The notes under the pieces: generated by a model
What the model was told of the DNA's origin: nothing
What the model saw: the letters and a program-made list of their open reading frames with translations, nothing else
Database searches by the model: none
Position numbers and translations under genes: made by a program
Assembly (NCBI RefSeq): GCF_002849655.1
Contig: NZ_PDNW01000027.1
Location: 1-38,206, forward strand
Direction: 5' to 3'
DNA from: Pollutimonas subterranea
GTDB lineage: Bacteria; Pseudomonadota; Gammaproteobacteria; Burkholderiales; Burkholderiaceae_B
Length of the DNA: 38,206 nt
Shown here: positions 1-38,206 of the stretch, one piece after another
How positions within the stretch are numbered: the first letter of the stretch is position 1
Layout: the number at the start of each line of letters is the position of its first letter

Positions 1-59
1 TTAGGTGGCATCATTTTCCTGACGATTTGCTCTTTGAGCTCAGGGCTATAGGCGGACAT
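1..59 (-). CDS. Transposase N-terminus (helix-turn-helix OrfA type), partial
   Basis: Nineteen codons are visible, starting at ATG 59-57 and reading MSAYSPELKEQIVRKMMPP. This is the typical opening of IS3-type OrfA helix-turn-helix transposases (SPELKExxVRKMMPPN). The gene continues past the window edge without a stop in frame. It marks the left border of the island as IS-derived. The family call rests on this short motif only. Confidence 0.65.
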   Translation of the reverse strand, partial: MSAYSPELKEQIVRKMMPP

Positions 60-120
60 GAAAACACTCCAACCGCCCCCTCATCTATTAGGTTCAAGTG
101 ACCGGACATCTATTGTGACA
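1..120 (-). mobile_element. Partial insertion sequence, left edge of window
   Basis: This is the first part of an IS whose transposase reads leftwards out of the window. On the minus strand it begins at 120 with tgtcaca, and the repeated octamer aatagatg lies between this end and the transposase start at 59, as in many IS ends. At 121 the sequence changes abruptly to an IS21 istB coding fragment that runs in from mid-gene, so I place the boundary at 120/121. The boundary is inferred from that break; the other end is not in the window. Confidence 0.6.
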
Positions 121-280
121 GAGGGGGATCCTGACCACCAATAAGGACTTCACCGACTGGGGCGAGTTCTTCCACCACGATAACGTGGCCATCCCGATTA
201 TCGACCGCGTTATCCATCATTCAAACATCTTTATGCTCGGCGGTGAGAGCTACCGACTGAAGCAGAAAACATCCAGTTAG
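121..280 (+). pseudogene. istB: istB fragment (IS21 ATP-binding helper protein, C-terminus)
   Basis: An open frame from about 122 to the TAG at 278-280 encodes the last ~50 residues of an IstB-like protein: RGILTTNKDFTDWGEFF, then IDRVIHH and GESYRLK, which are conserved near the IstB C-terminus. There is no start codon; the frame is interrupted on the left by the IS ending at 120. The AAA+ ATPase core is absent, so it is a dead fragment. Confidence 0.75.
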
Positions 281-341
281 CGAAGAATGGGTGGGTCAAT
301 TTTATTGGCCAAAAGTGGGTCAAAAGTAATGGCCATTGACA
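121..341 (+). mobile_element. IS21-family right-end remnant
   Basis: This is the distal end of an IS21-type element. It contains the 3' end of istB (to 280) and then two direct terminal repeats, gtgggtca at 291-298 and again at 315-322. Each is followed by a short spacer and ttggcc or atggcc. The element ends at ttgaca, position 341; IS21 elements typically end in such repeats and a CA-3' terminus. The left part is missing because another IS abuts at 120. Confidence 0.75.
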
Positions 342-466
342 CTCGGCCCCACCGAGGCCCTGAAAGTTGGTTGGTGATTTCCATAAAACGTCGATCCTGA
401 ACAATGTGCGTTAAAAAGTGGAGACAAGGGTTGTAATAGCGATGGCTATAAGAAGGTAGAGGGTGC

Positions 467-1216
467 TTAGCCAATACTTCCAAGAGCCGGGAATGTTTTG
501 AGCAACCAAATTGCAAAACGGACCAGTTGCCCACTGGCCACGGCGATGCCCATCAGTACCAGAATCGCGCCAGTCACTATTTGCAGGTAGCGGCCTGTTC
601 GGCGTAGCGCGCCGAGCCGACGCATAAACGGCGCCATGAAGTAGGCCGACAGGAGAAACGGCACACCAAGCCCTAACGCATAAATACCTAACAGCAGCAT
701 CCCCTGACCTACGCTCTGAGATGTAGCACCCAGCACCAGAATTCCGCCGAGCACTGGTCCAATACATGGGGTCCAACCAAAGCCAAAGGCCATGCCCAGC
801 ACGGTAGCGGACCACGGATTGCCCCCAACACCAGCCCCTGGCTCGAAACGGTAGTAGCGCTGCGTCCATACGGGGGCTCGCACCACTCCCATAATCAGTA
901 GGCCTGCAACAACAATAATGACCCCTGCGACAATATTGAGTTCATAGCGGTAGGATAAAAACAAGCGCCCGATTGCTGTGATGCTGGCACCTAGGATCAG
1001 AAAAACCAAAGAGAAGCCCAGGACGAAGCATGCACTAAGGCCCAGCGTTCGCCATCGTGCGGCGCGGGCCTTTGCTGACGACGCACCAGACTCCATTGAG
1101 CCACCGGCAATATAAGAGAGATAGCCCGGCACGAGCGGTAAAACACATGGCGATAGGAACGACGCGATACCTGCGACAAACGCGGTCAATAATCCGATGG
1201 TCGTTAGCTCAAGCAT
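467..1216 (-). CDS. ccdA: CcdA/DsbD-like membrane thiol:disulfide transporter
   Basis: The protein has 249 residues and about six hydrophobic segments, with no periplasmic or thioredoxin domains, so it is CcdA-size rather than full DsbD. It carries the two family cysteines in proline-rich contexts, LSPCVLPLVPGYLSY (Cys24) and GWTPCIGPVLGG (Cys151). CcdA proteins pass reducing power from cytoplasmic thioredoxin across the inner membrane to periplasmic thiol proteins such as CcmG, CcmH and TlpA. The start at 1216 is preceded by GGGAG. It lies 33 bases after the TlpA-like gene and is the last gene of the ccm operon, which fits a role as electron source for the operon's thioredoxins. Confidence 0.88.
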   Translation of the reverse strand: MLELTTIGLLTAFVAGIASFLSPCVLPLVPGYLSYIAGGSMESGASSAKARAARWRTLGLSACFVLGFSLVFLILGASITAIGRLFLSYRYELNIVAGVIIVVAGLLIMGVVRAPVWTQRYYRFEPGAGVGGNPWSATVLGMAFGFGWTPCIGPVLGGILVLGATSQSVGQGMLLLGIYALGLGVPFLLSAYFMAPFMRRLGALRRTGRYLQIVTGAILVLMGIAVASGQLVRFAIWLLKTFPALGSIG

Positions 1217-1249
1217 CGAATTTCTCCCACAACATAATCTTTCGCATGA

Positions 1250-1876
1250 CTATTTCTCACCGACGCTCACCTTGACCGATGAAGACAACAGCGCGGCATC
1301 GATCAAAGCTTCGACCTGTCGGCTGTCCCAAACGGCTGGCCCCAATGTGCGCCCTATTTCACGGCCTTCTTGATCGATCAGCAAGGTGGTGGGAACACCC
1401 GGGGCGCGAAGAGTGTTGGAAACCTTCGAGCTCGGGTCGAAATAACCACGCAGCGTTTGCACGCCAAATTCCTGATAGAACGGCTTGACCAGCGCGGTAT
1501 CCCGATCAATTGATAATGCCACCACTTCAAATGCGGGGCCGCCTCGCTTGGCATTTAGCCTATCAAGCGACGGCATTTCTTCTCGGCATGGCGGACACCA
1601 GGTAGCCCAAATGTTGAGTAAAACAACACGGCCCCGAAAATCGGCCAAGGTCACGGTCTTACCCGTCGCATCCTGAAAGGAGATCAAAGGCAGTTCGCGG
1701 GGAGTATGCCAGCGCATGAAGCGCTGACCCCCTATGTCCACCGAAACATTAACTACGCCACTAAGAAGGCTTTTCGAGGCATTATTACGTTGATAAAAAA
1801 ACAAAGCTGTCGCAATGGCGATCACGCTGATTAATGCCATCGCCGCCCATGCAATGATCTTAAAAGAGTTATTCAT
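1250..1876 (-). CDS. Membrane-anchored TlpA-like thioredoxin
   Basis: The 208-residue protein has an N-terminal signal anchor (about residues 8-28), a spacer, and a TlpA/ResA-type thioredoxin domain from about residue 60. The active site is LNIWATWCPPCREEMPSL (Cys94, Cys97), and the cis-proline loop is GVPTTLLIDQEG. Such proteins are periplasmic reductants that act on apocytochromes or metal-centre thiols. It sits between ccmI and ccdA on the same strand, so it is probably reduced by the CcdA encoded just downstream. It is a second thioredoxin besides CcmG; whether it serves cytochrome c, copper-protein or another target cannot be decided here. Confidence 0.85.
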   Translation of the reverse strand: MNNSFKIIAWAAMALISVIAIATALFFYQRNNASKSLLSGVVNVSVDIGGQRFMRWHTPRELPLISFQDATGKTVTLADFRGRVVLLNIWATWCPPCREEMPSLDRLNAKRGGPAFEVVALSIDRDTALVKPFYQEFGVQTLRGYFDPSSKVSNTLRAPGVPTTLLIDQEGREIGRTLGPAVWDSRQVEALIDAALLSSSVKVSVGEK

Positions 1877-1895
1877 TGTTAATGTTCAGCATCCA

Positions 1896-2753
1896 TCAGT
1901 TCTTGGCGGTCGCCGTTTCGGCTTGTTCTCGGCGAGTCCGCTCTATGGTGTTTGCGACGGCTTGCGCGGCGTCCGAATCAGCTGGAAGCAGTCCGAGTAA
2001 CTGTTGCCAGTAATCGATAGCTCCCGGATAATCTTGGCGCTCTAGCGCTGCGGCGCCCGCCAAAGTCAGGGCGAATGGTTCCCGAGGATTAAGCGTTAAC
2101 GCGCGCTCCAGCAGTTGTGTCGGCTCCCCTTTAAATCCCGCAGGGCGGCTTCTGGCGAGTGTTTCGGCATACTCTGACAATGCCAATGGATCCGTCTGGA
2201 TGACGCTAGCCGCTTTGGCAAAAGCTGCGGCAGCATCTTCATACTTTTCCAAATAGCGATAAGAGCGCGCCAGCATGAGCCAGCCAGGAGCATCATCAGG
2301 ATTGCGCGTCAGCCTCGCAGCGAGCGAATCCACCATGGCCTGCACATCGGCTTGTGTCATAGCGGGAGCATTTTGCGCCGGCGGTGGCGTAATGGCTGCG
2401 GGGTTCCCTATCGCCAGATAGGTAAGCGTTGCTGCCACGGGCAAGACGATGGCCAGCGCTATCGCGGCTGACTTGCTGCTATGGCGCCGTTGCCCGGTAT
2501 CCTGCGCTGGTGTTGCCTCATCGAGCACACGTCGTTGCAGCTCTTGTTGGGCCGCAGCGTGATCAGGTAAAGACAATATACCGTTGGCGCGATCCTGCTC
2601 CAGTTCAACCAGTTGGTCCCGCAGTACCGCCGCATTGACGGCGTGATGCTCGACACTGCTGTCCAGCTTGGGGCTACGCCACAGAACAAACACTAGCCAC
2701 AAGGTGACGCTAGCAGCAAGTAATGCAGCAATAAGGATAAAAATCAAATTCAT
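1896..2753 (-). CDS. ccmI: Cytochrome c maturation protein CcmI (TPR)
   Basis: The 285-residue protein begins with a transmembrane segment (about residues 1-25). A cytoplasmic region follows with the CcmI hallmarks LRDQLVELEQDRANG and LQRRVLDEA, then a second hydrophobic segment (about 98-115) and periplasmic TPR-like helices (ALSEYAETLAR, ALTLAGAAALE). CcmI holds apocytochrome c for the CcmF/H haem lyase. It starts two bases after the ccmH stop. At 285 residues it is shorter than two-module CcmI proteins of about 400 residues but in the range of many beta/gammaproteobacterial ones. Confidence 0.88.
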   Translation of the reverse strand: MNLIFILIAALLAASVTLWLVFVLWRSPKLDSSVEHHAVNAAVLRDQLVELEQDRANGILSLPDHAAAQQELQRRVLDEATPAQDTGQRRHSSKSAAIALAIVLPVAATLTYLAIGNPAAITPPPAQNAPAMTQADVQAMVDSLAARLTRNPDDAPGWLMLARSYRYLEKYEDAAAAFAKAASVIQTDPLALSEYAETLARSRPAGFKGEPTQLLERALTLNPREPFALTLAGAAALERQDYPGAIDYWQQLLGLLPADSDAAQAVANTIERTRREQAETATAKN

Positions 2754-2755
2754 GG

Positions 2756-3205
2756 TTATGTTCCGTTGTCCGTGGTTTGCGCTAGCAGCGCCTGCGCTCT
2801 CTTGCGCTCATCGTCGCTTAACAATGCGTCAGCCACACTGCGTTTCCGGCGACGCAATGTTGTCGCCAGAACGAGGAGCCCAAAGGCCAGCAGCAACATG
2901 GGGCCAAACCATAGCAATAGCGTGGTGGCTTTTAGTGGCGTGCGATAGAGTATGAAATCACCATAACGATCAACCATATAGGCTCTGATGTCGGTATCGC
3001 TTTTGCCCGCCTGGATCTGCTCACGTATCTGCTGACGCAAGTCCACGGCCAGGTCGGCGCGTGACGCCGCAATAGACTCGTTCTGGCACACCAGACAGCG
3101 CAATTCGGCCGCGATGCCCAGCATGCGCTTTTCCGCCGCTCCGTTATTCGCCCACGATGGCAAGGCGATGACGGCACACAACAATGTCAACCACCAATGT
3201 TTCAT
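2756..3205 (-). CDS. ccmH: Cytochrome c maturation protein CcmH
   Basis: The 149-residue protein has a signal peptide (cleavage likely after SWA, about residue 19), the defining LRCLVCQNESIAASRADLA motif (Cys37, Cys40), and a C-terminal transmembrane helix (about 100-120). CcmH is the periplasmic thiol-disulfide component that keeps the CXXCH of apocytochrome reduced and works with CcmF and CcmG. The start at 3205 overlaps the end of ccmG by four bases, indicating translational coupling. All key residues are present. Confidence 0.93.
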   Translation of the reverse strand: MKHWWLTLLCAVIALPSWANNGAAEKRMLGIAAELRCLVCQNESIAASRADLAVDLRQQIREQIQAGKSDTDIRAYMVDRYGDFILYRTPLKATTLLLWFGPMLLLAFGLLVLATTLRRRKRSVADALLSDDERKRAQALLAQTTDNGT

Positions 3206-3726
3206 TTCTCAAGCTCCCGTATCAGGGGTAGAAGCGTGTCGCGCACCGCGCTGTCGGTTACCGCTCCGATGTGCTTGTAACGAATGAGCCCGGCTTTATC
3301 GATAACAAAGGTCTCAGGCACGCCATAAACGCCATAGTCGATACCCACGCGCCCTTGCGTATCGGATACGGACAACACATACCCATTGCCATGACGTTCC
3401 AACCACGAAATAGCTTCCCCGCGCACATCCTTGTAGTTAAGACCAACTATGGGGACTGCATGCGTTCTAGCCAAGGCCGTAATCACGGGATGCTCTTCAA
3501 GACAGGCATAGCACCAGGAGGCCCACACATTAAGCAGCCACACTTTGCCTTTCATCGCTTCCGGTGAAAACGTTTCTTCTGGGGACGCCAATTGAGGCAA
3601 CGTGAAACTCGGTGCCGGTTTGTTAATAAAAGGCGAAGGGACTTCGCTGGGCTTGAGGGTCAAACCAAAAGCCAGGAAGCCCACCAGCACGACAAAAGCA
3701 ACCAACGGCCATACAAAGCGACTCAT
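3202..3726 (-). CDS. ccmG: Thiol:disulfide interchange protein CcmG/DsbE
   Basis: The protein has 174 residues with an N-terminal membrane anchor (about 5-23) and a thioredoxin fold. The active site is LLNVWASWCYACLEEHP (Cys72, Cys75), the CcmG acidic-face motif is GLNYKD, and the cis-Pro loop is GVYGVPETFVID. CcmG is the periplasmic reductase for CcmH or apocytochrome c. The CYAC dipeptide between the cysteines differs from the more usual CPTC/CVPC forms, but the surrounding family residues are intact. It overlaps the ccmF stop by four bases. Confidence 0.92.
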   Translation of the reverse strand: MSRFVWPLVAFVVLVGFLAFGLTLKPSEVPSPFINKPAPSFTLPQLASPEETFSPEAMKGKVWLLNVWASWCYACLEEHPVITALARTHAVPIVGLNYKDVRGEAISWLERHGNGYVLSVSDTQGRVGIDYGVYGVPETFVIDKAGLIRYKHIGAVTDSAVRDTLLPLIRELEK

Positions 3727-5684
3727 GATGTGGCTCCTCCTGCAAGCAAGGCAGTCTTTCGTTCGCGACGCTTAAGTCGATAACGGCGATCACTGATGGC
3801 TAACAGCCCACCCAACGCCATCAAGATGCACCCAATCCAGATCCAATCAACGAATGGTTTGTAGTAAACCCGTACGCTCCAGGCACCGTCGGTGAGCGGC
3901 TCACCCAGGGCGACGTACACGTGACGCAACCCGTTGGCGTCAATGGCCGCTTCGGTCATGGGCATTTCCGAGGAGATGTAGCTGCGTTTTTCAGGGTGAA
4001 GCAGACGTAAGATTCGACCATCGCGTGACAGCTCGATATCACCGATTTCTGCGACATAATTAGGTCCCTGTGCTTTATTGACGCCTAGAAACTTCAAGTC
4101 ATAGCCCCCTGCGCTTACCGTGCTGCCAGGCGTCATACGCACGTCCTGTTCGGTTTCATAGCCCATGACGAGCGTTACTCCCGCTACGAACACAGCAATG
4201 CCTAAATGGGCCAGATGCATGCCTAGCCAGCTAAGCGGTTGGGCTCGCAGCCCAGTGCGCGTAGCCCGCATACGGTCAACGATGCCCTTAACCACCGCAG
4301 TGGCAATCCACGTGGCCAGTGCCAAGCCTAAAGCCACCAACGCCGACCAACGCCCTAGCATGAATGGTGCGCCAACACCGATCACAAGCGCCACCACAGC
4401 TGGAACATGCAGGTGTTTCATCAGAGCGCTTATCTTGGCCGACTTCCAGTTAGCAACCGGGCCTACCGCCATGAGAAGCAGCGCGGGCACCATCAGCGGT
4501 ATGAAAACGGCATTAAAGTATGGCGGCCCCACGGAAAGTTTGCCTAACCCGAGCGCATCAATGAAAAGCGGATATAACGTTCCGAGGATTACGGCACCCG
4601 CTGCTACGGCCAACAATACGTTGTTCACCAGCAAGAGAGATTCACGCGATATCAGTTCAAACCGTCCACCCATGCCCACCTTGGGCGCACGCAGCGCAAA
4701 TAAAAACAAGGACGAGCCCACCACCACGGCGAATAGCATCAAAATGAACACGCCTCGGCGGGGATCGGTGGCGAAGGTGTGTACTGACGTTAATACGCCT
4801 GACCGTACGAGAAAGGCCCCCAGCAATGAAAGCGAGAACGTACTGATGGCAAGCAGCACCGTCCAGTTTTTAAAACTGGCACGCTTTTCGGTTACCGCCA
4901 GGGAGTGGATCAATGCCGTACCTACCAGCCACGGAATAAACGAAGAGTTCTCTACCGGGTCCCAGAACCACCAACCGCCCCAACCCAGTTCGTAATAGGC
5001 CCACCAACTTCCCAAGGCGATACCCAAGGTCAGGAACAGCCACGCTGCCGTCGCCCAGGGCCGGGACCAACGAGCCCACGTCGAGTCGAGCTGCCCCGCC
5101 AGCAGTGCGGCAATGGCAAATGCGAACGCTACCGAAAATCCGACATACCCCATGTACAGCAGTGGCGGATGAAATATCAGTCCAATATCTTGCAGTAGCG
5201 GATTCAGGTCCATACCCTCTATGGGTGCGGGTACCAGACGCTCGAACGGGTTCGAGGTAAGCAGCACAAAGAGCAGGAATCCAGCGGTGACCAGGCCCAG
5301 CACCCCCAATACGCGTGCAACCATGACATCGGGCAGTTGTTTTGAGAACACACTTACGGCGTACGCCCAGCCTGTTTGCATCAGCAGCCACAGCAAGAGC
5401 GATCCTTCGTGGCCGCCCCAGACGGCGGCGATACGGTAAAGCAAGGGCAATTGCGAGTTGGAGTTCTGGGCGACGTAAGCCACCGAAAAATCCTTAACAA
5501 TAAAGGACCAACCAAGCGTCGCGAAGCTAACAATAATTAAAAGAAACTGCGCGCGCGCGGCCGGCCGAGCAAAGGCGATCCAGACGGCATTGCCACGCGC
5601 CGCACCAGCGAGGGCTAAACACCCTTGCGCAAGTGCCACGAATAGCGTCAGAATCATTGAGAAGTGACCGAGTTCAGCAATCAT
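3723..5684 (-). CDS. ccmF: Haem lyase subunit CcmF
   Basis: This is a 653-residue polytopic membrane protein with roughly 15 hydrophobic segments, the normal CcmF size. The periplasmic tryptophan-rich WWD signature is seen as GWGGWWFWDPVENSSFIPWL around residue 235. A large periplasmic domain follows near the C-terminus (TEQDVRMTPGSTVSAGGYDL, then the final transmembrane helix). CcmF receives holo-CcmE and joins haem to the apocytochrome CXXCH cysteines with CcmH and CcmI. It starts five bases after the ccmE stop and is coupled to ccmG. Confidence 0.95.
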   Translation of the reverse strand: MIAELGHFSMILTLFVALAQGCLALAGAARGNAVWIAFARPAARAQFLLIIVSFATLGWSFIVKDFSVAYVAQNSNSQLPLLYRIAAVWGGHEGSLLLWLLMQTGWAYAVSVFSKQLPDVMVARVLGVLGLVTAGFLLFVLLTSNPFERLVPAPIEGMDLNPLLQDIGLIFHPPLLYMGYVGFSVAFAFAIAALLAGQLDSTWARWSRPWATAAWLFLTLGIALGSWWAYYELGWGGWWFWDPVENSSFIPWLVGTALIHSLAVTEKRASFKNWTVLLAISTFSLSLLGAFLVRSGVLTSVHTFATDPRRGVFILMLFAVVVGSSLFLFALRAPKVGMGGRFELISRESLLLVNNVLLAVAAGAVILGTLYPLFIDALGLGKLSVGPPYFNAVFIPLMVPALLLMAVGPVANWKSAKISALMKHLHVPAVVALVIGVGAPFMLGRWSALVALGLALATWIATAVVKGIVDRMRATRTGLRAQPLSWLGMHLAHLGIAVFVAGVTLVMGYETEQDVRMTPGSTVSAGGYDLKFLGVNKAQGPNYVAEIGDIELSRDGRILRLLHPEKRSYISSEMPMTEAAIDANGLRHVYVALGEPLTDGAWSVRVYYKPFVDWIWIGCILMALGGLLAISDRRYRLKRRERKTALLAGGATS

Positions 5685-5689
5685 GAGCG

Positions 5690-6136
5690 TTATGGCCTCG
5701 TAGCAGTCGTATTCTTGGCGGCCTCATCCAGCGCGTGTTGCGCTTCAGCCGGCATATAGTTTTCATCATGTTTAGCAAGCACCTCTTCAGCTCGGAACAA
5801 CCCATCGGCCCCGAGCTTGCCTTGGGCCACGACCCCTTTGCCTTCACTAAACAAGTCGGGCAATATCCCCGTATAGCTGACCGGTATCATTTTGGCGGTA
5901 TCGGTCACGACGAACTTCACCGTGAGCCCATCACTTTGGCGTTGCACACTGCCGGTTTGCACCATGCCTCCGACACGGAACGTCCGCTCCTGGGGGGCTT
6001 CACCGGCACTCACCTGCGTAGGCGTGAAAAAGAACACAAGGTTGCTTTGAAAAGCATTGAGCACTAGGGCTGTGGCAATGCCAAACGCGGTCAAGCCACC
6101 AGCAATGAGCGCGAGGCGCTTATGGCGTTTTTTCAT
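5690..6136 (-). CDS. ccmE: Haem chaperone CcmE
   Basis: From ATG 6136 the protein is 148 residues with an N-terminal membrane anchor (about 7-28) and a periplasmic OB-fold domain. The haem-binding histidine is in [11 protein letters not shown] (His123), with the following tyrosine present. An upstream in-frame start exists at 6259, but it would overlap ccmD by more than 100 bases. ATG 6136 gives a four-base ATGA overlap with the ccmD stop and starts MKKRHKR, the usual CcmE opening. CcmE carries haem covalently from CcmC to CcmF. Confidence 0.93.
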
Positions 6137-6315
6137 CGAGATTCCTCTTCCCTCAAAATTAACCGGCGCTTTACTAGCGATAAAGCCGCTAGTCGGCGCT
6201 GGCGCAGCAGATACCATTCGGCGCCGAGAACGACAATGGCAATACCGAATGAACCCCATACGTACAGCCCATAGCCGCCCATGGCAAAAAATTCAGCAGG
6301 ACTTGTCCAATTCAT
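6133..6315 (-). CDS. ccmD: Haem exporter small subunit CcmD
   Basis: The protein is 60 residues from ATG 6315, read as [24 protein letters not shown]. There is one transmembrane helix (about 17-39) and a basic cytoplasmic tail. [12 protein letters not shown] is the CcmD signature. The start overlaps the ccmC stop (ATGA) and is preceded by a strong GGAGGT at eight bases; the longer in-frame start at 6345 is unlikely. CcmD helps release holo-CcmE from the CcmABC complex. Confidence 0.9.
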
Positions 6316-7049
6316 TGCTTTACCTCCTTCAATTTGTCTAACCATCCGGCATGGTGTTCACGTTCCAAAATGATGCAGCGCACGCGCATCAGCGTGATCG
6401 CCACCGTATACATCCACGACGCCACGACCATAAGCAGCATGCCAATGAGCATGAGCGCGGCCATTGAAGGGGCTTGTGTCAGCGAAACAGACGCGCCTTG
6501 ATGCAAGGTGTTCCACCACTGCACCGAAAAATAAATAATTGGGATATTGACCACGCCGACAAGGGCAAGGACAGCACCGGCCTTATCCGCGCGCCGCGGC
6601 TCATCAACCGCTGACTGAAGCGCCATAAAACCGATGTACAAAAAGAGCAGAATCAGCTCGGAAGTCAGGCGTGCATCCCAGACCCACCACGTCCCCCACA
6701 TGGGCTTGCCCCACAGGGCGCCTGTCCAGAGTGAAAGGAACGTGAACGTGGCGCCGGTGGGAGCCAAGGCCGAGGCCATCATCGCTGCTAAGCGACTGTT
6801 AAATGCCAGTCCCACTGCGGCCCAGAAAGCCATGACCAAATAAATGAACATTGACATCCAAGAGACCGGCACGTGCAGGAAGATGATGCGATAACCCTCA
6901 CCTTGCTGGGCGTCGGTGGGCGCCATGAAGAAACCCACGTACATTCCTATGATTGCCAGAATCGTTGCGGCGGCCGCAAACCATGGAATCATCTTGCCGG
7001 CAAGGGGGTAAAACATCTTTGGCGATGAATACTTAAACCAATTAATCAT
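6312..7049 (-). CDS. ccmC: Haem-handling protein CcmC
   Basis: The 245-residue protein has about six transmembrane segments. The WWD motif is MWGTWWVWDARLTSEL (about 116-131), and flanking histidines lie in IIFLHVPVSW and NTLHQGASVS. CcmC presents haem to CcmE His123 at the outer face of the inner membrane. It starts 11 bases after the ccmB stop, and its stop overlaps ccmD. Length and motifs match the family; nothing is missing. Confidence 0.95.
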   Translation of the reverse strand: MINWFKYSSPKMFYPLAGKMIPWFAAAATILAIIGMYVGFFMAPTDAQQGEGYRIIFLHVPVSWMSMFIYLVMAFWAAVGLAFNSRLAAMMASALAPTGATFTFLSLWTGALWGKPMWGTWWVWDARLTSELILLFLYIGFMALQSAVDEPRRADKAGAVLALVGVVNIPIIYFSVQWWNTLHQGASVSLTQAPSMAALMLIGMLLMVVASWMYTVAITLMRVRCIILEREHHAGWLDKLKEVKQ

Positions 7050-7060
7050 TCACTTACTCA

Positions 7061-7744
7061 TTATTCCAAGGCGATCCGTAGTGCCACGGTCGTGGCCAGC
7101 GGTGCAAAAAAACCGGTTAAAACCAGCACGGCGCCCAGCAACGACAGATTCGCCGTAGCGCCCAGGCCGGCTGCGGCGGCGTCTACCGAACCCGCGCCAA
7201 AGATCAGCACCGGCACATACAGCGGAAGTACAAGCAAGGCGACCAGGACACTGCCGCCTCGCAGGCCCAGGGTCAAACTCGCTCCGATCGCGCCAATAAA
7301 GCTAAGCACCGGCGTACCAAGGGCCAGCGACGCAGCCAGCACCAATAACGACGGGGTTGGTAAATCAAATTGCAATGCCAGCAGGGGAGCCAGCAACGTC
7401 AAGGGCAAACCCGTCAACAGCCAATACGCGAGCACCTTGCCGAGCACCAGCATTCCTAGCGGAGCAGGTGAAAGAGCCATTTGCTCCAGGGTGCCGTCGG
7501 CATAATCCTGTTCGAACAACCGATTAAGCGACAACATAGTCGCCAGCAACGCCGACACCCAAAGAATGCCCGGCGCGATCTGCCGCAACGTGTCACGCTC
7601 AGACCCAATGCCCAACGGAAATAGACTGACCACAATGACAAAGAAAAAAAGCGGTGTCAGCACATCGGACTTGCGTCGCATAGCCAGCCTTAAATCCCGA
7701 TGTATTACCCCGCGCAGTACGGATAAGCCAATCGTGTCGCTCAT
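7061..7744 (-). CDS. ccmB: Haem ABC exporter permease CcmB
   Basis: The 227-residue protein has six hydrophobic segments and the typical N-terminal stretch HRDLRLAMRRKSDVLTPLFFF. LPLYVPVLIFGAGSV in the fourth or fifth segment is also a CcmB hallmark. CcmB is the membrane partner of the CcmA ATPase and works with CcmC and CcmD to free holo-CcmE. It overlaps the ccmA stop by four bases. Confidence 0.94.
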   Translation of the reverse strand: MSDTIGLSVLRGVIHRDLRLAMRRKSDVLTPLFFFVIVVSLFPLGIGSERDTLRQIAPGILWVSALLATMLSLNRLFEQDYADGTLEQMALSPAPLGMLVLGKVLAYWLLTGLPLTLLAPLLALQFDLPTPSLLVLAASLALGTPVLSFIGAIGASLTLGLRGGSVLVALLVLPLYVPVLIFGAGSVDAAAAGLGATANLSLLGAVLVLTGFFAPLATTVALRIALE

Positions 7745-8355
7745 ACGCCTACCCGTATAACGTGCACCGTGCCTGCCAAGGTCAAATCCTGATGCGTCGT
7801 CAAGACTGCAATCCCGCCATCACTCAGATGCTGGTCGATCACCCGTACTACCCATTGGCTCGCTTGGGCATCCAATGCCGTCAAGGGTTCATCGAGCACC
7901 CACAAGGTACGTTTTTGCAGCAAGAGCCTGGCCAGATTGACACGACGCTTTTGCCCCTGCGACAAGGCTCGCACCGATAGATGCTCCCTACCCTGCAATC
8001 CAGCCTTGCCTAAAGCTTCGTACACAGCGTCCTGGGTAACGAGCTCGTCCGTCAACGCCATGCTGAAAATTAAGTTTTCCGTCGCACTTAGATCATCCTT
8101 CAGGCCCAACGGGTGTCCGCAATACAGTAGCTCGCGACGGTACTCATCGCCCAGCTTCTTAATCGGACTACTGCGCCAATCAATGGCGCCGGCAGCCGGA
8201 GGCGTCAGCCCCACCAGCATGCGCAAAAGACTGGTTTTGCCGCTGCCGTTCTCGCCACGCACCAACAGGCACTCGCCGGCCTTAAGCTGAAAGTTCAGGT
8301 TATGAAATAGGCGTCGCTCACCGCGCACGCAGTCCAGATTGATGGCTTCAAGCAC
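7741..8355 (-). CDS. ccmA: Haem ABC exporter ATPase CcmA
   Basis: The 204-residue ABC ATPase has Walker A GENGSGKTS (about 34-42), the signature LSQGQKRRVNLARLL, Walker B LWVLDEP and the H-loop LTTHQ. It powers release of holo-CcmE from CcmC. The start is a GTG at 8355-8353 with AAAGG eight bases upstream; no ATG lies nearby in frame. It is the first gene of an 11-gene minus-strand operon, so its promoter should be in 8356-8561. I see no CopR-type palindrome there, only a short palindrome (atcacc-a-ggtgat, 8383-8395) of unknown meaning. Confidence 0.94.
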   Translation of the reverse strand: MLEAINLDCVRGERRLFHNLNFQLKAGECLLVRGENGSGKTSLLRMLVGLTPPAAGAIDWRSSPIKKLGDEYRRELLYCGHPLGLKDDLSATENLIFSMALTDELVTQDAVYEALGKAGLQGREHLSVRALSQGQKRRVNLARLLLQKRTLWVLDEPLTALDAQASQWVVRVIDQHLSDGGIAVLTTHQDLTLAGTVHVIRVGV

Positions 8356-8561
8356 CGTCGACCTTTGCTCGCAATAACGTTAATCACCAGGTGATATCGG
8401 TATTTAGGCTAAGTGCTGATCTGCAACGGACCATCCGTTACATGCGGCACTAAGCGCTACCGTCGCAAGTAGCTGGGCGCACGCTCAAAGTTAATTGAAC
8501 GCGACGACGCTGAGAACGTAGGTGTGGGGCAAGAAGAAAGTCGAATCAGCGGCGTGCCAGC

Positions 8562-8918
8562 TTAGGCAATAAAAAGCCACTGAGGCCGCTCGGGCCGCTC
8601 GGAAAAGGTCGGTAAGCTTAGCAGCGCCTCTTGAAACTGGGGGGCCAAGCTAGACGATAAGGAAGGGATAGTTTGATGTGCAGATGAAATAATCGACGCC
8701 GCAGGCGCTTGGCACGAATGCTCATACTGGCCCAAGAACCCCGAAGTTGAACCCGTTTGCTCAGACCCGTCAGTTAAAGCGACACGCGGCTCTTGAGCTT
8801 CGCTATAACAAGGCTCGATGCAAATCTCCCTTTCCGGCTGGCAATACACGCTCACGACGCCCCAGGAGACCTGAAGCGGCAGCATAACCAGCATAAAAAT
8901 AAGGAGAAATTTCTTCAT
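8562..8918 (-). CDS. CzcI-like exported protein
   Basis: The 118-residue protein has a signal peptide, MKKFLLIFMLVMLPLQVSWG, and a mature part that opens VVSVYCQPEREIC and ends PERPQWLFIA. Both ends match the CzcI family (MxxFLLIxxLxxLPLQxSWA...YCQHE, ending PERPxWxxA), small periplasmic proteins encoded next to Czc/Cnr metal exporters. The usual His-rich middle of CzcI is poor here; it instead has cysteines in EICIEPCYSE and YEHSCQ. No czcCBA genes lie beside it, so it may be a leftover or a copper-linked variant. No ribosome binding site precedes the ATG (see the promoter entry). Confidence 0.65.
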   Translation of the reverse strand: MKKFLLIFMLVMLPLQVSWGVVSVYCQPEREICIEPCYSEAQEPRVALTDGSEQTGSTSGFLGQYEHSCQAPAASIISSAHQTIPSLSSSLAPQFQEALLSLPTFSERPERPQWLFIA

Positions 8919-8928
8919 TGCAGGAACG

Positions 8929-8958
8929 ATTGTACCAAGTGAAAAGCGTGTCTTACAA
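8929..8958 (-). promoter_or_regulatory. Putative promoter of the CzcI-like gene, near-leaderless
   Basis: On the minus strand TTGTAA (8958-8953) and TACAAT (8934-8929) are separated by 18 bases. The -10 ends only ten bases before the ATG at 8918, so the transcript would carry about four untranslated bases. This fits the lack of any purine-rich ribosome binding site. The prediction rests on hexamer match and spacing alone. Confidence 0.45.
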
Positions 8959-9169
8959 ACGAAGGTATGAAAAGTTGAAGTCGGGGTCGGTTATTTTACA
9001 ATCGCGATCATGGACCTGACCGCTTATCCCAACAATGGGAGCGCCCTGTCTTGCGACACTGCCTGTACCGCAGGCAAGATCCAGAACTCGCTCGCCGTTT
9101 GGGTGCTAAGGTTTGGTTGCTGGCTCACTGGGCTTTCCTGATCACAATTACGCGCACTCTAATGTCGCA

Positions 9170-9203
9170 ACAAGCCCGATTCAGATTACCGAATCGGGCT
9201 TGT
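9170..9203 (-). terminator. Hairpin terminator downstream of the YVTN gene
   Basis: The inverted repeat has 13-base perfect arms, acaagcccgattc and gaatcgggcttgt, around an 8-base loop. It lies about 47 bases beyond the stop of the YVTN gene. The U-tract after it is weak on either strand (TTGTTGC on the minus strand), so efficiency is uncertain, but the stem is strong. Confidence 0.6.
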
Positions 9204-9249
9204 CATTGAATAACCCCAGCATACTGGAGCCACATCGAAGGGGTCGGCC

Positions 9250-10314
9250 TTACGGAATGCTGCGGTACGTGATCCCATTGGGATTGGGGCCAACTGAATA
9301 GGTAGCGACCACATCTTGAGTGCTTGTGTCGATTGCACTTACGGTGTTGTCTTTGGTGTTGGTAATGAATACGAAACCGCCATCGGTGCTCGCGACCACG
9401 CCATGTGCGCCTTTGCCAGTGACCACGGTGTTTATAACGCTTTGGCTTTTCGTGTCGATCACCGAAACCGTGTCATCCGGATTGTTATCGCTTCCCTGGT
9501 TAGCTACGTACATTTTGCTGCCGCCAGCTGCTGCGTAGAGTTGAATGGGGTTACGCCCGACGCTTACGGTCTTTATGACTTTCCTGGAGGAAGTATCGAT
9601 GATCGCCACACTGTCTTCATCTCGTAGCGACACATAGACGTGCTTACCATCGGGCGTGAAGGCCACTTGTACCGGTGCTTTGCCAACAGAAACGCGCGCC
9701 GCCTCTTTAAGGCTTTGGGTATCGATGATCGATACCGTATTGTCGGTAACGTTTGCTACATAAAGCTCCCGTCCGTCCGGGCTTAACCGCAAGCCGTGCG
9801 GATAACCTCCAGTAGCAACTTCAGCGATGACTTTCTTCCCTTGGATGTCGACTACCGATACCCGATCTGTATCGGCGTTCGTGATATAGGCGTAGCGTCC
9901 GTCCCGACTGGTGACGACGTGCGAAGGGTGGCTCCCAGCAGGTAGTGCTTCCAGTGCCTGTCCGAGCTCGCTAGCGTTGAGAATTAGTAACCCGGCGTCA
10001 CCCTCCGCGTGCGAATCGGCTTTAACAGAAGTCGAAGTCCCTCCTGCGCCGCCATGCGTCCCATGACCACCAGTCTTCACGGCTGGTGTACCGACGGCAA
10101 GCAATGTCTTGCCGTCGGGGGAGATTTGGACATTATGTGGTATGACAGCTATTTGCGCTGTACGCACATCCCCCGTACTTAGGGTGATTTCGCTAATAGA
10201 ACCATCTCCTTCATTGGCGCTATACACGACGCCATTTGGCAAGGTTGCCGCGTGGACTGCGGTTGCGGACAGTGCAAAGGCAATGGCAACAAGTACAGGA
10301 CGAATTCTAAACAT
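9250..10314 (-). CDS. Exported YVTN-family beta-propeller protein
   Basis: From ATG 10314 the protein is 354 residues. A signal peptide (MFRIRPVLVAIAFALSATAVHA) is followed by repeated beta-propeller blades of YncE type: YITNADTDRVSVVDIQGK, YVANVTDNTVSIIDTQS, VYVSLRDEDSVAIIDTS, FITNTKDNTVSAIDT. A Gly/His-rich insert (GGHGTHGGAGG) lies near residue 110. YVTN propellers are periplasmic; several are encoded in metal or nitrite operons, but no enzymatic role is shown. The start at 10314 has GGAG eight bases upstream; a longer in-frame start (10380) would lie at the predicted -10. A CopR-type box and TATAGT precede it. Confidence 0.85.
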   Translation of the reverse strand: MFRIRPVLVAIAFALSATAVHAATLPNGVVYSANEGDGSISEITLSTGDVRTAQIAVIPHNVQISPDGKTLLAVGTPAVKTGGHGTHGGAGGTSTSVKADSHAEGDAGLLILNASELGQALEALPAGSHPSHVVTSRDGRYAYITNADTDRVSVVDIQGKKVIAEVATGGYPHGLRLSPDGRELYVANVTDNTVSIIDTQSLKEAARVSVGKAPVQVAFTPDGKHVYVSLRDEDSVAIIDTSSRKVIKTVSVGRNPIQLYAAAGGSKMYVANQGSDNNPDDTVSVIDTKSQSVINTVVTGKGAHGVVASTDGGFVFITNTKDNTVSAIDTSTQDVVATYSVGPNPNGITYRSIP

Positions 10315-10379
10315 GTTGAATCTCCAATATGAGCAAAGTGGGTTGGCTTCAAAGGTGGCATCAGAGCCGCTTGATGACA

Positions 10380-10440
10380 ACTATATTGGCCGGCCACTGA
10401 CAGGACGATGACCGCAGCATTACTCTTTCGTAATGCTGCG
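10380..10440 (-). promoter_or_regulatory. CopR-type box A with -10, driving the YVTN gene
   Basis: The palindrome has perfect 11-base arms cgcagcattac and gtaatgctgcg around six bases (10413-10440). The core ATTAC-N6-GTAAT matches copper-responsive CopR/CusR-type operators of proteobacteria. Read on the minus strand, TATAGT (10385-10380) starts 33 bases past the 18-base core. The same spacing recurs at two other promoters in the window. The leader to the ATG at 10314 would be about 58 bases. Confidence 0.7.
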
Positions 10441-10566
10441 ACATTAGCCCCAATGCATCAAAACCGACCGAGCTGGCCACCGCCACTGCGAGCGGTCCTC
10501 TTAACCGCCAGAAGAAGACTCCTCCGTACACTGCACGCCGATAAATTTCCGGCCGCCAGCCCCGCA

Positions 10567-10584
10567 CATGACAAAAATGTAATT
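10567..10584 (+). promoter_or_regulatory. Imperfect CopR-type box B upstream of copA
   Basis: The 18-base element reads catgaca-aaaa-tgtaatt; the right half-site GTAAT is intact and the left has one mismatch (ATGAC for ATTAC). It lies 129 bases before the copA start. Unlike the other boxes, no -10 hexamer sits 33 bases away (the nearest, CATAGA at 10621, is at 37), so this assignment is weaker. Confidence 0.4.
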
Positions 10585-10712
10585 TCACTGGAACAGCCCA
10601 AATAAGCTGATGCATGGCACCATAGAGCTTTTCGTTCGCCTAAGCGCGGAAAATGTCCATGGCCGTGCACGAGGCAGGACATGCCGCTCACTCTTGAAAA
10701 GGTTTTCATGTC

Positions 10713-13052
10713 ATGGAGCAGAACAAGATTCAACATTCCGACCACCAGAATGTAAAACAGCCGGACTCCGATTCGCAGCTCACCGATCCCGTGTGCGGCA
10801 TGAATGTCACAAAAAATTCCTCAAATCACATTCAGCGTGACGGAAAGGCTTTCTATTTTTGCAGTACGAAGTGTCTGGAAACGTTCAAGCACGATCCTGA
10901 GAAGTTCCTCGCAGCAAAAAAAAACGAGGACGCAGTGACTTTCGAGCAAGCAGCTCCGGGCACGATCTACACCTGCCCCATGCATCCCGAGATCCGGCAG
11001 GAGCACCCGGGAAGCTGTCCCAAATGCGGCATGGCGCTCGAACCGCTGATGCCCAGCCTGGAAGATGACAACCCCGAACTGAAAGACTTTTCGCGACGAT
11101 TCTGGTGGACGCTGCCCTTTTCCGTTGTCGTCACCGTGCTGGCCATGTTTGGCCCCCAGCTTGGCTGGTTCAACATAACGACGCAAACGTGGATCGAGCT
11201 CGTGCTCTCGATTCCTGTGGTGTTATGGTCGGGGCAGCCATTTTTCGTGCGTGGCTGGCAATCGATTATCAACCGCAGCCCTAACATGTGGACGCTCATT
11301 GGGCTGGGCACAGGTGCGGCATTTGTCTACAGCACCGTTGCGACGGTCGCCCCGGGCGTATTTCCTGAAACGTTCATGTCGATGGGGCGCGTTGACGTTT
11401 ACTTTGAAGCCGCAGTGGTCATTATTTCCTTGACACTATTCGGCCAGGTTCTCGAGCTGCGGGCGCGATCGCAAACTTCGGCCGCCATCAAGTCTTTACT
11501 TGGCCTGGCCCCCAAGACGGCCCGCCGCATCAACGCGGACGGAACCGAAGAGGACGTACCGCTTTCGAATGTCCATGAAGGCGATCGTTTGCGCGTGCGC
11601 CCAGGGGAAAAGGTACCGGTGGATGGCCTTGTCGAAGACGGCACGAGTTCCTTGGATGAGTCGATGCTAACCGGAGAATCTCTGCCGGTGAGCAAGCGGC
11701 CAGGCGACAGAGTCATCGGGGCAACCCTGAATACGTCTGGTGCGCTGGTGATCCGTGCCGAGAAGGTCGGCTCGGCCACGGTGCTCTCGCAAATCGTCCA
11801 GCTCGTCGCCCAGGCGCAGCGCTCCCGCGCACCGATGCAACGCATGGCTGACCTTGTGGCCGGTTATTTCGTCATGGCCGTGGTCGCCATCGCCATCGTC
11901 ACGCTGTTTGTCTGGGGCATTTTCGGTCCACAGCCAAGCTGGGTTTATGGCTTGATCAACGCCGTAGCCGTGTTGATCATCGCCTGCCCTTGTGCATTGG
12001 GGCTGGCCACACCCATGTCCGTCATGGTCGCAACGGGCCGAGGCGCCACGCAAGGCGTGCTCTTTCGCGATGCAGCCGCGATCGAGAACCTGCGCAAAGT
12101 CGATACGCTGATTGTCGATAAAACCGGCACCTTGACCGAAGGCCGGCCCGCGTTCGAGCAAGCGATCCCCGCCGGCGATATGGAAGCCGACGAGGTGCTG
12201 CGCCTTGCCGCAAGCCTGGATCAGGGCAGCGAACATCCCTTGGCCGACGCCATCGTCGACGCGGCGCGCAAGCAAGGCATGGCCTTGAGTCCCGTCTTTG
12301 ATTTTGAATCGGGCAGCGGCATTGGCGTTCGCGGCCAGGTCGACGGCAAAATGTTGGCATTGGGCAATACCGCGCTCATGCAGCAAGAAAGGGTGGATGT
12401 CCTGCCGCTGACTACCACCGCTGAGTCCTTCCGGACCACGGGCGCCAGCGTCATGTATCTTGCAGTTGATGGCCGGTTGGCGGGCTTGCTGGCCGTCTCC
12501 GATCCCATCAAGGACAGTACGCCTGAAGCGATGCGCACGCTGAAGGCGGCGGGAGTCCGCGTCATCATGGCCACCGGAGACGGCGTCTCGACCGCGAAAG
12601 CCGTCGCGAAACGCCTGGGCATTGACGAAGTTTACGGCGAGGTCAAACCCGCCGACAAGCTGGACTTGGTTAACAAGCTCCAATCGCAGGGGCGCATTGT
12701 CGCCATGGCGGGCGACGGCATCAACGACGCACCGGCTCTAGCCAAAGCAAATGTCGGCATTGCCATGGGAACCGGCACCGACGTGGCCATGAACAGTGCC
12801 CAAATCACGCTGGTCAAAGGGGATCTACGCGGTATCTCCACGGCTCAGCACCTGTCAAACATGACGGTGGCCAATATGAAGCAAAACCTCGGCTTCGCAT
12901 TCATTTACAACGCACTGGGCGTGCCGCTGGCAGCGGGTGTCTTATATCCGTTTACTGGACTTTTGCTCTCGCCGTTGATCGCGGCACTGGCCATGAGCCT
13001 GAGTTCGGCGTCAGTCGTATTTAACGCACTACGACTGCGAAAATCCGTCTAA
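10713..13052 (+). CDS. copA: Copper-exporting P1B-type ATPase with YHS and HMBD N-terminus
   Basis: The 779-residue protein has a YHS domain (about 24-66: [20 protein letters not shown]) and then a heavy-metal-binding domain (about 85-111: [19 protein letters not shown]) in place of the usual HMA domains. The ATPase core carries TGES ([10 protein letters not shown]), CPC at 425-427 in the metal-site helix, phosphorylation Asp469 (DKTGTLTEG), SEHPLA and GDGINDAP. The CPC motif indicates Cu(I)/Ag(I) export from cytoplasm to periplasm. A GAAAAGG ribosome binding site lies about ten bases before the ATG. An imperfect CopR-type box is upstream. Long antisense frames within it are shadows. Confidence 0.93.
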
Positions 13053-13105
13053 GGCCAAGTTTTCCTTGCGTGTGCGCGACATCCAATAATAGTACACATA
13101 GACCA

Positions 13106-13165
13106 CGGTCATTACAGCTTTGTAATGACCGCGACATCTCTATGACAGGCCATGGTGAGTATAGT
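13106..13165 (+). promoter_or_regulatory. CopR-type box C with -10, driving the Met-rich protein gene
   Basis: The palindrome has perfect 11-base arms cggtcattaca and tgtaatgaccg around gctt (13106-13131). TATAGT at 13160-13165 starts 33 bases past the 18-base core, exactly as at box A, with the same hexamer. Boxes A and C are also both followed by GCGACAT on the plus strand. Transcription would start near 13172, which argues for ATG 13215, not the upstream frame start at 13152. Confidence 0.75.
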
Positions 13166-13214
13166 CAAGACAGTAGCCAACCTCTTGACTATTAATTGCT
13201 GCAAGGAGCTCACC

Positions 13215-13697
13215 ATGAGAATAGTTCGTTTAGTTGTTTCTTCTATTATTTTAAGTTCGGCTAGCGCTTTAGCCCTGGCTCAGACCGCAGACGAGCACAA
13301 CGTCCACCATCCTGAGTTGGCCGCGACGGGCGGGACGTCAGCATCAGGCCAAACAGATGTGGATCCGGCTCTGTTAGAAAAGCAAATGGATACGCACATG
13401 CAGACGATGCATGCATTTCATGAAAAGCTTCAGAAGGCGAGCCCCGATGAACGGCAAGCACTGATGTCCGAGCACCATAAGCTAATGCAGGAAGGCATGA
13501 AAATGATGGGAATGGCTTCTGCGGGAATGCAAGGTATGGGAATGAAGGACGGTATGTCTCCCCAAACAGCCGAAAAGACTTCCACGAAATCATCAGCGGC
13601 ACACCACACGATGATGCTAAAGCGCATGGACATGATGCAGTCGATGATGCAAATGATGATGGATCGCATGCCTGCGCCTACTACTCCACCCCAGTAA
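13215..13697 (+). CDS. Met/His-rich exported protein, probable periplasmic copper binder
   Basis: The protein has 160 residues from ATG 13215, preceded by AAGGAG. Residues 1-23 form a signal peptide (cleavage likely after LALAQ or ALA). The mature part is helical and very rich in Met and His: HMQTMHAFHEK, EHHKLMQEGMKMMGMASAGMQ, HHTMMLKRMDMMQSMMQMMMDRM. Clustered Met and His side chains are typical of periplasmic Cu(I)/Ag(I) ligands. I recognise no named family. It lies behind a strong CopR-type promoter and between copA and the DUF3141 gene, which supports a copper-buffering role by inference. Confidence 0.75.
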   Translation: MRIVRLVVSSIILSSASALALAQTADEHNVHHPELAATGGTSASGQTDVDPALLEKQMDTHMQTMHAFHEKLQKASPDERQALMSEHHKLMQEGMKMMGMASAGMQGMGMKDGMSPQTAEKTSTKSSAAHHTMMLKRMDMMQSMMQMMMDRMPAPTTPPQ

Positions 13698-13745
13698 CCT
13701 AGTCTTCTTAAGGACCATGAACTGACAACCAATGGGTAAACCGAC

Positions 13746-16010
13746 ATGACCACCAAAAAATCGTATAAACCGCAGGAAATAGTCCGCCCTGATGCATCAG
13801 AAAAAGACAGTACAGCTGGCCCACCAGGAAATACTCTGGGGCTTTTTTCAGCTGCTGGACTGCCGTCGGTCGACGCGATGAGGGAGTATGCAGTCGATGC
13901 TTGGCAACGAAGCATCCTCTATGCAGACGTGATGCGCCAGCGCGGCAACCAGTACCAGGCCCACCTCACGGAAGAGGTTCCGCATGTCCTGGACTTCCCT
14001 TCTGAAGTGGTTATGTTCGGCCGGGACTTGCCTCGTCCCGTGAATTATTGGCTGGTACGGATCATACCGCCTTACGATAAGCCTACGGACCACATGAAGC
14101 GACCGTTCGTGGTGATCGATCCACGCGCCGGCCACGGCCCCGGTATTGGCGGCTTCAAAGTCGACAGTGAGATCGGTGTAGTGATCGGCGCCGGCCATCC
14201 ATGCTATTTCATTGGCTTCTTGCCCGACCCGGTACCGGGGCAGACAATCGAGGACGTGATGCACGCCGAAGCCGCCTTTCTGGAAAAGGTGATTGCGCTG
14301 CACCCATGCCGCGAGGGCAAACCGGCCGTCATCGGCAATTGCCAAGCGGGGTGGCAGATCCTGATGACCGCAGCGATGCGTCCCGAATTGTTCGGCCCAA
14401 TCATTGTCGCCGGCGCACCGCTGTCGTATTGGGCTGGCTGGCGCGGGCGTAACCCCATGCGCTATGCCGCAGGCCTGCTTGGTGGCAGTTGGCTCACTGC
14501 AATGACCAGCGACCTTGGCGCTGGACGCTTTGATGGCGCCTGGTTGGTGCAAAACTTCGAAAACCTGAATCCAGCCAATACGCTATGGAGCAAACAACAT
14601 CACGTATACACCAACATCGACGACGAGGCCCCACGTTACTTGGGCTTTGAAAAATATTGGGGTGGATACGTCTACCTCAATGATGTTGAGATGCAGTACA
14701 TCGTTGACAATCTGTTCGTTGGCAACCGCCTTGCCACGACCGAACTGCTCACCTCGGACGGCGTGCGTATCGACCTGCGCAACATTCGCTCGCCAATCGT
14801 GGTGTTCTGCTCCTATGGCGACAACATTACACCGCCACCGCAGGCGCTAGGCTGGATCACTGACCTGTACGACGATGACAAGGATGTGCTGACGCACGAT
14901 CAAACCATTATTTACGCCACTCACGAAAGCGTCGGCCACCTGGGCATCTTCGTCTCCGGGGCGGTTAGCCGCAAAGAGCATCATAAGTTCGCCACCAACA
15001 TCGACTTGATTGACGTCCTGCCCGCCGGCATTTACCGGGCAACGATTGCAGAAAATCCACAAAAAGATGCAGTGCTTTCTACCGAAAGCTATGAACTGTC
15101 AGTCCAACGTGAAGGCATCGCCAGCGTGCGTGAAATCGTTCAGCCAGACCCTGAGAGTGACCGGCGTTTCGCCGCCGTGGCGCAAGTATCGAAGATCAAC
15201 CTCGGTTTGTACCGTCAGTTTGTACAGCCCTGGGTGCGCCAGGCAGTGACGCCACAGACGGCGTACTGGGTACAGACCGTGCATCCGTTGCGGCTTTCTT
15301 ACGAATGGTGGTCTGATCGCAATCCATTAGCACCGGTCATAGCTAATACGGCGAAAAAAGTCCGCGAGCAACGCACACCCATTGCCGGCGACAATCCTTT
15401 TCTGCAAATCCAGGGAGCGTGGTCGGACGCTATCGTAAAGACGTTGAACCTCTGGCAAGACGTTCGCGACGACGCCTACGAAAAGGTTTTTGAATGGACA
15501 TACAGCTCACCTTGGGTACAAGCACTCACCGGAGAAGCGGCCGATGATGAATCCTCGCGCAGGCGACCCAGTGTTTCGCCCGAACACCGGGCCTTTGTGG
15601 CGCAAGAAATCGCTGGGCTTCGCAATGCGGCAGCTGAAGGCGGCGCCGTCGAGGCAGGTATTCGAGCCGTATTCTATATTCACCGCTTCTGCAGTTCAAT
15701 CGACGAACGACGTGCCAATCTGACGCTTGAGCTGCATCAACCCGACTGCAATCTTGGCTTTAACATGGACTCTTTCCGAGACATCGTACGTCGACAAGCC
15801 AACATCATCCGTATTGATGCCGACGCGGCAATCGCCGCGTTGCCCCAATTACTTGCGCGCGAGGAACCGGCACGAATTCGCGAAGTCGCGCGAACATTGG
15901 AGCGTCTACGCAGCCTTGGGCCGCTATCGACGATTGAAGAATCGAGCTTGACGCACATGCTAGATGTCTTCAATGTTGCAGCGACAAGTCAGGAGGCTGT
16001 ACTGTCCTAA
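13746..16010 (+). CDS. DUF3141 alpha/beta-hydrolase related to PHA synthase
   Basis: The 754-residue protein has a short disordered N-terminus and then an alpha/beta-hydrolase domain. The nucleophile elbow is VIGNCQAGWQ (Cys199), a G-x-C-x-G lipase-like box as in PhaC polyhydroxyalkanoate synthases. Other landmarks are FVVIDPRAGHGPGIGGFK, the acid loop VVFCSYGDNITPPPQA and the likely catalytic His in THESVGHLGIF. The C-terminal ~250 residues are helical and have no known function. The reaction is unproven; DUF3141 genes are often near phosphotransacetylase and acetate-kinase genes, and an acetate kinase is 1.4 kb away here on the other strand. The ribosome binding site is weak. It may be co-transcribed with the Met-rich gene. 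Confidence 0.8.
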   Translation: MTTKKSYKPQEIVRPDASEKDSTAGPPGNTLGLFSAAGLPSVDAMREYAVDAWQRSILYADVMRQRGNQYQAHLTEEVPHVLDFPSEVVMFGRDLPRPVNYWLVRIIPPYDKPTDHMKRPFVVIDPRAGHGPGIGGFKVDSEIGVVIGAGHPCYFIGFLPDPVPGQTIEDVMHAEAAFLEKVIALHPCREGKPAVIGNCQAGWQILMTAAMRPELFGPIIVAGAPLSYWAGWRGRNPMRYAAGLLGGSWLTAMTSDLGAGRFDGAWLVQNFENLNPANTLWSKQHHVYTNIDDEAPRYLGFEKYWGGYVYLNDVEMQYIVDNLFVGNRLATTELLTSDGVRIDLRNIRSPIVVFCSYGDNITPPPQALGWITDLYDDDKDVLTHDQTIIYATHESVGHLGIFVSGAVSRKEHHKFATNIDLIDVLPAGIYRATIAENPQKDAVLSTESYELSVQREGIASVREIVQPDPESDRRFAAVAQVSKINLGLYRQFVQPWVRQAVTPQTAYWVQTVHPLRLSYEWWSDRNPLAPVIANTAKKVREQRTPIAGDNPFLQIQGAWSDAIVKTLNLWQDVRDDAYEKVFEWTYSSPWVQALTGEAADDESSRRRPSVSPEHRAFVAQEIAGLRNAAAEGGAVEAGIRAVFYIHRFCSSIDERRANLTLELHQPDCNLGFNMDSFRDIVRRQANIIRIDADAAIAALPQLLAREEPARIREVARTLERLRSLGPLSTIEESSLTHMLDVFNVAATSQEAVLS

Positions 16011-16237
16011 AGTCGGCGAAGACCTATGTACCGAACGTGTGTATGTCAAAAGGCAAAACAACCGCATCCTCTAAAACTGTACCAATCGTTCTAACGGTGC
16101 GCGTAATGCAGCGCCGTTCTAACGCCTGGAACCGACGAGTGCTCAGTTGCGACGAAAGCGATACCCTTGCTTATAGCGTGCGCGCTCGGGCGCAATGATG
16201 CAGCTCACTTCGCGCTCTACCCATTACTGCGCGGTGC
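16011..16237. other. Convergent intergenic stretch, no gene seen
   Basis: These 227 bases lie between the convergent DUF3141 and DUF411 genes. I see no start codon with a ribosome binding site, no strong hairpin with a T-run and no recognisable peptide. Confidence 0.5.
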
Positions 16238-16654
16238 CTAATCTCGAGAAAACGCCTTACCCGTGAAGTCCACAGTAATCAGATTGCCGTCAAGCTGGCC
16301 CATGCCAGGCGCGTTTAAAGGCATGCCAGGCGCCGACACCCCCTTTACTGACGCGTCGGTGATCAATTTTTTGACGGCGTTAGCCGGCACATGCCCCTCG
16401 ATAACTTGGCCGGTGGCCTTGATCACACCCGTGTGACATGAACCAAGCTGCGACGGCACCCCGAGTTTTTGTTTCACCGAAGCCATGTCGGTAGTCTTAA
16501 TCGCCGTAACGTCAAAGCCTGACTTGCGCATGTGCTCGACCCAGCCTGTGCAGCAGCCACAATTGGGATCCTGGTATACGGTGATGGCCGTACCGGCAGC
16601 ATGTGCAAAGGATGATGCGGTAGCTAAGGCAGCCGCTGCTAACCATAATTTCAT
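16238..16654 (-). CDS. DUF411 (CopG-like) periplasmic metal-binding protein
   Basis: From ATG 16654 the protein has 138 residues: a signal peptide (MKLWLAAAALATASSFAHAA) and a DUF411 domain opening ITVYQDPNCGCCTGWVEHM (Cys32, Cys34, Cys35). Further landmarks are GSCHTGVIKATGQVIEGHVPA and the C-terminal GVSAPGMPLNAPGMG. DUF411 proteins occur in copper and silver resistance clusters, and the CxCC plus later Cys/His/Met residues are the presumed metal ligands. The upstream in-frame start at 16810 would put 52 unlikely residues before a clean signal peptide. TTGGAG lies ten bases before the chosen ATG. Confidence 0.87.
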   Translation of the reverse strand: MKLWLAAAALATASSFAHAAGTAITVYQDPNCGCCTGWVEHMRKSGFDVTAIKTTDMASVKQKLGVPSQLGSCHTGVIKATGQVIEGHVPANAVKKLITDASVKGVSAPGMPLNAPGMGQLDGNLITVDFTGKAFSRD

Positions 16655-16724
16655 AAAAACTTGCTCCAAGGAAAACGTAAGACCTAGACGTCTAACAATA
16701 CAAATAAAGGTGCACTCAATTGCA

Positions 16725-16940
16725 TCAGTTCTCTCGTTGCAAAGTAACTTCCTTTTGCGCCGCGAGAACTTTTGGCGGCCAGCTGCTTTTGATATAAGCG
16801 AGTACCGCATTGATCTCTTGGTCGCTAAGGACGTCGCAGTACGCCGGCATGTCGCTCACATAGCCCGGAGGCGCCGTCCGCCCTGGTACCAGACCGTTCT
16901 TGACCATATCCACCAGCATTACATCGGGATGGTGCCAAGG
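16725..16940 (-). pseudogene. C-terminal fragment of a c-type cytochrome
   Basis: The minus-strand frame ending at 16725 encodes MLVDMVKNGLVPG, then PPGYVSDMPAYCDVLSDQEINAVLAYIKSSWPP. This is the distal half of a small class I cytochrome c: the Met of SDMPAY would be the haem axial ligand and VLAYIKSxWPP the last helix. The N-terminal CXXCH haem site is missing. At about 16935-16940 the sequence passes into a cupredoxin gene in another frame, so a deletion has removed the haem-binding half. Confidence 0.75.
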
Positions 16941-17154
16941 TGATCATATTCGGTTCCGCATGCTGCATCCCTGGTATTTTTTGCATTTCTGCAGCAAGGG
17001 CCTTCAAATTGGCAATCGATCCGATCACCATTTCGTGAGGGATTTTCCCCTTATCCTTGATAAAGAAGCGCACGGTCTCGCCGGCACTAACGTGGATTTC
17101 GCTCGGCGTAAATCGCATTGTGTCGTCCATCGTGAGTTCTATTGTGCGTGTCAC
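16935..17154 (-). pseudogene. Truncated cupredoxin-domain protein
   Basis: From GTG 17154 the frame encodes a cupredoxin N-terminal part: MRFTPSEIHVSAGETVRFFIKDKGKIPHEMVIGS, then MQKIPGMQHAEPNMITLAP. This matches plastocyanin-like copper proteins (HEMV supplies the first Cu-ligand His), but the second half with the Cys-His-Met copper site is missing. After ITLAP the frame runs into the cytochrome fragment out of frame (SRCNAGGYG...). The frame is open upstream of the GTG without a signal peptide start, so the 5' end may also be lost. Confidence 0.75.
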
Positions 17155-17415
17155 TTTAGCGGGGCCGCCAGGTGTACCAGTTGGCAGCGGCGCGCTAGAA
17201 AGGGGGTCAGTATTACATCGGCGCTAACATTTAGGTAGACAGCCGTTCCACACTGCCATTAAAAAAGGGAAAAAGCATAACAGAACCGAAAACTCAAACC
17301 GGCCATAAAACGGCTTTCTGCTTGAATTCACTCTCTACCTGTTCGTAATCTGCGATTCTTCCAATTTTAGCGGGCCACTGGATTCCTATGCAGGCAACAA
17401 CTGACGTACGGCTTT

Positions 17416-18519
17416 CTAGAGCCAGACTAGCGCCGATTCGGCCAGTTCGCGTTCCTCGTCAACGGCTACGTTCCATATGCCCGGCCCTGTACGAGCGTCG
17501 ATGCGGGTCGCCCCGGCATTGTTCAGGTCAGTATCCAGGGCGAGACCCAACCACTCTAGACGCGCGACAATCCGTGCCCGCACAAGCGCCGCGCGATGGC
17601 CTATGCCGCCGGAGAACACGAGATGGTTGACTCCGTTAATCCCAGTCGCCATGGCGGCAATCGACTGCGCGATGCGTACTGTGAACAACTCCACAGCAAG
17701 CTGTGCTGACGGTTCGGAGTCGGCAAGTAGCACGCGCATGTCCCCGTGTCCTGCAATCCCCGCCAAGCCTCCAGCGTGGAACAGCCGCAACTCTGTTGCG
17801 TTTACATCCCCTCCATTCTGGCGGAGCATATACAGTAAGACGCCGGGATCGAGATCTCCCGAGCGCGTTGGACCTGGCACACCGCCCAAAGGCGTGAGGG
17901 ACATCGTGGTGTCACGACTTACGCCGTCCTCTACGGCACAGACGCTGCACCCGCCACCCAGGTGTGCGAATACAGCCGGACCGCGCAGAACAGTAGCGTC
18001 TTGCGCGGCCACTTCCCGTAAGGCGGAAGCGAAGGCAAGACCGTGGAAGCCGTAGCGGCGCACACCGAGCGCGTCCCAATCTCTGGGAATCGGCAGACGT
18101 CGGCTCCACGGGGCAAGTGAAGCGTGGAAGCTTGTATCAAACGCCACGCCATGCCGAGACTGCGGCCAGCGCTGGCCCGCGGCACGAGCAACGGTAAGCG
18201 CTGCGGGCTGGTGCAACGGCGCCAGTGGCGCCAACGCCTCGAGCTCGGCCAAGATAGCTCCGTCCAGTTCATGGCCGCCACATAGGTTACCTCCATGTAC
18301 GATTCGGTGCACCACCACGTCTGGGCGTTGAGCTGGCTCGGGCAACGCATCGAGGAGCAATGTTAGAAGTTCCTGTGGCTCGGCACCAGCTTGGATTTCA
18401 GCACGGGAGCACTCAAGTAGTCGTGGCTGTGCGTTTAAGTCAGAGTATTCAAGCGCATACGTCGCGCCTTTCACCGTGGTCGAGCCCACATTCAAAGCGA
18501 GTAAATTAAGGCCAGTCAC
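17416..18519 (-). CDS. ackA: Acetate kinase
   Basis: From GTG 18519 the protein is 367 residues, slightly below the usual ~400. It carries the ASKHA-fold acetate kinase landmarks: LALNVGSTTVKG at the N-terminus, HRIVHGG, LAPLHQPAAL, VAFDTSFHASL, RRYGFHGLAF, AHLGGGCSVCAV and VFSGGIGHRAALVR. It converts acetyl phosphate plus ADP to acetate plus ATP. The GTG has GAGGG five bases upstream and sits where the family normally starts; the long in-frame extension to 18651 would overlap the upstream gene. It is the last gene of the operon, directly behind the phosphoketolase-like gene that would supply acetyl phosphate. Confidence 0.9.
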   Translation of the reverse strand: MTGLNLLALNVGSTTVKGATYALEYSDLNAQPRLLECSRAEIQAGAEPQELLTLLLDALPEPAQRPDVVVHRIVHGGNLCGGHELDGAILAELEALAPLAPLHQPAALTVARAAGQRWPQSRHGVAFDTSFHASLAPWSRRLPIPRDWDALGVRRYGFHGLAFASALREVAAQDATVLRGPAVFAHLGGGCSVCAVEDGVSRDTTMSLTPLGGVPGPTRSGDLDPGVLLYMLRQNGGDVNATELRLFHAGGLAGIAGHGDMRVLLADSEPSAQLAVELFTVRIAQSIAAMATGINGVNHLVFSGGIGHRAALVRARIVARLEWLGLALDTDLNNAGATRIDARTGPGIWNVAVDEERELAESALVWL

Positions 18520-18583
18520 AGAACCCTCGATTGATCGGTCAGTGTGAGTGCTATGGGCACACAGGCCCCGCGAAAGCACGCGC

Positions 18584-21049
18584 TCAAAGCGCTGACACTG
18601 GTATGGGTGGCAGGAGTGTTGCAGGCTCGCCCGTGCCACTAACGGCCGCAAGCTCGTCTTCAGTCAGTACACTCCCTCGTTCCATGCCCAACACACGCGC
18701 GACCGCCTCCACGACGTGCGCCCAGGTGCTTCGGTTCGCAAAGAGGAGCCCCGGCACGTCCAGCGTTCCGCCACGGTTGATAAAGCCCAGCGCCACAGTG
18801 GTGGCTGGGCCAGTGTCCAGCCGCCGTAAGGCTCCCAAGAACGGCTCCGGACGAGTATGGGTCAGGAACACTCGCGGCCTTTTTGTTGGAAAGAGGGTTC
18901 GCACCTGAGTCTCGGCGTGCGTGTATCGCGCCTCGTCAGAATCCCTGGGCGCGCGGAACCGGGCCGGCTCGGCTAAATAGACGACAGCTGCTGTCAAACC
19001 CCGTTCGGTCAAGCGGGCGTGCGCGCGGAGCACTTCCTGCAGCTGATAAGCGCCTGTGGCGACCAGCAAGATGGCCGCCGTCGCAGGATCGCCCGTTAGG
19101 CATACGGCACCGATCGCCGCAAGCTCTTGCGCTTGGTCCGGTGTCAGGATATGAGGTACTGGACGCTTGGGCACAACGAGTGCAGTGATAGTGCCACGCT
19201 GCATATAGGCGCGGGCCAAGGCAGCGGCAGCACCGTTGGCGTCTGGCGCGAATACCACCCGAGCAACATCAGCCGACTCACCCAGCATCGCCTCTACCAT
19301 GGTCGGGTCTTGATGCGATTGTTCGTTCTTGGCGTTCTCCCAGGTGTGAGATGTGAGCACTAGCGGGACACCCAGCCACCCGGGTGGGCGCCCGGCATGC
19401 GCTTGCTGTCGCGCAAAGATCAGCTCTTGGCGGACCGCGCCGAGCATCTTCGGCGCAAAGGCCTCGTAGGTAACTACCAAGTTCAAGCCGCCCTTGTTAC
19501 CGAGCGCCGCGCATACGACGGCCTCCTCATTGAGCGCGGTGATGACCGCGCCAGTCGATGATTCTGCGACGCTGGGCTCAGGAATCTGCACCCGATGCTT
19601 TAGCACATCCAGCGTGCGGTCAAGCTTATTGCTGCGCAACTCATCGGGATTGCCGACTCGCACGCGTAAATCGGGATTCGCTTGAGTGATCGCCACAAAC
19701 AGCTCGTCCAGAGCAGCCATCGGCGAACTCGTTCCCCCAACTGCGCGATCTGCTATCACCGGCACACGGGGCCGCTCCACCTGCCGATCCGCGAGCGCGT
19801 GATCCCGCTCACGTGACCGCTGATGGGTGTGGTGATTGTTTAGTGCCGAGATCGCTCGGTCCAATTCCGGTGCTGAAACGAACAGTGCAGCGGCGCCTTC
19901 GTTGAATAGCGCGCGCGCCCCGGCATCGTGCGCCGGATTGCCGGCCAGCGGCAGATTGTGCGCGGAGTTGGTCCCTGCCCCTGGAAATCCGTAGCCCTTG
20001 ATGGTTTCGGCGATGCCATAGGGTAGGCGCACCTCACCTCGGGACAAATCACCCTGAGCTTGCAGCCGTGCTTCCATGATATGGATGCCCCACGCGATAC
20101 TGGCCGGATCGCGGCCATCAAGGGCAACCGGATCAAAGCCATTCAAGCGTAGGTAATGGTTGAGCCAGCGCTCGCCGCCTTGTTGAACGATCTGAGTGCG
20201 TTGTTCTATGCGCCGTCCATTGAGGATCATGATTGGACTGACTAAGCCGCTGTCCTCAGCGCGCCACCAGCGCGGCGCCCAGTCACTTCCCCGTTGCTCT
20301 TCAAAGGCCCCATCGCTAAGAAACGCGACCAGACGCTCGCCTTTGAGTGGTGCATGCACGTATTGCAGCTCGGCGAAACCGAGATAGCCACCTTCCATCA
20401 CACCCCCCGCAGTGTGCGCATTGACATGCGAACCGAGCGGCGAGGCGGGCGTCCCATCGGGGTTAAGCGTGTAGGCGTAGAAGTCGCTGACGAAGCGACT
20501 CAAGCCCGCGTCGGAACGGTCGTAGCGTGCCGCATGGGCTTCAGTCATGTTGCCGACCAGCACGTTGAGTGCATCGATCGCGGCAACGCAGTGCCCTTGT
20601 CCCATCATCCAGGCGCGGGTCACCCCGTCCAGCGCGTCCATCAGGAGGTACCCCGTGTACGCGGGCACCATGTTGAGTGAGCCGCCGGTATGACCTTCTG
20701 GCGTGGGTTTGAATTCGGCCGCGTCGAGCGTCGCGCCGTCGGTACGCACGCAGCGACCGTACGTCATGTGCGCGACCAGCCACATGCCGGCGCTCGTAAG
20801 ACGGTCGGCCGCGGCGAGCTGCCGCCAGGCAGTGGCTGCATCCGGCGTGCGGCTACGGGCGACAAGCTCGTCCACCATCTGGCGCACCCGTATCTGAGTA
20901 AGCGGATCGTGGCGAATTACGCCATAGCCGGCAGCCCAGTGCGCAAACTCGGGGTCGGCCCGTCTATGAGCAGCTGCCAGTTCTACGATGCGCTGGCGTT
21001 CGGAGGCTGCCAGTTGATCGGAGGTACAACAGGTGAGATGCTGGTTCAT
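18584..21049 (-). CDS. Phosphoketolase-like (XFP family) thiamine-diphosphate enzyme
   Basis: The 821-residue protein has the phosphoketolase three-domain order. The N-terminal region has EGHTGGSLNMVPAYTGYL and MGQGHCVAAIDALN, the middle has VTYEAFAPKML, TSHTWENAKNEQSHQDP, and the C-terminus has LGFINRGGTLDVPGLLFANRSTWAHV. Phosphoketolases split xylulose-5-P or fructose-6-P into acetyl phosphate and an aldose phosphate. Canonical motifs differ: PGHGGP reads PEGHTGGS, and the GDGEAETGP region reads SDGAFEEQRGSDWAP. It is therefore a divergent subfamily, sometimes annotated as a xylulose-5-P epimerase, and its substrate is open. ATGA overlap with the PRPP-synthetase homologue; TGGGAGG ribosome binding site. 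Confidence 0.82.
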   Translation of the reverse strand: MNQHLTCCTSDQLAASERQRIVELAAAHRRADPEFAHWAAGYGVIRHDPLTQIRVRQMVDELVARSRTPDAATAWRQLAAADRLTSAGMWLVAHMTYGRCVRTDGATLDAAEFKPTPEGHTGGSLNMVPAYTGYLLMDALDGVTRAWMMGQGHCVAAIDALNVLVGNMTEAHAARYDRSDAGLSRFVSDFYAYTLNPDGTPASPLGSHVNAHTAGGVMEGGYLGFAELQYVHAPLKGERLVAFLSDGAFEEQRGSDWAPRWWRAEDSGLVSPIMILNGRRIEQRTQIVQQGGERWLNHYLRLNGFDPVALDGRDPASIAWGIHIMEARLQAQGDLSRGEVRLPYGIAETIKGYGFPGAGTNSAHNLPLAGNPAHDAGARALFNEGAAALFVSAPELDRAISALNNHHTHQRSRERDHALADRQVERPRVPVIADRAVGGTSSPMAALDELFVAITQANPDLRVRVGNPDELRSNKLDRTLDVLKHRVQIPEPSVAESSTGAVITALNEEAVVCAALGNKGGLNLVVTYEAFAPKMLGAVRQELIFARQQAHAGRPPGWLGVPLVLTSHTWENAKNEQSHQDPTMVEAMLGESADVARVVFAPDANGAAAALARAYMQRGTITALVVPKRPVPHILTPDQAQELAAIGAVCLTGDPATAAILLVATGAYQLQEVLRAHARLTERGLTAAVVYLAEPARFRAPRDSDEARYTHAETQVRTLFPTKRPRVFLTHTRPEPFLGALRRLDTGPATTVALGFINRGGTLDVPGLLFANRSTWAHVVEAVARVLGMERGSVLTEDELAAVSGTGEPATLLPPIPVSAL

Positions 21050-21960
21050 GTATCCTCCCAGGGAACCGATGAAGAAGTCATTAGCGCCGAGGCGGCCGCC
21101 GCAAGGTCGGATCCAACCGAGATCGCGTTGGATGGATGGGCGATAGTGTCGGTGCTGGCAATGTGTTTAAGTCCGGCGTCCTGCAGACGTTCATAGGCGT
21201 TGCCGGCAAAGACGGGATGGATAGTGACTAGCACCGCTTCGCGTAACGCAAGGCGCTGTAAGTGCGTCACCGTCTCCAGAATCGTGTGACCCGATGAGAC
21301 GATATCGTCAACCAGTACGGGGATGCGCCCTGCTACTGCTGAAGGATCCGGCAGGCTGACGCGAACGTCGTAATCACCATGCCGCTCCTTGTTTAGCACT
21401 TGATAGGGCAACTGCGCCTCTTGGGCAATGCGTGATACCCATTGCTCACTTTCACTATCAGGACCAATCAGTATAGCCTCGGGGATCGCCTGAGCGATCC
21501 AGCGCGACACGGCTGGCGTCGCCGAAACGTGAGCGACGGGAATACGATACAACGACTGCAGTTGCCGGATCCGGTGCAGGTGAGGATCCACGGTCACCAA
21601 CCAATCAAAGGCCTCTTCCAGAAATCGAGCAAAGAGCGGCACACTGACCGCTTCGCCGCCGTGAAAGCGGGTGTCCTGGCGCATATAGGCCAGGTACGGC
21701 GCAATCAATCCGACCGAGCGTGCGCCAAACTCACGGGCAGTGTGGGCCGCAAACAGCAACGGCAAAGCCAGTGGATCTGGGTTGCGCAGCGTGGCCAAAA
21801 TCGCCACATCCGCCCCTTCAAGGTCATCGTCTAACGTGACGAGCGACTCACCGTCGGGAAAGTGCCGCCAAGCTATTGGCGCCACGCGCGCTTGGAGATG
21901 TGTAGCGATGGTAGCAGCCAAGGTAGCGTCAGCGGGAAAAGGCATCAAAACTCGGGTCAT
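21046..21960 (-). CDS. Ribose-phosphate pyrophosphokinase (PRPP synthetase) homologue
   Basis: The 304-residue protein has the PRS fold landmarks: LIAPYLAYMRQDTRFHGGEAVS (ATP-loop region), VDPHLHRI, a catalytic-loop KERHGDYDV, and the PRPP-binding LVDDIVSSGHTI. PRS makes PRPP from ribose-5-P and ATP; the reverse is possible. LVDDIVSSGHT differs from the standard DDxxxTGGT, and GPDSESEQW replaces the usual PDxGGxxRA, so it belongs to a divergent clade. It is unlikely to be the housekeeping prs, given its place between a nucleotide phosphorylase and a phosphoketolase. It overlaps both neighbours by four bases (ATGA). Confidence 0.85.
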   Translation of the reverse strand: MTRVLMPFPADATLAATIATHLQARVAPIAWRHFPDGESLVTLDDDLEGADVAILATLRNPDPLALPLLFAAHTAREFGARSVGLIAPYLAYMRQDTRFHGGEAVSVPLFARFLEEAFDWLVTVDPHLHRIRQLQSLYRIPVAHVSATPAVSRWIAQAIPEAILIGPDSESEQWVSRIAQEAQLPYQVLNKERHGDYDVRVSLPDPSAVAGRIPVLVDDIVSSGHTILETVTHLQRLALREAVLVTIHPVFAGNAYERLQDAGLKHIASTDTIAHPSNAISVGSDLAAAASALMTSSSVPWEDT

Positions 21961-23477
21961 GCGCCCTCCGTAGAAATTGAGAATGGCTGATTGATCCTAG
22001 CGTACTCCAGAGCATAGGCAAGCTCACCGCGCGATTGCGCGTGCACGGTAAAAAGGGGCTGGCCGTGCTGCACCGTATTGCCGACCCGCAACGCCGTTTC
22101 CAAACCGGCGGCGGGCGAAGTCGGCGCCCCGGCCAGCTTCGCAATACGTGCAAGGCGTCGATTGTCGATCGCTGTAATGCGCCCCTCCAAGGGGGCGGCG
22201 ACATCGGCGGTTAATGCCGCCTGTGGAGGCTCTCGAAATCCACCTTGAGCCTCGCAGATGGCAAGGAACTTTGCCAGCGCTTGCCGGGAGTGCAATACCG
22301 CGCGCGCACGTTGGATCCCGGTGCCTGAGGCGCTTCCAGGGGCCAACTCGAGTAAGGCACCCGCCAAGGCAATCGCTCGCTCTTTGAGGTCGGCCGGCGC
22401 GTCGGCGTCATTGTTTAGGACTTTGAGAACATCCCGTGCCTCAAGAGCTGGCCCGATTCCCACACCCACCGGCTGTGTACCATCGGAGCGATAGATGCCC
22501 AACTGCAGGCCGACCGCCTCAGCCGTGTGGCGCAGGCGTGCAGCTAGGCTGTCCGCTGAACTGTCGCTGCGGACCTTGGCGGTGGGCCCGACCGGCATGT
22601 CGATCAGCACATGCGTGGATCCGGCGGCGACCTTCTTGGACAGCACACTGGCGACCAATTGCCCGTCACTGTCGAAATCCAGCGGCCGTTGAATACGAAT
22701 GAGAACATCGTCCGCAGGACTTAGGCGAACGTTCCCGCCCCAGACGATGCAACCTCCCTCGCGCTCGACCACGCGGCGCATCGCCGGTATGTCCAGCGAG
22801 ACCGGCGCCATGACTTCCATCGTATCGGCCGTACCCGCCGGGGAGGTGATCGCCCGAGAGGACGTTTTAGGGATGAGATAGCCCAGCGCTGCAATAATAG
22901 CCACCACAATCGGTGTCGTGCGATTGCCGGGCAGCCCACCGACGCAGTGCTTGTCCAACACAGTGCCCTCCCCCCAGTCTAATCGCTGCCCGACGGAGAT
23001 CATTGCGCGGGTTAGCCCGGTGGTTTCTCCATGGTCGAGGCGTTCACCGGCACTAGCTGAGACGAAGGCCGCCAACTCTAGATCAGAGAGACGACTTTCT
23101 ACCACATCCTCTACCAGCGTGAGGTATTGTGCATCGTCCAGACGCGCCCCGAAGACCTTGGCACGCAACGCTCCAGCCGAAGCGGCAGGCGCAGGGTGTC
23201 GAACGGTTGCCCGCGCGTCGACGTCCGGCTCTAGGATGTTCCAAGCAGCCTCAGACAATGCCACTTCATCAAGGGCAATCTGCTCGTTCACCACCACATT
23301 TAATGTTGCGGTCAAGAACCGGTCGCCCACCTGTATCCGAACTCGGGTCATGGCAACAAAGCCTTCAGAGCGGCACACTTCGCAATCGCGGTGCATATAC
23401 GCGATCGGCTGTTGATAGGTATCAATACCGGCACGGGTAACTCGCAAGGATGTATGGCTTGACGCAGATACAGTCAT
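21957..23477 (-). CDS. AMP phosphorylase-type nucleotide/thymidine phosphorylase
   Basis: The protein has 506 residues, about 70 longer than DeoA thymidine phosphorylase. The N-terminal domain (about 1-90) is that of archaeal AMP phosphorylases. The core motif KHCVGGLPGNRTTPIVV and the stretch SSRAITSPAGTADTMEVMAPV match the AMP-phosphorylase clade, where DeoA has KHSTGG and GGTLDKLE. Expected reaction: NMP plus phosphate to base plus ribose-1,5-bisphosphate; thymidine phosphorolysis is the alternative. It overlaps the nuclease and PRPP-synthetase genes by four bases each. No RuBisCO or ribose-1,5-bisphosphate isomerase lies in the window, so the fate of the product is unclear. Confidence 0.83.
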   Translation of the reverse strand: MTVSASSHTSLRVTRAGIDTYQQPIAYMHRDCEVCRSEGFVAMTRVRIQVGDRFLTATLNVVVNEQIALDEVALSEAAWNILEPDVDARATVRHPAPAASAGALRAKVFGARLDDAQYLTLVEDVVESRLSDLELAAFVSASAGERLDHGETTGLTRAMISVGQRLDWGEGTVLDKHCVGGLPGNRTTPIVVAIIAALGYLIPKTSSRAITSPAGTADTMEVMAPVSLDIPAMRRVVEREGGCIVWGGNVRLSPADDVLIRIQRPLDFDSDGQLVASVLSKKVAAGSTHVLIDMPVGPTAKVRSDSSADSLAARLRHTAEAVGLQLGIYRSDGTQPVGVGIGPALEARDVLKVLNNDADAPADLKERAIALAGALLELAPGSASGTGIQRARAVLHSRQALAKFLAICEAQGGFREPPQAALTADVAAPLEGRITAIDNRRLARIAKLAGAPTSPAAGLETALRVGNTVQHGQPLFTVHAQSRGELAYALEYARINQPFSISTEGA

Positions 23478-24859
23478 CGCGCTGCCTCCAGCTCCACGCG
23501 TTCCAGGTGTTCCGGCACACGCGCTTGCCAGCCTAGTTCTCGCTGAATGCTGATCCGCAGCGTGTCGGCAGCATCCGGTTCGCCATGGGTGACGTACACC
23601 ATGTGCGGTGCCGAAGGCGCAGTCCGCATCCAGTCCAGCAGTTCGGTGGCGTCGGCATGGCCAGAAAATCCCTGCAGCTGCACCACTTCGGCGCGAATAG
23701 GAACGTCGCGACCGAACATACGCAGTGTGCGGACGCCCGCGGCAAGTGCGGCGCCTCGCGTGCCGCCTGCCTGATAACCCGACAGCAGGATCGCGTTTCG
23801 GTAATCAGATCCGAAGGCCTCGATATGGTGCAGCACGCGACCACCGGTGGCCATGCCGCTGGCCGAGATAATAATCATCGGCACACGGCGTCGGTCAAGC
23901 GCTTTCGATTCGTCGACGCTGTTGACGAAAGTCGCCAGCTCGTACATGCGCTGGCAGTCCTCGTTGGATACGTGGTGTTCGTCATGATGCGCGTGGTAGT
24001 GTCGGGTCGCATTCACTGCCATTGGGCTGTCAAGGTAGACCGGCAACGATGGGATCTCGCCCCGCTGCTGCAGCCGCGCCAAGTGCAGCATCAGCGCCTG
24101 CGCGCGACCTACAGCAAACGCAGGTATGACAATCACCCCGCCGCGAGCAGCCACTCGACGCACGATAGGCCCAAGCTCCGCTTCCTGGTCCACGTTTACA
24201 TGTGATCGATTGCCATAAGTGGATTCGCAGACCAACACGTCACAGCCGGGAAGCGATGAGGGGGGATTCATGAGCGATTCGTGTTGCCGCCCCAGGTCCC
24301 CGCTGAAGTGCAGACGCTGGCCTTGCACATCCAGGCTGATATGGGCGGCGCCCAGAATGTGGCCGGCTGGGTGGAATCGGGCCTGGATGCCGGGTGCGAC
24401 CTCGATATCGAGCTCGTAGGCGTGTCCCTGCAACTGGCGCAAGCTCTGCCTAGCGTCACGCTCGGTATAGAGCGCGACGGGCTCCTTGTGCTTGGAAAAG
24501 CCTTTGCGTGCCGCGTATTGCGCCTCCTCTTCGAGCAAGTGCCCGCTGTCCGGGAGCAAGAGACCGCACAGGGCTACAGTCGCATTGGTGCAGTGGATAC
24601 GGCCACGAAAACCTCGTTTGACCAGTGCAGGCACGTATCCCGAATGGTCCAAGTGAGCATGGGTAAGTACTACGGCGTCGATTGATGTGGGGTCGACGGG
24701 AAACGGTGTCCAGTTGCGATCACGCAACTGCTTGTAGCCTTGGAACAGACCGCAGTCCACGAGCACGCGGCGCCCGTTGGCTTCCACAAGATACCGGGAA
24801 CCAGTCACAGTGCCCGCAGCGCCTAAAAACTGGAGAGTAGGTCCAATATTGTTATTCAT
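23474..24859 (-). CDS. Beta-CASP metallo-beta-lactamase ribonuclease-like protein
   Basis: From ATG 24859 the protein has 461 residues. The MBL motifs are LTHAHLDHSG (His67, His69, Asp71, His72), HPAGHILGAAH and FSGDLGR. The beta-CASP region and RMMBL end follow: GMATGGRVLHHIE, VQLQGFSGHADATELLDWM, YVTHGEP. Proteins of this type (YSH1/CPSF73-like, bacterial RNase homologues) are two-zinc endo- or 5'-exoribonucleases. The start overlaps the ATPase stop by eight bases (ATGAATAA), and its stop overlaps the phosphorylase. In this operon an RNase would supply nucleoside monophosphates, an inference from order only. Confidence 0.85.
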   Translation of the reverse strand: MNNNIGPTLQFLGAAGTVTGSRYLVEANGRRVLVDCGLFQGYKQLRDRNWTPFPVDPTSIDAVVLTHAHLDHSGYVPALVKRGFRGRIHCTNATVALCGLLLPDSGHLLEEEAQYAARKGFSKHKEPVALYTERDARQSLRQLQGHAYELDIEVAPGIQARFHPAGHILGAAHISLDVQGQRLHFSGDLGRQHESLMNPPSSLPGCDVLVCESTYGNRSHVNVDQEAELGPIVRRVAARGGVIVIPAFAVGRAQALMLHLARLQQRGEIPSLPVYLDSPMAVNATRHYHAHHDEHHVSNEDCQRMYELATFVNSVDESKALDRRRVPMIIISASGMATGGRVLHHIEAFGSDYRNAILLSGYQAGGTRGAALAAGVRTLRMFGRDVPIRAEVVQLQGFSGHADATELLDWMRTAPSAPHMVYVTHGEPDAADTLRISIQRELGWQARVPEHLERVELEAAR

Positions 24860-27209
24860 GAGTGCTCCGATCAGGGGCGAGCGGCGAGCCCGCAGCGTTG
24901 AGAGGCGAGGAAGAGGATGTTGCGGCGGCACTACGCGGAGCCAGCCGGACCCGCCGTAGCAGCAGCGCGTTGAGAGCCACGATGACTGAACTACCCGACA
25001 TCGAAAGAGCAGCAACCTCGGGTGACAGCGTAAAGGGGTACAGCACGCCGGCTGCCAACGGAAAGGCGAACACGTTGTAGCCGACCGCCCAGGCCAGGTT
25101 CTGGTGCATCTTACGCAGCGTCGCTCGGGCTACGGTAATCGCTCGGACAACGTCGTGCGGATCGCTGCGCATCAGGACGATGTCCGCGCTGTCGATAGCC
25201 ACGTCCGTACCGGCGCCGATTGCAAAGCCGACGTCGGCCTGCGTAAGTGCCGGGGCGTCGTTGATGCCGTCGCCGACCATGCCGACCTTGAGACCCTGCG
25301 CTTGCAGCTTTTTGACTTCGTCGGCCTTGCCCCCAGGCAACACATCAGCCAGCACGATATCGATCCCGAGATCTCGAGCCACGCGCTCGGCGGTCGGCCG
25401 GTTGTCGCCAGTGATCATGGCGACCTTTATGCTGCGCCGGTGCAGCTCATCGATTGCCGCGCGCGAGGTCTCACGGATCGCGTCAGCAATTGCAATAAGG
25501 CCTACGAGCTGACCACCGACAGCGGTAAAGATTACCGTGCGACCTGCGCCGGTTAGACGCTGCGCGTCGACTTCCAAGACGCGAAGGTCGATACCATGTT
25601 CCACCATGAGCAGGCGGTTGCCAAGCAACACCTGCACCTCGTCGACCATGCCCATGGCGCCTTGCCCATCGATGTTGGTGAAGGCCACAGCACGTTCTGA
25701 TATCGGACCGGCACGCTTGAGGATGGCCTGTGCCAGGGGATGCTCGGAGTGCGCTTCCACAGCAGCGGCGACCGCAAGCAGCCGTTCCTGCGTCCAATCC
25801 GCCGCGATGGCCATCTCGACGACTTCCGGCGCGCCCACGGTCAAAGTGCCGGTCTTGTCGAAAATCACGACGTCCAGCCGGGCGCTCTTTTCGATGGATT
25901 CCGCATGCTTAAAAAGGATGCCGTGGCGGGCACCTAACCCCGTCCCAATCATAATCGCCATGGGTGTCGCCAATCCAAGAGCGTCCGGACAAGCAATTAC
26001 AAAAACCGTAATCGTGAGCGTGAGAGCAAAGAGCAACGGCTGGCCCAACCACCAGAACCACACGGCGAACGTCCCCAAGCCGATCACGATGGCTGCAAGC
26101 ACGAGCCATTGCGAGGCGCGGTCGGCGAGCAACTGGGCGGGCGCCTTGGAATTCTGTGCGTCCTGCACAAGTTTGATGATCTGTGCGAGCGCGGTGTCAC
26201 TGCCGATTTTGGTGGCGCTGTAGGTAAACGCGCCACTCTTGTTGATCGACCCAGCGACCACGAGTGCGCCTGGATCCTTGCGCACAGGCATGGATTCTCC
26301 GGTCAGCATCGACTCATCGACCTGGGAGCTGCCTTCCGTCACAACCCCGTCAACAGGGACTTTTGCACCCGGGCGCACGACCACTAGGTCACCGATCAAC
26401 ACCTCCGCGGTCGCCATCTCAATCTCTTGACCGCTGCGTCGCACGACGGCGCGCGGCGGTGAGAGCTTCAGCAGGGCCTTCATCGCATCCGAAGCACCGG
26501 CGCGGGCCCGCATCTCGAGCCAGTGACCTAGCAGGACAAAAGTGAGCAGGACGGCGGACGCCTCGAAAAAGTTGGGACCGTCGAAGAGAAACGTTGAAGC
26601 TATACTAAACCCGTAGCCGGTGCCGACGCTCAGTAGCACCAGCACCGCCATATCGAGAACGCCGCGCCGCAGCGAGCGAACCGCGGCGGCGAAGAATGGC
26701 CACCCGGGATACAGCACCGCGCCGGTCGCCAGCAGGAATAGCCAGACATTCTCTCGCAGACCGAAAGGAACGGGCGGCGGTTCCGTCATGCCCATCGGCG
26801 ACCATAGGAATACCGGGATCGCAAAGGCGAGCGCGACCAGAAAGCGGCGGCGCATATCGCGGGCTGCGGCATGCAAATCGTTTCCATGGTGCATGCCGGC
26901 GTGCGCGTCATGGGCCTCCGCATGCGCGCTGTGCGGCTGCTTACGCCCAACTTCTGGCGTCGGCTCGGCATCTTGCCCCACCGCCTCACAATCGAATCCG
27001 CATTTCCTGATCGCGGCGGCGACCGCCCCGGTCGAGAGACTAGTAGGATCGAAGGACACTTGCAGGCTCGCATTGGCGTAGTTGGCGGATACTGCGGTGA
27101 CGCCTGGTACGGCCGCGATTACTTTCTCTAGGGTGCGCGCGCATCCGGCGCTCACCATGCCGCCAATAGGCCAAGTGCGCGTCCTCGCAGCTGTTTTATG
27201 GACAGGCAT
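24852..27209 (-). CDS. P1B-type metal ATPase with CPD metal-site motif and degenerate HMA domain
   Basis: The protein has 785 residues from ATG 27209. An N-terminal HMA-fold domain has the metal loop GGMVSAGC, where the first Cys of CXXC is Ser20 and only Cys23 remains. A His-rich linker follows (HSAHAEAHDAHAGMHHGNDLH). The ATPase core is complete: MLTGESMPV, phosphorylation Asp451 (DKTGTLTVG), [19 protein letters not shown]. The transmembrane metal motif is CPD (407-409), not CPC as in CopA at 10713. Substrate is therefore uncertain; Cu export is the default family guess. The start is joined to the methyltransferase-like gene as TGATG. Confidence 0.88.
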   Translation of the reverse strand: MPVHKTAARTRTWPIGGMVSAGCARTLEKVIAAVPGVTAVSANYANASLQVSFDPTSLSTGAVAAAIRKCGFDCEAVGQDAEPTPEVGRKQPHSAHAEAHDAHAGMHHGNDLHAAARDMRRRFLVALAFAIPVFLWSPMGMTEPPPVPFGLRENVWLFLLATGAVLYPGWPFFAAAVRSLRRGVLDMAVLVLLSVGTGYGFSIASTFLFDGPNFFEASAVLLTFVLLGHWLEMRARAGASDAMKALLKLSPPRAVVRRSGQEIEMATAEVLIGDLVVVRPGAKVPVDGVVTEGSSQVDESMLTGESMPVRKDPGALVVAGSINKSGAFTYSATKIGSDTALAQIIKLVQDAQNSKAPAQLLADRASQWLVLAAIVIGLGTFAVWFWWLGQPLLFALTLTITVFVIACPDALGLATPMAIMIGTGLGARHGILFKHAESIEKSARLDVVIFDKTGTLTVGAPEVVEMAIAADWTQERLLAVAAAVEAHSEHPLAQAILKRAGPISERAVAFTNIDGQGAMGMVDEVQVLLGNRLLMVEHGIDLRVLEVDAQRLTGAGRTVIFTAVGGQLVGLIAIADAIRETSRAAIDELHRRSIKVAMITGDNRPTAERVARDLGIDIVLADVLPGGKADEVKKLQAQGLKVGMVGDGINDAPALTQADVGFAIGAGTDVAIDSADIVLMRSDPHDVVRAITVARATLRKMHQNLAWAVGYNVFAFPLAAGVLYPFTLSPEVAALSMSGSSVIVALNALLLRRVRLAPRSAAATSSSSPLNAAGSPLAPDRSTHE

Positions 27210-27871
27210 CAAAGTTCCCCTTCGTGTGAATCATGAGCTCGCCGGCGTCGAGGCAGGAATGCGGGCACCTCGCGCATGTAGCGGGCGTAATCGTCGCCAA
27301 AACGAGCCAAACTGTCGCGCTCCTCACGCCGAGCCAACCGCGCATAGGCCCACAGCAGCACGGGGTAGAAGATAATCGTGATCAACGTCGGCCACTGTAG
27401 TAAGAATCCAGTCAGCACTAGGGCAAATGCCACGTATTGCGGATGGCGGATGCGTGCGTAGATGCCCTCCCGCGCGACCCGACCCTCGCGCTGTGCCTGG
27501 TACAAGATCGGCCAGGCAGACGCCAGCAGCCAGAACCCACCGCCCATCAGCACGAAACTCGCCAAATGAAACGGCCCAAAATGCGGGTTGGCGCGCCATC
27601 CGAACCACATTTCAAGCAAGTGCCCTGCGTCATGGCTGAGCCAGTCTACTTGTGGATAGGTCGCGCTCAGCCAGCCGGACAGCAGGTAAAGCGTGAGCGG
27701 AAACCCGTACATCTCAGCAAACAACGCCACGACAAACGCCGAGAACATCCCAAACCCCCGCCAATCCCATCGGGTCAACGGCTTATAAAAGCTCCAAGCG
27801 AAGAAGATAAAGAATGCTGCGTTAATGGCGGCAAGGAGCCATAGGCCATATTCGCCTTGAGATTCATGCAT
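27209..27871 (-). CDS. Isoprenylcysteine carboxyl methyltransferase-like membrane protein
   Basis: From ATG 27871 the protein has 220 residues and about five transmembrane segments. The C-terminal half carries the ICMT/PEMT signature GIYARIRHPQYVAFALVLTGFLLQWPT, followed by ARREERDSLARFGDDYARYMREVPAFLP. CzcN-type proteins of this family occur in metal-resistance clusters with unknown substrate. AGGAAGG precedes the ATG. It starts one base after the DUF2933 stop and runs into the ATPase gene. A decayed copy lies on the other strand at 28759. Confidence 0.85.
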   Translation of the reverse strand: MHESQGEYGLWLLAAINAAFFIFFAWSFYKPLTRWDWRGFGMFSAFVVALFAEMYGFPLTLYLLSGWLSATYPQVDWLSHDAGHLLEMWFGWRANPHFGPFHLASFVLMGGGFWLLASAWPILYQAQREGRVAREGIYARIRHPQYVAFALVLTGFLLQWPTLITIIFYPVLLWAYARLARREERDSLARFGDDYARYMREVPAFLPRRRRAHDSHEGEL

Positions 27872-27872
27872 G

Positions 27873-28175
27873 TCAGTGCCTTCCTGAAGATGTATCGGAG
27901 CTGTCCTTCGATGAAGCGCTATCGCGCATACTGGCATGTCCGCCATCGGGCGGGCGATCCGCTTTGTTCTCGTCATCATCACGACCGTGGTCACCATGAC
28001 CGCCGTGCATGAACTTATGCATTAAGGGACACAGCAGTAGAAGGCCCAACGGCAACCAGCGCAGCGATCCCGCGAGATGAGCACGGTGCTCCGCAATTAG
28101 GTAAAACGCTGCCAGCGCTAGGAAGACCCAGAGAGTCCAGCGCCGGCGCTTAGGCGAGGTGTGGTTGATAGACAT
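27873..28175 (-). CDS. DUF2933 small membrane protein
   Basis: The 100-residue protein has one or two hydrophobic segments (WTLWVFLALAAFYLIAEH and WLPLGLLLLCPLMH), the DUF2933 layout. The metal-ligand-like tail HKFMHGGHGDHGRDD is rich in His and Asp. DUF2933 proteins are typical of copper and silver clusters; their job is unknown. The gene lies directly before the methyltransferase-like gene. A second, plus-strand DUF2933 gene is at 29671. Confidence 0.82.
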   Translation of the reverse strand: MSINHTSPKRRRWTLWVFLALAAFYLIAEHRAHLAGSLRWLPLGLLLLCPLMHKFMHGGHGDHGRDDDENKADRPPDGGHASMRDSASSKDSSDTSSGRH

Positions 28176-28485
28176 GGAAGTGCCCTCTGCGAATGGCGCC
28201 GGGATGGCGAGCAGTTTTGGAAGGAGTCGATATCGACGTAAGGCTTACATTTGTAGCAATTTCATTGCGTTTAGCCCGGATGCGCCTCGGGTCTTCATCG
28301 CCTAGACTGGCGGTTCGTGCGCGCACACTGGGTTCGCACGGTCGAAACCGGCTTGAGCCATGTGGGTCATACTTCCCCGCTCCCTCGTGCGATCCGAAGT
28401 AACGGCGGCTCAAGTACGTACCGCTTTTCTTAATCTTTCTCGAGATGCCCGACGTTGAAACGACCCACTCGGTTAGTCGTTTCAT
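28150..28485 (-). CDS. Small basic protein of unknown function, first gene of the operon
   Basis: From ATG 28485 the frame encodes 111 residues starting MKRLTEWVVSTSGISRKIKK, with no membrane segment or signal peptide. It is strongly basic in the middle (RRIRAKRNE) and I recognise no family. Evidence that it is translated: a perfect AGGAG eight bases before the ATG, and a CopR-type promoter about 75 bases upstream of the likely leader end. Its last 26 bases overlap the start of the DUF2933 gene. It could also be a leader peptide or a decayed gene whose 5' end alone is preserved. Confidence 0.5.
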   Translation of the reverse strand: MKRLTEWVVSTSGISRKIKKSGTYLSRRYFGSHEGAGKYDPHGSSRFRPCEPSVRARTASLGDEDPRRIRAKRNEIATNVSLTSISTPSKTARHPGAIRRGHFHVYQPHLA

Positions 28486-28567
28486 GCGCACATCTCCTAA
28501 TTAGTTCGAAGTTGAAATCCGGCAAGCCCGGCGCGGTATGGACTGAATTGCACTGAACAACGGTTTC

Positions 28568-28623
28568 AATATATCTAAGCGCCCCTTTCAATCCGATGAC
28601 TCCACAATTACATTTTTGTAATC
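28568..28623 (-). promoter_or_regulatory. CopR-type box D with -10, driving the 28485-17416 operon
   Basis: The 18-base core aattaca-tttt-tgtaatc (28606-28623) has perfect ATTACA/TGTAAT half-sites. On the minus strand TATATT (28573-28568) begins 33 bases past the core, the same distance as at boxes A and C. The next gene in that direction is the small basic protein at 28485, followed by the long minus-strand operon. The plus-strand direction leads only into a pseudogene. Confidence 0.65.
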
Positions 28624-28758
28624 ACAGCAAACAGAACCACTCGTTTGGGGTGGACTTCCACGAACAGCTCAAGCATCAAAGCGCTTATTCACGGCTTGGT
28701 GAAGCCCGTTTGTCCTCGTTTTAACCGTGCTGAATCGGCCTACGGGCTATAGTCACTG

Positions 28759-29106
28759 GTGATTCTCTACTCTGCGACCTCCGCTTTCGGTTTTTTCAAA
28801 CCGACCACCGGGCGAGACTGGCGAACATTCAAGGCGTCTACGGCATTCGTTGTAGCTTTGTTCGTGGAAATGTATGGCTTCCCACTGACGCTTTACCTGT
28901 TCTCAGGATGGCTTCAGAAGCGCTTCCCAACCGACGAGCCACTGTCGCACGACGGTTGGCCACTCGTGGTCGACGCTGTTCGAGTCGAAAGTAGATCTGC
29001 ACTTCGGTGAGTTGCACACGACTAGCTAGTTTTTCCTGGAATATGGTTTCTATCTGCTGTCCGGCTTGGAGCGCGCCGAAATCGATCGCTATCCGGAACC
29101 GGGATA
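28759..29106 (+). pseudogene. Decayed copy of the isoprenylcysteine methyltransferase-like gene
   Basis: The plus-strand frame from 28759 reads [13 protein letters not shown], then [27 protein letters not shown], close to [24 protein letters not shown] of the gene at 27209. After about 28975 the frame shifts: [16 protein letters not shown], a TAG stop, then FFLEYGFYLLSGLERAE follow in another frame before the homology ends near 29106. It lacks the conserved C-terminal catalytic half (RHPQY). It is inverted relative to the intact gene. Confidence 0.8.
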
Positions 29107-29125
29107 GAATCGGTAGCGATATTGC

Positions 29126-29156
29126 TTGACCTTGTCACGATGGGAAGGTTTATCTT
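29126..29156 (+). promoter_or_regulatory. CueR-type (MerR-family) copper promoter
   Basis: The -35 TTGACC (29126-29131) and -10 TATCTT (29151-29156) are separated by 19 bases, the long spacer characteristic of MerR-family promoters. Between them lies ccttgtcacgatgggaagg (29130-29148), one base from the well-known CueR operator ccttgccacgatgggaagg. It points to the HMA chaperone gene at 29260 with a leader of about 97 bases. No cueR gene is in the window. Confidence 0.8.
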
Positions 29157-29259
29157 GTTATTGGCAGAACGCAATGTGGGACTGCCGGGTAGAGGAAACC
29201 GAGGCGACCTACCGGCTCACCCTACCCTTCGGATCGAATTGACACCTAAGGAGTAACGT

Positions 29260-29571
29260 ATGGAACAAATCGAATTTAAGGTAGCAGGAATGACTTGCGG
29301 CGCCTGCGTCGCCCGAGTGACCCGGACACTTCTCAGCATACCGGGGGTGCGTAACGCCGAGGTGGACCTTGCGCGGGGCATGGCGCGCGCCCAAGTGGAC
29401 GACATCGCTGCGGTACAACCTGCCTTGCTACAGGCTCTCGCGGCGGCGGGCTACCCTTCTGAGCCGCTGACCGGCAGCGCAGTCAGTGTGGAAGGCACTC
29501 AAGGAGCCGCCCCTGGGGGCTCTAGCAGCGACCCTCGAGCAAACCGCGGGGGATGCTGCTGCGGGCACTGA
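29260..29571 (+). CDS. HMA-domain copper chaperone (CopZ-like) with Cys-rich tail
   Basis: The 103-residue protein is an HMA domain (about 1-70) with the canonical Cu(I) site GMTCGACVARV (Cys13, Cys16). A Gly/Ser/Pro-rich linker and a C-terminal RGGCCCGH follow, giving a second potential metal site. Such chaperones carry Cu(I) in the cytoplasm to P1B ATPases. The ATG has AAGGAG at a good distance and lies behind a CueR-type promoter. It fits as partner for CopA, and its intact CXXC contrasts with the degenerate HMA of the ATPase at 24852. Confidence 0.87.
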   Translation: MEQIEFKVAGMTCGACVARVTRTLLSIPGVRNAEVDLARGMARAQVDDIAAVQPALLQALAAAGYPSEPLTGSAVSVEGTQGAAPGGSSSDPRANRGGCCCGH

Positions 29572-29670
29572 GCCTGGCGAAGTAGCTGGTCGATATTTCG
29601 CCGAACACGCTGATGGCCTCCCGTATCCTAGAAAGACTAGACTCAGCCATCCCAATTGGAGATCCTACAC

Positions 29671-29940
29671 ATGAACCATCATCCGTCCGACCCCGAGCAC
29701 CTGCGGCCATCTACCTCGTTTTGGGCGCGTCCGGGGGCCAAGGCTTGGATTTCCCTCGTCCTAGTGACGGGTTTTTACCTACTGCGGGAGCATTGGGGGC
29801 ATATCGCCGGTTGGTGGCCTTATTTACTCCTTGCAGCCTGTCCGCTGATACATCTGATGCATGGGCACGGCGGACACCAACATGGCAATTCGAGCGAACC
29901 AGATTTGACGCAGCGTGACGAAACAACCGAAGGTAAATAA
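29671..29940 (+). CDS. DUF2933 small membrane protein, second copy
   Basis: From ATG 29671 (GGAG eight bases upstream) the protein has 89 residues with hydrophobic segments AWISLVLVTGFYLLREHW and WWPYLLLAACPLIH, followed by the His-rich tail MHGHGGHQHG. It has the same layout as the DUF2933 protein at 27873, so the two are paralogues read in opposite directions. It lies 99 bases behind the copper chaperone, probably on the CueR-controlled transcript. Confidence 0.82.
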   Translation: MNHHPSDPEHLRPSTSFWARPGAKAWISLVLVTGFYLLREHWGHIAGWWPYLLLAACPLIHLMHGHGGHQHGNSSEPDLTQRDETTEGK

Positions 29941-29980
29941 GATCGCTGCTGCTGGCAACGGTGACTATCCGCCCGAGGAG

Positions 29981-29999
29981 GCGGCGATAACGTCGCCGC
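29981..29999 (+). terminator. Hairpin between the DUF2933 gene and the kinase remnant
   Basis: The arms gcggcga and tcgccgc pair perfectly around a 5-base loop, 41 bases after the DUF2933 stop. There is no T-run, so it may be a weak or factor-dependent terminator shared by convergent transcripts. Confidence 0.4.
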
Positions 30000-30058
30000 T
30001 AAAGCGCCCAGTGCGTAGTTACCTTTCAGAACCGCCAGTCGATCTACTTACTTAATAG

Positions 30059-30478
30059 TTAACTGTTGTAAGTCGCGCGATCTCGATCCCGAGGAAGTTT
30101 GATCTCAAAAACTATTTGCCCATCCTCATTTTTTGCAGTAATGGTGCCGCCATGTGTGTCAATAATCGATTTGACAATGGCTAGGCCTAAACCGGCTCCG
30201 TCGCCCTTACGTTGGCGTGAAGGATCCGCGCGGTAAAATCGGTCAAACAATCTGGGAAGATGTTCGGAATTAATCACTAGTCCCGGGTTTTTCACACAAA
30301 TAATCACCATATCGTTGCTGTTCGCTGCTAGTGAAACTGTGACCGCTCGACCCGCAGGGGTATAGCGTATGGCATTGGATAAAAGATTACTCAGCGCGCG
30401 GCGCATCATCAATCTATCGCCTTGAATACGTACGACTGGACCTTCGCGCATCAATGAAACGGAGCGTTCTTCGGCCCA
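30059..30478 (-). pseudogene. Truncated sensor histidine kinase (ATPase domain only)
   Basis: The frame ending at 30059 encodes about 140 residues of a HATPase_c domain. The N-box is RRALSNLLSNAIRYTPAG, then FDRFYRADPSRQRKG (F-box), GAGLGLAIVKSIIDTHGG (G2-box). The sensor, HAMP and His-phosphoacceptor domains are missing. Upstream of WAEERSVSLM the sequence becomes an IS5-type transposase fragment in another frame. The subfamily resembles CusS/CopS-type heavy-metal sensor kinases, plausible in this setting, but the ligand domain is absent. A kinase of this length cannot sense or phosphorylate by itself. Confidence 0.85.
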
Positions 30479-30630
30479 CGCCCGTTGCCAGCCTTTGGAT
30501 ACACCGGTTCGATCAACGCGGTGAGTCTGGCCCACGTAATCACTGTATCCATCTCGGCAAGGAACACTTCACGGCGGGTTTGTTTGCGTTTGCCGGCGAA
30601 CTCGGCGTCAGAAAAACTCAGTTGGCTCAT
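30478..30630 (-). pseudogene. IS5-family transposase N-terminal fragment
   Basis: ATG 30630 begins MSQLSFSDAEFAGKRKQTRR, then EVFLAEMDTVITWARLTALI and EPVYPKAGNGR, the standard opening of IS5-group transposases (LSFxDAExxxKRKxTRRExFLAEMxxVIPW). Homology stops after GNGR where the kinase sequence starts. No DDE catalytic residues remain. Confidence 0.82.
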
Positions 30631-30714
30631 GGACAATGATCTCAAAGCAGGTGGTCAATACTGGGCATAACATTACATCAATTCCTCAACAGCGGGGACT
30701 TGTTCAGAGTTTCC
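30478..30714 (-). mobile_element. IS5-type element remnant
   Basis: One IS end and the first ~50 transposase codons remain. On the minus strand the end ggaaactctgaacaagtcc begins at 30714 and is flanked outside by TTAG (30715-30718), matching the YTAR target preference of IS5. The transposase starts at 30630. At about 30478 the element breaks off into kinase sequence, so its other end was lost together with the 5' part of the kinase gene. Confidence 0.7.
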
Positions 30715-30745
30715 TTAGGTCGCCATTGCGCGCTATTAAATCAAA

Positions 30746-30763
30746 CATTACAGAGCTGAAATG
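30746..30763 (+). promoter_or_regulatory. Imperfect CopR-type box E
   Basis: The element reads cattaca-gagc-tgaaatg, one mismatch from the cattaca-N4-tgtaatg pattern. TATGTA begins 32 bases past the core (30795), close to the 33-base spacing seen at the three better boxes. It lies 160 bases before the repeat protein at 30924 and could serve it and the downstream cus genes. Confidence 0.45.
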
Positions 30764-30923
30764 AACCTAGCAGCGTCCTTAATGCGGATGACGAATATGT
30801 AATAACGGCGTCACGCGATTGTTCGGTAACCCTCGTTAAAGTAGTCATGTTGGTAATTAAACCGGCACCGCGATACAGCGGCATTGCCGCATGTCGGACT
30901 ATAAACTTTAAGAGGTACTCAAG

Positions 30924-31307
30924 ATGAATTTACGCACCAAAACTATTATGACCCTACTTGCCGCGGCTCTAACTATCCCCACCACGGGATTTGCTGCCTG
31001 GATCCCGGACGGCACCGAACAAGGCGGGTATGAAGCATACGACTCGACAAATAATAAAACGCGCGCTCAAGTACTCCAAGAATTACAAGAGGCTAAGCAA
31101 AGTTCACATTGGAGCATGCACCAAGGTGAAGCTACCGGAAGTTGGTCAGAACCGACGGCTGAACCCGCCAAAACCCGTGTTGTCGTTCAGCAAGATTTAC
31201 AAGAGGCTAAGCAAAGCTCCCATTGGGACACACATCAAGGTCAAGCTACCGGAACGTGGTCAGAACCGACGGCTGAACCCGCCAAAACCCGTGCTGCCGT
31301 TCAGTAA
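30924..31307 (+). CDS. Exported DUF4148-like repeat protein, probably cut short by a nonsense codon
   Basis: The frame has 127 residues with a signal peptide (MNLRTKTIMTLLAAALTIPTTGFA). Repeats of 38 residues begin KTRAQVLQELQEAKQ (45), KTRVVVQQDLQEAKQ (83) and KTRAAVQ (121), each followed in full copies by SSHW...HQG.ATG.WSEPTAEPA. The KTR-VxxEL pattern resembles DUF4148 proteins, common in Burkholderiales. A TAA replaces the expected CAA (VQQDL) at codon 128. Beyond it the same frame continues ELRDMTQEDKAYIQNFYTGA to a TAA at 31368, so the ancestral protein was about 148 residues. Function unknown. Ribosome binding site AAGAGG. Confidence 0.75.
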   Translation: MNLRTKTIMTLLAAALTIPTTGFAAWIPDGTEQGGYEAYDSTNNKTRAQVLQELQEAKQSSHWSMHQGEATGSWSEPTAEPAKTRVVVQQDLQEAKQSSHWDTHQGQATGTWSEPTAEPAKTRAAVQ

Positions 31308-31370
31308 GAACTTCGCGACATGACTCAGGAAGACAAGGCGTATATCCAGAATTTTTACACTGGAGCCTAA
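31056..31370 (+). repeat. 114-base coding tandem repeat, two full copies and a partial third
   Basis: Copies start at 31056, 31170 and 31284 with a period of 114 bases (38 codons). Copies 1 and 2 share long identical runs such as caagaggctaagcaaag and the following cagaaccgacggctgaaccc. The third copy diverges after its first seven codons, where the TAA occurs. High identity suggests recent duplication inside the gene. Confidence 0.85.
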
Positions 31371-31490
31371 TTCCGCACCGGTCTTTTTGGATCGTTGTCG
31401 GGCCGATAAGCTTTGCGGGTCGGCCAACTTCAACACCGGCCGTAATCCACTTCAAGCAGCTTCTCATTTAATTAAACGTCACGCACCTCG

Positions 31491-31895
31491 ATGATCGTAC
31501 TCCGCGGTTCTCAGCTTACGGCATTGCTCTTTGCCCTCGTTAGCACTGTGTTTATGCAACTGGCGTTGGCTGGAGGCACGTGTATTGAGCACGCCCGGAT
31601 GCGCAGTGTAGACGCGATCGCCATACCCCAAGACGCTAGTGCCAAACTAGCGTCAGCTTGCGATCATGCCGATATAAGCGCGCCTACGACGTGCGCGGCT
31701 CACACACAAACCGCCTATCAATCGCTTGATAGGCATCAAGCGCCCCAGGTCAAACCATTCGTCGTCGTGACGACTATGCTTGTCAGTGGATTTAGCCCGA
31801 CGCCGCGTCAGGCCACTGCGTCTTTCCAAGCCGTATCTTTGCAGCGAACGACAGCACAGGCTCTCGCTATCCGACATTGTTGCTTCCGTATTTGA
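31491..31895 (+). CDS. Small secreted protein of unknown function preceding cusC
   Basis: The 134-residue protein has a signal peptide (QLTALLFALVSTVFMQLALA), a mature part with spaced cysteines (GGTCIEH, SACDHAD, TTCAAH), and the C-terminal IRHCCFRI. Proteins with such an N-terminus and a CCFRI ending are found just before cusC genes in copper clusters, though I know no assigned function. It lies 74 bases before cusC on the same strand. Cys/His content would allow metal binding. Confidence 0.65.
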   Translation: MIVLRGSQLTALLFALVSTVFMQLALAGGTCIEHARMRSVDAIAIPQDASAKLASACDHADISAPTTCAAHTQTAYQSLDRHQAPQVKPFVVVTTMLVSGFSPTPRQATASFQAVSLQRTTAQALAIRHCCFRI

Positions 31896-31969
31896 CCTCC
31901 TCATAACTCTTGCACGTCATCGCTTGTGCTTCTCGCACAAGCATATGTCTGTCCTTATGTGGAGGTTTT

Positions 31970-33316
31970 ATGGTGTCTTCTTTAACCCGTTGGTTTAGAC
32001 GCAGTACTTTCGTCTCACACTCGTCTCATCAAATCAGCTTGGCTGTATTGCTAGCCTGCGCTGCCGCACTGATCCCGGCACCCGCCTCAGCCGCGTCAAC
32101 GCTCACGCTTGCGCAGGCTTTGTCCCTCGCGATTGAACGTTCACGCCAGTTGGCTGCACAGGACTTTTCGGTCTCGGCGTCACACGACCAAGCAATTGCC
32201 GCAGGTCAATTACCGGACCCCGTTCTCAAGGTTGGTATTGAAAACCTACCTATCAACGGGGCCAATCAATTCAGTATCACCAGGTCATCCGACACCATGC
32301 GCCGCGTTAGCGTGATGCAGGAAATGACGGCGACCGAGAAGCGTGAGCTGCGTGCGCAGCGCTTCTCATTGGAAGCTCAAAAGGAACTAGTCCAAAAGAC
32401 GGTGACGACCGTTGATATCAAGCGCGATACGGCATCAGCCTGGCTTGATCGTTACTACAGCGAAGCAATGGCTAAGGTCATAGCAGAACAAAGAAATCAA
32501 TTGAAGCTGGAAATTCTGGCAGCCAAAGGAGCCTATCGTGCTGGGCGCGGTAGTCAGGCAGACATCCTTTCAGCACAAAGCACGCTTGCCCTGCTTGATG
32601 ACCGTGCCAGCGAAGCGCAGCGCCGTATCGACAATGCGCAAACGGCGTTAACACGCTGGGTGGGTGACGCTGCAGCCGGTACTTTGGCGGAAAAACCGGC
32701 CACGGACAGTATCCGGTTGGATATGAAGGCGCTCGATAATCAACTGGAGCAACATCCAGAAATTGTCGTATTGACTAAGCAAAAAGAGATCGCTGAGAGC
32801 GAGGCACGGCTCGCCAAAGCCAATAAATCCGCAGACTGGAGCGTGGAGCTGGCATATAGCCAAACAGGCCCGGCCTACGCCAATATGGTTTCAATTGGCC
32901 TTTCAATTCCTTTGCAATGGAATCAAAAAAACCTTCAAAATCGGGAGCTTTCCGCAAAGCTGGCGCTCGTCGGACGCACCCAGGCCGAACGTCAAGAACG
33001 GTTGCGGGCGCTTATTGCTGAAACCCGCTCAAGAATCATTGAGTGGAGCAATGTTCGCGAACGATATCGGCGCTACGAGCGCGAACTCATTCCATTGGCT
33101 ATAGACCGTGTGGTTGCACTTCGGTCGGCCTATCGCGGTGACAAAGCCAACCTTGCCGATGTGCTGGCTGCCCATCGCAATGTGATCGACGTGCGCATCC
33201 AAGCTTTGCAGCTGGCGGCCGATATTGATCGCCTCTGGGCACAGCTAAATTTTATTCTTCCGGCCAATAACGCTGATATGAAAGCAACCAGCCTGACTAA
33301 CAAGGACTCACAATGA
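31970..33316 (+). CDS. cusC: Outer-membrane efflux protein CusC
   Basis: From ATG 31970 (GGAGG four bases upstream) the protein has 448 residues. A signal peptide is followed by the TolC/OEP fold: LTLAQALSLAIERSRQLA at the start of repeat 1, LPDPVLKVGIENLPI, long coiled helices, and GRGSQADILSAQSTLALLDDRAS and GDKANLADVLAAHRNVID in the helical barrel. It forms the outer-membrane channel of the tripartite Cu/Ag pump. The signal ends in ASAAS with no lipobox cysteine, so unlike E. coli CusC it is probably not a lipoprotein. Overlaps cusB by four bases. Confidence 0.9.
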   Translation: MVSSLTRWFRRSTFVSHSSHQISLAVLLACAAALIPAPASAASTLTLAQALSLAIERSRQLAAQDFSVSASHDQAIAAGQLPDPVLKVGIENLPINGANQFSITRSSDTMRRVSVMQEMTATEKRELRAQRFSLEAQKELVQKTVTTVDIKRDTASAWLDRYYSEAMAKVIAEQRNQLKLEILAAKGAYRAGRGSQADILSAQSTLALLDDRASEAQRRIDNAQTALTRWVGDAAAGTLAEKPATDSIRLDMKALDNQLEQHPEIVVLTKQKEIAESEARLAKANKSADWSVELAYSQTGPAYANMVSIGLSIPLQWNQKNLQNRELSAKLALVGRTQAERQERLRALIAETRSRIIEWSNVRERYRRYERELIPLAIDRVVALRSAYRGDKANLADVLAAHRNVIDVRIQALQLAADIDRLWAQLNFILPANNADMKATSLTNKDSQ

Positions 33317-34878
33317 AAAATTACAAACTTGTTGTCGCCATTACTGCGCTAGGGCTAGTGGGCGCCAGTGGCATAGGCATGTATCAAGTCGGTATAAGCC
33401 AGGGAATGCAAATGTCTGCACCGGCGACTGACCATACAACGTCGCCGGCCGAGAAAAAAACGAATACCGAGGGCGCAGAGCCAAAAATTTTATATTGGCA
33501 AGATCCGATGATGCCGGGCCAAAAGTTTGACAAACCGGGCAAGTCCCCATTTATGGATATGCAATTGGTGCCAGTGTACGCCGGGGGTGGCGAGGACGAA
33601 GGTGCAGTCACGGTTAGCTCGCGGGTAACGCAAAGCTTGGGAATACGCACGGCACAGGTGGTCAAAGGCAGCCTGTCGAAGTCCACAACCGTCGTAGGCA
33701 ATGTCGCGTATAACGAGCGTGACGTGGCACAAATCCAAGCGCGTAGCAACGGTTTTGTTGAACGACTGCATGCCAGGGCTACGCTTGATGCCGTTCGCAA
33801 GGGCGGGCCCTTAGTCGATCTATATGTGCCCGATTGGATTGCGGCTCAAGAAGATTACCTAACAGCCAGACGTTTACGCGGCCCGGGCTCCAGCGGCTTA
33901 GCCGATGCTGCACGACAACGGATGCAACTGGCTGGCATGAACGAGGAGCAGATCCGTTCCGTCATTTCCAGTGGCAAAGTTCAAGCGCGTATGAGCATAA
34001 CTAGCCCAATTGACGGCGTGGTGACGGAGCTGGCGATACGCGAAGGGATGACGGTATCGATGGGCGCGCCATTATTTCGCATTAACGGGATAAGTACGGT
34101 TTGGGTGAATGCGGAAATTCCGGAAAACCTGGCTAGCCAGGTACAAGTAGGTAACGCCGTCGAAGCAAGTACGGGTTCCCTGCCAGGAACCGTATTCCAT
34201 GGCAAAGTCAGCGCGATTTTGCCTGACGTCAGCTCCGCCACCCGGACGCTCAAGGCGCGGATTGAGCTAGCTAATCCTTCGCAACAGCTTATACCGGGAA
34301 TGTTCGTATCAGTAAGCCTTGCGTCCCTGCCACAGTCCGATGTACTGCTTGTACCGAGCGAAGCAGTTATTCAAACAGGCACTCGAAGTATTGTGATGGT
34401 GGCGCAAGACGAGGGCAAGTTTTTTCCTGTAGAAGTCCAGACTGGCGCCGAGGCCAATGAACAAACCGAAATTCGTAAAGGGCTAACGGCGGGGCAGAAA
34501 GTGGTGACCTCCGGGCAGTTTTTGCTCGATTCAGAGGCCAGCATTAAAGGCACAGCTACGCGTATGGATGATGGCGCGAGCAGCGAAAAAGCGGCAGAGC
34601 CAGTCCATCATGCCACCGGGACTGTAAAGGACATTAATCAAAACAACATCACAGTCTCGCACGAGGCGATACCCTCCCTGGAATGGCCGCCGATGACGAT
34701 GGGATTTGCGCTTTCCCCTCAAGCGAATCCTGTGGGTATCTCAATCGGGACTGAGATCACTTTTGAGCTTGAGGCGACCGCCGATGGCAACTTCCAAATC
34801 ACCAAACTTTCACCTAAGGCGAATAATCCAGCTGAGAGCGAACACAACAACGCTCACCAACATGGAGTCGCCAAATGA
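33313..34878 (+). CDS. cusB: Efflux adaptor CusB with HMBD and fused CusF-like domain
   Basis: The 521-residue membrane fusion protein has an N-terminal anchor (about 5-30), then a heavy-metal-binding motif [20 protein letters not shown] (from residue 61) with MDMQLVP. Barrel-sandwich and beta-barrel domains follow ([25 protein letters not shown]). The C-terminal 434-503 is a CusF-like OB domain with the Cu/Ag site region [10 protein letters not shown] (Trp458 and nearby Mets), ending in a His-containing tail. CusB passes periplasmic Cu(I)/Ag(I) to CusA; CusF is normally a separate chaperone, so it is built in here. ATGA overlap with cusA. Confidence 0.93.
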
Positions 34879-37800
34879 TTGCCAATCTAATTCGTTGGTC
34901 TATTGGCAATCGATTCCTGGTGCTGCTCGCGACGCTTATGGTTGTCGCTTGGGGGATATGGTCGCTGACGCGGATGCCACTCGACGCAATCCCCGACCTG
35001 TCCGATGTTCAGGTCATCGTTCGCACCAGTTACCCAGGACAGGCACCACAGATTGTTGAGAATCAAGTGACCTATCCATTGACGACGACTATGTTGTCGG
35101 TGCCGGGTGCCAAGGCCGTGCGCGGCTATTCCTTTTTTGGGGATTCCTTCGTGTACATCCTGTTTGAGGATGGCACCGATCCATACTGGGCACGGTCCCG
35201 CGTGTTGGAATATTTAAGTCAAGTGCAATCACGGCTGCCACCGCAGGCAAAAGCGGCCCTGGGCCCTGATGCGACCGGGGTCGGCTGGATATACGAGTAT
35301 GCGCTGGTCGACAGAACCGGCAAAATGGACTTGTCGCAGTTGCGCGCCCTGCAAGACTGGTTTTTGAAGTTTGAACTGAAAACAGTTCCTAACGTTTCGG
35401 AAATCGCCAGTATTGGCGGAATGGTCAGGCAGTACCAGATCGTGCTCGATCCAGAGAAGCTGCGCGCCTATGGCATTTCGCACGATAAGGTGATTGAGGC
35501 CGTGCGCAATGCCAATCAGGAGACGGGGGGGTCCGTACTGGAATTGGGTGAAGCCGAGTATATGGTGCGCTCCTCCGGCTATCTAACTTCATTGGATGAC
35601 TTTCGCAAGGTTCCCCTGACAACCAATGAGACGGGCGTGCCGGTACGATTGGGCGATGTGGCGCGTATCCAGATGGGCCCTGAAATGCGGCGCGGCGTGG
35701 CTGAGCTTAATGGCGAGGGCGAGGTGGCGGGTGGCGTGGTTATTATGCGATCCGGAAAAAACGCGCTTGAAACCATTGAGGCGGTGAAAGCAAAGCTGGA
35801 CGGCTTGAAAGCAAGCTTACCGGAAGGCGTTGAAATAGTACCCACCTATGATCGCTCCAATCTGATCAACAGAGCGGTTAAAAACCTGCAAGAAAAACTG
35901 ATTGAAGAATTTATCCTAGTGGCGCTGGTCTGCGCGTTATTTCTATTCCATCTACGGTCATCCTTGGTGGCGATCATTACCTTGCCCATTGGTATATTGA
36001 TTGCGTTTATCGTGATGTATTACCAAGGCGTCAACGCCAACATCATGTCACTGGGGGGAATCGCGATTGCGATCGGCGCCATGGTCGACGGCGCCGTCGT
36101 CATGATTGAAAACGCGCATAAACACCTTGAGGCATGGAAGCTCGCCCACCCGGATAAAAAGCTCACCGGAGAGGCACATTGGCAAGTGATTGAAAAATCG
36201 GCCACCGAGGTCGGCCCCGCGCTTTTCTTCTCGTTGTTGATCATTGTGTTGTCTTTCGTCCCGGTCTTCACCCTGGAAGCCCAAGAAGGCCGTATGTTCG
36301 CGCCGCTTGCGTTCACCAAGACCTATGCCATGGCGGGCGCCGCACTACTGGCGGTCACGCTCATCCCGGTGTTGATGGGCTACCTGATCCGAGGGCGGAT
36401 TCCCGAGGAACAAAAAAATCCAATCAATCGATTCTTGATTGCACTTTATCGACCCATTCTTGAGGTTGTGCTGCATCGGCCTAAGACTACCGTGGTCATT
36501 GCCCTGGTGCTCGTGCTCTTTACCGCATTGCCGATGTCACGCTTGGGCTCCGAATTCATGCCCTCATTGGATGAAGGCGACTTGTTGTATATGCCCACCG
36601 CCCTTCCCGGCTTGTCTGTGGGCAAGGCCTCGCAGCTACTTCAACAAACCGATCGTCTCATTAAGAGCGTGCCGGAAGTCCACAGCGTCTTTGGCAAGGC
36701 CGGTCGGGCGGAGTCGGCCACCGATTCCGCCGCGATCGAAATGTTCGAGACCACAATCCAGCTTAAACCCAAAGATCAGTGGCGAGACGGCATGACAACC
36801 GAAAAAATCATTGAAGAACTGGATCGCGTTGTAAAAGTGCCGGGGCTTGCCAATCTATGGGTGCCGCCAATCAGCAGTCGGATCGATATGCTCGCAACGG
36901 GTATCAAGAGTCCCGTCGGGGTGAAGGTGGCAGGGGCTAGCCTGCAGGATATCGACCGTATCACCGGTGAAATCGAACGTGTTGTTAAACAAGTCCCCGG
37001 CGTGTCATCGGCCCTGGCTGAGCGGCTCAACGGCGGGCGCTACATCGATATAACGATTGATCGGGATGCCGCGGCCCGTTATGGCCTAAACCTGTCCGAG
37101 GTGCAGAGCGTCGTCTCGGCGGCCATCGGGGGGGACAATATAGGCGAGGTGGTGGATGGCTTGCGGCGGTTTCCGATTAACGTACGTTATCCGCGGGAAA
37201 TACGCGATTCAGTGGAAAACTTACGCGGTTTGCCGATTCTCACCGCCCGAGGCGCGCAGATTCGCTTAGCTGACGTCGCGGCCGTCACCGTGGTCGACGG
37301 CCCGCCCATGCTAAAGAGCGAGAATGCCCGTTTATCGGGATGGGTTTATGTCGATATCCGAGGGCGCGCGCTAAGTGCTGTCGTACGCGATATGCAAGCG
37401 GCGGTTGCAAAAGAGGTTAAGTTGACGCCCGGATACTCTATTTCTTGGTCGGGCCAGTTCGAATATCTCGAGCGCGCCACTGAGAAACTGAAAGTCGTCG
37501 TCCCCGCGACAATATTAATTATATTTGTACTGCTCTATCTGACATTTAAGCGGATCGATGAGGCTATTCTCATTATTGCGACACTACCCTTTGCGTTGGC
37601 CGGCGGGATATGGCTGTTATGGCTACTGGACTACAACTTGTCCGTCGCCGGCGGTGTCGGTTTTATCGCATTGGCCGGGGTGTCGGCGGAGTTTGGTGTC
37701 ATCATGCTGCTTTATTTAAAGCATGCGTGGGATGATCGTGTGGCCAAGGGGCAAACAAGCGAAGCTGACCTACTGGATGCGATTCGTGAGGGCGCTGTCT

Positions 37801-38030
37801 TGCGAGTGCGGCCTAAGGCAATGACCGTTGCGGTCATCATCGCCGGCTTGATACCAATTATGATGGGTACGGGAACTGGATCCGAAGTGATGAAGCGCAT
37901 CGCCGCACCAATGGTCGGAGGGATGATAACGGCCCCGCTGTTGTCGATGTTGGTGGTGCCGGCAATCTATCTGCTGATTCGGCGTCGACAATGCCGACGT
38001 ATCAACTACCCGAATAACCCTCATAGGTGA
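34875..38030 (+). CDS. cusA: Cu(I)/Ag(I) RND efflux pump CusA
   Basis: The 1051-residue RND pump has 12 transmembrane segments in the usual arrangement. The proton-relay Asp405 lies in [16 protein letters not shown], and the metal-binding methionines Met573 (LLYMP), Met623 (IEMFE) and Met672 (RIDMLATG) fall at exactly the E. coli CusA positions. [13 protein letters not shown] near the N-terminus is typical of the HME subfamily. It exports monovalent copper and silver through CusC using the proton gradient. Start at 34875 with GGAG upstream, overlapping cusB. A strong hairpin follows the stop. Confidence 0.96.
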
Positions 38031-38038
38031 TTGTGTGC

Positions 38039-38070
38039 TTGAACTTGGGCACCCTTGCGCCCAAGTTCAA
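38039..38070 (+). terminator. Hairpin terminator after cusA
   Basis: Perfect 12-base arms ttgaacttgggc and gcccaagttcaa enclose an 8-base loop, starting nine bases after the cusA stop. No T-run follows (ttggct), but the stem is strong and well placed to end the cus transcript. Confidence 0.7.
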
Positions 38071-38079
38071 TTGGCTAAC

Positions 38080-38206
38080 TGAAGCGCCCCGGGATTTGTA
38101 GAGGCTCCAACATCTGAGAGAATGGAGCTATGAAGAAGCAGAACAAGTTTTCCCCCGAGGTGCGTGAGCGCGCTGTGCGCATGGTGCAAGAGCACCGTGG
38201 TGAGTA
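38080..38206 (+). mobile_element. IS3-like element, left end, partial
   Basis: The sequence tgaagcgccccgggatttgt (38080-38099) has the TG start and GCCCCGGG motif of IS3-family terminal repeats and lies 51 bases before a transposase start. The element runs out of the window. It borders the cus operon directly after its terminator. Confidence 0.75.
38130..38206 (+). CDS. IS3-family transposase OrfA, N-terminus, partial
   Basis: ATG 38130 opens MKKQNKFSPEVRERAVRMVQ, then EHRGE, the standard N-terminus of IS3-family OrfA helix-turn-helix proteins. ATGGAG at 38122 may serve as ribosome binding site. The rest lies outside the window. Confidence 0.85.
   Translation, partial: MKKQNKFSPEVRERAVRMVQEHRGE

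Follow-up and report, generated by a model that had tools for sequence, protein, structure and literature searches.

Nine genes lie head to tail on the minus strand from 28485 down to 17416 of the window, that is, of the whole 38,206-nucleotide stretch of Pollutimonas subterranea DNA that was analysed; the genome it belongs to measures 4.54 Mb. As read from the sequence and its open reading frames, and listed from the upstream end, they are:

28150-28485, minus strand: small first ORF, probably encoding a small protein (ATG and SD sequence AGGAG read directly)
27873-28175, minus strand: DUF2933 protein (PF11666, 73 bits)
27209-27871, minus strand: ICMT/PEMT-like methyltransferase (PF04140, 30 bits against a cut-off of 24)
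24852-27209, minus strand: P1B-type ATPase with CPD for CPC and an HMA domain lacking CxxC (Pfam, NCBIfam, sequence)
23474-24859, minus strand: beta-CASP metallo-beta-lactamase (MBL) RNase (PF10996, PF07521)
21957-23477, minus strand: NMP phosphorylase-type enzyme (TP), annotated as thymidine phosphorylase family (NF003338, 641 bits)
21046-21960, minus strand: PRS-like protein PRK07199 with altered loops (NF005537, 371 bits against a cut-off of 322)
18584-21049, minus strand: divergent phosphoketolase-like TPP enzyme (PF03894, 136 bits; PF09364, 46 bits)
17416-18519, minus strand: acetate/propionate-type kinase with a probable GTG start (PF00871, 215 bits)

The order of these nine genes, from the nuclease on to the acetate kinase, and their coordinates are as an earlier note on this DNA had described them. 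The five overlapping or touching junctions it reported were found at exactly the same bases: TGATG at 27209 joins the ATPase and methyltransferase genes, an 8-base overlap (24852-24859) the P1B ATPase and beta-CASP MBL genes, and 4-base ATGA overlaps at 23474, 21957 and 21046 connect MBL with TP, TP with the PRS-like gene, and the latter with the phosphoketolase-like gene. Comparison with relatives indicated that the acetate kinase gene probably starts with the GTG at 18519, 64 bases past the phosphoketolase-like stop codon, and not with the TTG at 18651. No family in Pfam or NCBIfam matched the first ORF, though its frame is kept in a Neopusillimonas locus (L041) through two compensating gaps. 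Internal promoters separating the genes, a point raised in the earlier note, are not indicated: between 16200 and 29400 promoter-like sites on both strands are not in excess (2 against 4.4 expected). A tRNA scan and an Rfam scan gave no matches. Pfam, NCBIfam and solved relatives agree with the families to which the five enzymes had been assigned; for the beta-CASP MBL the closest solved relative is the RNase TTHA0252 (258 bits), and the kinase matches propionate and acetate kinases of known structure (3khy, 178 bits).

The TP protein exceeds the NF003338 cut-off of 434 and scores 549.4 bits with TIGR02645 (cut-off 434.6), the alignment covering profile positions 1-492 of 493 and thus including the archaeal-type N-terminal domain. 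It stays below the cut-off of the AMP phosphorylase equivalog TIGR03327 AMP_phos (440.3 against 535) and far below those of the nucleoside phosphorylases (T_phosphoryl, 130.5 against 570.7; Y_phosphoryl, 169.9 against 409). Its best solved relatives are 4ga5/4ga4 (310 bits). In the family sample described below, six genomes carry TP in long frames, and in all three of these that were scanned (loci L109, L110 and L111) PhnN is joined to the N-terminus of TP, the PhnN part scoring 183.9, 169.9 and 164.1 bits against a cut-off of 156. In two loci nadC adjoins the fusion. The ORFs of the fusion loci came from a simple gene caller that is faulty in GC-rich loci, and only profile-scanned ORFs were used. 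PhnN converts ribose-1,5-bisphosphate (R15P) to PRPP, as described in the available text of PMC9700705. The simplest reading of such a fusion with an R15P kinase is that TP produces R15P and acts on 5'-nucleotides; thus R15P is the likely product of TP, as the earlier note had supposed in reading this step as NMP to base plus R15P.

The PRS-like protein is currently filed as a ribose-phosphate diphosphokinase. The available text of PMC6332680 names F35, D37, E39, R96, Q97, D98 and H131 as nucleotide contacts of E. coli PRPP synthetase. Their counterparts in the PRS-like protein (F34, D36, E38, R94, Q95, D96 and H127) are the same residues and are invariant in 25 rows, a comparison that leaves out Arg92, H13 and R99, likewise named there. 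K191 and R193 are also retained. The predicted structure (pLDDT 91) has the PRPP-synthetase fold, and the animal PRPP-synthetase-associated proteins PAP39/PAP41 match the fold of the model too; since these associated proteins share it, catalysis may have been lost in the PRS-like protein. Two loops are altered. The first, which we take to be the pyrophosphate loop, is D-x-G-[G/A] in each of six canonical chains compared. All 25 aligned rows have D-x-E-S there instead, with E170 and S171 in the protein of the window, and D-x-E-[S/A] is present in every one of 12 members of TP-PRS pairs that are additional to these rows or overlap with them. In the ribose-phosphate loop the G preceding the last T is substituted in all 25 rows and in the 12 pair members. 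We propose that the PRS-like protein consumes R15P directly.

Together, the last two enzymes resemble the phosphoketolase (XFP)-acetate kinase branch, with phosphoketolase domains and an acetate kinase recognizable by sequence; the phosphoketolase-like subfamily is, however, remote from XFP, its best score against the curated NCBIfam phosphoketolase models being 132.7 bits, below the cut-off of 962. A profile comparison with solved phosphoketolases (141 bits) covers most of the protein's length, and in 12 rows H120, H153, H208, H364, E508, H579 and K351 are invariant, which presumably match the catalytic positions H64, H97, H142, H320, E479, H553 and K300 of the B. longum enzyme. Deviations were seen at two positions that we assume to belong to the phosphate site: the counterpart of H548 is Lys574, and the position of R442 is variable in the 12 rows. 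Plasmid records name relatives of the protein 'xylulose 5-phosphate 3-epimerase', a term that occurs in no title or abstract among the open-licence PMC papers listed. As a function this label was rejected, the family aligning mostly full-length with phosphoketolases.

A genome scan with the phosphoketolase-like gene returned at least 586 relatives; the best 80 were carried forward. One locus shorter than 4 kb was skipped, leaving 79 genome-contig loci; because they were drawn from the best 80 of at least 586 matches, they lean toward close relatives. Of the 79, 57 extend 6.5 kb or more in both directions from the phosphoketolase-like gene. Among these 57 (from the best 80 of at least 586), TP was present in 49, PRS in 48, MBL in 42 and AckA in 41; all four accompanied the phosphoketolase-like gene within about 10 kb in 28 loci, and none of them did in three. 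These counts score the presence of genes in the locus, not the exact operon order. With that limit, the neighbourhood search proposed in the earlier note found the five enzymes recurring together (28/57, best 80 of at least 586), and the lack of conservation elsewhere that would have weakened the proposal was not observed at the level of presence in the locus. In the same set, from the best 80 of at least 586, a P1B ATPase occurred in 39 loci, DUF2933 in 33, ICMT in 27 and DUF3141 in 13. The ICMT/PEMT-like methyltransferase recurs alongside DUF2933 in many loci.

Of the 15 closest plasmid matches (47-61% identity) to the phosphoketolase-like protein, six were inspected. MBL, TP and PRS lie near the phosphoketolase-like gene on four of the six, from Acidovorax, Sulfitobacter, Novosphingobium and Agrobacterium; they were not found in the stretch inspected around that gene on the Phenylobacterium and Alteromonas plasmids, and on the latter acetate kinase adjoins it. 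Three of the six plasmid loci were typed as conjugative, and in these three TP, PRS, MBL and the phosphoketolase-like gene stand near copper, stress or haemoglobin genes in varying order.

The association of TP with PRS was followed in an even sample of 184 genomes across the class. TP was found in 39 of them above the cut-off (41 at E 1e-60), PRS in 37 (39 at E 1e-60), and the phosphoketolase-like gene in six at E 1e-30, one match being partial. At 38 of the 40 TP places above the cut-off PRS comes immediately after TP, no more than 274 bp downstream. The two exceptions are G169, and G146, where TP ends 242 bases from a contig end. PRS without TP was seen in two genomes, G168 and G084, where it lies at the contig start. 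TP and the PRS-like protein are thus a near-obligate pair in the 184-genome class sample (38 of 40 TP places), an observation that is new here, and their joint chemistry may be undescribed. Both genes are present in 37 class genomes, 34 of which have no phosphoketolase-like gene, and therefore the phosphoketolase end is optional and TP-PRS is the core unit. In the open-licence PMC literature no paper was found that pairs phosphoketolase with AMP phosphorylase, and R15P did not appear among the PRPP-synthetase matches listed.

In a family sample of 151 genomes the association is looser than in the class sample. The phosphoketolase-like gene was present in 30, TP in 26 and PRS in 13; 19 genomes shared the phosphoketolase-like gene and TP, 12 shared TP and PRS, and 11 of the 30 with the phosphoketolase-like gene had no TP. 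Fourteen of the 26 TP genomes were without PRS at E 1e-60, six of them with long fusion-type frames and eight with neither. The TP neighbourhood in three of these eight contained no PRS and no evident substitute, and among the scanned TP neighbours in loci L112, L113, L115 and L117 there was no evident R15P enzyme.

The earlier note had passed from R15P to 'other ribose phosphates', a wording that hid a missing step because no protein reached the cut-off of the archaeal R15P isomerase family: TIGR00511 gave no match in the genome of the window, and among the 184 class genomes none was above the cut-off, with 113 weaker matches. The step as worded was therefore a gap, but the idea of a pathway gained support. 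An archaeal-style exit through R15P isomerase was rejected on the same counts. PhnN was above its cut-off in four of the 37 class genomes with both TP and PRS and was not found above it in the other 33; of the two TP genomes without PRS, G169 carries it. The genome of the window has PhnN too, and PhnN coupled with an ordinary PRPP synthetase would reach the same net result as the PRS-like step.

Three boxes in the window match a metal-type operator:

28607-28622: predicted AgrR/CopR-type operator ATTACA-N4-TGTAAT, upstream of the operon, fitting ATKACANNNNTGTMAT
13111-13126: second AgrR-type box, preceding orf181 and DUF3141 (13152-16010, plus strand)
10568-10583: third box, fitting the degenerate consensus, preceding a CPC-type P1B ATPase with a YHS domain (10713-13052, plus strand)

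The model is the 16-bp AgrR box of Cupriavidus metallidurans, ATTACA-N4-TGTAAT with the consensus ATKACANNNNTGTMAT, as given in the available text of PMC7380067. The consensus has three perfect matches in the window against none in 100 shuffles; the second and third stand ahead of two further operons of the metal region. The operator box is perfect in the Neopusillimonas locus L041 and has one mismatch in the near-identical Pollutimonas locus L027; before the module in most other loci an AgrR-type box was not found. In this lineage the operon is probably under an AgrR/CopR-type silver/copper response regulator. A short ORF with a histidine-kinase ATPase domain lies at 30059-30535.

In the ATPase encoded in the operon CPC is replaced by CPD, and the HMA domain contains GMVSAGC but no CxxC; we take CPC and the CxxC of the HMA domain to be the motifs of the canonical P1B-1 copper exporter (CopA). 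The CPD motif is shared by 14 relatives of this ATPase at other loci, including that of the near-identical L027. Canonical copper export by this ATPase was rejected on account of the CPD motif. The metal coupling suggested by the earlier note is therefore borne out in part: a predicted metal-type operator precedes the operon, but the ATPase within it lacks the canonical copper motifs, and P1B ATPases are frequent companions of the module, though not constant ones (39 of 57 loci from the best 80 of at least 586).

Oxygen is the other signal to be considered. In the available text of PMC9104804, bll3117 and bll3115 of Bradyrhizobium diazoefficiens fall in a fixK2 mutant at 0.5% O2 and are listed with FixK2 boxes, bll3117-bll3116-bll3115 (TP, PRS and MBL) are predicted to form an operon, and bll2518-bll2517 (phosphoketolase and acetate kinase) likewise fall in the mutant and have FixK2 boxes. 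According to the available text of PMC6515984, bll3115, bll3116, bll3117 and bll2518 are up at 0.5% O2 at both protein and transcript level; it also marks these genes as not belonging to the direct FixK2 regulon that an earlier study defined and as unchanged in bacteroids. A phosphoketolase is also predicted in a FixK regulon in PMC2908626, as far as the available text goes. Metal as the trigger, as the earlier note had it, thus agrees with the predicted box found here, but in the one organism with data, as represented in these texts, the genes answer low oxygen.

Upstream words were counted in 58 dereplicated loci of 85, comprising 185 module regions, with P1B ATPases counted as module genes. 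Upstream of module-leading genes TTGAT was the commonest of the 1024 palindromic words (5 of 185 regions), and TTGAC was one of five words tied next with three regions each. With degenerate ends allowed, the 185 module regions had 13 FNR-type sites (9 loci) and the 349 control regions 12 (7 loci), so that the excess is modest. Upstream of the present operon, between 27300 and 31000, there was no match to TTGAT-N4-ATCAA at zero or one mismatch. A perfect FNR palindrome at 23412 was rejected as a promoter element, since it falls within the TP coding sequence, on the codons for the conserved residues IDTYQ.

Taking these data together, we consider it somewhat more likely than not that the operon provides a nucleotide-fed, respiration-free route to ATP, under low-oxygen control in Bradyrhizobium and predicted silver/copper control in this lineage. 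The beta-CASP RNase would cut RNA to yield 5'-NMPs, and the TP-family enzyme, for which the case is strong, would phosphorolyse these to base and R15P. In the proposed third step the PRS-like protein would convert R15P and AMP to R5P and ADP, the C1 phosphate being passed to the adenine nucleotide in what amounts to a shortened reverse PRPP-synthetase reaction. R5P is assumed to reach Xu5P through housekeeping isomerase and epimerase; judged by their families, the phosphoketolase-like enzyme would then form acetyl phosphate and glyceraldehyde-3-phosphate, and acetate kinase would turn acetyl phosphate into acetate and ATP. Up to that ATP no redox step would be required. TP-PRS would be the core pair, to which RNase, phosphoketolase and kinase have been added in many lineages. 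Respiration stopped by metal or by lack of oxygen creates a need for ATP, which matches the low-oxygen or predicted metal control. The gene anatomy fits a substitute route to ATP for use when respiration is impaired, in this window linked to metals.

A more specific version is put forward tentatively, as a possibility less likely than the general route: PRK07199 would be a new R15P:AMP (or ADP) phosphotransferase that makes up, with NMP phosphorylase, a widespread bacterial two-gene module, and phosphoketolase and acetate kinase would extend it to an anaerobic RNA-to-acetate ATP route, controlled by oxygen or metal depending on the lineage. The net reaction would be 2 AMP + Pi to adenine + R5P + ADP, with the phosphate saved as ADP, and the two proteins would fill the role of the archaeal R15P isomerase.

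Other explanations have to be weighed against such a route. The genes might form no single pathway but belong to a mobile low-oxygen/metal island, staying together because they are transferred jointly and share a promoter, while their products work independently. The three conjugative-typed plasmid loci of six, with their copper, stress and haemoglobin neighbours and differing order, are what such an island would look like, as is the varying membership among the 57 loci from the best 80 of at least 586. What argues against it is that the MBL, TP, PRS and phosphoketolase genes overlap here and that TP and PRS form their near-obligate pair in 37 class genomes, of which 34 have no phosphoketolase-like gene; we regard it as unlikely. 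Base salvage, in which the PRS-like protein makes R15P/PRPP from R5P and ATP and a reversed TP remakes NMPs without pyrophosphate, would account for the pair in those 34 genomes and for the two loci in which PhnN-TP fusions adjoin nadC, a PRPP user. Cell phosphate favours phosphorolysis, however; here and at many other loci RNase, phosphoketolase and acetate kinase genes are linked to the pair, which in the Bradyrhizobium reports, as far as available, goes up together with a phosphoketolase at low oxygen. Salvage, too, seems unlikely.

We consider very improbable a third reading, in which TP truly is a phosphorylase of thymidine/pyrimidine nucleosides and the PRS-like protein is either a normal PRPP synthetase or an inactive protein associated with one. 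Public annotation, the TP score below the AMP_phos cut-off, and the PRPP-synthetase fold with its PAP39/PAP41 match agree with these assignments, but the T_phosphoryl and Y_phosphoryl scores far below their cut-offs and the fusion of TP to the R15P kinase PhnN speak against the former, and the loop changes against an ordinary PRPP synthetase.

The favoured nucleotide-fed route has partial parallels. The archaeal pentose bisphosphate pathway (NMP shunt), consisting of NMP phosphorylase, R15P isomerase and Rubisco in the available text of PMC9700705, has the same NMP phosphorylase-type first step to R15P and likewise would lead nucleotide ribose to central carbon; here, in contrast, there is no R15P isomerase above the cut-off, the partner is PRS-like, and the exit would be through phosphoketolase and acetate kinase. 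The haloarchaeal non-carboxylating pentose bisphosphate pathway, described in the same text, shares the R15P intermediate and does not use Rubisco, but it starts from guanosine with an R1P kinase and ends in dihydroxyacetone phosphate and ethylene glycol. Bradyrhizobium bll3117-bll3115 and bll2518-bll2517 comprise the same five annotated enzyme families, in two separate operons with FixK2 boxes as opposed to one operon with an AgrR-type box; in the available texts of PMC9104804 and PMC6515984 no pathway is proposed for these genes. The box itself is like the 16-bp ATTACA-N4-TGTAAT of C. metallidurans in the text available to us, but here, unlike there, it precedes a fermentation-type operon.

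If the proposed route is true, bacteria without the archaeal pentose bisphosphate pathway have a counterpart of it, and an unassigned activity is hidden under a housekeeping name in about one fifth of the sampled class genomes (37 of 184 with both genes). It would explain why a 'thymidine phosphorylase', a second 'PRPP synthetase' and an RNase appear in low-oxygen gene sets. In this lineage a metal-type operator would have been placed ahead of a fermentation-type operon, and RNA would be usable as an ATP reserve.

The P1B ATPase encoded at 24852-27209 of the window belongs to a subgroup in which CPD replaces CPC, and this subgroup is associated with the module (RNase, TP, PRS-like, phosphoketolase-like and acetate kinase genes). 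CPD-type P1B ATPases were also found in the near-identical Pollutimonas locus L027 and in loci L032-L034, L037-L039, L052, L053, L057, L058, L063, L096 and L100. Many Lysobacterales loci carry another ATPase, with CPH, downstream of the phosphoketolase-like gene. In plasmid records L021, L022, L024, L025 and L026 the phosphoketolase-like subfamily is labeled 'xylulose 5-phosphate 3-epimerase', which is probably a misnaming.

The following further features were located in the window:

13111-16010, predicted AgrR-type box followed by orf181 and DUF3141
23412-23425, perfect TTGAT-N4-ATCAA palindrome within an ORF
31726-31739, perfect TTGAT-N4-ATCAA palindrome within an ORF

Among the 57 module loci, which were drawn from the best 80 of at least 586 relatives, 13 carry DUF3141. 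The palindrome at 23412-23425 is overlapped by conserved IDTYQ codons. The contig that carries the operon also has, on the minus strand at 467-8355, genes for cytochrome c maturation, with Ccm-type families, redoxins and a DsbD-type family.

In three family genomes lacking the PRS-like gene at E 1e-60, the R15P kinase PhnN is naturally fused to a TP-family phosphorylase:

L109, 3821-5605, minus strand, PhnN-TP fusion
L110, 4452-6236, minus strand, PhnN-TP fusion
L111, 4397-6268, minus strand, PhnN-TP fusion

In L109 and L110 the fusion gene is adjoined by nadC. Each fusion is likely an enzyme that converts NMP to PRPP within a single polypeptide.
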